Virus record (IMG/VR): IMGVR_UViG_3300009296_000003 | Span: 1-45,892 of that record | DNA length: 45,892 nucleotides | Origin: a virus | Direction: 5' to 3' (one strand) | Shown here: one piece after another, positions 1 through 45,892 of the stretch | Layout: each line of letters opens with the position of its first letter | How positions within the stretch are numbered: the first letter of the stretch is position 1 | Position numbers and translations under genes: made by a program | Notes under the pieces: generated by a model | Seen by the model: only the letters and a program-made list of their open reading frames with translations | Database searches by the model: none | What the model was told of the DNA's origin: nothing

Positions 1-183
1 AAGCTGTGGGCCGATGGTGATAAGCTGTGGGCCGAGGGTGATAAGCTGCGGGCCGATGGTGATAAGCTGTGGGCCGAGGGTGATAAGCTGTGGGCCGAGG
101 GTGATAAGCTGCGGGCCGATGGTGATAAGCTGTGGGCCAAGGGCAACAAGCTGCGGGCCGATGGTGATAAGCTGTGGGCCGAA
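1..183 (+). repeat. 21-bp tandem repeat, eight full units plus a partial one
   Basis: The unit AAGCTGTGGGCCGAKGGTGAT is repeated in register at 1, 22, 43, 64, 85, 106, 127 and 148, with a partial unit at 169. Variants differ at a few sites only: TGG/CGG, GAT/GAG, and one unit with AAGGGCAAC. The near-identity at synonymous sites points to recent expansion by slippage or recombination rather than old duplication. The array runs off the left edge, so its total copy number is unknown. Confidence 0.9.
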
Positions 184-297
184 GCCATCATAGCGGTACA
201 CGGCAACATCACGCTGGAATGGAAATCATGGAACCACTGCGTGCTGGGCAACGGGGAGGAATACGGGAATGAAAAAGCATGGGGGCATGTGATATGA
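1..297 (+). CDS. Heptapeptide-repeat protein, 5' truncated by window edge
   Basis: The frame is open from base 1 to a TGA at 295-297, so the start lies outside the window. Residues 1-56 are eight tandem 7-residue units of the type KLWADGD, with W/R alternating at position 3 and D/E at position 5; a ninth unit is partial. About 37 unique residues follow, rich in Trp and His. The amphipathic, highly charged heptads could form a long helix or coiled coil. The family is not recognised; similar KLxAxGD repeats occur in uncharacterised phage proteins as far as I recall. The stop overlaps the next start (ATGA at 294), so the two genes are probably translationally coupled. Confidence 0.7.
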   Translation, partial: KLWADGDKLWAEGDKLRADGDKLWAEGDKLWAEGDKLRADGDKLWAKGNKLRADGDKLWAEAIIAVHGNITLEWKSWNHCVLGNGEEYGNEKAWGHVI

Positions 298-710
298 CCA
301 GCGAACAATGGGCAAAGATGTCAGACGACGAAAAACGTGTTACAGTTCATAAACTTGCCCACCCCGGTAACTGGAGATACCGGTGTGATTTCGGGTGGGA
401 CAGCGGGTACTGGCATCATGAATCTGACCCCGAAGGCAAGAGCTGTGATACTTCGGTTGAGTTCGGCCCGGAGGCTCGTGTCTGGCCGGGGTACGACTAC
501 CTCCACGACCTCAACGCCTGTCACGAGATGGAGCAAGCCAGTACGATATTCCGGTCATGGCGAGACACTGAGATATGGCTGAATAACCTGTGGGTATGCA
601 CCATAGGGCGACCTTCGGGGTCGTTGCCGGATTGGTCGTTTGTATTACGAGCCACCGCGGCTCAACGCTGCGAAGCGTTTGTGCTCACCATGGAACCGGA
701 GGCCCAATGA
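294..710 (+). CDS. Hypothetical phage protein (138 aa)
   Basis: I do not recognise the family. The protein is Trp/Tyr-rich and acidic, with a Trp/His-rich stretch near residues 22-45 and a hydrophobic C-terminal third. The chosen start overlaps the previous stop as ATGA; an in-frame ATG five codons upstream (279) is possible but lies inside the previous gene. Its own stop forms another ATGA overlap at 707 with the DnaJ-type zinc protein, so it sits in a coupled run of three genes. No signal peptide or membrane segment is visible. Confidence 0.7.
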   Translation: MTSEQWAKMSDDEKRVTVHKLAHPGNWRYRCDFGWDSGYWHHESDPEGKSCDTSVEFGPEARVWPGYDYLHDLNACHEMEQASTIFRSWRDTEIWLNNLWVCTIGRPSGSLPDWSFVLRATAAQRCEAFVLTMEPEAQ

Positions 711-997
711 CCTGTTCCACTTGCCAAGGACTAGGCTGCATAGAACACAAGTCGGTTGTTGGCAACATACCCCGCTCATGCGCTTCGTGTTTTGGCACAG
801 GGGACCTGCCTCCTCCCATTGGTATTCCTCCTCAACTGCTGCGCTTTCTGGATACAGTGAACTACTCTTTTGTAAAGGGAGTTATACTCAAGGAAGAATG
901 GCAGGCAGCAAGGGCTGAGATCATGGACCTGATCAAGAAAGCGAGACCCAGCTACTATGAAGATCGCCAGCAAGACACATCCAGGATTGTTCTATGA
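707..997 (+). CDS. Small DnaJ-type CxxCxGxG zinc-finger protein
   Basis: The N-terminus has two half-sites of the DnaJ Cys-rich type, CSTCQGLG at residues 3-10 and CASCFGTG at 25-32, which together would hold one zinc ion. The C-terminal 60 residues look helical. There is no J domain, so this is not a DnaJ chaperone; small phage proteins with this zinc module are common and of unknown role. The ATG overlaps the upstream stop (ATGA at 707-710). The last 41 nt overlap the start of the SWIM/PolX gene. Confidence 0.75.
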   Translation: MTCSTCQGLGCIEHKSVVGNIPRSCASCFGTGDLPPPIGIPPQLLRFLDTVNYSFVKGVILKEEWQAARAEIMDLIKKARPSYYEDRQQDTSRIVL

Positions 998-1577
998 TGT
1001 CAAAATGACAACGGCTGGCTGGGCGTGTACGTGCCCGCATCATCGCTACCGTGGAGCCAAGTGCAAGCACATACAGGAGGCATTACGCAACACTGTTGCT
1101 AAAGACACTTCCTTCGACCGAGCAGTTGCGGTACTGTTCGCCACTCCTGTCTTGGAGATAACGGGAGGCATACTGTGCGGGTCTTATCGCAGGGGCAAGG
1201 ATAGAGTAGGGGACCTGGATGTTCTGGTCAGTTGTACCGACAGATCGTTCCGATGTATCAGGCGCATGGTACAGGCACGATTCCATCCCATATACTGGGG
1301 GGAGCAGAAGTGCAGCTTCATCATTCCCTTAAGCACCAGAGAGTTGCAGGTTGATATCAACAGAACAGAGCAGAGGTGCTTGGGCAATGCGTTGCAACAC
1401 TTCACCGGCAGCAAAGAGGAGAACATCCGGATACGCAAGATAGCCCTTCGCAAAGGATGGAGCATGTCACAGCATGGATTCGTCAACTTGACAACCAACA
1501 AGCTGGTGTGTCATGAGCACGAAACAGAAGTCTATGACTTTTTAGGAGAAGCGTTCAAGCAACCGTCCGAAAGATAA
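957..1577 (+). CDS. SWIM zinc finger fused to a PolX-family nucleotidyltransferase domain
   Basis: Residues 24-38 form a SWIM-type zinc motif (C24-x-C26, C36-x-H38). Residues about 65-185 match the core of family X DNA polymerases: GSYRRGK (75-81), the metal-binding DLD (D86, D88), a third Asp in VDI (D133), and the HFTGSKEENIRIR stretch (148-160) typical of PolX thumb and dRP-handling enzymes. At 206 residues it lacks the helix-hairpin-helix N-terminus and PHP domain of bacterial PolX. Inference: template-independent or gap-filling nucleotide addition on DNA bound by the SWIM finger. The start lies inside the previous gene, and the ribosome site is weak. The three catalytic Asp residues are present, so it is probably active. 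Confidence 0.85.
   Translation: MKIASKTHPGLFYDVKMTTAGWACTCPHHRYRGAKCKHIQEALRNTVAKDTSFDRAVAVLFATPVLEITGGILCGSYRRGKDRVGDLDVLVSCTDRSFRCIRRMVQARFHPIYWGEQKCSFIIPLSTRELQVDINRTEQRCLGNALQHFTGSKEENIRIRKIALRKGWSMSQHGFVNLTTNKLVCHEHETEVYDFLGEAFKQPSER
1087..1099 (+). repeat. Copy 1 of GCAACACTGTTGC palindrome (inside coding sequence)
   Basis: This 13-mer with 5-bp arms and a 3-nt centre is identical to the copy at 3900 and is the reverse complement of the core at 6028. Here it lies within the SWIM/PolX gene, about 500 bases before the amidoligase cluster. Because it is in coding sequence it could be chance or a leftover of duplication; its identity to the two intergenic copies is the reason to list it. 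Confidence 0.5.
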
Positions 1578-1586
1578 GGAGAAGAC

Positions 1587-2648
1587 ATGACAATAGCCAG
1601 AAGGTGCGAATCATGCGGAGCATGCGACACGCTCGGCAATCCAATAGAGAGTGCGTTGTTCTTCCCCGACAAAGTTCGAAAGATGTTTTGCCATGAATGC
1701 ATTGCTTCGTTTGGGGTTGTGTGCCTTGGCTGCGGACTTACATGGCTTGAGAAGGGGGCAAGATCGGCCTTGTTGAAATGTCCATTGTGCTCGGAAGAAG
1801 GTTATTGCTCCATCAATCCATACGTAGATACGTTTGGCATTGAGATAGAGACAGAAAGCAGAACCGCGTCTCAGTTGGAAGAAGATGAACTAGACCCAGA
1901 CGTAGACTACGACGAAGACGCAGACCAGGACCATAACTATGACACGAGAAACCAATCATTAGAATCACTACTGAAAGATCACCCAGAACTAACGGGAATT
2001 ATCATGGACTCACATCAAGACGGAAGCCTTATAGAAGGAATTGAGTTCTCTCTTAATCCGCTTACCATTCATGAACTGAAAAGCATGTTGCCCGTGATGC
2101 TGCGATTCCTAAAGGGGCACGGGCTATCGGCCAAAAGTCCAAGATGCGGAATGCACATACACTTCCCTTGCTATGCCAGCAACGGAATGTTGGTGGATTA
2201 TGGAAGCATGATAGATGCATACCGAGTGTTCCCAAATCAGATTCATGCCATTTGCGAGAGGGGAATTGGTGAACAAGGGAGGAATTCTACATACTACAAG
2301 ACCCCGTCGTTTTCGGGAAGCTCAATCTATTTCAATAGACAGGTCTATATGACAACAAAGCAAATCTCAGAAGAGAAACCTTCCCAGATACAGAAGTACC
2401 TGTGTTTGTCAAAGAGATGGATGTATAGAACTTATGAGTTCAGGCAGCCAGCGGGCACTATGTCATTCAAAGGAATCATGGCAAGGCTGCGCCTGGCAGC
2501 GTTCCTGAAGGCACTCGGGACGCCAAGCATCAAGACCGGACAAGCCTCGGACCTGAACGATCCAATGCAGCGCAGGATATGGACGCATAGGCTGTATAAA
2601 ACCCCTTATATCGGCGACTTCATCAAGGGCATTCCGGCAGCAGTGTAA
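1587..2648 (+). CDS. Zinc-ribbon/Amidoligase_2-like COOH-NH2 ligase, copy A
   Basis: The first 75 residues hold Cys pairs (C7/C10, C35/C38, C46/C49, C65/C68) of RING or zinc-ribbon type. The rest matches the phage and fungal Amidoligase_2 family, a glutamine-synthetase-fold group that joins carboxyl and amine groups using ATP: GIEIETE (84-90), HQDGSL then GIEFSL (143-156), GMHIHF (188-193) and a final TYEFRQPAG (282-290). An Asp/Glu-rich insertion (98-118) is unusual. A strong AAGGAG precedes the ATG. Substrate unknown; the neighbouring GATase-like, second ligase and ATP-grasp genes indicate one pathway. Copy A lacks the usual EVVS-type strand found in copy B. Confidence 0.8.
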   Translation: MTIARRCESCGACDTLGNPIESALFFPDKVRKMFCHECIASFGVVCLGCGLTWLEKGARSALLKCPLCSEEGYCSINPYVDTFGIEIETESRTASQLEEDELDPDVDYDEDADQDHNYDTRNQSLESLLKDHPELTGIIMDSHQDGSLIEGIEFSLNPLTIHELKSMLPVMLRFLKGHGLSAKSPRCGMHIHFPCYASNGMLVDYGSMIDAYRVFPNQIHAICERGIGEQGRNSTYYKTPSFSGSSIYFNRQVYMTTKQISEEKPSQIQKYLCLSKRWMYRTYEFRQPAGTMSFKGIMARLRLAAFLKALGTPSIKTGQASDLNDPMQRRIWTHRLYKTPYIGDFIKGIPAAV

Positions 2649-2671
2649 CGTAAAGAAAGGCAGGTTAGAGC

Positions 2672-3895
2672 ATGTGTGTTATCGCGTATAAACCGGCGGG
2701 AAAGAAGTGGTTCAACATGGAGGAGTTGCAGAACTGCTTCCTTAACAACGCCGATGGGGCGGGCCTGATGTACTACGCCAAAGACGGGCAGGTAATAATC
2801 AAGAAGGGATTCATGAGCAGCGCCTTCTCCAAGTTGGGAAAGGCAATGTCCGACATTCCAGACGAGAGCAAAGAGGGTCCGGTGGCGTGGCACTTCAGAA
2901 TCAGGACTCATGGCAAAGTCAGCCCAGAGATATGCCATCCATATCCCATATGCGATGACTACAAAAACATGAAACTCGTGTCGTGCTCATGCAGATCAGC
3001 CCTAATGCACAACGGAATATTCCCTCTCATTCCAGAGAATGACAGCGTGTCCGATACCATGTGCTTCGTCAAGAACATACTTATACCACATCCCAACCTC
3101 CTGACTGACGACGGAGACCTGCTGCTTCATCTGGCAGTTGGATCGTCAAGGTTACTGGTGTTCGGGCCAAAGCGCAAAGTGCTGACTGTTGGCAAGTGGG
3201 AAACAGAGAGGGATATTATGTACTCCAACACTTCCTACAAATGGGTTCGCAGCCCATACTCCAATACGACAGGAGGCGCGACCACTGGATACTCCAGCTA
3301 TGGATCATCCTACCCTTTTAAACATACCGCAGAATTTATCTCAATGGATTCGACAGCTTCATGTCAACAGTGCATCAACTTCCGCAAGAAGTATGATGAC
3401 GAGCCATGTAGAAGTTGCGACAAGACAATACGCGATAACTTCACTCCAAACAAAAGCCTGCGAGACTGTAATACATGCATTCGCAACGATGCCCCGTCCA
3501 CAGACGAAGTGTGCAATGCGTGCTTGGTGAGCGAGCGAAACGGAATGGATGTCTCGTTCAATAAGTGGGCAATGGACAGGAAGGAATGGATAAAGACTCG
3601 CAAAGCCATGGTAGAAAAAGCCAATGCCAACACAACCGCAACGCCTTCCGCCACAGTCACGAAACCAACGGAGACAACCGAAAAGCAATCCGAACTTCCA
3701 ATGGTCATGCGACCAGCCACTACAAATACTCTCGGTGGCCGCAACAGCGTGTGCCCATGGTGCATTCACATGAACAAGACAACCGGGGAAGACCCGTGCG
3801 TAGAGTGCTATCACCTGCCTGCTAGTCCACGATTCGTAAGAAGGAGACAGCACGTGGAGGATGGGGCCGAGTTTCAGGAAGGATACGCTGGTTGA
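2672..3895 (+). CDS. Class II glutamine amidotransferase-like Ntn-hydrolase with Cys-rich tail
   Basis: The N-terminus MCVIAY would expose Cys2, the nucleophile of class II amidotransferases, after Met removal. Further family signatures follow: NNADGAG (25-31), HFRIRTHG (74-81), MHNG (112-115) and SDT (127-129), covering the substrate-binding and oxyanion regions. Known relatives release ammonia from glutamine or cleave gamma-glutamyl amides. After about residue 228 come CxxC pairs (CQQC, CRSC, CNTC, CNAC, later CPWC and CVEC), probably two or three zinc modules. It sits between the two amidoligase genes, so it may feed ammonia to them or trim their product. The pairing of this fold with zinc repeats is uncommon. 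Confidence 0.85.
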   Translation: MCVIAYKPAGKKWFNMEELQNCFLNNADGAGLMYYAKDGQVIIKKGFMSSAFSKLGKAMSDIPDESKEGPVAWHFRIRTHGKVSPEICHPYPICDDYKNMKLVSCSCRSALMHNGIFPLIPENDSVSDTMCFVKNILIPHPNLLTDDGDLLLHLAVGSSRLLVFGPKRKVLTVGKWETERDIMYSNTSYKWVRSPYSNTTGGATTGYSSYGSSYPFKHTAEFISMDSTASCQQCINFRKKYDDEPCRSCDKTIRDNFTPNKSLRDCNTCIRNDAPSTDEVCNACLVSERNGMDVSFNKWAMDRKEWIKTRKAMVEKANANTTATPSATVTKPTETTEKQSELPMVMRPATTNTLGGRNSVCPWCIHMNKTTGEDPCVECYHLPASPRFVRRRQHVEDGAEFQEGYAG

Positions 3896-3899
3896 TTGC

Positions 3900-3912
3900 G
3901 CAACACTGTTGC
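3900..3912 (+). promoter_or_regulatory. Copy 2 of the GCAACACTGTTGC palindrome, before amidoligase B
   Basis: A perfect inverted repeat with 5-bp arms fills the short gap between the amidotransferase-like gene (ends 3895) and amidoligase B (starts 3926), just ahead of its AGGAGG site. The same sequence recurs in longer form before the ATP-grasp gene. Position and symmetry suit an operator for a dimeric repressor or a small RNA hairpin controlling translation. Confidence 0.55.
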
Positions 3913-3925
3913 ATAGGAGGGCACC

Positions 3926-5485
3926 ATGCCAGATAGACAAGACACAACAGAAAGAGAAGAAGACAACAGGCTAGAGTGGGTTCTTAATGCATTAAACAAT
4001 GGTAGTATATACTCCCATCCATTGGAGTACACTGAACAGGCAACGCGTAACCCAATAGAGCCACCGTCGATGGAACCACTTCAGACGAGCAGCTTAGTGA
4101 ACAATGTGGCAGAAACATCAGACAAGGAGGACGAAATGGCAAAGACAACACCGGGAATAAAACAGAAAGAATACGCGCAGTGCCAGCAATGCGGAGCAAA
4201 GGTTGAGGCCTCGACGATGGTAAAAGCAATCTTCTCCAAGACCAGACACATGATGCTGTGTAGTGCCTGCAACTCTGCCCTTGGCAGGAACGGAAACGGA
4301 AAATGTGCATCGTGCGGAATCGAAGCATACACCACGCTTATGCACATCTTCCAAGTAAACCGGCAGCGCATCAAGAGGTTTGGCCCTGCGTCAGAGAAGT
4401 TCTTGTGCGATGATTGCAGGGCATCGCTTTCAATATGCAACATTTGCGGCAAGCTTATGCCAAACACAAGATCGGGAGGCAGGAGGTCGTGTGCTGACTG
4501 CACCCCCAGCGCCCAATGCAGAGAACATGACTGGAAAATCAAGCCGGTAATGCACGCACAGGCAGACGACGAAACGGACTGCTCTGACGTGTCCAATACC
4601 GACCCTGTGTACCTGACGACAAGAGGGGTGGAGCAACTCAAGAAGACGGTGATGATGGGTGTTGAAATAGAAACAGACGGAGGCAAGAAGTGCGAGGCCC
4701 TGATAGAAGAGATAGAAGAAGGAAACAGATTCCTGCGCACAAAGCACGATGGCTCCCTGTCTGTATTTGGGTTTGAGGTAGTGTCTCAGCCGGCAAACCT
4801 TAGATTTCATCACAAATCAGCAGAATGGAAGCAACTGTTCAGATTGCTGAAAGAGTACGAGTATGACAACTCGACAAGGCTGGCCGGAATGCATGTTCAC
4901 ATAGACCTCCACTCATTCATCGGAACTTCCGGAATGACGGTCTGGGAAGTTCTGGGAAGGTGGGTGTTTATGATGATTATGCACCGAAGCCTGTTTGAGT
5001 ATGTGGGCGGAAGGTCTGGAAGCAACGAAACCGTGAGAAGGTACTCCTGCTATCCCAACGACAAGTACAGGATATCGCCCAAGTTACTGGCCGATAAGCT
5101 GGCCAAGATCAGTCAGTGGTATTACTGGACAGACCACGAGCACAGGTATCAGGCAATCAACATGCACGGACTTGCCATGAATCAAACTCCAACAGCAGAA
5201 ATGCGGTTCATGCTTGCTCCGGTGGAATGGAGTTCCTTCTTTGTGCGACTTGAATTCATAGATGCAATGACAAGGTACTGCCGCAGATGTTCCTCCGGGC
5301 CTGAGACTATGACTGACTACGCAAAGAAGAATTCCACCCTTGCATGTTTCGTGGAGTACGCCAACGAACACAAGGCCAGGTACATCAACTTGACTCCGTT
5401 CTTGTCCAATATAGTGGCGTCTAATGATTTAGCAAAAGAGTATGTGCCTGCCACTGAAGAGCAGGAGGTTTCTGGAAGTGAGTGA
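3926..5485 (+). CDS. Zinc-ribbon/Amidoligase_2-like COOH-NH2 ligase, copy B
   Basis: Residues 86-200 hold four zinc-ribbon-like Cys clusters. From 245 on the Amidoligase_2 pattern is complete: GVEIETDG (245-252), KHDGSL (273-278), GFEVVSQP (282-289), GMHVHID (321-327), RYQAINMHG (407-415) and TAEMRFM (423-429). The family makes amide bonds between carboxyl and amino groups with ATP. Copy B is paralogous to copy A but longer (519 against 353 residues). It has two credible starts, at 3926 and at Met71 (4136), each with a strong SD; the first 70 residues are low-complexity, acidic and without Cys. The family call is firm, the substrate unknown. Confidence 0.87.
   Translation: MPDRQDTTEREEDNRLEWVLNALNNGSIYSHPLEYTEQATRNPIEPPSMEPLQTSSLVNNVAETSDKEDEMAKTTPGIKQKEYAQCQQCGAKVEASTMVKAIFSKTRHMMLCSACNSALGRNGNGKCASCGIEAYTTLMHIFQVNRQRIKRFGPASEKFLCDDCRASLSICNICGKLMPNTRSGGRRSCADCTPSAQCREHDWKIKPVMHAQADDETDCSDVSNTDPVYLTTRGVEQLKKTVMMGVEIETDGGKKCEALIEEIEEGNRFLRTKHDGSLSVFGFEVVSQPANLRFHHKSAEWKQLFRLLKEYEYDNSTRLAGMHVHIDLHSFIGTSGMTVWEVLGRWVFMMIMHRSLFEYVGGRSGSNETVRRYSCYPNDKYRISPKLLADKLAKISQWYYWTDHEHRYQAINMHGLAMNQTPTAEMRFMLAPVEWSSFFVRLEFIDAMTRYCRRCSSGPETMTDYAKKNSTLACFVEYANEHKARYINLTPFLSNIVASNDLAKEYVPATEEQEVSGSE
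4124..4138 (+). promoter_or_regulatory. Internal ribosome site and ATG within amidoligase B
   Basis: AAGGAGG at 4124-4130 followed after 5 nt by an in-frame ATG at 4136 would make a 449-residue product that keeps all zinc and ligase motifs but lacks the acidic 70-residue N-terminus. The upstream start at 3926 has an equally good AGGAGG. Either the true start is 4136 or two forms are made. Confidence 0.55.
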
Positions 5486-5498
5486 TACTAAAAGAGTT

Positions 5499-5534
5499 GC
5501 GCCGTCAGGCACACTGTAGTACACCTAACGGCGC
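5499..5534 (+). other. Intergenic hairpin after amidoligase B
   Basis: GCGCCGT (5499-5505) pairs with ACGGCGC (5528-5534), and AGG/CCT extends the stem beyond a single mismatch. No T-run follows, so it is not a classical terminator. It lies in the 98-nt gap between amidoligase B and the next gene and could stabilise the 3' end of the transcript or attenuate it. Confidence 0.55.
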
Positions 5535-5583
5535 GTCAAACAAGAAGGAGTAACGACACACATGTACAACAAAAGGAGAGGAC

Positions 5584-5886
5584 ATGTCAATCAAGATCAG
5601 TGAAGTGTCGATGGGTAAACACAGCGAAGAAGTTGCGCAGATGCTGATCGAAACAGCTCGCAGCATATGTGATCACATGGGATACGACCCAAAAGGGGCC
5701 GACTCTATCCTTGGAGTAATGGACTACATTCAGTCCTCCGTCAAGGAGAGGATCGCCTGCGAAATGCAGGAAGATCACAAGATGTTCAACACCGACGAGG
5801 ACGAGGGAGACGTAGAAACGGAGGTCGTAATAGATGAACCAATTCCTGTACGTCTGCATGCGGGCAAGGTGCGGAAAGCCACATAA
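5584..5886 (+). CDS. Hypothetical acidic protein (100 aa)
   Basis: The start follows AAAGGAGAGGAC, a good ribosome site. Residues 10-65 look helical; residues 68-84 are strongly acidic, followed by a short basic tail. No family is recognised. The gene lies between amidoligase B and the ATP-grasp gene in the same orientation, so it might be a carrier, substrate or accessory factor of that system, but only its position suggests this. The last 53 nt overlap the following zinc-finger gene. Confidence 0.65.
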   Translation: MSIKISEVSMGKHSEEVAQMLIETARSICDHMGYDPKGADSILGVMDYIQSSVKERIACEMQEDHKMFNTDEDEGDVETEVVIDEPIPVRLHAGKVRKAT

Positions 5887-6019
5887 TAGACACCGATCTC
5901 GCTACTGTAGCCACATGTGCCAAGTCCTCAACAAGAGGGAGAAGGGGTATGAAAGGAAGCGCCTTCGCAGGCAGGGCGCAGGATACGACGAGCCGTACAC
6001 AATACACCTGCCAAAGTAA
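5834..6019 (+). CDS. Small zinc-finger protein (61 aa), YCSxxC type
   Basis: Residues 8-29 carry C8, C13 then YCSHMC (C25, C29) around a basic stretch, like the small CGKP...RRYCS..C zinc ribbons of phages and bacteria. The rest is basic, so nucleic-acid binding is plausible. GGAGG at 5820-5824 is spaced 9 nt from the ATG. The 53-nt overlap with the upstream acidic protein is out of frame, and the Cys pattern and ribosome site argue that this short frame is a real gene. Confidence 0.65.
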   Translation: MNQFLYVCMRARCGKPHNRHRSRYCSHMCQVLNKREKGYERKRLRRQGAGYDEPYTIHLPK

Positions 6020-6024
6020 CGATG

Positions 6025-6043
6025 TATGCAACAGTGTTGCATA
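6025..6043 (+). promoter_or_regulatory. Copy 3 of the palindrome, 8-bp arms, before the ATP-grasp gene
   Basis: TATGCAACAGTGTTGCATA is a perfect inverted repeat with 8-bp arms and a 3-nt centre. It sits in the gap between the 61-aa zinc protein and the ATP-grasp gene, directly before AAGGAGGT. Its core is the reverse complement of the copies at 1087 and 3900. A shared operator for the two ligase genes, or a translational hairpin, is the likely meaning. Confidence 0.6.
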
Positions 6044-6059
6044 AACAAGGAGGTAACAT

Positions 6060-6923
6060 ATGAACAAGTACATGATGCGGTTGAGGGTTGGCGTTCCTGG
6101 CCATGGGCGTAAGTGTGCTAGAATCTTGGGAATACCAACCGTTTCGCAGTCAGGAATGATACGGGACGCAGGACATGACAAGGATGGTGAAACGTATGGT
6201 CCTCTTGAAGACTTCTGTGACGAGGACGTGTTTATCAACTATGGAGTATGCCATGAAACACGGTACATCGAAGACCTGCGAAGGGACCACGTCAGAATCA
6301 TCAACGACCCGGAGCACACTGCACTGTCCTCTGACAAGGTCAAGACCTTAGCCATCCTGAAGTCAGCAGGAGTTCCTGCACTGACGTTCATGACAAACAA
6401 GGAGCAGGCCAAGGAGTTCATGTCAACCTATGCAATGCATCCCAGCAGAATCTATTGCCGCACACTGACGCGCTCCAAGAAGGGCAAGGGTATCGTGATA
6501 GCGTCATGCCAGAACGAACTAGTAGACGCACCGCTGTATACCGTGGAGTTTCCCAAGACCCACGAGTACAGGGTGCACGTAGCCGGAGGCAACGTCATTG
6601 ACTGGGTGCAGAAGAAGCGCTGCCCACGCCTAAGCGAGGACGGGGAAGTGAATGAGGACGTGCGCAACCGTGGTAGAGGCTGGTACTTCAGTCACAAGAA
6701 TCGCAGGGGACACCAGAAGATACGCGACATTGCGGTACGGGCAGTGGAGGCTCTTGGCCTGGACTACGCCGCCGTAGATATGTTAGCCATTTGGAAGCCT
6801 AATGCACACGGAAAGATGCAACTGCAAGACTGCGTATGTTGCGAAATAAATTCAGCACCAGGCCTTACGAGCCGGATATCGCTGGAAGCATACATTAAGT
6901 ACTTCAACGGCATCACAAGATAG
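6060..6923 (+). CDS. ATP-grasp ligase (RimK/YheC-like), 287 aa
   Basis: The C-terminal half has the ATP-grasp pattern: EYRVHV (169-174), DYAAVDML (235-242) and CEINSAPGLTS (261-271), where the Asp, Glu and Asn would bind Mg-ATP. The LKSAGVPAL stretch (100-108) and the preceding SDK fit the N-terminal ATP-binding lobe. ATP-grasp enzymes activate a carboxylate as acyl-phosphate and join it to an amine or thiol. With the amidoligases and amidotransferase-like protein upstream it completes a putative peptide or amide conjugation set. A perfect AAGGAGGT site precedes the ATG. It is short for the family but all core motifs are there. Confidence 0.87.
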   Translation: MNKYMMRLRVGVPGHGRKCARILGIPTVSQSGMIRDAGHDKDGETYGPLEDFCDEDVFINYGVCHETRYIEDLRRDHVRIINDPEHTALSSDKVKTLAILKSAGVPALTFMTNKEQAKEFMSTYAMHPSRIYCRTLTRSKKGKGIVIASCQNELVDAPLYTVEFPKTHEYRVHVAGGNVIDWVQKKRCPRLSEDGEVNEDVRNRGRGWYFSHKNRRGHQKIRDIAVRAVEALGLDYAAVDMLAIWKPNAHGKMQLQDCVCCEINSAPGLTSRISLEAYIKYFNGITR

Positions 6924-6939
6924 GAGGACAACTGAATGC

Positions 6940-7026
6940 ATGAGAGTATTTCAGACAAACAAGAAACTTGACATAAAGTGGGCAACGGCAGTGTCAATAC
7001 GCAAATCAAAGGAGGGTGTGAGATGA
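6940..7026 (+). CDS. Predicted basic mini-protein (28 aa)
   Basis: ATG at 6940 opens a 28-codon frame rich in Lys and Arg with no Cys. Its TGA at 7024-7026 overlaps the ATG of the next gene (ATGA), the coupling style used throughout this strand. An AGGAGG lies about 12 nt upstream, slightly far; another ATG at 6935 in a different frame has better spacing but only 11 codons. Function unknown, and expression is unproven. Confidence 0.4.
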   Translation: MRVFQTNKKLDIKWATAVSIRKSKEGVR

Positions 7027-7427
7027 ACTGGTTATACGGAGCTGTGTTGGTCTTGGTCGGGCTGGCGGCGTTGAAGTGGCTGGTGGGTGAATGGTGTGTA
7101 AGGCACTGGAAGGACATTCGGGGCTCGGCGTTGGGGACCGTGGCACTGCTCATGTCCTGCGGGTTGCCCATAGGCGTGGCATATGTCTGCGGCAACCTCT
7201 ACGCCGCCGTACTGGACTCACGGCAGGCCAAGCAGGACATTGCCACGCTGTGGGAAGACGTTACCCTGCTGGACGAGAATAACGCGATACGGCACAACAA
7301 GACGGAGGCACGCCTGTTGAAATTGGAGCAGGCAAGGGACACCATTGCCACGTCAAACACCCACGTCATCATCTCTACACGGAGCATAGTCACGAACGAC
7401 GCGATCCTGTGGCGGCACGGCAAGTGA
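7023..7427 (+). CDS. Membrane protein with C-terminal coiled coil (134 aa)
   Basis: The start at 7023 follows AAGGAGGGTGTGAG and overlaps a mini-gene stop; the earlier in-frame ATG at 6978 lacks a ribosome site. Residues about 4-21 and 41-64 are hydrophobic helices with Lys/Arg between them, and residues 66-115 are an amphipathic, Gln/Glu/Lys-rich helix. The topology resembles small phage membrane proteins of unknown role. It could be holin-like or a membrane anchor, but no lysis genes adjoin it on this strand. Confidence 0.7.
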   Translation: MNWLYGAVLVLVGLAALKWLVGEWCVRHWKDIRGSALGTVALLMSCGLPIGVAYVCGNLYAAVLDSRQAKQDIATLWEDVTLLDENNAIRHNKTEARLLKLEQARDTIATSNTHVIISTRSIVTNDAILWRHGK

Positions 7428-7455
7428 CGGCAAGGCATGAGTGGGAGGCGATAAC

Positions 7456-7515
7456 ATGAGCAAGCTGCTGGACGTCAAGGCGGCGGCAAGGGAGGAAAGA
7501 AAATGGACACACTGA
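7456..7515 (+). CDS. Possible leader mini-ORF (19 aa)
   Basis: A GGGAGG site precedes this ATG with normal spacing. The 19-residue product is basic and ends inside the first codons of the hexapeptide-repeat gene. It might couple or tune translation of that gene. It could equally be a decayed gene remnant, and nothing beyond the ribosome site supports it. Confidence 0.3.
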   Translation: MSKLLDVKAAAREERKWTH

Positions 7516-8147
7516 AAATCACAGCGGCGAACCGGGCGCAGTATGAGAACACAGCACTAGAATATGCGGGGCATGTTGAGATTGAGGCCGAGTTGGGATG
7601 GGTCACATTTGCATCCATCACAGCGACAGGATGGATACGTGCGTTCACTGGCACGGGCATCAAGGCTGGCACGGGCATCAAGGCTGGCGAGGACATCAAG
7701 GCTGGCACGGGCATCAAGGCTGGCACGGGCATCAAGGCTGGCGAGGGCATCAAGGCTGGCGAGGACATCAAGGCTGGCGAGGACATCGAGGCTGGCACGG
7801 GCATCAAGGCTGGCACGGGCATCAAGGCTGGCTGGGACATCGAGGCTGGCTGGGGCATCAAGGCTGGCGAGGACATCTCGGCGGGAGAAGACATCTCGGC
7901 GGGCTGTGGCATCTCGGCGGGCTGGGGCATCTCGGCGGGCTGGGGCATCTCGGCGGGAGAAGGCATCTCGGCGGGAGAAGGCATCTCGGCCAAGTTCCTG
8001 GAAGCGACGCTCCGCATATTCGCGGGGCTAATCAACAGGCGTCTACCGAAACCGGAAGAGACGGAGATCCGCGCAGAAATACGCAAGGGCATAGTGGCAC
8101 TGGGGACGGTGATCGCGGCGGCAAGGGAGGAGGGGAGGCGTGGATGA
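7503..8147 (+). CDS. Hexapeptide-repeat protein, probable beta-solenoid (214 aa)
   Basis: Residues 50-163 are 19 uninterrupted six-residue units of the form GxxIKA or GxxISA. A strict Ile and Ala every six residues with Gly at the turn is what a beta-solenoid built from short rungs needs; it resembles, but does not match, the acyltransferase hexapeptide pattern. The 49-residue N-terminus and the 51-residue C-terminus, which is basic and helical, are not repetitive and could be a docking head and cap. GGAGG lies upstream of the ATG. Possible roles are a structural rod, surface mimic or fibre, but its place in the early block argues against a main tail fibre. Function unknown. Confidence 0.75.
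   Translation: MDTLKITAANRAQYENTALEYAGHVEIEAELGWVTFASITATGWIRAFTGTGIKAGTGIKAGEDIKAGTGIKAGTGIKAGEGIKAGEDIKAGEDIEAGTGIKAGTGIKAGWDIEAGWGIKAGEDISAGEDISAGCGISAGWGISAGWGISAGEGISAGEGISAKFLEATLRIFAGLINRRLPKPEETEIRAEIRKGIVALGTVIAAAREEGRRG
7650..7991 (+). repeat. 18-bp tandem repeat, 19 units
   Basis: Exactly 342 bp of 18-bp units. The first 12 encode GxxIKA or GxxIEA (consensus GGCACGGGCATCAAGGCT) and the last 7 encode GxxISA (GGCTGGGGCATCTCGGCG). Positions 2-3 of each unit vary among TG, ED, EG, WD, WG and CG while the rest is nearly invariant at the DNA level. The two sub-blocks imply two separate expansions. The periodicity keeps other frames open, which produces spurious ORFs. Confidence 0.92.
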
Positions 8148-8227
8148 AGCTGACACTAAAATGGGACGGGAAAACGGGAGACGGTAAGCGGGTGGAGGTG
8201 AACAAGGCAAAAAAAAGGGGGGGATGA
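8144..8227 (+). CDS. Small basic protein (27 aa)
   Basis: The ATG overlaps the stop of the repeat protein (ATGA at 8144-8147) and follows a GGAGGGGAGG purine run. The 27-residue product is Lys/Gly-rich with no Cys. The TGA overlaps the next ATG at 8224. Coupling on both sides supports a real gene, though it may only relay ribosomes. No family is recognised. Confidence 0.45.
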   Translation: MKLTLKWDGKTGDGKRVEVNKAKKRGG

Positions 8228-8622
8228 AACCAGCCAGTTACCGTGTGGGGGTAGGTTTGTTCTGCGGGTTTTGCGCGAACGTGCAGCATATATGGGGCAA
8301 GTCATCGGCAACACGCCGCGCAAGTGGTTTGCTTAACTGTTCCAAACACGGTTGCCGCGTGGCGTGGAATGGGGGTTGTGTTGACTGGGGCAAAAAGGCC
8401 AAGGAGCCACGACGAAACGAAAAGCACTGTGCAGAACTGCTGATTATATGCATACCTGTGGACGCGCCAAGGGGCATACCGGATGGCATAGGTGTGCATT
8501 GTGCGGCTACAGGTGGCCGAAAAGGGGAGGCAAGAAGTGAAAGACAGCGTGCCGTGGATAATCATGCAACTGGTGTGCAGACATCGGGAATTGTTTTACG
8601 GTGTCCCTTTCCGTGCCACTAG
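8224..8622 (+). CDS. Cys-rich phage protein, C-terminus doubtful
   Basis: The first 60 residues have CGFC (14-17), CSKHGC and GGCVDWG, a spacing typical of small phage zinc proteins. After about residue 70 the composition becomes irregular, and the last 86 nt overlap a possible GTG start at 8537. Either the natural C-terminus ends earlier and a frameshift has extended it, or the overlap is real. The start overlaps the previous stop as ATGA. Function unknown. Confidence 0.5.
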   Translation: MKPASYRVGVGLFCGFCANVQHIWGKSSATRRASGLLNCSKHGCRVAWNGGCVDWGKKAKEPRRNEKHCAELLIICIPVDAPRGIPDGIGVHCAATGGRKGEARSERQRAVDNHATGVQTSGIVLRCPFPCH

Positions 8623-8710
8623 GATATGCCGCTTCAGCAGCGTTCCCAAACGCTGCTACCTTGGCCGGTGTCCTGTCATGAAGTGCTTGAAGAAAAAAGG
8701 GAGGCAAGAG

Positions 8711-9664
8711 ATGAAATATGTCCGCAGAATATCAGACGGCAAAGTATTGCCGGTAGTGACAGAGCAGTGCGATGAAATATGTGTCTCGGAGATGTTCGAT
8801 TTTGCCGACGGAGGGCCATCACCAAGGCCGCTGAAGTTGTGGCATCCGAAAACTGACTACGAACCAGCACACGTCCCCGACTGCGCCGCGAATGGGGGCA
8901 CGCCAAGCAAGGATGCAAAGAACTTGACGGGGAGGACTTGTCTCAAGTGCGGCAATGGTATTCGTAGGGTTGACAACAAGGCCACGACAGAATTGTGTGG
9001 GTTCTGTACGAACGCAGCGTTCACAGACAAGGAACTCGCGTCGTTGCGCCAGAATCAAGATACGCCGAGGACAAATCGACACCAGTACATCATCGATACC
9101 CACAACAAAGAGGAAGACTATTGTCGCCTCTGCACAGATGCCGACTTTGCACGCCAGCTGGAGCGCGACCTAGCCGCCGCGAATGCCGAGAACGACAAGC
9201 TGAGGGCGGAACTGGCAACGACACGACAGGAGGCGGATAACAACTCAGCGGCAATCATCATGCTACATGACCAGCTTGCCACGATGATGACCGAGCGGGA
9301 CGCCGCGAACGCCGAGCTTGCCACGACAAAAGTAACATTGGGGGAAATCGCGGAACAGCGTAACATCGCACAGCACGACATCATTACCGCGAATGCCGAG
9401 CTGGAAAAGACGAGGGTAAGGCTGGAAACGCTTGAATCCGTCAATGCCCTAAACGGTACGTCTATTGAGCAGGGACGAAAAGCCAATCAGGAGCTACAGG
9501 ACAAACTGGACAGGGCGGTGAGGTGCGTGAAGGCCCAAGTCAAGTGTTTGGACCAATATGACCTCTGTAACACAGAACACACGTGCGAAAATTGTACGTG
9601 GTGGGTGCCGGGAATCAACTGCAACTTGGCAGACGAGGCTCGCGCAATCGTGGAGGGGAAATGA
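8711..9664 (+). CDS. Zinc-ribbon and coiled-coil protein (317 aa)
   Basis: Residues about 75-100 hold a zinc ribbon (CLKCG then CGFC). Residues about 145-290 are heptad-like, rich in Ala, Glu and Leu, and form a long coiled coil with repeated AANAE/ELATT blocks. The C-terminus has another Cys cluster (CENC and nearby). The ATG at 8711 follows GGGAGGCAAGAG. The frame is open upstream to a GTG at 8537 behind GGGGAGG, which would add 58 residues with further Cys/His (375 aa in all). The architecture suggests a DNA- or protein-organising scaffold; no known family. Confidence 0.7.
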   Translation: MKYVRRISDGKVLPVVTEQCDEICVSEMFDFADGGPSPRPLKLWHPKTDYEPAHVPDCAANGGTPSKDAKNLTGRTCLKCGNGIRRVDNKATTELCGFCTNAAFTDKELASLRQNQDTPRTNRHQYIIDTHNKEEDYCRLCTDADFARQLERDLAAANAENDKLRAELATTRQEADNNSAAIIMLHDQLATMMTERDAANAELATTKVTLGEIAEQRNIAQHDIITANAELEKTRVRLETLESVNALNGTSIEQGRKANQELQDKLDRAVRCVKAQVKCLDQYDLCNTEHTCENCTWWVPGINCNLADEARAIVEGK

Positions 9665-9682
9665 ATAAGAAGGGGTACGTAC

Positions 9683-9895
9683 ATGGCATATGTGTTCAAT
9701 AGCGGAGCAGGAGGCGTCATTTGCGACCAGTGCCGCATCATGATTGACTCCGGCCTTTCATGGAAAGAGTACGAAGAGTCATGGAATAGAAATGGACAAG
9801 GCGATTACTGCATGCGGTGCATGATGCATCCAAGCAAAGCCAAGAAAAGGAGTGCTGGCAATGGCGACAACAATACAAGTCCTGAGTCACATTGA
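9683..9895 (+). CDS. Small zinc protein, paralogue of the one at 14440
   Basis: Two Cys pairs, CDQC (14-17) and CMRC (43-46), flank a helix containing SGLSWKEYEES. The order GxVxCDxC, GLSxxEYE and CxxC is shared with the 72-aa protein at 14440-14658, so the two are paralogues or distant copies. The downstream tail is basic. A weak AAGGGG precedes the ATG. Single-zinc nucleic-acid or protein binding is likely. Confidence 0.7.
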   Translation: MAYVFNSGAGGVICDQCRIMIDSGLSWKEYEESWNRNGQGDYCMRCMMHPSKAKKRSAGNGDNNTSPESH

Positions 9896-10130
9896 CACAA
9901 AGGAAATCGACGACAAGATCAAGGCAATACTTGCACGCGGCAACACTGCCAGCTTCCTGAATACAACGAACGGAATCGTCAAGCATGTTACTGAGTGGTG
10001 CCAAGACCAACAGGGAGACCTGCTTGCGTCCTACTCCACGGGCACTGTGTTTTGGGTGTGTCCGTACGCTGTCGGTTATCAGATAACAGAAATAGAAGGG
10101 AAGACAAACGACAATGGGGAAGTGCCATGA
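9861..10130 (+). CDS. Hypothetical protein (89 aa)
   Basis: ATG 9861 is chosen because AAGGAG at about 9848 has correct spacing; a GTG three codons earlier sits inside that site. The protein has a helical N-terminal half and a more beta-like second half with aromatic residues. No Cys pairs or membrane segment. It overlaps the previous gene by 35 nt and is coupled by ATGA to the next. Family not recognised. Confidence 0.65.
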   Translation: MATTIQVLSHIDTKEIDDKIKAILARGNTASFLNTTNGIVKHVTEWCQDQQGDLLASYSTGTVFWVCPYAVGYQITEIEGKTNDNGEVP

Positions 10131-10249
10131 TAGAGATACTTGTAGGATTGGTTGCGGCATTGCTGGTATTCGTTACCGCCATACTGCTGCAAAGAATAGA
10201 AAGATTGGAGAGACAGGTTCGTTATCTTTCCAACAGAATTCCCTACTAG
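10127..10249 (+). CDS. Single-pass membrane mini-protein (40 aa)
   Basis: Residues 2-21 form one hydrophobic helix, followed by a short basic amphipathic segment (QRIERLERQVRYL). The ATG overlaps the previous stop (ATGA). The layout, a membrane anchor with a short cytoplasmic coiled tail, recurs in other small proteins here. It may act on host membrane physiology or as a holin-like peptide; no direct evidence. Confidence 0.6.
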   Translation: MIEILVGLVAALLVFVTAILLQRIERLERQVRYLSNRIPY

Positions 10250-10257
10250 GAGACCGC

Positions 10258-10521
10258 ATGAGATTCGCCACTGAAATGGAGTTGCTTCTGAATGATTCCA
10301 TTGTAGAGCATACCATAGGAAGAAGGACAACGTACGTGGTAATGGCCTACGATAAACTCAGACAAGAAGTCCTGGCTATGGAGAAGGAAAACATAGAACT
10401 CAAATCAAAACTGGAGAAGGCCAATGAACCGAGTACACTTCAGCAGCCAGTCGGACGAGTGGGAGACGCCGGAGGAACTGTTCCTCCAGTTGTCGAAGCT
10501 GGAGGGTCCGTTCCAACTTGA
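10258..10521 (+). CDS. Hypothetical helical protein, C-terminus overlaps Dam
   Basis: ATG 10258 follows AGGAGACCGC. Residues 1-58 include a helix with charged heptads near 40-57. From about residue 58 the frame runs 98 nt into the Dam methylase gene, and the composition turns Gly/Pro/Val-rich there, as expected for an out-of-frame reading of another gene. The native protein probably once ended near 10430; this looks like a stop lost by mutation and tolerated, or a sequence error. Confidence 0.5.
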   Translation: MRFATEMELLLNDSIVEHTIGRRTTYVVMAYDKLRQEVLAMEKENIELKSKLEKANEPSTLQQPVGRVGDAGGTVPPVVEAGGSVPT

Positions 10522-10870
10522 CGTTTGCGCAACCAGCTCCAATGCCAAGTGCCTTTGGTACTGGACCAAAGAACAGGACTCGTTATCTAGGTCTTGGAGC
10601 GACGCAGGGGACCAAATAATAGCATGGATGAACCCTCCGTACGGACGAGGCATCATCGACTGGATGCGTAAAGCGTACGAAGAAAGCCTAAAGGGGGTTA
10701 AGGTTGTGTGTCTCGTTCCTTCCAGAACAGACACGCGGTGGTGGCATGAGTATGCAATGAAGGGGCGAATAACGTTCCTCCGTGGCAGGCTTAAGTTCAG
10801 CGGACACCGCAACGCTGCGCCATTCCCGAGCGCAGTTGTTGTGTTCGACGCAAAAAGGAATACGCCATGA
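10424..10870 (+). CDS. dam: Phage DNA N6-adenine methyltransferase (Dam type)
   Basis: The 148-residue protein matches the short phage Dam family: SDEWETP at 10-16, LDVCAT at 32-37 (SAM-binding region), and NPPYGR at 70-75, the catalytic DPPY-type motif of adenine-N6 methylases, followed by a Trp-rich segment. It transfers a methyl group from SAM to adenine in DNA, probably to protect phage DNA or time replication. No cognate restriction enzyme is nearby. The start has no strong ribosome site and overlaps the upstream frame by 98 nt. Recognition sequence unknown. Confidence 0.85.
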   Translation: MNRVHFSSQSDEWETPEELFLQLSKLEGPFQLDVCATSSNAKCLWYWTKEQDSLSRSWSDAGDQIIAWMNPPYGRGIIDWMRKAYEESLKGVKVVCLVPSRTDTRWWHEYAMKGRITFLRGRLKFSGHRNAAPFPSAVVVFDAKRNTP

Positions 10871-11073
10871 TAGAATTCTGGACAGATAAAGACAGAAGAG
10901 AGATTGGCTACCTATGCTCTGAATGTGCACGCAAAATGAAATGGCGATGGCCCAAGGGGCACATGGCCACATGCCATTCAGGACTGTGTGATGTATGCGG
11001 CAAAGAGAAGCGGCTCTCGTGCGAAAACGACTGGCTGAGGCCAGGAGAGAAACATCTAAGAGAGTGGGATTAA
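10867..11073 (+). CDS. Small zinc-ribbon protein (68 aa)
   Basis: The ATG overlaps the Dam stop (ATGA at 10867-10870). CSEC (17-20) and CDVC (41-44) make a likely zinc ribbon, with Trp- and Lys-rich surroundings; a third pair is not seen. Coupled expression with Dam suggests a DNA-related role, but no function is known for the type. Confidence 0.65.
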   Translation: MIEFWTDKDRREIGYLCSECARKMKWRWPKGHMATCHSGLCDVCGKEKRLSCENDWLRPGEKHLREWD

Positions 11074-11074
11074 T

Positions 11075-11152
11075 ATGAATCCAACTTGGTTTTATCTTGC
11101 AGGAAGCATTCTGTTTGTGATAGGCAGCGTGCTCGTTCTGATGAAAGGATGA
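11075..11152 (+). CDS. Single-pass membrane mini-protein (25 aa)
   Basis: Almost the whole 25-residue product is one hydrophobic helix with a short polar N-terminus and a Lys-Gly end. It fits exactly between the zinc protein (stop 11073) and the metallophosphoesterase (start 11154). The upstream GAGAGTGGG is a mediocre ribosome site. The dense packing and membrane-helix composition make it a plausible gene. Confidence 0.45.
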   Translation: MNPTWFYLAGSILFVIGSVLVLMKG

Positions 11153-11153
11153 T

Positions 11154-11822
11154 ATGATCTGGTTCACCGCAGATTCACACCTCGATCACGCGAACGTCAT
11201 GCGCTACTGCAACAGGCCATTCGAGAATATTGAAGAGATGAACCGCATCCTTGTCTCCAACTGGAACATGAGGGTCGGCAAAAAAGACGAGGTGTATATC
11301 GTTGGAGACTTTGCATGGAAGCGCCACATGCACTTCCTTATGCAACTCAATGGCAAGAAACATCTTGTGATAGGCAATCATGACAAGATGTCACAAGATG
11401 AATACAAAAACTTCAGCTCTTGCGCAATCAGAATGCAGAAAGTGTTTGACAAACAGTTAGTGATCCTGGATCATTTCCCCATGCGCTCATGGAATGGACG
11501 TTGCCATAAGTCATGGCACCTGTTTGGTCATGTACACGGAAGGTTTGGAACCAATCTGATTCACAACACGATGGACGTTGGAGTTGATTGCAACGACTAC
11601 TGCCCCGTGTCTTGGTATCAAGTTGTGGATTTCATGAAGAAACAGGTTCCATTCCCTGATGGTCAACTCGATGAACAGAAAGGAAACGAACATGGACGAC
11701 GAAGCGAAAGGGACGAGGCTGTACAAGAGCACGTTGCTCTTGATGTTCCGCATGGTGGGGTTAAAGTACAACTGGGAACAGATACTGGCCTATGCCAAGA
11801 GGTACCCGCAGTGGTATCATAG
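11154..11822 (+). CDS. Metallophosphoesterase (calcineurin-like)
   Basis: The motifs of a two-metal phosphoesterase are in order: D7-x-H9 (TADSHLD), GDF with D52, GNHD (74-77), H107, and GHVHG (125-129). Such phage enzymes hydrolyse phosphoesters of nucleotides, RNA 2',3'-cyclic ends or proteins; the substrate is not clear. The domain ends near residue 172. The last 44 residues run out of frame through the downstream gene for 131 nt and look like a non-native extension caused by a lost stop. Start at 11154 has no strong SD but follows a mini-gene stop closely. Confidence 0.82.
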   Translation: MIWFTADSHLDHANVMRYCNRPFENIEEMNRILVSNWNMRVGKKDEVYIVGDFAWKRHMHFLMQLNGKKHLVIGNHDKMSQDEYKNFSSCAIRMQKVFDKQLVILDHFPMRSWNGRCHKSWHLFGHVHGRFGTNLIHNTMDVGVDCNDYCPVSWYQVVDFMKKQVPFPDGQLDEQKGNEHGRRSERDEAVQEHVALDVPHGGVKVQLGTDTGLCQEVPAVVS

Positions 11823-11973
11823 GCACTCAATCACAAAGGAGGAGTGTGCAAAACTAGAAAAGTACTTCAAGAATGAGTGCAAGAGACTGTTTCGATACAT
11901 GAGAAAGCGCCCATTAAACGAGGCCTGGGGATACTTCCATCTGATGTATGGTTGGAAAACAAAAGGAGGGTAA
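11692..11973 (+). CDS. Hypothetical basic helical protein (93 aa)
   Basis: ATG 11692 has an AAAGGAAACGAAC site; an in-frame ATG at 11659 lacks one. The protein is rich in Tyr, Lys and Arg and mostly helical with no Cys. It overlaps the C-terminal extension of the metallophosphoesterase by 131 nt, in another frame. Its composition is coherent, whereas the overlapping tail of the upstream gene is not, so this frame is the more likely real one. Family unknown. Confidence 0.6.
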   Translation: MDDEAKGTRLYKSTLLLMFRMVGLKYNWEQILAYAKRYPQWYHRHSITKEECAKLEKYFKNECKRLFRYMRKRPLNEAWGYFHLMYGWKTKGG

Positions 11974-11974
11974 C

Positions 11975-12259
11975 GTGAAGAGAATCGGAGTAGCATGGTT
12001 GCTGGTTTGTTTACTGTCTGGCGCGATGCTGTCTGGATGTGGGACCGTGACTGAGCCAATACAACCCAACTGGACAAGTCCTGGACTGGCGGTCCAGCCA
12101 GAAGCAAAGAACGTCAGGGTGCCTTTCCTTGTCGTAAGCAACCTGATGGTCGCCAAGGCTGGCAACGTTCTGATAGCCAACCTGAGACGAGCACAATGGG
12201 ACCAGATCACGAACCATTACAAGTCCATGATCATCCCAAGGGCTGAGTTCAATGACTGA
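11975..12259 (+). CDS. Small lipoprotein (94 aa), GTG start
   Basis: GTG at 11975 follows AAGGAGGGTAAC. The product starts with a positive N-region, a hydrophobic stretch and a lipobox LSGC at about residues 19-22, so Cys22 would be lipidated after cleavage by signal peptidase II. The mature part is short with a few helices and no known domain. It would sit on the cytoplasmic or outer membrane of a diderm host. Superinfection exclusion or spanin-like roles are possible but unproven. Confidence 0.75.
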   Translation: MKRIGVAWLLVCLLSGAMLSGCGTVTEPIQPNWTSPGLAVQPEAKNVRVPFLVVSNLMVAKAGNVLIANLRRAQWDQITNHYKSMIIPRAEFND

Positions 12260-12406
12260 TGGTGCTACGAGACACCCCTCTAGAGGGCCTGGGATGGCCC
12301 TAGAATCGACGACAAGCCATGGGTTGGTATCCTTTCATGGGTTACCGCCTCCGACGAATCGTAGGGCATCCTAGAGCGTTTTAGAGGGTAGGGAAAAGGG
12401 GGGAAG
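12260..12406 (+). other. Non-coding stretch with palindromes
   Basis: No credible gene lies here. It contains the perfect palindrome CCCTCTAGAGGG (12276-12287), a hairpin GGGCC/GGCCC (12285-12300), complementary CTACGA (12264-12269) and TCGTAG (12357-12362), GCCCTA (12297) with TAGGGC (12361), and a direct repeat CATGGGTT. TAGAGGG recurs near its right end. The set could fold into a multi-stem RNA or act as protein-binding sites; no T-run follows. Confidence 0.5.
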
Positions 12407-12625
12407 ATGGTAAAGTTGTCACAAGTCTATGATGGACTGCCAATTACAGTTCCTATTGGCAGGTCCGTCAGTGTTGGGTGCTGCGATTGTGGCTTGGTTC
12501 ATGAGGTTTCAGTGACAGGACCACGAAAGCGTAAGTACCTCGTAACATACGTTAGGAACAATAAAACCACTGGTGCAGTACGCCGAACCACTGGTCTTGC
12601 TCCCAAGAAGAAGTCTTCTAAGTAA
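12407..12625 (+). CDS. Small zinc-binding phage protein (72 aa)
   Basis: A purine-rich GGGGGGAAG ribosome site precedes the ATG. CCDCGLVHEV (25-34) is a motif seen in small phage proteins, with a Cys-x-Cys and a following His. The C-terminal 25 residues are strongly basic and end in Lys/Ser, suggesting nucleic-acid contact. Function unknown. It is the last gene before the non-coding hairpin region. Confidence 0.65.
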   Translation: MVKLSQVYDGLPITVPIGRSVSVGCCDCGLVHEVSVTGPRKRKYLVTYVRNNKTTGAVRRTTGLAPKKKSSK

Positions 12626-12640
12626 GACCAAAGAGAAAGT

Positions 12641-12736
12641 AATAGGCTATGAGCATACCACTACCGCCAGTCCTGAGTAGTCATGTTCATAGCCTATTCA
12701 GCCTCTCGGCTGTCTTAGTATCTAACGATACTAAGA
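12641..12736 (+). ncRNA. Candidate structured RNA or DNA: three tandem hairpins
   Basis: Hairpin 1: AATAGGCTATGA (12641-12652) pairs with TCATAGCCTATT (12687-12698), continued inside by CAT/ATG and ACTAC/GTAGT. Hairpin 2: CAGCC (12699) pairs with GGCTG (12708) around TCTC. Hairpin 3: TCTTAGTATC (12713-12722) pairs with GATACTAAGA (12727-12736) around TAAC. They abut with no or one base between them, and no T-run follows. It could be a regulatory leader for the helicase operon, an origin or recombination site, or a small RNA. No known riboswitch family is recognised. Confidence 0.6.
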
Positions 12737-12752
12737 GATATTCCTTTGAGAA

Positions 12753-12809
12753 GGGGGACTATAGGGGGATAAGAGGGAGTATGAGGGAGAGAAGGGGGAA
12801 GAAGGGGGG
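12753..12809 (+). other. Polypurine stretch with six G-runs before gene 12816
   Basis: Runs of G at 12753-12757, 12764-12768, 12775-12777, 12785-12787, 12794-12798 and 12804-12809 lie in an almost pure purine strand. At least four runs of three or more G with short spacers satisfy the usual G-quadruplex rule in DNA or RNA. The last run, six nt before the ATG, also serves as a ribosome site. It follows the triple hairpin, so both may be parts of one regulatory region. Confidence 0.65.
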
Positions 12810-12815
12810 AAACAA

Positions 12816-13079
12816 ATGCCACAAACATGGCTGTCAGACTTCGGGTTCGTTTGGTCAAGGATATGCGGCGGAGGTATGCCGTTCCAGAGATATGCAGTAG
12901 CCCTTAAACAGGTCGAAGAAAGGCTTGGGCATGAACGTGCCGTAAAGGCCTGGGAACGATACCTCAGAAACACAGAGCCTATCTATGCTTCTGCTCAACG
13001 TTTCTCACAAACGATAAACCAGTGGGTGGTTTTGTCAGAAAAGAGAGAGTCTATTCCTGACGACAAGGAGTGGAAATGA
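12816..13079 (+). CDS. Hypothetical protein (87 aa) before DnaB helicase
   Basis: The ATG follows the G-tract region. The protein is helical with Trp, Glu and Arg, centred on QVEERLGHERAVKAWERYL (37-55). Its stop overlaps the helicase start (ATGA at 13076). Operon position suggests a replication accessory such as a helicase loader, but no family signature is seen and it is shorter than known loaders. Confidence 0.6.
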   Translation: MPQTWLSDFGFVWSRICGGGMPFQRYAVALKQVEERLGHERAVKAWERYLRNTEPIYASAQRFSQTINQWVVLSEKRESIPDDKEWK

Positions 13080-14473
13080 GCGAACTCAATGCAGAGCAGG
13101 TGGTTATAGGTTCATGCCTGCTGGAACCTGCCGTTGCCGTAACCATCTGTTCGGAGTGCGGTGTGTCTACGGAGTCGTTTGCTGACCCCAAATGCAGGGC
13201 TGCATTCAAGGCTATTGAATTCATGGCCAAGAAGGGAATGATAGAAAAAATAGACTCTATAACCCTTGCCGATATCATCACAAAGAACAGCGACGCCACC
13301 GGATGGTCGGCGGAGAAGTTCCTGCGCGACTGCATTGACATGACTCCAACGGTGGAGCACTGCCAATACTACGTCGACTTGGTTCGAGAAGGAGAGGTTT
13401 CTGACAAGGCGCAGAAGTCTCTGGAAGTGGCGGCGAGACGCCTGTCTGATAGAACAGAACCAGCATCGGAGGTGATGTCAGATGTTATCAAAGATATCAT
13501 TGGCCTTACTGCTACGCATTCCCGCAAGGAGACGACTCGGGATGTTCATGAGCGCATCAAGACAAAATTGCTCAACTCCCAAGCTTCAGGGTACTATGGT
13601 ATTCCTTCCAGATGGATGTCGGTCAACCACATCCTTGGCTCGTACACAATTCCAGAGAACGTCATTGTTGCTGGCCGCCCATCCTGCGGCAAGACTACTT
13701 TCGCCCTGAACGAAGCATTGCACTTTGGCATGACCGGAGTCCCTGTCAGTATGGCTTCATTTGAAATGACCACCGATTCGGTGTGGTCCATCCTTGCCGG
13801 AGACTTGGCCCATATCAACATGTTCAAGATGCGAGGAGGAAGATTTACCACTGAAGACATGCAGAAGCTGGATATGGCCTTTGCGGAATTGCAGAGCATG
13901 CCCATCTACATTGATGATCAGCGCATGTCCATAGGAAGGTTGTGTTCTTGGATGACCCACGAATCAGCCGCGCATGGTTCCAAGGTGTTTATTGTGGACT
14001 ACTTACAATTGATGATGAAGTCAAGAGATGAACGAAGGGCAAGTTTAGTTGACGTTATTGGGGAGTGGGAGTCGACCATCAAGAGTATGGGGAAGAAACT
14101 TGGAGCCATGACCATGGTTCTTTCCCAGTTGAACAGAGGCGACCAGCGCTACAAGGATGAGACTCCCCCTCCCCCTACTCTCGAAGCACTCAGGAGTTCG
14201 GGGGAAATAGAGCAGACGGCAGATGCGGTTCTGATGCTGTACAAGAAGCCAAACATGCCAGAGTCCATATTTACGGTAGATGCAGACTGGCCCATGGAGA
14301 TGGACGTGGCCAAGCACAGGGAAGGCCCAACCGGCATGAAGCCAATGTGGTTTGTTAGGCGAAGGCAGAAGTACATGTCAGAGCACGAGTATGATTCTTT
14401 CAAGGCTGAAGAGTTGGCTGCAAACGAAAAGGAGGCTACATGTTCAGAATCGAAAACAGAGAAGGCGTCGTAG
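13076..14473 (+). CDS. dnaB: Replicative DNA helicase, DnaB family
   Basis: The 465-residue protein has an N-terminal DnaB domain (about 3-110) and a RecA-like ATPase: Walker A GRPSCGKTT (200-208), the following SFE strand, Walker B FIVDYLQLM (305-313), and LRSSGEIEQTADAVLML in motif 4. It unwinds DNA ahead of the phage replication fork as a hexamer. ATG 13076 is preferred over GTG 13070 because AAGGAG lies 5 nt upstream and the ATG overlaps the previous stop. The length is normal for phage DnaB. No primase gene is seen in the window, so host primase may be used. Confidence 0.95.
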   Translation: MSELNAEQVVIGSCLLEPAVAVTICSECGVSTESFADPKCRAAFKAIEFMAKKGMIEKIDSITLADIITKNSDATGWSAEKFLRDCIDMTPTVEHCQYYVDLVREGEVSDKAQKSLEVAARRLSDRTEPASEVMSDVIKDIIGLTATHSRKETTRDVHERIKTKLLNSQASGYYGIPSRWMSVNHILGSYTIPENVIVAGRPSCGKTTFALNEALHFGMTGVPVSMASFEMTTDSVWSILAGDLAHINMFKMRGGRFTTEDMQKLDMAFAELQSMPIYIDDQRMSIGRLCSWMTHESAAHGSKVFIVDYLQLMMKSRDERRASLVDVIGEWESTIKSMGKKLGAMTMVLSQLNRGDQRYKDETPPPPTLEALRSSGEIEQTADAVLMLYKKPNMPESIFTVDADWPMEMDVAKHREGPTGMKPMWFVRRRQKYMSEHEYDSFKAEELAANEKEATCSESKTEKAS

Positions 14474-14658
14474 TCTGCGACCGATGTTTGAGGGTCATGG
14501 AAGAGGGCCTGAGCGCCAGGGAATACGAAGCCATGCACCGACTATCAGAAGACGATGGCGATATGTGCAACGCTTGTCTGTACAGGTGCAGCGCAGAACT
14601 TGACCTAGACATGTTGGATGTGATAGGTACGAACAGTCAAACAGTAAAGGAGGACTAG
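14440..14658 (+). CDS. Small zinc protein, paralogue of the one at 9683
   Basis: AAGGAGG precedes the ATG, which lies inside the helicase 3' end (34-nt overlap). CDRC (13-16) and CNAC (43-46) flank the EEGLSAREYEA helix, matching the 70-aa protein at 9683 in Cys spacing and middle helix. The C-terminal third is acidic. The location between DnaB and the candidate SSB points to a small DNA-metabolism factor. Confidence 0.7.
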   Translation: MFRIENREGVVVCDRCLRVMEEGLSAREYEAMHRLSEDDGDMCNACLYRCSAELDLDMLDVIGTNSQTVKED

Positions 14659-14659
14659 G

Positions 14660-15118
14660 ATGAAGATGGTTATTAGTACGGTTGAGGCGACGAATCCGGT
14701 GGTTGAGGGAGTCAACAAGACGACGGGCAAACCCTACGTCGTGAATTCGTTCAGGGTGCACGGAACGGTCGACGGAGCGGAGGGTACGTTTACCCTGAAG
14801 TCGTTTGGTAACAATACTGTTCCATGTCTGGATATTCCAGTAGAGGTAGAGTCGGAGAATTACAAGGGCAAGACAACGTACATTGCCCGACATGGGTTCG
14901 GAGGAAACGCTGATACCGCGCATTCCAGGCCGGTTGCGGTTGTGTCAAATGCTGACCTAAAGTTCGACAAGGACGACATCATTAAGGAGGTTCTCAAAGA
15001 CGCCTTGGAGTACATTGAATCCATGGTGGACATTGACCTTCCTGGTCATGACTTCCAGACAATGATCCCGCTTGTGTCTACGTACGTCATTGCTGCCCTT
15101 CGAAGCAGGGGGATGTAA
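14660..15118 (+). CDS. Candidate single-stranded DNA-binding protein
   Basis: The 152-residue protein alternates short strands in its first 80 residues, with TTGKPYVVNSF (21-31), FTLKSFGN and the aromatic NYKGKTTYIAR (67-77) giving an OB-fold look. An acidic helical segment (100-120) follows. It lies between helicase and a RecB-like nuclease, where phage SSBs commonly sit, and has an AAGGAGG site. The usual acidic C-terminal tail is missing, so the call rests on fold-like pattern and context only. Confidence 0.5.
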   Translation: MKMVISTVEATNPVVEGVNKTTGKPYVVNSFRVHGTVDGAEGTFTLKSFGNNTVPCLDIPVEVESENYKGKTTYIARHGFGGNADTAHSRPVAVVSNADLKFDKDDIIKEVLKDALEYIESMVDIDLPGHDFQTMIPLVSTYVIAALRSRGM

Positions 15119-15943
15119 ATGTCGTCTGAGAAGAGCAGGTTCTATGACATAGCCACCATGAAAGCGGTGGATGAAATACCAAGCGCGGACGGAAGGAAGA
15201 TGATCCGTCCAAACATACGGCACGCCCGAAAGTTCGGGTGGCTTCCGAGCGTAACTTCAATCAACAAGCTACTCAAGTCGCACAGTCTTGAGGAATGGAA
15301 GCAGAACAGCGTTGTGAAACTGTGCGCCAAGCACCCGTTCGACACGTTCATACCGTCCTCGGCAACTGCGTCAGAGGACGAACACTTGGACGAGTACGCA
15401 ACGTACATCACTGACATGCTGGACAATGAGGTTGGTGGGTATGCGGATCAAGGCATAGCCATCCATGCTGCACTTGCTCAGTGGATAAGCCACAAGACAG
15501 AATCACAGAACCCCGAACTGGCCGAGATGTGCCACCAGTTTGACGAGCACATGTTGGAACGAAAGATCAAGCACTGGGAGTCTGAGCACACGTTGGCCAA
15601 CAGGGACTTGGGCTGGGCCGGAACTCCTGATGCATGGGGTATTGGTGACGGTGTGTCTATCCTGATAGACATGAAGTCTATGGACATAGACAAGTTCGAG
15701 AAACCGTACGAGTCTTGGCTGTTACAGCAGGGTGCGTACTACTCCCTGATCATGCGGGAGACAAGCATGCCGAACGTGCTCTTTGAACAGATGCTGGTAC
15801 ACCGAGACAAGCCGTCTCGCGTCAGGTTTGTTCCAATGGAAAACGTTCCGGAGTGGAGCGTTGCGTTCGAGCATCTGTTTGCGGTTTGGTGCAGGACTAA
15901 TAACTACGACCCAAGAGCGGTCAAGCAAGAAGGAGAAGCGTAG
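15119..15943 (+). CDS. RecB/Cas4-like PD-(D/E)xK nuclease
   Basis: Motifs of the RecB-type exonuclease group appear in order: GIAIHAAL (112-119), an acidic segment with E154 and E156, GTPD (168-171), IDMKS (183-187; D184 and K186 as D-x-K) and QQGAY (203-207). These bind two metals and cut DNA. Together with the SSB-like protein upstream, it fits a recombination or end-processing pair. Length (274) is normal for phage RecB-like exonucleases. The ATG directly follows the previous stop; the ribosome site is modest. Confidence 0.85.
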   Translation: MSSEKSRFYDIATMKAVDEIPSADGRKMIRPNIRHARKFGWLPSVTSINKLLKSHSLEEWKQNSVVKLCAKHPFDTFIPSSATASEDEHLDEYATYITDMLDNEVGGYADQGIAIHAALAQWISHKTESQNPELAEMCHQFDEHMLERKIKHWESEHTLANRDLGWAGTPDAWGIGDGVSILIDMKSMDIDKFEKPYESWLLQQGAYYSLIMRETSMPNVLFEQMLVHRDKPSRVRFVPMENVPEWSVAFEHLFAVWCRTNNYDPRAVKQEGEA

Positions 15944-15944
15944 G

Positions 15945-16706
15945 ATGAAGGTGTATATAGCTGGGCCAATGAGGGGTATTCAGTACTACAACTTCCCGGC
16001 CTTTGACAAGGCAGCGTCGTTGCTGGAGGCTCAGGGTCACGAGGTAATGAACCCAGCCGCAATGGATAGGAAGGCTGGCTTTGACGCCATGGTCTTGGCC
16101 GATGATTACCACTGGGACTCGGTACCTTCTGGTTTCAGTCTTCAGAATTGTATCTCAAGAGACATAGAGGCGGTGATGTGGTGCGATGCTGTATGCATGC
16201 TACCTGGTTGGGAGAAGTCAACCGGAGCACTGGCTGAGTATCATCTAGCGAAGTGGTATGGCAAGCAGATATGGTATGGCGCAGGGGCTGCGGAGGAGTA
16301 TGTTCCACTGACAATTGTAGACATGGGATCGGCTATTCCGATTACTACCACTGCTTCGTCGGAGATGGTTATTGGAACTTCTACTACTGGAGGGAAGAAA
16401 GAGGTCAAGCTTGAGGCGTTCAACCTGATACCACCAGAAGCGCTGGAAGCATTGTCAAGAGTCTTTGGCGTTGGATCGGTCAAATACCGGGAAAGGAATT
16501 GGGAGCAAGGATACAGTTGGGGATGGTCTTTTGCCTCTCTCATGCGACACGCTTGGAAGTTCTGGAAGGGCGAAGAAGTTGACGAAGAGACCGGCCTTCC
16601 TCACATCATGCAGGCCGCTTGGCACTGTATAGTGCTGTACACGTTCTCAATTCATCACAGAAACTTCGACGACAGGAGTCGTCTAGGTTGGCCGAAGGAG
16701 GGTTGA
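15945..16706 (+). CDS. Fusion of DUF4406-like and dATP/dGTP diphosphohydrolase-like domains
   Basis: Residues 1-115 resemble DUF4406, a nucleoside 2-deoxyribosyltransferase-like Rossmann fold: YIAGPMRG (4-11) and GWEKSTGALAEY (88-99) with a likely catalytic Glu98. Residues 155-245 match the phage dATP/dGTP diphosphohydrolase N-terminal family (formerly DUF5664, MazG-like): LIPPEALEAL, GSVKYRERNW and HAWKFWKGEEVDEETGLPH with clustered acidic and His metal ligands. Together they could reshape the nucleotide pool, by base exchange and dNTP hydrolysis. A Ser/Thr-rich linker (130-150) separates them. AAGGAG precedes the ATG. Confidence 0.75.
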   Translation: MKVYIAGPMRGIQYYNFPAFDKAASLLEAQGHEVMNPAAMDRKAGFDAMVLADDYHWDSVPSGFSLQNCISRDIEAVMWCDAVCMLPGWEKSTGALAEYHLAKWYGKQIWYGAGAAEEYVPLTIVDMGSAIPITTTASSEMVIGTSTTGGKKEVKLEAFNLIPPEALEALSRVFGVGSVKYRERNWEQGYSWGWSFASLMRHAWKFWKGEEVDEETGLPHIMQAAWHCIVLYTFSIHHRNFDDRSRLGWPKEG

Positions 16707-16707
16707 C

Positions 16708-16917
16708 GTGTACGAATGTTGCAAGAATTGCAAAATGTGGGCAGATAGACCGTACAGGAACGAGTTGTATGGCGATGGATACCACGAGTGCTTATCTATA
16801 CCTCAGAACGGCATAAGCAGAGAGCAAGAACCTATTGTACAGACCGAATGGTATGAAGGTCCGGTGATTACTGACGCCAACTTCCATTGCTTGTCGTTTG
16901 CGGCCAAGGAGAATTGA
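16708..16917 (+). CDS. Small Cys-rich phage protein (69 aa), GTG start
   Basis: GTG follows AAGGAGGGTTGAC directly after the previous stop. CCKNCKMW (4-11), a middle Cys (28) and HCLSF (60-64) give the C..C..C..C layout of small phage zinc proteins. Residues between are acidic and loop-like. No function known. The next gene also starts with GTG and follows by one base. Confidence 0.65.
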   Translation: MYECCKNCKMWADRPYRNELYGDGYHECLSIPQNGISREQEPIVQTEWYEGPVITDANFHCLSFAAKEN

Positions 16918-16918
16918 C

Positions 16919-17356
16919 GTGGCATACATAGCAAACACAGGGTTCACTGTCAAGGGTGGAAAGTTCAAACAGACCGGCAAGGTGTTCTGGGACGAGGTAA
17001 AGAAGAGGGCGTGCCTGTACGTGACTGGCGTTCGACTTGGCGAGACTGTGATAGCAAGGCCCTACGCAGAGGACGCTCCGTTCCTTCAAGGAGACTTGGT
17101 TGCGTTCGCAGGCAAGGCAGGAGGAAAGACGCGTTACCAGTGGTGTGGACGGATACTGTCGGACGTAGACGGGAAGGGTAAAGAGATATACAAGATCACC
17201 ATAGAGGTGATGCCCACAATGCTTATGACAAACTACAACCTAATGCCAAAGTTGTACATCTTCAACGACGATCAGGACAAAGAACATGATCCATTCAGTG
17301 ACGATACTACCGAACGGACAGAGGAAGCTGGGGATAGAGAAGTTGTCGGTGGGTGA
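16919..17356 (+). CDS. Hypothetical protein, possible OB-fold (145 aa), GTG start
   Basis: GTG at 16919 is preceded by AAGGAG. The protein has alternating hydrophobic strands in its first 105 residues with aromatic and basic positions, then an acidic tail (115-140). That pattern, and its place in a DNA-metabolism operon, would suit a DNA-binding or accessory OB-fold protein, but no family signature is certain. The C-terminus overlaps the next gene by 71 nt. Confidence 0.6.
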   Translation: MAYIANTGFTVKGGKFKQTGKVFWDEVKKRACLYVTGVRLGETVIARPYAEDAPFLQGDLVAFAGKAGGKTRYQWCGRILSDVDGKGKEIYKITIEVMPTMLMTNYNLMPKLYIFNDDQDKEHDPFSDDTTERTEEAGDREVVGG

Positions 17357-17501
17357 TGGCCTGTTTGTTGCTGGAATCAAGAATAACACCAGCATTCACG
17401 GAACCATACAGTCAGCAGAGAAGAGGCACGGATTCGAGTTGTCTTGCAGACAGGAAGAACATGAAGGCCAGAAAGGGGTAATGGTATGGCGACTATCGTA
17501 A
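17286..17501 (+). CDS. Small phage protein (71 aa) ending GVMVWRLS
   Basis: ATG 17286 has an AGGA eight nt upstream; TTG 17343 and GTG 17349 are shorter alternatives that avoid the overlap. The body VGDGLFVAGIKNN...GVMVWRL looks like a compact beta protein of a type met in other phages, but I cannot name it. It overlaps both neighbours. Confidence 0.55.
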   Translation: MIHSVTILPNGQRKLGIEKLSVGDGLFVAGIKNNTSIHGTIQSAEKRHGFELSCRQEEHEGQKGVMVWRLS

Positions 17502-17734
17502 GCAAGAAAAGCATGATGAAGGAATTCTTTGTAAGGGGAAGGAAGGTAAATCTTCCAATGGGTCAGGCAGGTGTGTTTCTTGAGTGGTCAAAGCCAGCGG
17601 CAAGGGCCGCAATTGTCCTTAACGAAAACGACAAGATAGCAGCCGTTGACATGACCGGCCTTATGGATGCTAACGGGTTCGGGAATGAAAAGATTCATAG
17701 CGCCACTCCATTTCCTGACGAGGCAGGGAAATGA
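17486..17734 (+). CDS. Hypothetical protein (82 aa)
   Basis: The ATG follows AAAGGGG and overlaps the previous gene by 16 nt. The product has a basic N-terminal 20 residues, then mixed strands and a short Gly/Asn-rich end. No Cys and no membrane helix. ATGA couples it to the next gene at 17731. Family not recognised. Confidence 0.6.
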   Translation: MATIVSKKSMMKEFFVRGRKVNLPMGQAGVFLEWSKPAARAAIVLNENDKIAAVDMTGLMDANGFGNEKIHSATPFPDEAGK

Positions 17735-17940
17735 GCAACACTCCAAGATACGACGCTTTAGTCGATAAGTATACGCTTATCGGCGTCACTGGCAGCGAGG
17801 CAGCTGCTCTGAGTGCACTACAAGAAGTAGAATCTGAATTGAATCTTACGAAGCTTATGCTTCAAAGCACTCAAGCGGTTCTGGATGTCTACAGAAAAGA
17901 GGACGAATATGAACAGCAGAGCAAAGGGAAAACGGGGTGA
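17731..17940 (+). CDS. Hypothetical helical protein (69 aa)
   Basis: Coupled by ATGA to the previous stop. The opening SNTPRYDALVDKY is a common start of small phage proteins. Residues 20-55 form an amphipathic helix or coiled coil with Leu/Glu/Val heptads. The tail overlaps the resolvase gene. Function unknown. Confidence 0.6.
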   Translation: MSNTPRYDALVDKYTLIGVTGSEAAALSALQEVESELNLTKLMLQSTQAVLDVYRKEDEYEQQSKGKTG

Positions 17941-18262
17941 GTTGGAGGCAAAGGACCTGCTGTCTAAGATATTCGCAATCCCTCATAGGCGCGGCGTACA
18001 GTACGAGGGCAGCAGCAAGTCTGCCGATGTTGTGTGTTGTGACGCGAAACACCCGCTTGCCCACCTGCACTGGGAATGCAAATGGGTTGAGCGCGGGGTA
18101 AACTTGGATACGTTCATGGAGCAGGCCGTCCATGATTCGGGGGAAGGAGATGTTCCGTGTGTGCTGCACAAGCGTTCAAGAAAAGAGCCTTTGGTCACTA
18201 TAAGGGCGTCGGACATGCTGAGGTTCGCTCACTTCGTATTGGCGGAAGGGAGTTCCTGTTAG
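17909..18262 (+). CDS. Holliday-junction-resolvase-like PD-(D/E)xK nuclease (117 aa)
   Basis: ATG 17909 has GAGGA close upstream; it is chosen over 17885, which lacks a site. The motif order matches small Hjc/phage resolvase-like nucleases: KGKRGE (6-11) with E11, SADV (38-41) with D40 and ECK (56-58) with E56 and K58, and a later QA helix (from about 74). These residues would bind two metals and cut four-way DNA junctions. It matches the recombination context (RecB-like nuclease, SSB-like protein). No fused domain, typical length. Confidence 0.75.
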   Translation: MNSRAKGKRGELEAKDLLSKIFAIPHRRGVQYEGSSKSADVVCCDAKHPLAHLHWECKWVERGVNLDTFMEQAVHDSGEGDVPCVLHKRSRKEPLVTIRASDMLRFAHFVLAEGSSC

Positions 18263-18531
18263 TGTCTTCGACATCTATAGACGATGATAAGTGGGTTCCA
18301 ACCACAAGGAAGATAGCAACCGTGCTTAATGGTCTTGCCAACGGGCAACTGCTGTCTACTCCGGTCATGAAGACCACTGTAGGCATATCCACGAAGTCTC
18401 TGGAGAGGTGGGGCAACCATCCTTCCATAGCTGGTTACAGGGCCAAGCTGATGCGAAAGAACGCGTTGCTCTGGGGGAACCTTGAGACCATAACAAGATT
18501 CAGGCAGGTATCAAAGGAGGTCTTAGGATGA
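18262..18531 (+). CDS. Small possible HTH protein (89 aa), GTG start
   Basis: GTG at 18262 shares a base with the resolvase stop and follows AAGGGAG at 9 nt. The protein is basic and mainly helical; residues about 35-56 (MKTTVGISTKSLERWGN) could be a helix-turn-helix. It may bind DNA as a regulator or packaging helper. No named family, so the HTH is only a suggestion. Confidence 0.5.
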   Translation: MSSTSIDDDKWVPTTRKIATVLNGLANGQLLSTPVMKTTVGISTKSLERWGNHPSIAGYRAKLMRKNALLWGNLETITRFRQVSKEVLG

Positions 18532-19322
18532 AGGATGAATTCAAGATTGACGGCAAGAGCATAGAGCCGCATGAGCCACGCATACTTGTCTATGACATAG
18601 AGACGAGCCCCAGTATGGCTTACGTGTGGCGCTTCTATGACGAGTGCATATCGCCAGACCAGGTAATTGACGACGGACAGATGCTGTGCTTCGCCGCCAA
18701 GTGGCTTGGGCATAGTGCCATCTACTCCGATTCCAAGGAGAAGGACAAGAGCGACAGGAGGATATGCCGAGAACTGTGGAAGCTGTTTGACGAGGCCGAT
18801 GTTGTGGTTGCGCATAACGGTCAGGCTTTCGATCAGAAGACAATGAACTCAAGGTGGGTACATTACGGTATGCCTCCACCAAGCGCATACAAGGTTGTTG
18901 ACACTCTCAAGATGGCTCGTTCCATGTTCCGGTTTGGCATCAACAAGCTGGACTACATTGCCCGCTACCTGAATCAGGGCCGCAAGATGAAGCATCACGG
19001 CTTCAAGATGTGGGTAGAGTGCATGAACGGAGACCCTGATGCATGGGAAACCATGCGCAAGTACAACATACAGGACGTGCGCCTGCTTGAGGGTGTGTAC
19101 TTGACAATGAGGTCATGGGACCCGAGGCATCCTAACGTTGGGCTGATGTACAAGGATAACGAACTCAGATGCGTGTGCTGCGGCTCTGACAAAGTGATCC
19201 ACGTCAGCAAGCATAGCTTCACAAACAAGTCCATCTGGGGCGTGTACAGGTGCAGGAAGTGCGGTAAGGTAATGCGCAGCGGGAAAGCCATCAAGATGCC
19301 CAACGCTGTACTCTCCAACTGA
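18528..19322 (+). CDS. DnaQ-like 3'-5' exonuclease with C-terminal zinc ribbon
   Basis: The 264-residue protein shows the DEDDy exonuclease pattern: YDIET (D23, E25), AHNGQAFD (D102), and YNIQD (Y179, D183). Residues 215-252 form a zinc ribbon (CVCC and CRKC). The exonuclease removes 3' nucleotides, for proofreading or end trimming; without a polymerase in the window the partner is unknown. Stop/start coupling by ATGA with the previous gene and AAGGAGGT before its ATG. The zinc ribbon is an uncommon addition. Confidence 0.85.
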   Translation: MKDEFKIDGKSIEPHEPRILVYDIETSPSMAYVWRFYDECISPDQVIDDGQMLCFAAKWLGHSAIYSDSKEKDKSDRRICRELWKLFDEADVVVAHNGQAFDQKTMNSRWVHYGMPPPSAYKVVDTLKMARSMFRFGINKLDYIARYLNQGRKMKHHGFKMWVECMNGDPDAWETMRKYNIQDVRLLEGVYLTMRSWDPRHPNVGLMYKDNELRCVCCGSDKVIHVSKHSFTNKSIWGVYRCRKCGKVMRSGKAIKMPNAVLSN

Positions 19323-19323
19323 C

Positions 19324-19689
19324 ATGACTACAGAAGCCAAAAAAGAACAGAGGAAGAAGATGGACAAGCTGTGGTCCAGACTGATAGCCGTGAAGTTCAG
19401 GTTCAAGTGTGCAATCTGCAAAGGGGCTGGCTCCGATGCGCACCACCTGATAGGGCGAAGCAGTCTGGCCTTCCGGCACAGCCCGTCTAACGGTGTGCTG
19501 TTGTGCAGGAAGCATCACAACTCAGCCCATGACGGGTCAAGTGCCGAGGTCACAGCCTTGCTTGGCAACTGTTTGGATGATATCAAGCCATCCGGAGACA
19601 TTACTGAATGCGACCTGAGCAAAATGATACAGGACGAACTCAAGAAGAACGGCTATCACCATCTGGTGGAGAAAGTTGTGCGTCTATGA
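19324..19689 (+). CDS. HNH endonuclease (NinG-like spacing)
   Basis: C29-x-x-C32, DAHH (38-41), NG (56-57), C61 and HH (64-65) form a classic HNH/zinc fold with catalytic His and metal-binding His. The length (121) suits single-domain phage HNH nucleases that cut near packaging or recombination sites, or homing nucleases. It lies directly after the exonuclease. No adjacent terminase is present to tie it to packaging. Confidence 0.8.
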   Translation: MTTEAKKEQRKKMDKLWSRLIAVKFRFKCAICKGAGSDAHHLIGRSSLAFRHSPSNGVLLCRKHHNSAHDGSSAEVTALLGNCLDDIKPSGDITECDLSKMIQDELKKNGYHHLVEKVVRL

Positions 19690-19748
19690 CGGCGCTGATA
19701 TGGATCGGCACCATCGTACTCGCGCTACTGGCTCTATTTGGACAGTGA
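19686..19748 (+). CDS. Membrane mini-protein (20 aa), end of the + operon
   Basis: The ATG overlaps the HNH stop (ATGA at 19686-19689). The 20-residue product is almost entirely one hydrophobic helix ending FGQ. Its last 15 nt overlap, tail to tail, the end of the giant - strand protein. Three other peptides of 25-40 residues with one hydrophobic helix occur in this window in the same coupled style, which supports it, but it is very short. Confidence 0.4.
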   Translation: MTALIWIGTIVLALLALFGQ

Positions 19749-22700
19749 CTTCTTTGGGATATCTGTCCTGTTGATGGCTAGCGCCTTGAAGACTTCCTTG
19801 TGAAGCTCAGGCGTCCATCCACCCTGCCACCCGGTCTTAACCCCGTCCTCGACAAGGACGCGAGCCAACTGAGCGAAGACATCGGGCATGCCAGTGAACA
19901 TTGCCAACGACAATGCCGCTGGCTGTCCGACTCTTTCCCATTTACCCTGCCCTGCGTTAGCCAGAGCCTTGATACCTGCCGTGAATGGCTGCGAAGAGTA
20001 CGGCGAGATGTTGAACATGAACCCACCGCCGGACTGAGTCATGATAGCCTGAGACACAACGTTTCCGAACACAGGCACGGAAGCAAATGGATACGCCAGC
20101 AAGTCCCTCCACCATTCATCCTCAGTAGGCATCCTCAATCTCCTGAATATCCCGGTAAGCATAGCTGGTATCACAACACTGAACGCTATCTGCTGCAATG
20201 TGCCGGGAACCAACTTCCCATCCCCTCCAAACATCGTACTTCCCAATCTTCCCGTCTTGACTGCATTGACTATTGGCATCAACACGTCGTACTGGTAGTG
20301 GTTGAACATGTTGAAGAAGAAGCTGGTGAACACAGTTATCTGATTGTTCCACTCGCTCTCCCTCTGGAACAATGACTTCTCGTGGGGGTTGGGGGTAGAC
20401 TGGGTCTTGGATATGACCTTGTTCGCATAGTCAGCAGCTTCCCTTTCAGCCTCTGCCCTGTTCATGGTCTTCTCATAGGCTCCCTGAGCCGCCTCAAACG
20501 CTGCCATCCAACCAGCCGCAATACTCCACATATCCATATCCGCCAATAGCGCCACGCTATGCTCTGCTATTGATTTTCCCTTGATGGTGATGTTGTTGCC
20601 AAGGCCCCGGCGTCTACCAGCAAGGATGTCGTTGATCATAACTGCATTGCCGTGCCTTGCCAGAACGTGAGGTGCCCACTTGTTGAGAATATCATACTCT
20701 TTGCATCCTTGTAATATGTGGAACGTGGACGCAACTTCGCTTTGACCATGAGTCAGTAGCCATGCCATGTTGCGAGACATTGCTCCGGCTATTGACATAG
20801 CATGCCCTATGGCAGACGGAACATTAGTGAATCCTCCGGGTATGAGACTGAAGATTGGAAGAGCACTCAGCGTTGTCTGGAGCATGGTCTTGAGTTTGAA
20901 GCCAAGCGGCGTGGCTTGAGCAACCGAGCGTATGCGCTGCAAGACCAACTCGGATGGTTTCAGTGGGGTGGTTCTGCCCATGGAGTACATTTCCCCAAGG
21001 ATTGAATCCCTGAAGTGGCCATACGTTCCGGCTCCGTGCTTGTGAGAGATAGCTTCCCTGACCTGAGTATTGTCAATGATGGAGATCATCTCTCCGAAGT
21101 ACTTGGCCTTGGCGATGTAGTTATTGGCGGTCCTCATGTCCCTTGCCACCACCGTCCTGAAGGGATCAAGTATCTCTATGCGTCCGCCTCTATTAGTTCT
21201 GGCATCGGCTTGCGGAAGTATGTTTGGCCTTCCGTCTCGCATGGTAAGCTTGTCCGGTGCCTTGTCAATAAGAGCCGCCGCGTCTCCCTCGTGGAACACT
21301 TGACTCTCTCTGACGATGCTGACATAGAACGGAACCTTAGGCAGATCGTGTCCGGTCATGTCGCGGAACACTGGATTGAGTTCATTGTACTTGCCTTCAA
21401 GGTACTTGTGCATGGCATCTGCCATTGCCCGTACGTGCTTGTCATTTGCGTACACCTTGAGAGCATCCATTAGAACGTCTATCGTAAGCTCGCTGTTTGC
21501 CTCCCTGAGCGAACTGGCCTGGGTGGTCAATGCGCTCTCCGTGCTGCCCTTGCAAGCTGCCGCCAAGTATGCGACGGTGTCGGCAGGGAACATGGTCTGG
21601 GCCTTGCCAAGCATGATTCCCTTGTTCTTTTCCTTGTGCGTAACTCCGGCAACCTTGAGCATTTCCTCAATCTTCTGTCCGTCTTCCCTGTTGAGCCTAC
21701 CGGACTCAACGATTCCAGCCCTCTGCCTCTTGCCAAACACCTTGTCGAATATCCCATCCTCAAGACAGCCGTCGAGATACTTGGTAAGGTACGAGAATGG
21801 GGCAAGGTACGTCTTAAAAGTCCTGGCTCCCTCCATGAATCTCTTTGCCCGAGACAACCACCCTGTGCCACCAGCGGCTCGCGATGCCTTTATCTGATCG
21901 GGGGAAACCTTCAAGAAGTTTAGTATCTTGTCTACTGTCTTCTGGTCTGCCTTGGGTATTGTCATCTTCTTGTTTGAGGTAGCTATGATGCGAAGCAGGT
22001 CCTCGGCAAGATCGCGATCCTCATTGTTGAGCTGAGACAAAGACCTGACCCCAAAGAAGGACTTGAGATAAGCACCAACTACTGACGAGTTGTCAAGATT
22101 GGGAATTAGACGGAACTTTGCGTCAAGCAACTTGCGCATTTCTATCTCGGTCATTGCGGTGGGCCTGTACTCTCTGCCAAGGATCAACAGTGACGCTTCC
22201 TTGATTCGCGCCAGAGTTTCTTTTCCGGAGTCTCCCTGCTGTTTGAACGCGCCGAACATAGCCCTGCCAAGTCTAGCCATGGAGGGAGTAAGCTTCTTCT
22301 TCTCGCCAGACGGTTCAGCTTCGGAGGACATGGGAGCCTCGGCCTCTTTGCGCATAGCATCCATCTTCTCGCCGTTGCGCTCAAGCATGGCAATCTTGTC
22401 CAGCACATTCTGATCCCATATGACGTAGTTGTAGGTAAGACTAGCCGATTTTTCAGCTTCTTGTCTTGTTTTGTAAGCCCCAATCAATGCGCCTTCCCGA
22501 TCAACTACCTCAAACCCGTTTGCTGATTCAAGTATTCGGTTCCTGCTAAATCCATCAAGGTATCGCTGGCCAGATATTCCAGCCCTAAGAAAGAACTCAG
22601 ACGCCTCGCGTGCCGACGGAAGCCTAGACTCAGCCGTATGATACAATGACTCTCCGGTGAAGTCCCTGCTCTTAGATACGAAACCAAGAGGACCATTGTT

Positions 22701-25700
22701 CTCTGATATGTTCTGAGATCGTAATTTGTTCAACATGTCAACAGGAACAGCGCTGTCCCAAGGCAATAGTTTTTCAACAATACCATCAGGAACGTCCAGC
22801 TTGTACAACGATCCGTCTCGTGGACTCATTTCAAGTTCTGATTCGTGTGCATCTATCCAGTCAATTGCTCGCTGAATCCTTTCCGCCGAAACGGAATACC
22901 TCTTCCTATCTTCGGAGGTTATATTCATGGAGTATTGATTCTTTGAATGGAACTCAAGGTCGTGTTTTTGATGCACGAGTTGAATTCTGGCTGGTGTTAC
23001 ATGCATGTTGTCAGGATCGAGTAATGCATCAAGGGCGTCTATTGGTATAATGTCCTTTAACGACGAATCGGAAAGATTAATCCCTTTCCACTTTTTGGTC
23101 GGAGACACAGCCCTGTAGGTTTCGGCAACTGCTGCGTTTTCTGCTCCATACCATCCCCATCCAAACGCAAGAGAACCCTCTCCTGTTCCGATGTAACTCA
23201 AATTTGGCCTGCCATGAGGGAACCCATCCTCTGCTTGCCATGTCTGTCCTCCATGGTATGCGTCTGAATTCATTGGCGCTTCCGCCACTCTGCCCATACC
23301 AACAGTTCTAAGGAACAAATCCCCATTGCCGTCAGTAGTGTCCAAGATACCGGCCATGATGCGAGCCACTGCCGGAAGAGTCTTGCTGCCGTTGGCCCCC
23401 TTTACCCTGTCGTATATCTGCAACATCTCCCTGTAGTTGGCTATGTCTGGAGCAGCGAAGAGATGCACATGGCTCATGGCCTCCATCAGCCTGTCCTTGC
23501 GATTTCCGTATGCATTGTCAAACAGTTTCTGGACGTACTGCATCAGTTCTACGTGCAGCTTGCGTCCGGCGTCATTGGCCATTGCGCTATTGAGAACTTC
23601 CTCGCCCTCTTCGGAGGCATGCTGCACCTCGGCAGGATCGTTACCGTTTTCAACTTGATCAATCAACTGGGCCAATGAAATCTGCTTCCCGGAGGCGGTC
23701 TCGGAAGATTCAATGCTCTCTTGGACTACCGTAGCAGCGGCTGCTTCGGTGGCGTCGGCCTCTACTCCGCCGAACAGTTTCTCAAACTCTATCTCAAGAG
23801 CGTTATTCAGCTTCATGTCCATGAACGCTGCGTCGTTGCCTATGTTAATAGCCTGCCTGCTCTTGGCGTACAGTGCGCTGAATGTTCCCCTGATAAACTT
23901 GAAAGCATTAGTCAGGTTCTCGTCCGCGCCTTCTGGAAGGTATCCTTCATGAATGTATGCAGTAAATGCATTGGCGCAATTCTCTTTGAATATCATCATC
24001 TCAAAGCGCGTCATCTTGTCAAGACTCTTACCGCCAGCAAACCTGGCTACAAGCGCCTCGAACATCGACGCAGGTAGCAGGTCTCGTGACATCAGGTGAT
24101 GAAACCACTCATGCAGCACGGTTCCTGGTTCTGCGTTGGCGTAGAAGATGGCCAAGTTGTACTCTGGAAGATACTGACCGAACAGCCTGCTCTTGTCTAC
24201 TGCGCCCTCCATAGCCTCGCTGGACAGGACATCTTGCGGGTACTGGAATGGCTTGCCATTGAAATCAACTGTGTCAACTGGGTTGAGTTCTGCCTTCTTG
24301 CCAGCCCTGTACCAGTCCATGATGGCTTTGTTCGCAAATTTGCGAAGATGAGAAGGCCACTTGCCGGACTCCGTAAATGCCCTGAGGCGGGCTTGCATGG
24401 CCAGGAGGGACGCCTGTGCAGGTGTCTTCCTATCGCCCTTCCTGAGGGCATCCAGGCGCTTCTGAATCGATTCTGAGGCCCTCTTAGCAGCGTCTGCCAG
24501 GGCCACGTTCTCGGAGTCTATCTGAACATGTCTCTGTTCGGGGGTAAGACCCAAGGCGGGGAAGGTGTCGGTCATTGATTTGCCGTTTATGAAAATCTCC
24601 AAAGCCTCGCCAAGGACGCCTCTTCGGATGTTGCTCATGGCCTCTGCGTGTCCTGCCTGACGAAGAACTCTGTCTATGTCCTCTATGGTTCTTTCTCCAC
24701 TGAGAACCTTTCTGGCCATCTCTGCTGCCGTCTTCTTGACATAGCTGCTTGCGCTAGTTGGTATTGCTTCTGCGCTTATCGACGGAGGAGTGACGGTTCC
24801 TGGCTTGCTCTTGGACAGAACCCTACGGAATTCATCCGCAATGAAAGGGGCCAACCTGCCCTGAACAGCAGGATGCTCCGGTGAAAGCACCCGGACGTTT
24901 CCAAGATGATCAACTACCGCCAAACCAGATTGAACCCATACACCCTTGCGCAGAGCATTGCGAACAGAGCGTTCTCCGGGTGCCTCTCCAACCACAAGTC
25001 CGTTTAGGCGCACGTCTTCCAGGTTCTTTCGTTCGGCTTCCTGTTTGTTCTGCTCCTCAATCTGTTGCAGTTTCTCGACGGAGCGCATGGCGTCCGGGTC
25101 GTTCTTCTTGATGGCCTCAAGGATTCGTCCTCGTTCCTTGGTGTTGGCCTTCTTGACTCCTTCGGCATCTGCCACTGCATTGGCAAGAGACTTCATCTCT
25201 ACCTCGGACATCTTGGAATGAGCAGCGGTCACGGCCTCTGCTCCGGCTGGCTGCGAACCTATCCATTCAAGTATGGCTGGATGGGCGGCCATTTCCCATT
25301 GAGCAGATTCGGCCTTCTTGCGAGCCTGTTGTTCCTGCTGCGCAAGGGGAACCCTTGTTCCTGCCTCTGCCTTCTTTCGCTCGACTCTCGACTTGTCCAC
25401 TTCGGCCTGTTCTTCTGGAGTCCTGACGATGTTGCCCACATGATTGGTGAGCCATTCCAGAACGGCAGGATTGGAGGCTACCTCGAATCCTTCCTGCTCC
25501 AGTTGCTGCACTTGCTCCACCAGTTTCTCCAGCATGATCCTCTTTGTATTCTGTTCGACATCGTTGATCATGGACGACAGGCCAAACTGTTTGTCAAGAT
25601 ACTTGAACAGTTCAGAGTTGGCCCTCTTTGGATCGGGAAGGGACTGTAGTCTTTTGATTTCGCTTTCCTGTTCGGGGGTAAGCGGTTGATTGATGAACGC

Positions 25701-27053
25701 CATCCTGAATTTGTTAATGTACTCAATGGCGCTCTTCTTGGAGTCTTCGCCAGAGGAATATGCCACGTTGCGCATGATCTCGGCCAGTCCAGAACCGGCA
25801 TCCTCTCCGAAGCGCTGAACAAGGACAGTGCGAAGTTCGTTGAACATGGTATCGGCGGCCTGAAGCTGTGAGGCCGCGTCTGACCCAACGCCCGGTAGTG
25901 CTGCTTGAAACTTGGTATGGTGCAGCAACTTCTCGTCGGTGTTGAGAAATCTGGTGGCCTTATTAAAGAAGCGCTGCTGACTCACGGCGGAATGAACGGA
26001 ACCTATTGCCATAAGGAAAGACCCGAGTCCTCCATCAACGGCGCTTTGAACGTATTCCCCTGGACTGCTCATTGGAGTATCCAGAAGGTAGTTCCTTGTT
26101 ATTTCGCTTGAGAGCATTTGGACGGGGTTTTCCACTCCCTCTCTAAGCACGTTTATGGCCCAGGCCTTAGCACCAGCCGAAATAGGAGACCTTTGCAGTC
26201 CCCTGACCATAGCCGAAACACCCTTGCGCGGCACTCGGTTTAGGGCAGCCTTGAGAGACCTTGCCTTAGCAAGCCTGCGAACGATATTAACCTCACCTCC
26301 ACCGAACGGAATAGCCTCTACCGCAGCCTCGGCACTAGATTCCCAGAGAGCTTCAAACACCTTCTCGTATGGGTCAAGTTTGCCTCCGGCAAGAGAGTCG
26401 ATTTCTTCCAGTTTCTGCCCATAGTTCCTGATAAAGGCCCCGGCGAAGCCGCCAAGAGCAGACAAAAGAGTCAGTCCGGCTGCGGAAGTGGCTGGTATAG
26501 CGGCCAAGGCAGCGCCTCCCATTATTACAGCGCTAGTTGGAGCAGCCGATCCCGCCAGGTATCCTAATTCTTCGCGCCACCACTTTCCTCCGGTTGGCCT
26601 ACCCAGAGCAGGGTCCTTCAAGATGGAGTCGAACCTATCGGTAGACTTGCCCGTGAAAGCATAGTTAACTGACTTTGCCATGCTGGCCGAATCGGTCAGA
26701 AACCCAGCCAAGAAGGAACTGGCGAATCCTTTTGCTTCTGGAGTGATGTATCCTTTGGCGGCGGCTTCGTCAGACTGCAAGTACTGATTCATAGCCGTGG
26801 AAACGGCACCATTCGGCAGCATACCTCCGGCCAAAGTTGTGTCTCGTGTGTCGAAATTCTTCTCTGGCAGCCTCTCTGGAAGGCCAGTGAGCGAGTTCAT
26901 GGCTACGCCGTTGTCTTCCGTGTTTAAGGCTTGACGTTCTTCAGGGGATTCTGGATTGGGCGTAATGTCGAGTTTTATTGCCCGTGAAACAAAGTCCTTC
27001 TTTGGTTTCTCGTCCTCTTGGTCCAGCGTTATGTCTGAGTCGAATAGATTCAT
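19734..27053 (-). CDS. Giant polyvalent protein (2,439 aa) with metallopeptidase and ART-like domains
   Basis: A long multi-domain protein of the polyvalent type, probably packaged and injected. A hydrophobic Gly/Ala stretch lies at about 165-215, a charged Gln/Glu-rich helical part at 490-690. H981-E-W-F-H985 in VLHEWFHHL is an HExxH metallopeptidase signature. Y1266-H1267-G and GWGWY (Y1302) with a later YVIWD near 1535 match the ART-PolyVal ADP-ribosyltransferase group. The C-terminal 800 residues are helical with hydrophobic segments near 2050-2110 and 2290. ATG overlaps the upstream stop (ATGA). Roles in takeover of the host are inferred; family residues are seen, activity is not shown. 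Confidence 0.82.
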   Translation of the reverse strand: MNLFDSDITLDQEDEKPKKDFVSRAIKLDITPNPESPEERQALNTEDNGVAMNSLTGLPERLPEKNFDTRDTTLAGGMLPNGAVSTAMNQYLQSDEAAAKGYITPEAKGFASSFLAGFLTDSASMAKSVNYAFTGKSTDRFDSILKDPALGRPTGGKWWREELGYLAGSAAPTSAVIMGGAALAAIPATSAAGLTLLSALGGFAGAFIRNYGQKLEEIDSLAGGKLDPYEKVFEALWESSAEAAVEAIPFGGGEVNIVRRLAKARSLKAALNRVPRKGVSAMVRGLQRSPISAGAKAWAINVLREGVENPVQMLSSEITRNYLLDTPMSSPGEYVQSAVDGGLGSFLMAIGSVHSAVSQQRFFNKATRFLNTDEKLLHHTKFQAALPGVGSDAASQLQAADTMFNELRTVLVQRFGEDAGSGLAEIMRNVAYSSGEDSKKSAIEYINKFRMAFINQPLTPEQESEIKRLQSLPDPKRANSELFKYLDKQFGLSSMINDVEQNTKRIMLEKLVEQVQQLEQEGFEVASNPAVLEWLTNHVGNIVRTPEEQAEVDKSRVERKKAEAGTRVPLAQQEQQARKKAESAQWEMAAHPAILEWIGSQPAGAEAVTAAHSKMSEVEMKSLANAVADAEGVKKANTKERGRILEAIKKNDPDAMRSVEKLQQIEEQNKQEAERKNLEDVRLNGLVVGEAPGERSVRNALRKGVWVQSGLAVVDHLGNVRVLSPEHPAVQGRLAPFIADEFRRVLSKSKPGTVTPPSISAEAIPTSASSYVKKTAAEMARKVLSGERTIEDIDRVLRQAGHAEAMSNIRRGVLGEALEIFINGKSMTDTFPALGLTPEQRHVQIDSENVALADAAKRASESIQKRLDALRKGDRKTPAQASLLAMQARLRAFTESGKWPSHLRKFANKAIMDWYRAGKKAELNPVDTVDFNGKPFQYPQDVLSSEAMEGAVDKSRLFGQYLPEYNLAIFYANAEPGTVLHEWFHHLMSRDLLPASMFEALVARFAGGKSLDKMTRFEMMIFKENCANAFTAYIHEGYLPEGADENLTNAFKFIRGTFSALYAKSRQAINIGNDAAFMDMKLNNALEIEFEKLFGGVEADATEAAAATVVQESIESSETASGKQISLAQLIDQVENGNDPAEVQHASEEGEEVLNSAMANDAGRKLHVELMQYVQKLFDNAYGNRKDRLMEAMSHVHLFAAPDIANYREMLQIYDRVKGANGSKTLPAVARIMAGILDTTDGNGDLFLRTVGMGRVAEAPMNSDAYHGGQTWQAEDGFPHGRPNLSYIGTGEGSLAFGWGWYGAENAAVAETYRAVSPTKKWKGINLSDSSLKDIIPIDALDALLDPDNMHVTPARIQLVHQKHDLEFHSKNQYSMNITSEDRKRYSVSAERIQRAIDWIDAHESELEMSPRDGSLYKLDVPDGIVEKLLPWDSAVPVDMLNKLRSQNISENNGPLGFVSKSRDFTGESLYHTAESRLPSAREASEFFLRAGISGQRYLDGFSRNRILESANGFEVVDREGALIGAYKTRQEAEKSASLTYNYVIWDQNVLDKIAMLERNGEKMDAMRKEAEAPMSSEAEPSGEKKKLTPSMARLGRAMFGAFKQQGDSGKETLARIKEASLLILGREYRPTAMTEIEMRKLLDAKFRLIPNLDNSSVVGAYLKSFFGVRSLSQLNNEDRDLAEDLLRIIATSNKKMTIPKADQKTVDKILNFLKVSPDQIKASRAAGGTGWLSRAKRFMEGARTFKTYLAPFSYLTKYLDGCLEDGIFDKVFGKRQRAGIVESGRLNREDGQKIEEMLKVAGVTHKEKNKGIMLGKAQTMFPADTVAYLAAACKGSTESALTTQASSLREANSELTIDVLMDALKVYANDKHVRAMADAMHKYLEGKYNELNPVFRDMTGHDLPKVPFYVSIVRESQVFHEGDAAALIDKAPDKLTMRDGRPNILPQADARTNRGGRIEILDPFRTVVARDMRTANNYIAKAKYFGEMISIIDNTQVREAISHKHGAGTYGHFRDSILGEMYSMGRTTPLKPSELVLQRIRSVAQATPLGFKLKTMLQTTLSALPIFSLIPGGFTNVPSAIGHAMSIAGAMSRNMAWLLTHGQSEVASTFHILQGCKEYDILNKWAPHVLARHGNAVMINDILAGRRRGLGNNITIKGKSIAEHSVALLADMDMWSIAAGWMAAFEAAQGAYEKTMNRAEAEREAADYANKVISKTQSTPNPHEKSLFQRESEWNNQITVFTSFFFNMFNHYQYDVLMPIVNAVKTGRLGSTMFGGDGKLVPGTLQQIAFSVVIPAMLTGIFRRLRMPTEDEWWRDLLAYPFASVPVFGNVVSQAIMTQSGGGFMFNISPYSSQPFTAGIKALANAGQGKWERVGQPAALSLAMFTGMPDVFAQLARVLVEDGVKTGWQGGWTPELHKEVFKALAINRTDIPKKSLSK

Positions 27054-29749
27054 CCCAAACCTCCTGCCTGAACATGCTTAAGCATAGTCTCCATTGCCTC
27101 AATGAACTCGTCGTGACTCTGGTCATGAATGTCACGCCTGCGTTCCTTGATGTGGTTTATGCCCCTGGCATCCTTGAAGCCAAGTCCCCTTGGTCTAGTA
27201 ACCAAGGCGGAACCCCACGTCTGTCCCAGTGTTTGGATCAGTAAACCAGCGGCGTTGTCTGCCATCTCTCTGGGCACCCAAGTATTACTGATTTCTTTTG
27301 CTAGGCGTATAGCGTATTGCTCTGCAAGGTCGTCGTCATCTGTCATTGCCGGAGCAGGAGAACCAACAATGTCACGATACACTTCTTGGATAGCTTCAAT
27401 TCCTGATAGTTCAGTGACGGGAGAAGGTTTCAGGAGAACTGACTTCGTTTCTATATTGATGTTTTCCTTGACGTTCTCTCGTGCAAGATAATACGCCAGA
27501 GCCGCTATGTTCTGCGGATCAAATCCGCTTTTCTTGTCGTTGATTATCGACTCAAGACCGCTGTATACCTTAGCGTCAACTCCACTGAGTTCTTTTGGTA
27601 GAGCATCCGACAGTTTAACCGGCTTGTCAGAGCTGAACTGTTCCTGAATACTATCCATATATCGCTTAAACACTCCTCTTGCCATGGCATTTGGCATGCC
27701 GCCAGCAACGAACCCCGCCCCACCTTGAAGAACGTTTGGAACATCAGAAAGGTAATGACCCTCGTTAACATGGCCCCTGACTATCCTGCCTCCGTGAACC
27801 TCGGGCATGCCAACACCCAGGTTATCCAATGCTGAACGCATGGCTACTTGTGATTCTTCCGGTTTGCCATTGAGAACATTAGAAATCCATCCGGCTTCCA
27901 TTGTCTGGGTCGGACCATGAAACACCCATCCCTGTTTACGCTGAACGTCAGGAGGACTGACGTACTGCGCCGCATTGGTCTTGCCGAACAGTTCTTCGTC
28001 TCTCTTCTTCTGTGCGGCACGCTCTTGTGCTCCAATGGTAGAGTACGCCAAGTTGAAGCGAGTTGTCAGTTCTTGGTGAAGAGACCGAAGGGCTGCGAAT
28101 TCAGCCGTGTTGTCGGACATGTCTTCTGCGTTTCCTCCAACGTACCCAGCCAACTTGTCTCCTATGATATGTCTCTGTAAAGGGGTAACGTTAGAAAATA
28201 GATTAGACAAGATGTACTCAGCGGCCATGACGTTGGTTGGCTTGTCTTCGTTGGTACGCATTTCTCCAAGAACAATGGCCTCGGCCAGAGTTTCTGGCAT
28301 TACGTTGTCGATACTGGAGGCATACTTGGTCATAGTTTCTCCTATGACCTTCAACTGTTCGGCCTGATGCGCAGACGCCTTGGCGCTGAGACTGTTATTC
28401 TCTACGTCTCGTGCTTGGCTTTCAAGTCTGGAGGCTACGTCATTAACATCACCCTTTGCAACACCCTGATCTATCAGATTCTGGGCAACTTCCGTTGGTG
28501 ACTTACCTGAACGGATCAGGTTAACCTCGCTGGTAACGTCTCCGGGTATGGTTGTGGCAGCCTCTGCACTGGAGGCGGCAGCAGGCTTTCCGACCAGGTT
28601 GGCATTGCCACCAAGCAGTTTGGCTGTTTCGGGGGTAAAATGCTTACTCTTCTGTTCGGTGACTATGTTGCCATACTGCCTCAATTCTGCTTCGGCAGCA
28701 GTCTCTCGAACCGCCTTTGTGATGTCAACCAACTGCAACTGTCCACCCTCGACTACGTATGAACCCGGAGGCGGGGCTGCATTGTAATCCTTCCAAGACC
28801 CTTCCTTGGCTTCGTAGTCTGCCTTGGCCTGTTCTTCGTCAATTCCTCTAGTCTTGGCCCATGACATATACGGGTCTTTGTTCATTTTGTAGGCAAGGTC
28901 TATGTTCTCTTCTGTCAAGAGGCGAATCTGAGATGCAGTTCCGGAAGCCTTCTGTAGATAGTCCGGCTTCATGGCATTGATTCTATCGGCAGCAAAGGCA
29001 ATGGCAGCTTCCGGCTGGTTAACTCCCTTGAAAGCTTCGCGTATCTTGGCATGCATCTCGGCATTATCAATCGGTGGATGTTCCGCTATTTTCTTCTTGA
29101 GTTCACCAAGTCCAGCGGCCACGTTCTGGTCAAACACCTTCCTTGACTGTTGTATGCCGGCAAACTGCTCGTTAGAGAAGCCGGTTCTGTTCTGTCCGGG
29201 CTTCCTCGTGGAGCCAACCGTGAACAATGTGTTGATGTCTTCTGGAGATGCGGTTACGTCCTTGCCTCCAGCAAGGGCCTTGGCCGCCCTGTCAACGGAC
29301 GCCAGAACATCAAACTTGCCCTTGGTCGCCAGTTCGTTATTGTGCTGGATAGCGGCCATCCTGGCCATTGCGCCTACGGTATTGAGTCGATTGCGTTCAT
29401 TGACGGCGTCTTGGTCAGCCTTGCGCTGGTCTATGATTTCCTTAACGCGAGCTTCGTAGACAGCCTGAGCATCCTGCCGACCCAGGTTATCCATGAAGAA
29501 TTGCTCCATGGATTCAGGGGTGGGGGCCATCTGTGGAGCGCCCTTGGTCATACGACCAGACTCGTCTCCAATAACAGACTTGGTCATGGCTCCGGTTGCG
29601 GCATTGGTTCCGCTGGCAAAGAACGAACCTGGACGCATGACGTTTGGATCGGTTCCTCGCTTGACGCCCATGAATTGGTTGAGGTCTTGTTCGTTGAATC
29701 CAGCGGCCTGAAGGTCGCCGTACGTATAGGATGCTTTTGTCTTGGCCAT
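27050..29749 (-). CDS. Large helical virion-associated protein (899 aa)
   Basis: An Ala/Glu/Gln-rich, largely helical protein without Cys-rich or enzymatic motifs that I can see. It is directly upstream of and coupled to the giant polyvalent protein, where internal core or ejection proteins of phages commonly lie. A polar N-terminus and long charged helices would suit a scaffold or injected protein. GGGGG precedes the ATG at a suitable distance. I do not recognise the family; internal virion protein is the best inference. Confidence 0.6.
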   Translation of the reverse strand: MAKTKASYTYGDLQAAGFNEQDLNQFMGVKRGTDPNVMRPGSFFASGTNAATGAMTKSVIGDESGRMTKGAPQMAPTPESMEQFFMDNLGRQDAQAVYEARVKEIIDQRKADQDAVNERNRLNTVGAMARMAAIQHNNELATKGKFDVLASVDRAAKALAGGKDVTASPEDINTLFTVGSTRKPGQNRTGFSNEQFAGIQQSRKVFDQNVAAGLGELKKKIAEHPPIDNAEMHAKIREAFKGVNQPEAAIAFAADRINAMKPDYLQKASGTASQIRLLTEENIDLAYKMNKDPYMSWAKTRGIDEEQAKADYEAKEGSWKDYNAAPPPGSYVVEGGQLQLVDITKAVRETAAEAELRQYGNIVTEQKSKHFTPETAKLLGGNANLVGKPAAASSAEAATTIPGDVTSEVNLIRSGKSPTEVAQNLIDQGVAKGDVNDVASRLESQARDVENNSLSAKASAHQAEQLKVIGETMTKYASSIDNVMPETLAEAIVLGEMRTNEDKPTNVMAAEYILSNLFSNVTPLQRHIIGDKLAGYVGGNAEDMSDNTAEFAALRSLHQELTTRFNLAYSTIGAQERAAQKKRDEELFGKTNAAQYVSPPDVQRKQGWVFHGPTQTMEAGWISNVLNGKPEESQVAMRSALDNLGVGMPEVHGGRIVRGHVNEGHYLSDVPNVLQGGAGFVAGGMPNAMARGVFKRYMDSIQEQFSSDKPVKLSDALPKELSGVDAKVYSGLESIINDKKSGFDPQNIAALAYYLARENVKENINIETKSVLLKPSPVTELSGIEAIQEVYRDIVGSPAPAMTDDDDLAEQYAIRLAKEISNTWVPREMADNAAGLLIQTLGQTWGSALVTRPRGLGFKDARGINHIKERRRDIHDQSHDEFIEAMETMLKHVQAGGLG

Positions 29750-29755
29750 AGTAGC

Positions 29756-30790
29756 TTACCCCCTGAGTACATGTTCAAAAACTTGCAGCCACTTTGAATA
29801 GGTCTGGCTGATGTCGTATTGCTTGATGACCTGCATGCGTGCCCTGAATCCCAGACTGTCTCGTAACGCTTGGTCCTGCACGAGTTTATCCAGCCTGTCG
29901 AACCACTCGTCTTCATTAGATGCCAGAAATCCGGTGCTCCCGTCAACTATGGATTCATACGGTTCCAACTTGCTGGCTACAGTAGGGATGCCAAGACAGG
30001 AATAATGTAGAAATTTTACGTTGGACTTCGAGCGATTAAACAGGTTGTCTTCCAATGGAGCAATACCTATGTCGCAATCAACCATGGACATTGGAAGCAC
30101 GTTGATCTCGTTCCAGCCCTCTATATGCACCCTGTCGGGATGCTCCTTGGCAACGAGTTCTATGGCTTCCTTCTCAAACACCCCCATGAGCGTCAGGTGC
30201 ACATTCTTGTGCTTGTCCATGATCTTGTTGATTGGATTGACGATAATTGGCATGTCAAGGTTGTGAGACCCTGAGGCGAACCACATGATATTGATTTCAT
30301 CGTCCTTCTTCTCCGTCCTGAGGAGCAGTCTCTCGGTGAAGGCATAGTTGTTTTGCTCTACATCAAGCGAATTAGGAAGCACGAAGATAGGTTTGGACGT
30401 GAGCTTTGCTACCTGTTGAGCCAGGAATACAGTGGACACCGTGACGGCATCTACGCTGGCAAGGAATAGCCCTATTGTCTCTCGCACGTCCTTGCGGCCA
30501 AAGAACTGGTATGGTATAGAGAACTTCTCCGGCAGATTGAACAGGTCATCGTCAAGGTCGTAGATGCACTTGATGCCACGCTCTCTGGCAAGGTGCATCT
30601 TAGCAAGGGCCACCGGGTCTGTCTGGCGCTGGAATACAAGAACGTTGGCGAGCAGGAAGTCCGAGGACATCATGTTGAGCTTTGCGTCTATGTGGACATT
30701 TGGACATCTGGCGTTGATTTCCCTGGCTATGAGTTCACCCCTGATGTGTCCGCAGCAATGCAGGTCGCTCAAGTACATCTTGACGTTCAT
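29756..30790 (-). CDS. Glycosyltransferase, GT4-like
   Basis: The 344-residue protein carries typical group 1 glycosyltransferase signatures in its second half: WFASGSHNLDM (about 170), CDIGIAPLEDNLFNRSKSN (240-258), GIPTVAS (about 266) and GSTGFLA. The E-x7-E region of classical GT4 enzymes is only weakly matched. It transfers sugar from a nucleotide-sugar to an acceptor, perhaps virion protein, phage DNA or host surface glycan. AAGGAG precedes the ATG. Its insertion among virion genes is unusual and suggests glycosylation of a structural protein. Confidence 0.8.
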   Translation of the reverse strand: MNVKMYLSDLHCCGHIRGELIAREINARCPNVHIDAKLNMMSSDFLLANVLVFQRQTDPVALAKMHLARERGIKCIYDLDDDLFNLPEKFSIPYQFFGRKDVRETIGLFLASVDAVTVSTVFLAQQVAKLTSKPIFVLPNSLDVEQNNYAFTERLLLRTEKKDDEINIMWFASGSHNLDMPIIVNPINKIMDKHKNVHLTLMGVFEKEAIELVAKEHPDRVHIEGWNEINVLPMSMVDCDIGIAPLEDNLFNRSKSNVKFLHYSCLGIPTVASKLEPYESIVDGSTGFLASNEDEWFDRLDKLVQDQALRDSLGFRARMQVIKQYDISQTYSKWLQVFEHVLRG

Positions 30791-30798
30791 GATTCTCC

Positions 30799-32556
30799 TT
30801 ATGGTACGTTGTTTGTACAGAACTGAAAATGCGGAGTCATTATGATTTCAGCGTTGGCTTTCTGGTGTTGAGCATTGGTCCAGAAACCCCAAACTTCATA
30901 GCCGAGAATGTTCCAATACGTGATATCGTCCGAAGGTGAGGCTGGCTTAGGGTCAGAGCACCATGATCCGATATTGGTCGATCCAACCAACTGGAAATTG
31001 TTTGTTCTGGTATTTGTATGGGTGTCATACAGAGAATAGCCGTCTTCGACCAATGCCTCTCCGTTGTCGTCATATACAATGCTTGAAATTACATCGTCTG
31101 AGGTGTCGTATACATGTTGTGGGGTTTGGGATCGAACAAAGAATTCTATGTCGTGTTCTATCTGAGTGGTGCATCCCGACCATTGCAGCACAGATACGGA
31201 ACTGTCCCAAAATGCCTGCCATGTCTCTGAGCCAAGAGAACTCTTGCGATAAGCTCCAGCAGAACTGATCATTGGATATCCGGACGATGTGATGAAAATA
31301 TTCGTTACTGCAATAGCCTTGGCTGCTGCCCACGAAACGCTCGACTCTCCGTTTCCTGCGACATTTACCGTTGATATCCACTGACCCCCGGACGTTACTC
31401 CATATCTCACTTTCTTCAACTGGAAGGCTATCTTGTGAACCTGAGCCAGTGCATTGGTGGATAGGAAGTGTGTGTTGTCCCAAGCATCCCCCACCCCGGC
31501 CCTGTTGGTAATTACGCTCCACGTAATAGACGTGGACAGACCGACGAAGGAGTTGAAATTGGTGAATCCTGTATATGTCAAAGTATCGTCGATGTATCGC
31601 GACGTGACTCCTTTGGTGCAGTTGGACAGCGTAGACCTTGTTACTGACAGCATGGCGGCTGAAGGGAAATGGCTTACTGCTGCAAATGGCGTAGCAACAG
31701 ACGACATTTGGTCGTTGAGTCTGTTGACGTAAAGCATGCATGGGGCGTCTCTGAAGATGGACTTCGAGAATCCTGACCTTGCAACAGAAACGTTACAAGT
31801 AGAGGAAGCTTGGCGATTATTGGCATTACCGAGGAACCAAGGACCAAACGCCGGACTGTCTCCGTTGAAAGTCTTGAAGTGAGGTTGTGCCGGGCTATTA
31901 GGGTCAATGATTACGGATGAATTAGGTTGTATATTGGCCGAACTGGCCCAAGGACCATAGTCTACAAGCATCCAGCCATTGACATTTGTCCACACATAGG
32001 CTTCTCCGCCAACGTTCGTAACTCCACTCTGCAACCAAAAAACGTCTGTAACGTCATAGTCTATCTTGCGCTTCAGGGAGTAGGTATATAATCCGTCTGC
32101 CGTTGGATGCGAAGGAAACCCAGAGAACGTTAGATTTGTCCATGCATTCCAAATCCATCTGTCTGGATATGCCCATCCGAATGCTTCAGACGTGAACGGC
32201 AAAGCAACTCGTCCGGCCCAAGACTTATAGTAGTTGGTCAGGGTGATGGTATGTCCGGGTGAAGGAATCCAGTAGTTGGTGAGATACGAAGTTCCGTCTG
32301 TGTTGTATCGCCTGAACTGATTGGTTACAGCGGTCCATTCCGGGGTCCAGTTGGTGCTTATTCCAGTAGTCGGAGAGGTGCACTGAGTAACCAATGCTCG
32401 CTCAAGCGCTCCGGCAAACTCATGGTACCAGTCCCGCGGGGCTACCCACTGGGTCGTCCTGTCGTACCAAAGCAGACCAGATATTGTCATGCCAGTGGAA
32501 ACTATAATGCCATACGCGGCAATAGTCCACTTGGGACTAAGCTTCATTATGGTCAT
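30799..32556 (-). CDS. Membrane-anchored or exported Thr/Asn-rich protein (585 aa)
   Basis: ATG 32556 overlaps the upstream stop (ATGA), so the longer frame to 32649 is not used. Residues 6-30 after a basic N-terminus form a hydrophobic signal anchor or signal peptide. The rest is Trp-, Thr- and Asn-rich and strand-like (NYYKSWAG, TNWTPEW), a fibre or receptor-binding look. No enzyme motif. Likely a surface protein, exposed on virion or host envelope. Confidence 0.6.
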   Translation of the reverse strand: MTIMKLSPKWTIAAYGIIVSTGMTISGLLWYDRTTQWVAPRDWYHEFAGALERALVTQCTSPTTGISTNWTPEWTAVTNQFRRYNTDGTSYLTNYWIPSPGHTITLTNYYKSWAGRVALPFTSEAFGWAYPDRWIWNAWTNLTFSGFPSHPTADGLYTYSLKRKIDYDVTDVFWLQSGVTNVGGEAYVWTNVNGWMLVDYGPWASSANIQPNSSVIIDPNSPAQPHFKTFNGDSPAFGPWFLGNANNRQASSTCNVSVARSGFSKSIFRDAPCMLYVNRLNDQMSSVATPFAAVSHFPSAAMLSVTRSTLSNCTKGVTSRYIDDTLTYTGFTNFNSFVGLSTSITWSVITNRAGVGDAWDNTHFLSTNALAQVHKIAFQLKKVRYGVTSGGQWISTVNVAGNGESSVSWAAAKAIAVTNIFITSSGYPMISSAGAYRKSSLGSETWQAFWDSSVSVLQWSGCTTQIEHDIEFFVRSQTPQHVYDTSDDVISSIVYDDNGEALVEDGYSLYDTHTNTRTNNFQLVGSTNIGSWCSDPKPASPSDDITYWNILGYEVWGFWTNAQHQKANAEIIMTPHFQFCTNNVP

Positions 32557-33230
32557 TGTTTCACCGCTGAGATGTCCATGTTTCCGCCCATCCAACCTAT
32601 CTCTGTGCGCGTTGCTACACCACCAACCAGATCGAACCTGAACAACCATCTACGGAAGTAGTCGTCGTCATGAACAGGAACCGTTGTTGATGTCTGAATT
32701 GTTCCACTGGTCAACAACCAAGTGCATTCTGCGTAGACGTACAGCGCTTCAGTGATTTCGACGGGAGTCTCGGAGATCGCCAGTGGAGTCTGGATGTTCT
32801 TGAATATAGTACCCTCGTTGATTGTGACATACGCAGGATCTCCTTCGTATCCAATGACATAACCAAACCTGAGTTCGTCCCATGGGAAATCTTCGGAATC
32901 GTCAGGGAGCGTCGGTGTAGTAACGACATAGTCCTCGTCACCGTCCTCCAGTAGAGATACCTTTCCCTGAAGCTCCGCAAGGCAAATCTCAGCCCTTCTC
33001 ATTAACTCTTCAAGCCTAACAACTCTTGTGTCGTAAGCGGGAACGATCTCTTTCTTGGTCAACGGAAGGCGAAGAGAGGCGTTGGGTTTAGTGGTTGGAA
33101 ATATTATCGGATCGCGTATTGATGCAGCGGCAACTTGACCAAGTGAACGTAACTCTTCCTTGAGGAATGGCAGTTCGCTTCCGTCCGTACCCATGACGAT
33201 AATTGGAGCCGTTGTCTTTTGGGCTGGCAT
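32553..33230 (-). CDS. Structural or tail-associated protein (225 aa)
   Basis: No known family. A basic and Pro/Thr-rich first 60 residues, a central helix (70-92), then beta-rich repeats with Thr/Val and a Trp-rich end. Its position between a 625-aa tail-like protein and the 585-aa exported protein suggests a tail or fibre-assembly part. The stop overlaps the next start (ATGA). A ribosome site before the ATG is not obvious. Confidence 0.55.
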   Translation of the reverse strand: MPAQKTTAPIIVMGTDGSELPFLKEELRSLGQVAAASIRDPIIFPTTKPNASLRLPLTKKEIVPAYDTRVVRLEELMRRAEICLAELQGKVSLLEDGDEDYVVTTPTLPDDSEDFPWDELRFGYVIGYEGDPAYVTINEGTIFKNIQTPLAISETPVEITEALYVYAECTWLLTSGTIQTSTTVPVHDDDYFRRWLFRFDLVGGVATRTEIGWMGGNMDISAVKQ

Positions 33231-33240
33231 GTATGTTGTC

Positions 33241-35118
33241 CTAGACCGTAAGCTGCATGATCTTGGTGCACATCAACCTTCCTTGCCCAGCGTGATTTAT
33301 TTGAGACCCGCGCTCAGAGATGTCGGAGCTAGCAGGAGTTACGCTCTGGAAGGTTTGCATGAAAGTGTTGGCATTGGACATGTTGGTCGTGAAATATACG
33401 TACACTAACATATCCTCGGTTACTTTATCTGCATCCGATCTATACGTCCACCAAATCGTCTCGTTGTCCCACATTGTATTGCTTCCTCCGGACCTGACTG
33501 GAGTCTTGGAAACGCGGACGTTATAGTTGCCTCCTGGGGTGAAAGACGCATCTACTCCATTGCTGGTAGTCAGCGACAGCGCGTTGATTACAGTACTTGG
33601 AAATATTGGTTGATTCTCAAACACGTACAACTGGGCCGTTCCGCCCTTGGTGTTCCATGCAACCGAGAAGTCCCTGGCCACCTCTTGGTTCATTCGCAGT
33701 TGACCGTCGTAGGTCTGGTCTGGATTCATCCTGTTGACAGAATCGAATACCCAACCTTGGTCTCTCTCTGCCGGAACCTCAACCGCCTGTCGATAAGCTG
33801 AGTAACCGTATTCGTACTGCTGTTGCAACCAGGTGTGACCGGAGTGGAAGTGGAAAGCGTTGGTAATGCTCTCAATGAGGCGAAGCGTCACGTCCTTGGA
33901 GCAGTCGTCGCGGATATTGATATCCATGTCGTATATCTGCCCCTGTCCTGGGCTGGTAATGACAGGGATATTGGCGTTGTCTATTACTCCCTTCTTTACC
34001 AATTCAAGAATCTGCTCTGTGCCTGATTTGCGAATGAGCTGGGCTGCATAGTCGCGCTGATTGCGAACAGTAACGTCTATGACGATGTCGTACGTACCAT
34101 CCTTGTTGTCGCCTATGCGTTTTCGATACGAGAACCCAGGATCAGTGGACTGTGGAATGACGTACAGGGCCGGGTAGTACGTGCCCATGTAGAACGATGA
34201 CATTGTGTATGAGTCGCAGTTGGACTCTGTAAGTACACCCAACAAAGAACGTCCAAGCAATTCCCTTGAATAGATCACCAAGTCTACAAGTCCGGACTGG
34301 CTGGAGTAGCTTGGTATGATTGACTTGCCTACTCCCTTGCCCGCATCTATTACGGCCTGAGCCAGTTCTTTGGGTACGTTCCATAGGTAAGTAATCTCTT
34401 CCTGATCCCCGCCAAACCATGACCTGAAGCCGGTAAGGCGATACTCCGGAGAAGCCAATAGCAGTATGATGGTAGCAGAACCGTCATCTTCAATCTCGTG
34501 AGTTGTATAGATTCGATGGAAGCCAGTGCCATAACTTTGGCTGCGTATGGTGGGGTTGAAGGAGGCCGGAGCCAATGCGTTTATAGAGGCAACTATCGTA
34601 CGCACATGATCGGGGCTGACGTTGGGCCACTTGACCAGTACGTAATTCTCGGTAGTAGTACCTCCGGGGTTGGTGGCATTGGTTCCGGCGGGCAAGTCCT
34701 TTCCGTTTTCAAGTCTGGCCTCTGACCAATCTAGTACTGATGCAGTGACGAGACTGGTGATGTATCCACGTCGCAAAACCTGAACGATAGTACTAAGATC
34801 GCCGTTGCCAGTTGTGCGCCTGTGCAGCGAAGCAGCGCGGAAGCGTCCGGAGAACACTTCCGAGTTGATCATTGGATCGTCAACATACTTGAGCGGGGTA
34901 TTTGCCTCGGCATTCTTGGCTGACGTGTACAGTTCAAGGCAGTACATCAGAGTAGGAACGTCGTCAATCTCAATCTCTTCCCAACCCCTGACAATGTCCA
35001 GGTCGCCCAGCAGGGGTACGCCAAGCAGTTCCATGTTATTGAAAGGAACCGCATCGGCCTCGCTGAGTTGCTCGATAAAGGCCAGAATATTCTGTTCTGA
35101 TACCGTGGGAACGCTCAT
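33241..35118 (-). CDS. Large structural protein, tail-like (625 aa)
   Basis: A mixed alpha/beta protein with many aromatic residues and no enzyme motif. It stands after the adaptor-like gene and before fibre-type genes, as tail-tube, nozzle or baseplate proteins do in short-tailed phages. An AGGTGA site precedes the ATG. Function is inferred from position only; I see no clear match to T7 gp12 or similar nozzles. Confidence 0.5.
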   Translation of the reverse strand: MSVPTVSEQNILAFIEQLSEADAVPFNNMELLGVPLLGDLDIVRGWEEIEIDDVPTLMYCLELYTSAKNAEANTPLKYVDDPMINSEVFSGRFRAASLHRRTTGNGDLSTIVQVLRRGYITSLVTASVLDWSEARLENGKDLPAGTNATNPGGTTTENYVLVKWPNVSPDHVRTIVASINALAPASFNPTIRSQSYGTGFHRIYTTHEIEDDGSATIILLLASPEYRLTGFRSWFGGDQEEITYLWNVPKELAQAVIDAGKGVGKSIIPSYSSQSGLVDLVIYSRELLGRSLLGVLTESNCDSYTMSSFYMGTYYPALYVIPQSTDPGFSYRKRIGDNKDGTYDIVIDVTVRNQRDYAAQLIRKSGTEQILELVKKGVIDNANIPVITSPGQGQIYDMDINIRDDCSKDVTLRLIESITNAFHFHSGHTWLQQQYEYGYSAYRQAVEVPAERDQGWVFDSVNRMNPDQTYDGQLRMNQEVARDFSVAWNTKGGTAQLYVFENQPIFPSTVINALSLTTSNGVDASFTPGGNYNVRVSKTPVRSGGSNTMWDNETIWWTYRSDADKVTEDMLVYVYFTTNMSNANTFMQTFQSVTPASSDISERGSQINHAGQGRLMCTKIMQLTV

Positions 35119-35131
35119 TAGTCACCTACTC

Positions 35132-36058
35132 TTAGTCACTGCCCTGTAAGATGTCGCGCAATTCAGAGCTACCACTATTGTACTGGTCGGTTCTATTAGC
35201 AAAGTACTGTTGGCTTAGATCAAAGATACTATTATGCTGATCTCGTGGCCTGCTGACCCTCGGGAAGGCCGGGTTCATCTTGATCTCTTCGGCCAGCGCT
35301 TCCTTGAATTCTGTCCTGTATCTATCTGCGGCTATCTGTCGACGCATCAGTACGCCCATTGCGTCAATCAAGACAGCCTTCTCAAGGCTGAGGCCAGTAG
35401 GAAGGATGCACATATCGGAGTCGCGGTACAATGGAATCGGCGCACGCCAGTAGTGCAGATCAATGTCCCTGTCGGCAAGTTCGTTCTCGTGCCTGTCCAA
35501 CAAGATCATGCGCAGAGTTTCTTCTGGTCGCACCTTGAGGTCTCCGTCTATGATCTCCGGACCTCGGTAGGTTGGCGTAAACGCAGTGGCTGTTCCGAGT
35601 TTGTAGTACCCAGGTTCTGAACCAAACTTGACATAGTCTCCGACATAGCTTGCGGTTTCTGTGCTGAACAAAGTAGACGTGAATGTCAGGGCGTCGGCGC
35701 CTAGTTGAAGGTCGGCGGAAAAGAACGTTGCCGTAGGACTGTTCTGGTACGTGTAGTATCGGAACCCTTCCTCGTCCGGCTCTTCCTCGGCCCTGTCCCT
35801 GCGAACAAACTCAAACCCGTCATCAGTGTCTCGAACCCTGTCAATTCCGAACAGGTCGGATGGGAGCAACTTGCCAGTGGTGCCACTGCTGGCGAAGTCG
35901 ATGTTGGTCTTGGTTCTGAGCAGGTCCCAGGACTGCATCTTGCAAATGCTGAAATAGTACTTGTTCAGGAGTTTCCTGACCCGTGCCGTGTCGTCTGCGT
36001 TTTCCTGACGACGCATGGCCTTGAGTATGTTCTCCATCAGTTCGCCTACTTGAATCAT
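35132..36058 (-). CDS. Possible head-tail adaptor (308 aa)
   Basis: The opening (ENILKAMRRQENADDTARVR, then LLNKYYFSICKMQSW) is an all-helical start like tail adaptor (T7 gp11-type) proteins, followed by strand-rich and again helical parts. AAGGAG precedes the ATG, which overlaps the upstream stop. Helical N-terminus, length and gene order make an adaptor likely; sequence alone does not prove it. Confidence 0.5.
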   Translation of the reverse strand: MIQVGELMENILKAMRRQENADDTARVRKLLNKYYFSICKMQSWDLLRTKTNIDFASSGTTGKLLPSDLFGIDRVRDTDDGFEFVRRDRAEEEPDEEGFRYYTYQNSPTATFFSADLQLGADALTFTSTLFSTETASYVGDYVKFGSEPGYYKLGTATAFTPTYRGPEIIDGDLKVRPEETLRMILLDRHENELADRDIDLHYWRAPIPLYRDSDMCILPTGLSLEKAVLIDAMGVLMRRQIAADRYRTEFKEALAEEIKMNPAFPRVSRPRDQHNSIFDLSQQYFANRTDQYNSGSSELRDILQGSD

Positions 36059-36528
36059 GGTAAACTCCTTTTACACAACGCAGCCATAATATCACCCTTG
36101 ATAGAGGTGAACAGTTTCTTTAAACCACCAACCCATGTCGCAGAACCCCATACATCTCCACGGAACCACCTACCCTCCTGAGTCAGGATGTCATGCAGAA
36201 CCATGCTAGCCTGCCAGCGAGTACACTTTGTTCCGTCATCCCAGTAACCGTCGGTTTCCCAGAATCCAATGGCGCACAAGGGCCATTCGTCACGCGGAGG
36301 AGGGTCGCATAGAGGATCATGCACCCACCAACCGTCAGTGTAGATATCCATTGCAGGCCCACTGGCACCGTCGCTTGGATACCCAAACCTTACCGTCTTG
36401 AACTTCTGGTACCTTTCTGACCAGTACACAATATCGTAACGCAGAGTGTAGTACCCCTCGTCGTTCTTCAAGGGGGGCAACGAATACACTTTGTAGTCTA
36501 CCGTCATGTTGGCCTTATCGCGCTCCAA
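36055..36528 (-). CDS. DUF1353-like phage protein (157 aa)
   Basis: RFGYPSDGASGPAMD (48-62) recalls the GF.TDgAS.P motif of DUF1353, and VLHDILTQEGRWFRGDVWG (111-129) its second HD-containing block. These are found in phage virion or lysis regions and have an uncertain, peptidase-like role. The protein is Trp/Asp-rich. It overlaps the preceding membrane-protein gene by 14 nt and is coupled to the adaptor by ATGA. No signal peptide. Confidence 0.5.
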   Translation of the reverse strand: MERDKANMTVDYKVYSLPPLKNDEGYYTLRYDIVYWSERYQKFKTVRFGYPSDGASGPAMDIYTDGWWVHDPLCDPPPRDEWPLCAIGFWETDGYWDDGTKCTRWQASMVLHDILTQEGRWFRGDVWGSATWVGGLKKLFTSIKGDIMAALCKRSLP

Positions 36529-36823
36529 TAAGCGGTCCCAGGTTCATCTTGTCACCAGTAAGCACCATATAAGCCAGAACTAGAGCAACTATGGCCACTA
36601 CTGCCCACGGACATGTCTTGAGGGCAATAACAATCAGGCCAAGTTTTCCGGCAGGCATAGGATTGCCGTCCAAGCGCAGAATTATCCATCTGGAAGCTCT
36701 TGCGAGGCTTGGGTGGTATGCGCAAACGCCAGGAATCACGGCCCCAGGAGCAGGTATACCAGCCTCCAGGTCTTTGATGATGCTATCCTTTTCCTTTTGC
36801 ATTACTTCATCGTCTTGGCTCAT
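36515..36823 (-). CDS. Membrane protein, holin-like (102 aa)
   Basis: The N-terminal half is polar (charged residues 1-20, Pro/Gly-rich 22-34). Two close hydrophobic stretches lie at about 60-69 and 73-90 (WAVVAIVALVLAYMVL) followed by a short tail. It neighbours a papain-like protein, lipoproteins and a DUF1353-like protein, so a holin or membrane anchor in a lysis cassette is possible. No class signature. AAGG is upstream at a wide spacing. Confidence 0.55.
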   Translation of the reverse strand: MSQDDEVMQKEKDSIIKDLEAGIPAPGAVIPGVCAYHPSLARASRWIILRLDGNPMPAGKLGLIVIALKTCPWAVVAIVALVLAYMVLTGDKMNLGPLIGAR

Positions 36824-36838
36824 GACATGATAACCTTC

Positions 36839-37528
36839 CTATTCTATTGGTATCTCGATGGCAGCGCCACCGACGTAGTATTGCTTCCAGTCAGAAACGG
36901 TCAGGCGTCCGTGGCCATGACATCCAAAATTGTCGCCCCACTGGTTCTCGAAATTGACGAAGTTTGGACTGCCCTTGGTCAGGTCGAATCCGGAACCAAC
37001 GACCAAGTAGTATCCTACTATGGTTCCTTCGTTGTGAATAAGGCCATCGTGTCCCGTAAGGTTCCAACCTTCTGTTACCGAGTAACAGGACAGCACCAGC
37101 ATGTAGTCTTGGATAGCGTACTGGTATTCCTCAAGGGTTCTGATGTTGTGCATCTTCGACAAGGCCGGGATGTATCCCAAGCGCTTGCCGGAGGTAAAGG
37201 CTGCTGCTATAGTGGTGCCTTCCTCCCCTTGACTTCCATCGTCCTTCTTGGCTTCCTTGTACCATACGGAAGGATCGGCCAGGTCATCCACCAGGACATG
37301 CGTTCTTTGCCACCTAATCGCCTCTAGGAGCTGTTTGAACCCGTAGATGACACACCAGGGGCGGGTCCCTTGGTTCTCTGCTGGAGGGCAATCTCGGCGG
37401 TTATCGATGACTGGTTTAGGGTCCCATGATGCATCTATTGACAATGGTCTAGTAGAACGAAAGATGATGTCGTTCATGTTGCCAGTGATTACCGGACCTA
37501 CTGGGTACTTGCCTGCAAGCATGTACAT
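36839..37528 (-). CDS. Papain-like (C1A-type) protein lacking the usual His
   Basis: ATG 37528 follows GGGAG at 7 nt; a longer frame to 37633 overlaps a lipoprotein gene and is judged spurious. Residues 45-64 match the papain Cys block (oxyanion Q53, C59), and NQWG (195-198) matches the Asn block. The His block aligns as VGYYLVVGS (171-179) with Tyr or Gly where papains have His-Ala. Nearby H160 or H165 might substitute; otherwise it is a binding or inactive protein. Context (lipoproteins, membrane protein) suggests a role in the host wall or envelope. Confidence 0.7.
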   Translation of the reverse strand: MYMLAGKYPVGPVITGNMNDIIFRSTRPLSIDASWDPKPVIDNRRDCPPAENQGTRPWCVIYGFKQLLEAIRWQRTHVLVDDLADPSVWYKEAKKDDGSQGEEGTTIAAAFTSGKRLGYIPALSKMHNIRTLEEYQYAIQDYMLVLSCYSVTEGWNLTGHDGLIHNEGTIVGYYLVVGSGFDLTKGSPNFVNFENQWGDNFGCHGHGRLTVSDWKQYYVGGAAIEIPIE

Positions 37529-37532
37529 AGTT

Positions 37533-37670
37533 CTACTCCCATGGCTCTTGTGGCCACTCTGGCGTCCACCAAGTATGCTGTGATGGTTCAGGTACATCTT
37601 CCTGAACTCTCGGAGTGCTGCAACTGCATACACATACCACGCAAATGAGTGCTATAGCAACGCGAATCAC
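37533..37670 (-). CDS. Small lipoprotein (45 aa), GTG start
   Basis: GTG overlaps the stop of the upstream gene (GTGA) and follows GGGGAGG at correct spacing. A hydrophobic run from residue 4 ends in VCSC, a lipobox with Cys17 as the lipidated residue. The mature part is short, with Pro, Glu and Trp (WWTPEWPQEP). Its size and setting recall Rz1-type outer-membrane spanin lipoproteins, but no Rz-type partner is certain. It ends 4 nt before the papain-like gene. Confidence 0.6.
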   Translation of the reverse strand: MIRVAIALICVVCVCSCSTPRVQEDVPEPSQHTWWTPEWPQEPWE

Positions 37671-38578
37671 TTGTACGCCTCCCCTACACGCCGCAGGGCT
37701 TCAACGTCTATCTCGGTAGATTGGAATTGGTACAGGTTCAGGCTACGGCCCCGACTGTGATACATGCGTGCCCAGTTATCCACCTTGTCGGGATTCCAGT
37801 ACGCTCGCAGGCTGTTGATGGCCGGGCCGTTGTCCGTGTCCAACAGGGTGATAACGCCGGGCAGTTCCGGCCCCATGTCATCGAGGGCTTGCAGGTGATA
37901 GTCGCAGACCTGGTATCCAGCCGGGACGGTTGACGGCCTGCCCCGGCCGTTCCACCCGCAGATCCCGCCGTTGCGGTCGTGCCAGTAGCCGACGCACCAT
38001 GAGGCAAACTCGTTATCGTTGTCCTCCTGCATCTCGGCCACTGGTATCAGCACGATAAAGCGCGTGCCACACTCCGCGAATAGCCGCTGCATTGCCCCCT
38101 GCATTTGGGCCTGTGAGAAGTGCTGCCACACCTCGTCATTGCCGTTGACCACATGGATGCACGTCCACACCCCATGCCCCTGCATTGTCTTGACCCATGC
38201 AATAACCTTGTCCGTCACTTGCTTAATGGTCAGGTCGTTATACCCGTCCGGTGATTTGTCAAAGGCGGGGGCAAGAAACTCTATCAGATGCGAGTTGCAT
38301 CCCGCCGTGAGTAACGCATCGGCATACGTGCTGGCACTCAGGCCCGGCCAGTCACCCGCGCCTATGCCCCCGCACAAAAACTCGGGCAGCACCAGCCCCG
38401 CGCTGTCCGGTATCGTGGTGGTCGTTGTCGTGGTGGGCGCAACGGGGTCAACTGGGTCGGGCACGGGTGGCAACACGATACAACCCACCACAATCGAGGC
38501 CATGGCGAACACGGCAACGGCAAGATTCAAGGGGTCTATGGCGTGTCTCGGGTTCGTGCTCTCGTGGATGCAGCTCAC
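37667..38578 (-). CDS. Lipoprotein with possible glycosidase-like barrel (303 aa), GTG start
   Basis: GTG 38578 follows GGAGGAAGCT and overlaps a mini-gene stop; the upstream frame to 38680 lacks such support. Residues about 17-33 are hydrophobic ending in IVVGC, a lipobox, then a Pro/Thr-rich linker (VPDPVDP, a seven-Thr run). The domain from about 65 to 303 has alternating strands and helices with conserved Asp/Glu and Trp (WTCIHVVNGND, PVAEMQEDN), like a TIM-barrel glycosidase. Envelope location and sugar cleavage are inferred. Confidence 0.55.
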   Translation of the reverse strand: MSCIHESTNPRHAIDPLNLAVAVFAMASIVVGCIVLPPVPDPVDPVAPTTTTTTTIPDSAGLVLPEFLCGGIGAGDWPGLSASTYADALLTAGCNSHLIEFLAPAFDKSPDGYNDLTIKQVTDKVIAWVKTMQGHGVWTCIHVVNGNDEVWQHFSQAQMQGAMQRLFAECGTRFIVLIPVAEMQEDNDNEFASWCVGYWHDRNGGICGWNGRGRPSTVPAGYQVCDYHLQALDDMGPELPGVITLLDTDNGPAINSLRAYWNPDKVDNWARMYHSRGRSLNLYQFQSTEIDVEALRRVGEAYK

Positions 38579-38667
38579 AGCTTCCTCCAGCCTCTCGGCA
38601 AATCCTTGTCCGCACACCACAGCGCCACGCATAGGCACGCGGCAAAGATGATCATGGCAAGGGTCAT
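38575..38667 (-). CDS. Membrane mini-protein (30 aa)
   Basis: ATG overlaps the stop of the LamG protein gene (ATGA) and its own stop overlaps the GTG of the lipoprotein gene (GTGA). Residues 2-18 are hydrophobic with two Cys, followed by a charged tail (DKDLPRGWRK). Perfect coupling on both sides is good evidence for translation; function unknown, perhaps holin- or spanin-like. Confidence 0.5.
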   Translation of the reverse strand: MTLAMIIFAACLCVALWCADKDLPRGWRKL

Positions 38668-39608
38668 GGTCGTGCCTCAAGATTGTTCGTGGGGTGCGTA
38701 TGCGTCACGATATTGGTCAACTGCGGCAGGGTTGGCAACGTGGTGTAAACACGCACGTCATCAAGTGTGCCGAGGAAATAATAGGGGTAGCTTGCCCAGC
38801 AGGAACGTCCGATTGCCGCCGAGTCCACACCGGCAGTCAGGAAGTATTGGTGCATCCATTTCGTGTATGCCGCGCCGAGATCATAGGCATCCCCGCCGCC
38901 AACCCCATTGATGTAGAGTTTTGTTTTTGTCCCATCCTGAAGCCACGCAAGGTGATACCACGTCCCCGCCGTGAACGTGTAGGCGTCTGAATCGCGGTAC
39001 ATCCATGTCCCATTGGTCTGTGCCCATCCCGCGTATGATGTTTTCAGCACGGTGTGCAGGTCCATGTTGTAGATGTCGCCTCCGATTTTACCAAGACTGA
39101 ACACGGTGCCGGGATTTGCCCCTGCGCCCGATATTTTCACCCATGCCATGACCGCGCCGGATGTGCAATCAAGTCCGTTTGTGCCTCCAAGCATCCACTG
39201 AGTCGTACCGTTGAAAGAATATGCGTGTTCAACGCGACCCTCGCTGTTTGTGCCAGTGATAACCTGCGCCGGTCCATTTGTCGCGTAGGGCTTGAGCGCC
39301 ATGTGATTTGACGCCGTACCCACGTCCAGCGTGGATGTCGCGTTGGTGCCCTCCATGTCCCAGACAGAGACGCGTCCAGATGCCGTATCGGTCCAGTATG
39401 GTGAAGACGCCGCATGGCTGTACCATGCCCACTGCCCACTCGGGCCGATGATGTTCCCAGCCTGCGCCGTGAGGGAGCAAGCGAGCAGGACCACGTAGTA
39501 GGGTAGCCAGTGCCCGCTCCGGACGCGCCGGATCATGATACGCATCCCGTGATACCCCAGCCACGCGCCAAGCACTATAGACGAGCCTATGAGGAAGACT
39601 TCAGTCAT
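38664..39608 (-). CDS. Membrane-anchored LamG/ConA-like lectin protein (314 aa)
   Basis: ATG 39608 follows GGAG six nt upstream; the longer frame to 39701 overlaps the spike gene. Two hydrophobic segments (about 2-18 and 36-50) precede a LamG-like jelly-roll: VWDMEGTNATSTLDVG, YSFNGTTQWM, AVMAWVKI, GTWYHLAWLQDG and LGTLDDVRVY. Such domains bind glycans. Membrane helices on a lectin suggest display on the host envelope or a virion membrane contact, rather than a classic tail fibre. Confidence 0.75.
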   Translation of the reverse strand: MTEVFLIGSSIVLGAWLGYHGMRIMIRRVRSGHWLPYYVVLLACSLTAQAGNIIGPSGQWAWYSHAASSPYWTDTASGRVSVWDMEGTNATSTLDVGTASNHMALKPYATNGPAQVITGTNSEGRVEHAYSFNGTTQWMLGGTNGLDCTSGAVMAWVKISGAGANPGTVFSLGKIGGDIYNMDLHTVLKTSYAGWAQTNGTWMYRDSDAYTFTAGTWYHLAWLQDGTKTKLYINGVGGGDAYDLGAAYTKWMHQYFLTAGVDSAAIGRSCWASYPYYFLGTLDDVRVYTTLPTLPQLTNIVTHTHPTNNLEARP

Positions 39609-39609
39609 G

Positions 39610-42558
39610 CTATTCTCCGAAATATTGAATCGTTGCCCAGAAGTTTGTACACGTCGCGCCGCGTTGCCGCAGCTTATACCCGCTTGTCCTGTTCGCCGCA
39701 TTGGTCTGCGCCGTCCATGTCGTGCTGCTCATACCGGTGGCAGGCAGGACGAAAGAACCATTAGTTGTGAGCGTCATGCTGTTGGTCGCAAAGGAAACGA
39801 CATCGAGCGTAACCGTCGATGCGAATGAGCCGCCCCAGATTTTGTAGTACTTCCCCGCACTGGGCCTGAAGCCGAACTTCGTGATGTTGAACACGTTCTG
39901 GGTCACAGGCCCGCCGAGGTCGAAGTATTTGAATGACTGTGGCCCGGACGGGGTGTTGGCAAGCGCATACGGCTTGGTTTCTCGCAAACAATTGTTTCCA
40001 TAGATAAGGTTCGTTACGGACGAGGCATCTTCCTGTATCCCCGCAGTGTCGTGTCCAAGACTGATATTGTTCGCCACGAGGTTCGGCAACGTGCCGCCAG
40101 TTATGATATGGATTCCGCGTTCGGATAAATTCGCCAAACTAGTGCAATAATTCCCAACCACAGTTGCGCCAGATTTGACCTGTATATCGTTGTAGGTGTT
40201 CCCGTTTGCGTAGACATAGTTTCCCATCACCTGTCCGCCATCATTGACTTGTATACCATGTCCTGTACACACCCACACATAGTTGCCAATGGCACTTGCC
40301 CCGCTGTTCAGGTATATACCGGCAGTTGATGCTGCCGTAACCCAACAAGAGTTTACGGTAGTGCCAAGCCCGATCGCCCCTATTCCATATGTGCCTCCCG
40401 ACACGTAACAGATATTCACCCTGCTGTACTTTACGGCGACTCCGTATCCATCGTTGGCCGATAAGCTACAGTCAGACACGGTGTTTTGCTGACCCGCGAG
40501 AGATATGCCGTCGTCATCGCAGTTCTCGACCCGAGAGCCGGTTATTCGCCAGCCAAGTTGCTGGTCGTTTGAACTACCACGGATGCCGTCATTGTCAGAT
40601 GCGGAAATGTAAACATGCTCTATTCTGATGAAATCCTCATTCGCACTCGCCCCGTTGATGATGTCAAACGCCGTCACGCCCGCCTTGTTGCCCCTGAGCT
40701 GCATATCCTTGATTGTCGTGTTCGCAAACCCACCAAGCTGGATCAGGTGGTTCGTCTGATTCGGCGCATTCAGCACCGTGCCCCACCCCGCGCCACGCAA
40801 GGTCAGGTTGGATGTAGGTATCGTTATCGTGATATTCGAGCAATTGTATATCCCCGCAGGCATGTAGATTTCGTCGCCCGCGTTTGCCAGTGCCAGTGCC
40901 GCCTTGATGCCCGTGCCGCTGAGGTTTGTCACGCAGATGGACTTCCATTCCAAGTAAGCCAAGTCGTTGGTGGCCACGCCGCCGCTACTCGCGGGCAGGT
41001 TTGTCAGGCCGGAGCCATCGCCAACAAAGAGGGCGTTGCTCTGCGTGTTACCCCAACAGTCCACGTTACCCGATGTACTATCAAAGGACCATCCACGCAG
41101 ACCATCCACCTTTCTCAGCGAGAACTTACTGCCTGCCCCAGTATATGTTTTGGGATGAACAATGATTTCACCAGCAACATTGAAGGCAAGTCCTTCTTCG
41201 GCATTGCGGGTAAGCAGAATACCGCCGTCTGAACCGGTTTCACCAGAAGTCATAGCCGAAAGTATCATAGATTTTAGGTTGGTTGCGCTAGGTCGCAGTC
41301 CCGGTATTTGGACTTCAGTAATGTCACCAGTTTCCGAATACAAAAAGGACTTTGCTCGTATCGTTCCACCATTCGTCTGCCCGCCCGCGTTGTACATGTC
41401 CAGCGCCCGCACACGCGCATTGGTGAGGCTCGCCCCGCCCATGTTCACGCCCCCGCTCAACGTCAGTTTGTTCGTAGCCGTGGCCCCGCGATTCGCCACC
41501 GTTTGAAGCGTGTCGGATTCGGCAGTCAGCCAAGGCGCATTTGTGATGTTCGCGCCGTTGCGATACCACGCGCCCTGCTGTCCATCGAATGTGCCGGTCC
41601 AGTCGCCGGTTGTGGTCAGGTTCGTCAGGTTCACGCCATTGTTCACTGCCAGCACTTGCAGGTCCGCATCGAGCCGCGCATTCGCCACCGTGCCGGTCAG
41701 TTGTGCCGCGTCGTGATAACCCTGTGCCGCTATCCATGTCGGGCTGATCCAGTTGGTGTTGAACGTCACCCTCACCAAGTTGCCCACCTTCGCCACCTGA
41801 TTACTCGTGGACTGAACCGCAGGCAGGACGTTGGTCAGGGCACCGACCGCGTTGCGCACGGCGGAGGTGGATAGGCCAACAATCGGAACAGGACCAGTGC
41901 CACTGGTTATGGTAAGCAATCCACCCGACACAGTAACTGCGGTTATGTCTCCGGCTATTGAATCTCCCCAATAGTAACTGTATCGACTGGTGGCGAAAAG
42001 GGTTTGTCCAGCAGTGGGTGAATTGGTGGGAAGCAACATGAATGGCCAATTGGTAAACGTGCCAGTGAAAGTATATCCAGCGCCTCCGTTGATCTGAATT
42101 GTAGTAGGAAGAGCCGCTGAAGCATTGATCTCGGGAGAACGATTGATGGTAATAAGTCCACGACAGTATGAAACTGGAACTGAGCCTGTTTCCACGAGGA
42201 CTACGGCATACCACTTGTCTACGGGGCGACTAAAGCTGTTGGTGGCTGGATAGAAGTCTATGGTACTGTTACTGGCAATGCCAGACACGGTGGTTAGCGA
42301 ACCGGTGACGGTGGTCATTGCGGACTGACTGTCGTCCTTGGCGAACTTGAACTTATACGTATACCCCCTGGCATCCCAGTAGTTGGTGCCAGACTTCATG
42401 GTAGCCCTTACGATAGGGCGATTCATGACGGCGGTATCTACGTGAAATTGGTTTCCCTTCTGCTGAATGTCGCAAGAGATGTCTTTGCGAGGACGTTCTC
42501 CGTAAAGGGAAACAACGGAGACCAAGAGAGACAAGACTACTGAAGCGAATCGACGCAT
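39610..42558 (-). CDS. Parallel beta-helix tailspike-like protein with Sec signal peptide (982 aa)
   Basis: GGAGG precedes the ATG. The N-terminus is a Sec signal peptide (basic, then VVLSLLVSVVSL). The middle (about 200-560) has repeated Asn/Thr-rich strand turns and short Gly motifs, and residues about 560-880 show the right-handed beta-helix pattern (repeated Gly-Ile and Asn ladders: GDEIYMPAGIYN, DDGISLAG, NDGYGVAV). The C-terminus is again strand-rich. Beta-helix spikes cleave or bind surface polysaccharide. A cleavable export signal is not expected for a normal virion spike. Confidence 0.75.
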   Translation of the reverse strand: MRRFASVVLSLLVSVVSLYGERPRKDISCDIQQKGNQFHVDTAVMNRPIVRATMKSGTNYWDARGYTYKFKFAKDDSQSAMTTVTGSLTTVSGIASNSTIDFYPATNSFSRPVDKWYAVVLVETGSVPVSYCRGLITINRSPEINASAALPTTIQINGGAGYTFTGTFTNWPFMLLPTNSPTAGQTLFATSRYSYYWGDSIAGDITAVTVSGGLLTITSGTGPVPIVGLSTSAVRNAVGALTNVLPAVQSTSNQVAKVGNLVRVTFNTNWISPTWIAAQGYHDAAQLTGTVANARLDADLQVLAVNNGVNLTNLTTTGDWTGTFDGQQGAWYRNGANITNAPWLTAESDTLQTVANRGATATNKLTLSGGVNMGGASLTNARVRALDMYNAGGQTNGGTIRAKSFLYSETGDITEVQIPGLRPSATNLKSMILSAMTSGETGSDGGILLTRNAEEGLAFNVAGEIIVHPKTYTGAGSKFSLRKVDGLRGWSFDSTSGNVDCWGNTQSNALFVGDGSGLTNLPASSGGVATNDLAYLEWKSICVTNLSGTGIKAALALANAGDEIYMPAGIYNCSNITITIPTSNLTLRGAGWGTVLNAPNQTNHLIQLGGFANTTIKDMQLRGNKAGVTAFDIINGASANEDFIRIEHVYISASDNDGIRGSSNDQQLGWRITGSRVENCDDDGISLAGQQNTVSDCSLSANDGYGVAVKYSRVNICYVSGGTYGIGAIGLGTTVNSCWVTAASTAGIYLNSGASAIGNYVWVCTGHGIQVNDGGQVMGNYVYANGNTYNDIQVKSGATVVGNYCTSLANLSERGIHIITGGTLPNLVANNISLGHDTAGIQEDASSVTNLIYGNNCLRETKPYALANTPSGPQSFKYFDLGGPVTQNVFNITKFGFRPSAGKYYKIWGGSFASTVTLDVVSFATNSMTLTTNGSFVLPATGMSSTTWTAQTNAANRTSGYKLRQRGATCTNFWATIQYFGE

Positions 42559-42573
42559 AACTCACCTCCGGCC

Positions 42574-42611
42574 AAAGAAACTCAGGCGACAGACTGGGTC
42601 TGCCGCCTGAG
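42574..42611 (-). terminator. Rho-independent terminator (- strand)
   Basis: Hairpin 42581-42611 has arms CTCAGGCG/CGCCTGAG with an inner CAGAC/GTCTG pair set and one mismatch. On the - strand it is followed by TTTCTTT (42580-42574). It lies after the gene ending at 42623 and before the spike gene, so it would separate these transcription units. Confidence 0.75.
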
Positions 42612-42622
42612 AAGTTTACTGC

Positions 42623-43135
42623 CTATCGCAAGCCAGTGATGATGACGTACAGGTTCGTGTCGGTAAAGGACAGATTGATCTTGTCCCCGTGATTGAAGAA
42701 CACATTAGCAGGGAAATCTTCTATTTCCACTAATGTCACATGAGTATCGTTGGTCGTAGTCGCAGAATCCAACTGATTTGTGAGCAAAACTGAAACTGTA
42801 TTAGTTACGTTCCAGATGTAGTTCGTTTCAATCAGGGTACCCTCAAAGTTGGTCGTTACCAAGTTGCCTTGGTACTGATTGGATTTGAGCGTCCTTACGC
42901 GAGAAATGGTGGCAACGTTCGTCACTGTTGCGTCCGGAAAGTATTCCACGGACGCCAAACGCCACTCAATTGCGTAGTCGTTTGTTATGACGCACGAACC
43001 ACCAGTGACCTTCTTGGTAATGCGAATCAGATCGTCTGACTCGGAGTCCCAATCAGAATCCTGCCCGAGAACTGCACCAGCACAGACCGCCATCGCTGCG
43101 GCAAGCGACATTAGGATTTTATTCCACTTACCCAT
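42623..43135 (-). CDS. Exported protein with signal peptide (170 aa)
   Basis: ATG 43135 follows GGAGG at 6 nt; a longer frame to 43189 is rejected. The N-terminus has Lys residues and a hydrophobic run (MSLAAAMAVCAGAVLGQ) ending near an AXG-type cleavage site. The mature protein is beta-rich, with Asn/Thr and repeated ETN/TN turns and no enzyme motif. It is followed by a terminator. Likely a secreted or surface protein. Confidence 0.65.
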   Translation of the reverse strand: MGKWNKILMSLAAAMAVCAGAVLGQDSDWDSESDDLIRITKKVTGGSCVITNDYAIEWRLASVEYFPDATVTNVATISRVRTLKSNQYQGNLVTTNFEGTLIETNYIWNVTNTVSVLLTNQLDSATTTNDTHVTLVEIEDFPANVFFNHGDKINLSFTDTNLYVIITGLR

Positions 43136-43154
43136 GCCACGCCTCCATTCGGAA

Positions 43155-43184
43155 GACGGGAGCGCCAAGAAAGACGCCCCCGTC
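43155..43184 (-). other. Hairpin between two late genes
   Basis: GACGGG (43155-43160) plus GCG pairs with CGC plus CCCGTC (43175-43184) across one mismatch; the loop is 10 nt. On the - strand only two T residues follow, so termination is weak at best. It may slow transcription or protect RNA ends between the 260-aa gene and the 170-aa gene. Confidence 0.5.
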
Positions 43185-43193
43185 CGCATTGAC

Positions 43194-43976
43194 TTAATAT
43201 TCGGCCTGAACCGTACGAACCACGAGGTAGGTGGTAGAGGCTGTGAGGTCCGAGCTAGACACCTCGATCAGCAGCGGACCACGATACGTAGCCGCATCGT
43301 TCATGTCGTCGTTGACATACGCCGTCAGCGTGTCTTCAACTGCCGTGAACTGAAGCAGAACCGTCTCGTCAGTGGCGTCAGTGTCATCTGGATCGCGAGA
43401 CACTGTAACGGTACCAGCGGTAGCTCCGTTAATCACTCCAGCAATACCAAGGAGCTTCATGCGCCCAGAGTCACACGCTTCAGGAATACCAATGCGCATG
43501 GCCATGTAGTACACTTCGCTCACGTCACGATACAGAACGTTCATGTAGTCTTCCCGAATGTCAGTCTCGGTCAGATCAACGAAATCGTTCGTTGTCAGGG
43601 GGTAGTCTGCGGCAGCATGAAGTCTGCGAGCAGAGATACCCGGAATGAGGTTGAGGGCCGTGATCAGAGCACCGAGGGTAGCCGTTACGGTCGTTGGCGA
43701 ATTCCCCGTCACTCCATCGTAGTTGTACGTTGTTACCGTGGCATTCGAGCCATCATTATCAACATACGTCCTCTTGATCGCAACGCGCAGAGTGTTGCTT
43801 CCACCACCGCCATCGTTGTCGATTGTCAGTGTGCACTTTGTATACTGCACAGTGGGCAGTTCGCTGGCTATAGGCGTATGCGAATACTTGATCTGCAACA
43901 TTGGCAGTGCTGTATCGGCATGCGTCAACCTGTCTGCTCGAACTTCTTGAATTACAGAATTACTTACACAGTTCAT
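43194..43976 (-). CDS. Structural protein, beta-rich (260 aa)
   Basis: The N-terminal 30 residues are polar without a signal peptide. The rest is strand-rich with Thr/Val/Asp and a Gly-rich turn (NDGGGGSN). A block near 130-160 (TDIREDYMNVLYRD) is helical. The ribosome site before the ATG is weak. It lies two genes from the capsid-like end; a head decoration or tail protein is plausible, but no family is recognised. Confidence 0.55.
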   Translation of the reverse strand: MNCVSNSVIQEVRADRLTHADTALPMLQIKYSHTPIASELPTVQYTKCTLTIDNDGGGGSNTLRVAIKRTYVDNDGSNATVTTYNYDGVTGNSPTTVTATLGALITALNLIPGISARRLHAAADYPLTTNDFVDLTETDIREDYMNVLYRDVSEVYYMAMRIGIPEACDSGRMKLLGIAGVINGATAGTVTVSRDPDDTDATDETVLLQFTAVEDTLTAYVNDDMNDAATYRGPLLIEVSSSDLTASTTYLVVRTVQAEY

Positions 43977-44004
43977 CGAACACCATCTTTCTTTTAGTTC
44001 AAAG

Positions 44005-44029
44005 GGGGACAGGCACCTTACCAGTCCCC
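44005..44029 (+). repeat. REP-like palindrome GGGGAC...GTCCCC
   Basis: GGGGAC (44005-44010) pairs with GTCCCC (44024-44029) around AGGCACCTTACCA, in the gap between the 342-aa and 260-aa genes. The GGGACAGGCACC/AGTCCCC wording resembles a REP-type palindrome I recall from several bacterial genomes, usually tied to RAYT transposases; this resemblance is from memory. No transposase is nearby. On the - strand a short T-run (CCCCCTTTG) follows, so it might also act as a terminator. Confidence 0.45.
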
Positions 44030-44044
44030 ACAGTTTTCAATCAA

Positions 44045-45073
44045 TTACCGAGTACCAACAGCTACCCATCGCAGACTCTTTCCGGCTTCTCCGGCTGCCG
44101 TAAACCCATTGGTTGTAGGCGAACTGAAGTATGGAACAGTCGTGGTTGATTCAGCAGCTCCAATAACTATAGAAGGAACAGCAGTGAACCAACTCGCAAA
44201 CGCAACGACCTGGCTATTTGTGCAGGTTCCCCTGTCTATCGCAAGCCTCGTTGTCGCATGATTGCCAACAACGACCTGTACGCCGTCGTCCTGAAGGCTA
44301 CCAACATTGTCTATGACAGACTCCGTGGTTCTGAGCGTATTGGCGTCAACGTTCTTCGTGATCGCGCCATTTGAGTACCTGATATCAGCCGTTGTGAACG
44401 TCTCGCACAGGTCCATGTCGATGCCGTATATAATGGTCGAAGCATCTGTCCCTAACTTAAGGACGACAGACGAACTTTCTGTACCATCTCCAACAGCTTC
44501 AACAAACAGACCTTCCAAACCACCAACAGTTCCGCTCGTATAGTTCTTGGCCTTGATATGAGCGCCACGACCACTTACGGCAGCGTTGTTGGTAAGCCTG
44601 TTGATGTAACGTACTTCCAGCGCGGAGTCAAATCCGCCAGGAGAATACGTTGCAGCAGCCGGTGTGGTGCGCCCAAAGGACATCATAACGCCATAGGTCA
44701 AGTTGCTTGCGCTACTAAACCCATACGCTGCGGTGCCTGACGCTTCGCCAATGACCAGCAGGTTGACGCGAGTAGCAACAGCCTTTGCCGTAGCCGTGCC
44801 GGGTGTATACAGGTGCTCTGTAAACGTCCCAGAACCAGCGCTATCAATCGACCAATCTGTTCCGCCTGCGTTCAGTGCCGCGATGATAGCAGGAATGTCC
44901 GTAACAGTCAGGGCGTTCATTGCGTTATTCATCTGGTCAAAGAACTGAATTCGAGGCATGTTCTTAAGCACGGCAGATGCTGTCTGCGTGATGTCTGCGC
45001 TGTATGCAACAGGCGCAAACGCCACAGCAAGCACTACCAGTGCTGATACTGCATATGTGATCAACTTCTTCAT
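44045..45073 (-). CDS. Exported protein with Sec signal peptide (342 aa)
   Basis: The N-terminus MKKLITYAVSALVVLAVAFA is a textbook Sec signal ending at AYSA-D. GGAGG and GAGGAA lie just upstream of the ATG. The mature protein is strand-rich with Thr/Ala/Gly turns, no Cys pairs and no known enzyme motif; its C-terminal half (GVQVVVGNHATT...) is fibre-like. It is the second gene after the capsid end, an unusual place for a secreted protein. Confidence 0.7.
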   Translation of the reverse strand: MKKLITYAVSALVVLAVAFAPVAYSADITQTASAVLKNMPRIQFFDQMNNAMNALTVTDIPAIIAALNAGGTDWSIDSAGSGTFTEHLYTPGTATAKAVATRVNLLVIGEASGTAAYGFSSASNLTYGVMMSFGRTTPAAATYSPGGFDSALEVRYINRLTNNAAVSGRGAHIKAKNYTSGTVGGLEGLFVEAVGDGTESSSVVLKLGTDASTIIYGIDMDLCETFTTADIRYSNGAITKNVDANTLRTTESVIDNVGSLQDDGVQVVVGNHATTRLAIDRGTCTNSQVVAFASWFTAVPSIVIGAAESTTTVPYFSSPTTNGFTAAGEAGKSLRWVAVGTR

Positions 45074-45089
45074 TTCCTCTGTACCTCCG

Positions 45090-45518
45090 TTATATCGAAC
45101 AGTTATTCATGATGACAGCGATAAGTTCGTCGGGGTCACGGGTGGATGGTTGAATCTGATTCTCAACCAAAGCATCACCCGAAACGATGGCCCTCAACTG
45201 AGGAACCGACATTTCCCTAAGGATGCGCAGTAGGTCAGCCCTACCCTTGACATCCTCAACAGGCAATGCCTTCCCAACAATAAACAAGTCACGCCCCAGG
45301 CGGCCACAATTTCTCATGGCCTGTGATAGTTTACGTTCCTTGTCATTGGACAGGTCAAATTCCTTGCGGTACTCATTAAACTTCACCGCATAGGACTGAC
45401 CGTCTACCTGAACTATTACGGTATGCTGCGAGAAAGCGCGAGATACCCAAACCTCACGCTGATCCTTGGCCTCTGCGACCTTTGCATCAATCACTTTCCC
45501 GACAGACTTATCGCTCAT
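45090..45518 (-). CDS. Hypothetical structural protein (142 aa)
   Basis: The protein is mixed helical and strand-like: helix 5-20, strands 28-50 (HTVIVQVDGQSYAVKFN), helices 57-75 and 95-120. AAAGG lies upstream of the ATG. Its place directly after the probable capsid protein suits a capsid decoration, head-completion or assembly factor. Family not recognised. Confidence 0.55.
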   Translation of the reverse strand: MSDKSVGKVIDAKVAEAKDQREVWVSRAFSQHTVIVQVDGQSYAVKFNEYRKEFDLSNDKERKLSQAMRNCGRLGRDLFIVGKALPVEDVKGRADLLRILREMSVPQLRAIVSGDALVENQIQPSTRDPDELIAVIMNNCSI

Positions 45519-45537
45519 GACTTAACCTTTTCTACCC

Positions 45538-45892
45538 TTATCGGGTGATTATCGGCTGTCCGGCACCACGGATGATACCCATGGTTTCCTGATGCTTGAG
45601 AATCAGGCTGAAGCTGCCAATGTAGGCATCTTCCCTGTACATAACCGACTTGTTGTCCTGAATGTTCTGAATCCACTGGAAGTCCAGCCCGTTGTAGTGA
45701 GCGCCTTCAATGTGCGCCATATCCAACAGGAAACCCCAGTCGCCCAGACCTTCGTTAGTGCCGAGACCATAACGGTCCAGCATGCAGTTCACTGTGTATC
45801 CACCGTCGGTCGTGATGGGATAAACCCTGGTCCCGAGTGACGGCTCAAAATACGGCTCAACCGCCTGCATTTTGGTATCCCGAACCATGCGC
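45538..45892 (-). CDS. Probable major capsid protein, C-terminal part (5' end outside window)
   Basis: The frame stays open to the right edge, so at least 118 codons of a longer protein are present; an internal Met lies at 45888. The strand-rich end (YPITTDGGYTVNCMLDRYG, then LDMAHIEGAHYN, MYREDAYIGSFSLILKHQETMGII) resembles the last beta strands of a HK97-fold capsid protein. Position at the head of the late genes supports it, but the main domain is outside the window. Confidence 0.5.
   Translation of the reverse strand, partial: RMVRDTKMQAVEPYFEPSLGTRVYPITTDGGYTVNCMLDRYGLGTNEGLGDWGFLLDMAHIEGAHYNGLDFQWIQNIQDNKSVMYREDAYIGSFSLILKHQETMGIIRGAGQPIITR

Follow-up and report, generated by a model that had tools for sequence, protein, structure and literature searches.

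A divergent, cysteine-rich variant of a phage cassette encoding amidoligase, class II amidotransferase and ATP-grasp enzymes in an IMG/VR virus record

Four enzymes of amide-bond chemistry encoded in one run of phage genes raise the questions of whether the set is new and what it might make. Such a run lies on the + strand of IMG/VR record IMGVR_UViG_3300009296_000003, all 45,892 nucleotides of which are hereafter called the window; the record may itself be a fragment. The first-pass annotation had proposed a candidate amide-conjugation system at positions 1587-6923, made up of two zinc-ribbon amidoligases (AL1 and AL2), an Ntn amidotransferase-like protein (GAT) and an ATP-grasp ligase. The presence of four amide-chemistry enzymes in a single run was borne out by ORFs, families and catalytic residues alike. 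ATG starts and coordinates were verified for all four enzyme ORFs (Table 1), each of which has a Shine-Dalgarno-like purine-rich stretch 5' of it, and a DnaB-like helicase is encoded 6 kb downstream of the cassette. The hairpin between AL2 and the 100-aa ORF was set aside, as the folding of its stretch is not better than that of shuffled sequences (z -0.9). Promoter-like sites occur at chance frequency, and an Rfam search gave no match.

Table 1. Features of the cassette and their positions in the window
Feature	Coordinates	Strand	Basis or remark
AL1 (Amidoligase_2, PF12224; Cys-rich N-terminus)	1587..2648	+	PF12224 match, motifs, model
GAT (class II Ntn glutamine amidotransferase with Cys-rich C-terminal region)	2672..3895	+	phrog, tblastn, profile
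AL2 (amidoligase; zinc-ribbon-like, Cys-rich extension at the N-terminus)	3926..5485	+	phrog matches, motifs, model
Small acidic ORF, 100 aa, for which searches gave no relatives	5584..5886	+	unlikely to be a conserved cassette part
Small ORF, 61 aa, overlapping the 100-aa ORF	5834..6019	+	Cys and His arranged as in a small zinc finger
ATP-grasp ligase, phage phrog_2599 family, RimK/MptN-like	6060..6923	+	phrog_2599, PDB profile matches

The PF12224 profile check recommended for the two ligases gave a divided result. AL1 matched at 28.4 bits (E 1.9e-6), above the Pfam gathering cut-off of 22 bits, whereas AL2 reached 14.9 bits; yet AL2 matched phrog_16683 (E 8.7e-15) and phrog_7469, an 'amidoligase' (E 3.7e-6), and was joined to the family by iterated profiles. 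Both proteins retain the residues that vary little or not at all among relatives (AL1: G84, E86, E88, D145, S147, E153, H190, H192, E284 and R286; AL2: G245, E247, E249, D275, S277, E284, H323, H325, E425 and R427), and the catalytic domain of AL2 spans approximately residues 235-465, after the Cys-rich extension. Structure prediction, also recommended as a check, returned a glutamine-synthetase (GS)-type fold for both ligases: among the 50 best PDB matches to the AL1 model, nearly all were GS or YbdK (probability mostly 0.9-1.0; best E 1.2e-3), and the best six matches of the AL2 model were GS (best E 3.2e-4), with marginal E-values and low TM-scores in both cases.

The amidotransferase-like identity of GAT, first read from Cys2 and an MHNG motif, was confirmed across the family. 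C2, R76, H113-N114-G115 and D128 show little or no variation among 27 sequences, and the family profile matched GlmS (E 4e-21) and also PurF in the PDB. The domain covers residues 1 to ~198, with the nucleophile Cys2 following Met1. GAT itself matched phrog_25883 (E 1.7e-6) and had no Pfam match; its better tblastn matches among phage genes, many of them annotated as glutamine amidotransferases, ranged from E 6e-22 to 1e-6. The fourth enzyme proved to be an ATP-grasp ligase as proposed, with a match to phrog_2599 (E 2e-49), profile matches to RimK-type PDB chains (E 2e-8) and to RimK, MptN, CofF and LysX, and the residues R171, H173, K185, E262 and N264, which are (near-)invariant across relatives. 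A match to this ATP-grasp is carried by 308 of 50,697 phage records. Taken with their active-site residues, the four families support the theme of amide-bond chemistry.

Cysteine pairs set three of the enzymes apart. AL1 has five CxxC pairs (all within residues 7-68 at its N-terminus), GAT six and AL2 seven, numbers matched in none of 5000 shuffles per protein, while the single pair of the ATP-grasp is at chance level. The C-terminal region of GAT contains three CxxC-x11-CxxC repeats, at residues 231, 266 and 361. The spacing of the cysteines predicts zinc binding by these parts of AL1, GAT and AL2, which were modeled with low confidence in the two ligases. Cys-rich parts thus occur on three enzymes of a locus that also has an extra amidoligase.

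In order to determine whether the genes are linked elsewhere, relatives were fetched by the ATP-grasp gene alone, blind to neighbors, and only loci with 4.5 kb or more upstream were counted. An amidoligase and a GAT were present in 56 of these 57 loci, so that the linkage postulated for the set holds in other phages. With this linkage and the fold of the ligases, neither of the two outcomes named beforehand as refuting the annotation was observed. Of 79 relatives selected by GAT alone, 76 have an amidoligase no more than 6 kb away, nearly always as the adjacent gene, and 23 have an ATP-grasp within that distance. Because many close relatives have only the amidoligase and GAT, the ATP-grasp step is dispensable to this core; no ATP-grasp was found in the whole records of Marvin, MEP402, ctgrD200 and two IMG/VR loci, L127 and L159 (71.5 and 49 kb). 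Single-protein scans of IMG/VR with GAT and with AL2 found nothing, and their relatives there were recovered with alignments; tblastn of AL1 against phages gave no match. The window has the Amidoligase_2 gene adjoining a phage-family GAT that defines the broad cassette, and its genes fall into the same converged HMM families as those of K4, MEP402 and Marvin.

The set had been presented as a candidate system; the cassette of which it is a variant is already in print. The cassette of RIO-1, phiEco32, LUZ24, tf, PaP3 and PA11 has been named a putative peptidoglycan-modification cassette (PMC5498523, PMC11945000), ORF21-29 of UFV-P2 are of the same type (PMC3890496), and Marvin-like phages are also among those for which it has been described. 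The cassette is found in LUZ24-like, phiEco32-like and RIO-1-like phages and in Zobellviridae, upstream of replication genes, and hosts of the broader cassette's phages extend from mycobacteria to Gram-negatives. Like the RIO-1/LUZ24/phiEco32 cassette, the window combines Amidoligase_2, a class II GATase and a phrog_2599-type ATP-grasp in one early-gene run near replication genes, with two GS-fold ligases. It differs in that the second ligase is another Amidoligase_2, that both ligases and GAT bear Cys-rich modules, and that the canonical companions, PF14395 (COOH-NH2_lig), Peptidase_C26 and GGACT, were not found: no CNL profile matched any window ORF of at least 50 aa, and neither a gamma-glutamyl cyclotransferase (GGCT) nor a C26 hydrolase profile matched in this possibly fragmentary record. 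Also related are gp105-gp106 of Mycobacterium phage Marvin and the pair of Methylophilales phages MEP401 and MEP402 (PMC10580990), which share the Cys-rich N-terminal amidoligase extension, the adjacent class II GAT and the lack of PF14395, although they have one amidoligase. L127 and L159 have the AL-GAT-AL order, with an amidoligase on either side of a GAT from the family seen in the window, in sequences only distantly related to the latter. The window is therefore a divergent variant of a known phage amide-ligase cassette, not a new set.

Two features singled out as unusual fared differently. Two GS-fold ligases per cassette are usual; what is rare is that the second is an Amidoligase_2 instead of PF14395, as two amidoligases occur in five of ~190 loci, the window included, three of the five being AL-GAT-AL. 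Zinc modules, in turn, are normal in the window's class, since its amidoligases carry Cys-rich extensions as a rule. None of the 87 Cys-rich amidoligases shares a locus with PF14395, which accompanies 56 amidoligases, an absence of overlap that mostly reflects one deep split. AL2 belongs to that half of the family which is Cys-rich and lacks PF14395, and the features of its genes assign the window to the class with Cys-rich amidoligase extensions. AL1 is a deeply divergent paralogue. Two careful trees put it next to the clade on the PF14395 side, a broader, quick tree within the Cys-rich half, and since its position is unstable we draw no conclusion on its origin. A recent duplication giving AL1 and AL2 was set aside: the two were sisters in no tree, although the AU test stopped short of a firm rejection of sisterhood (p-AU 0.059 and 0.345).

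We are highly confident of the enzyme identities and of membership in the broad AL-GAT cassette. The chemistry, amide formation with glutamine-derived ammonia and addition of an amino acid, is probable on sequence grounds. GAT would hydrolyze glutamine and pass the ammonia to a neighboring amidoligase, which would activate a carboxylate with ATP and convert it to an amide; the second amidoligase may form a second amide or an amine conjugate, and the ATP-grasp, related to glutamate-adding ligases, would add an amino acid such as glutamate. The most likely substrate would be a peptide or a small molecule that carries glutamate or glutamine and is produced or changed at an early stage of infection, because the companion enzymes of relatives (PF14395-type ligase, C26 hydrolase, gamma-glutamyl cyclotransferase) act on gamma-glutamyl bonds. 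With none of the three found in the window record, this logic is borrowed from relatives; the frequent lack of an ATP-grasp in close relatives and the breadth of hosts also count against the reading. As a whole, a Cys-rich ('Zn-type') divergent AL/class II amidotransferase/ATP-grasp cassette performing gamma-glutamyl-type amide chemistry is the explanation we favor, with moderate confidence. The leading candidate for this substrate would be a stem-peptide precursor of host peptidoglycan, and the benefit that has been proposed is superinfection exclusion. Both peptidoglycan alteration and such exclusion are hypotheses only in the published descriptions, and we advance this target tentatively.

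RimK adds glutamate to ribosomal protein S6, and the window's ATP-grasp resembles the RimK-family alpha-L-glutamate ligases in fold-level sequence similarity and ATP/Mg motifs, these being its closest characterized relatives by profile. The cassette could accordingly modify a protein of the host or of the phage, with the ATP-grasp glutamylating it, the amidoligases and GAT amidating or capping it, and the Cys-rich modules, of a kind that frequently binds proteins or nucleic acids, recognizing the protein or nucleoprotein. Phage R2K ATP-grasps have been proposed as modifiers of host proteins (PMC4431377). We consider this rather unlikely: the ligase falls short of the RimK cut-offs (PF08443, 20.9 against 21 bits; TIGR00768, 35.2 against 143.4 bits), the canonical companions act on gamma-glutamyl bonds, and there is no conserved partner substrate gene, the window lacking an S6-like one.

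A small diffusible or intracellular metabolite (a gamma-glutamyl or polyamine conjugate, or an ammonia-handling product) that aids phage nucleotide synthesis or counters defense is an unlikely product. Two of the companions, the C26 hydrolase and the cyclotransferase, are reminiscent of gamma-glutamyl-amine cycles, the cassette adjoins replication genes, and part of the literature treats it as auxiliary metabolism; however, the C26 and cyclotransferase genes are missing from the window and mostly from its class, and a PADLOC search matched no defense-system family. Hypermodification of phage DNA, by an amino acid or amide attached to a modified base, would suit amide chemistry, possibly nucleic-acid-binding Cys-rich modules and an early-region position, but is very improbable: no base-hypermodification gene was recognized among the examined subset of window ORFs, the cassette occurs in phages of unrelated DNA biology, and our literature search gave no report tying it to DNA modification.

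ATP-grasps of the LysX type work with a small zinc-ribbon carrier, and the two small genes (5584, 5834) had been suggested as carriers or substrates. Their location between AL2 and the ATP-grasp and the zinc-finger-like pattern of the 61-aa ORF would fit LysW-like proteins serving the ligases, but this is scarcely credible, as neither ORF ends in the LysW-type carrier glutamate (LPK and KAT instead) and neither has a homologue in any other cassette, where the most widespread small gene in the gaps occurs in 7 of 159 IMG/VR loci; being without such relatives, they are poor candidates for either role, and as conserved carriers they were rejected.

For substrate choice, the split between PF14395-bearing and Cys-rich amidoligase cassettes is a concrete lead. 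We speculate, with little confidence, that there are two mechanistically distinct AL-GAT classes, one with PF14395 acting on gamma-glutamyl substrates and one in which zinc-ribbon modules would pick another target, for instance a protein or nucleic acid, the window being an elaborate form of the latter. The cassette occurs widely among tailed phages, yet our literature search found no demonstrated product and no biochemical test of any member. Many phages have the AL-GAT pair on its own, a minimal unit of two proteins that lends itself to direct assay.

The window is a tailed-phage-like genome of 45,892 bases (an IMG/VR virus). Its early genes occupy the plus strand between position 1 and about 19.7 kb; the minus strand carries large genes. 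The first-pass annotation placed four enzyme genes at 1587-6923, and its description and coordinates both agree with the ORFs: two Amidoligase_2-type ligases (AL1, AL2), a class II glutamine amidotransferase (GAT) and, last, an ATP-grasp ligase. Intergenic gaps are short, and a purine-rich, SD-like stretch precedes all four start codons. A SWIM/PolX gene stops 10 bases short of AL1; its product contains GSYRRGKDRVGDLDVLV, apparently lacks the PolX 8-kDa domain and is without relatives in the fetched cassettes.

Features of the window and of compared loci (L numbers)
Record	Position (strand)	Length	Feature	Remark
Window	1-193		At least seven tandem 21-bp repeats	Record start; encode VISCGP-type heptapeptides
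Window	957-1577 (+)	206 aa	SWIM-like zinc motif fused to PolX palm/thumb	DNA_pol_B_thumb, E 7e-15
Window	1587-2648 (+)	353 aa	AL1	Above PF12224 cut-off
Window	2672-3895 (+)	407 aa	GAT	No Pfam match; phage class II GATase family
Window	3926-5485 (+)	519 aa	AL2	Placed in AL1's family via PHROGs and iterated profiles
Window	5584-5886	100 aa	Small ORF	
Window	5834-6019	61 aa	Small ORF	
Window	6060-6923 (+)	287 aa	ATP-grasp ligase	phrog_2599
Window	7503-8147		Tandem 18-bp repeat, 16 register copies	Encodes successive AGxxIKAG-like hexapeptides; possible beta-solenoid
Window	29756-30790 (-)		Glycosyltransferase	phrog_7162, E 7e-43; in block of large minus-strand genes
Window	36839-37633 (-)		Putative papain-like cysteine peptidase	Motif seen by eye; minus-strand gene block
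L004	7020-8156		Second GAT, MCVI-type	Immediately ahead of cyclotransferase gene
L071	7776-8924		Second GAT, MCVI-type	As L004
L082	8017-9093		Second GAT, MCVI-type	As L004
L091	7736-8854		Second GAT, MCVI-type	As L004
L074	2487-5210		Near-copy of L075 cassette	PF14395 and AL genes in overlapping frames: decay or assembly error
L055 (G021)	643-1401		Family ATP-grasp gene	50.8-kb IMG/VR record
L055 (G021)	46305-47078		Family ATP-grasp gene	Second copy; L060 likewise has two

All invariant or near-invariant alignment residues are kept in AL1 and AL2 (G-x-E-x-E, D-G-S, E, H-x-H, E-x-R), in the GAT (C2, R76, H-N-G, D128) and in the ATP-grasp protein (R171, H173, K185, E262, N264). The best PDB matches of the AlphaFold models of AL1 (pLDDT 67, pTM 0.66) and AL2 (pLDDT 61, core at about 90) were glutamine synthetases or YbdK; as E-values were marginal and TM-scores low, the models support a glutamine-synthetase-type fold class, not its details. 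Profiles of the GAT family matched GlmS and PurF, and those of the ATP-grasp protein RimK-type ligases.

Eighty IMG/VR loci were retrieved by ATP-grasp alignment alone, and their ORFs were scanned with profiles built up from seed sequences of the window and of phages. Amidoligase and GAT were each present in 56 of the 57 loci having at least 4.5 kb upstream. The same gene set occurs in the annotated genomes of Pseudomonas phage K4, Klebsiella phage Asterion, Rhizobium phage RHph_N3_19 and Escherichia phage KBNP1711, with a published example in UFV-P2 (ORFs 21-29; PMC3890496), and the RIO-1/phiEco32/LUZ24 set has been named a "peptidoglycan modification cassette" (PMC5498523, PMC11945000). Canonical cassettes also carry a PF14395 ligase, a gamma-glutamyl cyclotransferase, a C26 hydrolase/class I GATase-like protein and a ~200-aa protein of unknown kind (k26); the cassettes with an MCVI-type second GAT are canonical, of the Rhizobium-phage type. 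Strong GTDB-genome matches bear the same cassette, in several cases alongside a replicative helicase, as would be seen if phage sequence had been binned into MAGs.

Amidoligases fell into two groups, one short, without an upstream Cys cluster and with PF14395 in the locus, the other with an N-terminal extension carrying at least two CxxC and without PF14395. Untruncated counts, which include some near-identical contigs more than once, were 56 plain with PF14395, 87 Cys-rich without it, none Cys-rich with it, and 21 plain without it, some of these in loci cut by contig ends. The zero overlap does not represent 143 independent events, because the amidoligase tree shows largely one deep split. 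AL2 and the window GAT fall within the Cys-rich clade and the nearest relatives of the ATP-grasp protein are canonical-group loci; the window cassette may therefore be mosaic. AL1 forms a long branch, and its position shifts with sampling. The window GAT has three C-terminal CxxC-x11-CxxC repeats and six CxxC overall (0-5 in the remaining GATs of the first locus set).

Paired intact amidoligases recur in AL-GAT-AL (L127, L159), AL-GAT-AL-GAT (L155) and AL-AL-GAT (L101) order. Among 79 loci picked by GAT alone, 76 had an amidoligase and 23 an ATP-grasp gene within 6 kb; the latter was absent from the whole records of Marvin, MEP402, ctgrD200, L127 and L159, while positive controls were detected. 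Amidoligase and GAT are thus the core, and ATP-grasp is an add-on. The small ORFs had been proposed as carriers, a role left unsupported since they have no relatives in other cassettes and their C-termini are unlike the LysW carrier end; no small cassette gene was widely kept (maximum sharing, 7 of 159 IMG/VR loci).

Given the enzyme families, the cassette would hydrolyse glutamine, activate its substrate as an acyl phosphate, form an amide and attach an amino acid in an ATP-dependent step; the substrate and the sequence of these reactions we infer. Peptidoglycan is the target favoured in the literature, and our literature search found no experiments backing it; protein glutamylation and small-molecule synthesis are possible alternatives. 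A role in superinfection exclusion was reportedly suggested by Iyer et al. 2009.

The four window genes are real and had been identified correctly; the set they form is a variant of an already known phage cassette. New here are the unsupported carrier role, the mutual exclusion of PF14395 and Cys-rich amidoligases, the recurring AL-GAT-AL order and the AL-GAT core, which is consistent with glutamine-dependent amide formation.

Follow-up and report, generated by a model that had tools for sequence, protein, structure and literature searches.

The locus raises the question of what a single 2,439-residue protein does for the virus that encodes it, and whether the enzyme-like motifs in its sequence belong to folded domains. 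The window is the whole stretch of DNA that was analyzed, a 45,892-base virus contig. The open frame described in the initial annotation, which stated no strand, was confirmed and lies on the minus strand (Table 1); the plus-strand frame across the same positions has many stops. The ATG (position 27053) overlaps the stop codon of an ORF for an 899-residue protein, and an AGGAGG that resembles a ribosome-binding site stands 6 bases before it. The description of the gene as the last one, downstream of the 899-residue protein, is correct within the gene run of the minus strand, which it closes. This run converges with a plus-strand run around 19.7 kb, where the sign of the composition skews flips. 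The search for an intergenic terminator between the converging runs gave 1 weak match, the number expected by chance. An exact terminal repeat of 15 bases or more was not found in the record, and the contig may therefore be a fragment of a genome. Both VLHEWFHHL (residues 979–987) and the pattern YHG...GWGWY...YVIWD (residues 1266–1268, 1298–1302, and 1543–1547) are located in this one chain, as annotated. Close whole-protein relatives of the giant were not found in IMG/VR, and a sequence comparison with the PDB gave no match. Pfam, PHROGs, and NCBIfam detected no transglycosylase or peptidoglycan domain in the giant or in the 899-residue protein. An N4-type virion RNA polymerase was considered as the identity of the giant and rejected, as the same three collections gave no match to a single-subunit RNA polymerase.

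Table 1. Positions of the features of the giant protein gene and its surroundings in the window.
Feature	Residues	Window positions	Strand	Basis
Giant polyvalent protein ORF, 2,439 codons		19734..27053	minus	Open frame; start overlaps upstream stop
AGGAGG, ribosome-binding-site-like, 6 bases before ATG		27060..27065	minus	Read directly
899-residue ORF directly upstream, in the place of a gp15-like ejection protein		27050..29749	minus	Position only; no recognized family
Hydrophobic maximum of the chain, possible membrane segment	174–208	26430..26534	minus	Hydropathy
Zincin-like metallopeptidase domain core	955–1067	23853..24191	minus	Profile match, model, structural matches; narrower profile near noise
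HEWFH	981–985	24099..24113	minus	H, E, and H invariant in 43 aligned rows
Presumed third zinc ligand	Glu1024	23982..23984	minus	Invariant column in A7, 43 rows
ART-like domain, GxGEG/Asn subfamily	1265–1573	22335..23261	minus	tblastn, profiles, model, structural matches
Triad position 1, strand 1	His1267	23253..23255	minus	Invariant; model strand 9–15
Glu of GTGEG loop	Glu1292	23178..23180	minus	Invariant in A3; selection caveat (pattern-based search)
Triad position 2, strand 2	Tyr1302	23148..23150	minus	Invariant; model strand 47–50
Front edge of strand 5, place of the PARP Glu	Asn1542	22428..22430	minus	82 of 82 domains; model strand 287–291
C-terminal module common to vir555 and phrog_9880	2130–2410	19824..20666	minus	Sequence matches, iterated profiles

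The region that contains the second motif was related by tblastn to proteins of two archaeal viruses. Residues 1265–1573 align in two pieces (35%) with a 3,002-residue protein of the Methanosarcina virus MetMV, and a similar region is present in the giant protein of vir555, a virus of Methanomicrobiales. A 3-sequence alignment used as the query against IMG/VR identified at least 411 relatives among 599 pattern-matching stretches. The best 80 of the 411 were kept, and some of these are near-identical (for example, L005/L006, L021/L022, and L074/L075). An earlier alignment consisted of 69 rows, the window and 68 relatives, with 14 wide-envelope hits excluded. Alignment A3 holds 70 of the 83 available rows after exclusion of redundant or truncated rows and of L002 and L003. 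His1267, Gly1289, Gly1291, Glu1292, Gly1293, Gly1298, Gly1300, Tyr1302, Tyr1313, Tyr1417, Gly1495, Arg1504, Asn1542, and Val1544 are invariant in its 70 rows. The conservation of GTGEG and GxGxY is partly due to selection because the IMG/VR search patterns included one or the other, whereas Asn1542, His1267, and Arg1504 are absent from all of the patterns. The GxGEG loop is still found in 25 of the 26 domains (from a set of 82) that lack the first pattern, and the exception, L045, is truncated there. None of 2000 shuffles of the giant protein contained the HG...GxGE...GxGxY pattern.

The Pfam ART-PolyVal family (PF18760) is matched by 49 of the 70 relatives at E ≤ 0.01. The domain of the window is not among them, and its protein does not reach the gathering cut-off of PF18760 or match any Pfam family at E ≤ 0.01. 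By its sequence, the domain is filed as a relative of PF18760 and not as a member. A Pfam scan of 32 records revealed two types of domain. Type 1 gives long matches over most of the 140-position ART-PolyVal profile, and type 2, which includes most domains like that of the window, matches only about positions 8–46, the first third of the profile. Both types occur together in several giants, for example the L044 and L056 proteins. The GxGEG/Asn domains are read as a distinct subfamily related to ART-PolyVal. The MAG contigs closest to the subfamily come from Planctomycetota, Verrucomicrobiota, and Pseudoxanthomonas bins (3 of 44 pattern stretches), a mere hint on the host.

The AlphaFold model of the ART-like domain, made from the 70 rows, has a mean pLDDT of 79.7 and a pTM of 0.67. 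In this model, the motif residues are placed as in an ADP-ribosyltransferase (ART), with His1267, Tyr1302, and Asn1542 on predicted strands (Table 1). Foldseek with the model against the PDB gave helical noise only and no match at E ≤ 0.001, a result that does not exclude an ART. Re-alignment of the 976 Foldseek candidates placed 9k3a_B first and well above the rest (Z 10.6, rmsd 3.7, 146 aligned). This entry is chain B of the cyanophage A-4L pre-ejectosome, a virion protein. PARP15 aligned over the whole domain (model residues 3–308; Z 5.7, rmsd 3.5, 110 aligned) in a score range, Z 5 to 6, that the structural comparison tool flags with caution, and it was tied with unrelated helical rows that cover only the insertion of the model. 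The predicted viral structures of BFVD yielded 18 matches at E 0.001, of which two are named ART-PolyVal-like and one is named a PolyVal ADP-ribosyltransferase. A search of the PDB with the ART alignment returned nothing but HIV gp41 constructs, which aligned with a repeat-like helix and were judged to be chance matches. The fold on which the proposed ADP-ribosyltransferase-like signature depended is thus predicted by the model, the structural re-alignment, and BFVD.

The triad motifs in the window are HGG, YGA, and TYN. A table in PMC7955679 lists the PARP1 motifs HGS, YFA, and YNE, the Glu of which occupies the front edge of strand 5, and assigns H-Y-L to PARP15. Section 9 of Iyer et al. (PMC5512222) assigns H, Y, and D (strand 5) to the ARTs of polyvalent proteins, and an H-Y-[EDQ] clade is named in passages of other reviews. 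The equivalence of the two triad schemes was established by motif and strand order, not by superposition. The strand-5 triad position is Asn, not Glu, Asp, or Gln, in all 82 ART-like domains compared (the best-scoring IMG/VR hits plus two phages, some of them near-duplicates), and the GxGEG loop is near-universal in the same set. The Asn is also kept in three isolates found by tblastn, phiGT1, Tunturi_5, and LS06-2018-MD07. The position of Asp1547, a few residues after the Asn, is D in 46 domains, P in 32, N in 3, and S in 1. Of the residues that define Tox-ART-HYD2, the His in strand 1 and the Tyr in strand 2 correspond to His1267 and Tyr1302, both invariant and on model strands. In place of the Asp in strand 5, which was compared from the authors' text and not from their alignment, all 82 domains have the front-edge Asn. 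Because the third triad residue is Asn, the term ADP-ribosyltransferase is used here as a call of fold and motif, not of activity. A limited literature search that took in parts of PMC5512222, PMC9503650, and PMC7955679 did not find an H-Y-N triad in print, and we do not claim that it is unpublished. The ART-like gene of phage phiGT1 is its gene 5.

The idea that the GxGEG glutamate compensates for the lost strand-5 acid was examined by eye in canonical ART-PolyVal domains. The residue judged equivalent is Glu in two of six and is otherwise variable, so co-variation gives relocation no clear support. A tentative and somewhat doubtful proposal is that members of the GxGEG/Asn subfamily are active ARTs and form a widespread phage-borne lineage. 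Their H-Y-N triad would not belong to the published H-Y-[EDQ] set, the GxGEG glutamate would perhaps replace the strand-5 acid, and podoviral ejection proteins would carry these domains into bacteria and methanogenic archaea. The same Asn at the PARP Glu position in 82 of 82 domains speaks for a different reading, in which both domains, ART-like and zincin-like, keep their fold but are enzyme-dead and serve the ejection core as modules for packing or assembly. A-4L gp27 sits in a solved core and, by eye, has Thr at this position. However, the His, the GxGEG Glu, two Tyr, the Arg, and the Asn are invariant over 70 divergent rows and resemble a working site, and mono-ARTs with Leu, Ile, or Tyr at the strand-5 place exist (PARP15, PARP6/8, and PARP16 in the table in PMC7955679). 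We consider enzyme-dead domains unlikely. The uniform Asn poses a clean biochemical question, which is whether H-Y-N is a working ART site, an NADase, or a binding site only. The Asn-triad subfamily is the less expected part of this analysis and merits a biochemical test.

The VLHEWFHHL region had been proposed to form a gluzincin-type fold. HExxH by itself is weak, as 106 of 2000 shuffles of the giant protein contain it. A profile of the zincin segments of 9 relatives scored 16.7 bits with the whole protein of the window and 11.7 bits with the domain, compared to 5.6 bits for the best of 200 shuffles, and the iterated profile scored 21.8 bits compared to 5.2 bits for the best shuffle. The segments included an ART tail, which is the source of part of the whole-protein score. 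A deeper, narrower profile scored 5.7 bits with the window and 5.0 bits with the best of 200 shuffles; therefore, the zincin is weak from sequence alone. Alignment A7 consists of 43 rows, the window plus 42 relatives (33 of 45 non-redundant zincins and 9 from the earlier set), and H981, E982, H985, E1024, and A1027 are invariant. Overall, the zincin model scores modestly (pLDDT 67.7, pTM 0.60), with values of 80–91 over most of the core. HEWFH lies in model helix 97–110 and Glu1024 in model helix 137–157, which are successive long helices. The features that define a zincin, an HExxH helix, a third-ligand Glu in the next helix, and the fold itself, are all present by prediction. Foldseek alone with this model against the PDB gave helical noise only and no match at E ≤ 0.001, which does not exclude a zincin. 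The top 13 of the 50 structural matches listed are all zincins, with modest Z values (4.2–5.3). The best is the peptidase domain of anthrax lethal factor (Z 5.3, rmsd 3.8, 91 aligned), and PPEP-1/2/3 and PprI are among the 13. Iyer et al. (PMC5512222) likewise report, in their account of the N4 virion RNA polymerase zincin, a resemblance to lethal factor. HEWFH and Glu1024 likely fit a zincin peptidase, and the model and its top 13 matches support the proposed fold by prediction. The invariance of HExxH and the third Glu in 43 rows also counts against enzyme-dead domains.

The two domains occur together far more often than chance allows among the giant relatives. HExxH is present in 26 of 35 ART-bearing ORFs of at least 1900 residues, where shuffling predicts 1.08, and in 0 of 35 ART-bearing ORFs below 700 residues. 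The order is not fixed, with 13 HExxH motifs upstream of the ART and 15 downstream; upstream cases include the window, MetMV, L004, L012, and L050. This variable order favors enzyme-dead modules. It is also in line with the zincin being a self-processing protease only, one that frees the ART and other parts during or after packaging, as Iyer et al. propose for phage P1 DdrB. Self-processing is proposed for polyvalent zincins in a passage of PMC5512222, and the zincin of the giant sits between long unassigned stretches. On the other hand, neither a cleavage site nor a processed product is known, and the N4 virion RNA polymerase and ArdC/TraC1 are described in the same paper (PMC5512222) as remaining full length. 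We hold a purely self-processing zincin to be a real possibility, at somewhat less than an even chance.

Polyvalent proteins are single polypeptides that hold at least two domains with unrelated activities, and the ART-like and zincin-like folds are both predicted in this chain. The location of such genes near late virion genes is seen in vir555, L007, and L044; the neighbors in the window are not recognizable as virion genes. The chain belongs with the phage polyvalent proteins of Iyer et al. 2017 (PMC5512222), in agreement with the initial annotation. It resembles them as one giant chain with an ART-like domain and an HExxH zincin on the late-gene side of a phage genome, and differs in having Asn where the paper names a strand-5 Asp and in falling below the Pfam ART-PolyVal cut-off. 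The archaeal virus relatives are giant, whereas a passage of Iyer et al. (PMC5512222) describes the large examples as almost all bacterial. The combination of ART and zincin was already reported in 2017 together with its likely role, and the structure of a pre-ejectosome that contains such a fold has already been solved.

The C-terminal part of the giant connects it to a gene order. Residues 2130–2410 match vir555, and residues 2190–2345 match phrog_9880, which is present in 18 of 28 records. Iterated vir555 profiles, run against the 66 large relatives' ORFs and references, link 16 ORFs, including the window at residues 2156–2358, and the C-terminal module of the window is also in 15 other giants. 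The C-terminal pair alignment (A2) found no close relatives in IMG/VR. In vir555, the giant follows the phrog_394 and phrog_376 tail proteins, the phrog_418 internal virion protein, and a 566-residue protein. PHROGs give the same order in L007 and L044, with phrog_394 and phrog_376 tail proteins, phrog_418, a gp15-sized protein, and then the giant; six further loci have similar gene sizes, as judged by ORF length only. In the phages checked, the giants that share the C-terminus sit after the tail tubular A/B and internal virion protein genes, which is the place of T7 gp16. A passage in a review describes the usual arrangement as a gp14-like gene, a gp15-like gene, and last a larger gp16, and states that a peptidoglycan hydrolase domain moves between gp15 and gp16. 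The 9k3a_B chain is identical to A-4L gp27, the gene for which comes after an 'internal protein' gene, and the pre-ejectosome is the subject of a PNAS 2025 paper cited in PMC12810830.

The neighbors in the window are less informative. Relatives of the 899-residue protein were not found with Pfam, PHROGs, NCBIfam, or profile comparison, and the 625-residue neighbor had no close relatives in IMG/VR. The late proteins of the window showed no likeness to A-4L and vir555 proteins by phmmer except for the giant with vir555. Profile probabilities were under 1% for the 308-, 625-, and 899-residue proteins against the tail-tube A, tail-tube B, and gp15-like alignments. As these neighbors are unlike tail-tube and ejection proteins, the ejection assignment rests on the relatives of the giant. 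The annotated ejection-protein reading is supported by the gene order of relatives that share the C-terminal module and the ART domain and by the solved pre-ejectosome chain. A recognizable tail-tube A/B or gp14 was not detected in the window, which also suits a siphovirus or myovirus long-tail protein, such as a tape measure, that has acquired polyvalent domains. A 157-residue ORF has a weak match to a tail-assembly chaperone (E 0.0027), a protein more usual in long-tailed phages, and MetMV, which has the ART relative and HExxH in the same order, is without gp11/gp12-like genes in the stretch scanned. However, among relatives with full context, the closest ones that share the C-terminal module have their genes in a T7-like order, and the giant gene is at the end of its run, not in the middle. 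A long-tail protein is accordingly rated improbable.

We think it probable that the giant is an ejection-type protein, the last and largest one in what is probably a podovirus-like phage, packaged in the head and leaving with or before the DNA to expose zincin and ART-like domains in the host. The giant would be packed in the head core of the virion and threaded out together with the DNA or ahead of it. Hydrophobic segments in its N- and C-terminal parts, the strongest at residues 174–208, may insert into the host envelope, and the zincin (about residues 955–1067) and the ART-like domain would be exposed in the host. T4 Alt modifies a host target using NAD+, and the ART-like domain would most likely do the same. 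The zincin would cut the giant chain into working pieces or cleave a host protein. The analysis showed the open frame, both folds by prediction, the family, and how the genes are ordered in relatives. Packaging, injection, catalysis, and targets are inferred from Iyer et al., T4 Alt, T7 gp16, and A-4L, and how the two domains share the work is likewise inferred. If this is true, the final ejection protein in many short-tailed phages and in at least one methanogen virus does more than conduct DNA and also delivers a protease and an NAD+-using domain, which reach the cell within the first seconds of infection.

The A-4L pre-ejectosome provides a structural frame for the place of such a domain in the virion. 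The gp27 of this Anabaena phage is the best structural match of the ART-like domain and is encoded late, on the minus strand, after an internal protein gene. It differs in its length of 1,717 residues, in an ART-like fold near the C-terminus, and in having a separate 1,114-residue gp26 next, and phmmer detected no sequence similarity between gp27 and the window protein. T7 gp16 and the N4 virion RNA polymerase are the last and largest ejection proteins of their operons, as the giant probably is, and the N4 type also has a zincin according to a passage of PMC5512222, whereas searches found no transglycosylase or RNA polymerase domain in the window protein. MetMV AZF89913.1 has HExxH upstream of an ART-like domain that carries this signature too and is 43% identical over the aligned ART part, but it is 3,002 residues long and ends in LPD38, which was not found in the window protein. 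The vir555 protein DBA35080.1, with phrog_9880, shares the ART-like domain, HExxH, and the C-terminal module and comes from a T7-like gene order; it is 1,974 residues long, and its HExxH comes after the ART, whereas that of the window comes before.

In the C-terminal part, where gp16-like podoviral ejection proteins have putative transmembrane helices, the giant protein has a hydropathy peak of 1.55 at residues 2281–2303, weaker than that at residues 174–208. In a post hoc comparison without a proper control, the hydrophobic maximum of most giants was located in the first 500 or the last 450 residues.

Giant proteins that carry both an ART-like domain and an HExxH motif are encoded by two methanogen viruses, the Methanosarcina virus MetMV and vir555, a virus of Methanomicrobiales. 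Large polyvalent proteins are bacterial in almost all cases according to Iyer et al. (PMC5512222), whereas these two belong to viruses of methanogens. In the IMG/VR relatives L044 and L056 and in PP885688.1, a canonical ART-PolyVal domain and a domain of the GxGEG/Asn type found in the window giant lie side by side in one protein each. In phage phiGT1, gene 5 encodes an ART-like protein that stands alone and belongs to this GxGEG/Asn subfamily. The gene is located between the portal and scaffold genes, and its product is possibly a small version packaged in the head.

The glycosyltransferase gene is set in the late gene run of the window, flanked by unassigned genes for 616-aa and 899-aa proteins, and the peptidase-family match also lies amid late genes. 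A 982-aa protein adjoining the Laminin G-like gene has, by eye, the appearance of a tail fibre or beta-helix. The plus-strand ORF is built from many near-identical GIKAG/DIKAG-type repeats and may encode a repeat protein, and several frames are open there.

Coordinates of the features in the window and in related viruses
Genome	Position (strand)	Feature	Match (E)
MetMV	6970-15978	3,002-aa giant	
vir555	4928-10852	1,974-aa giant	
phiGT1	4918-6081	gene 5	
Window	7503-8147 (+)	repeat ORF	
Window	29756-30790 (-)	344-aa glycosyltransferase	Glyco_trans_1_4 (6.8e-10)
Window	36839-37633 (-)	264-aa protein	phrog_16701, peptidase family (3.2e-10)
Window	38664-39701 (-)	Laminin G-like gene	Laminin G-like (concanavalin-type) domain (3.9e-12)
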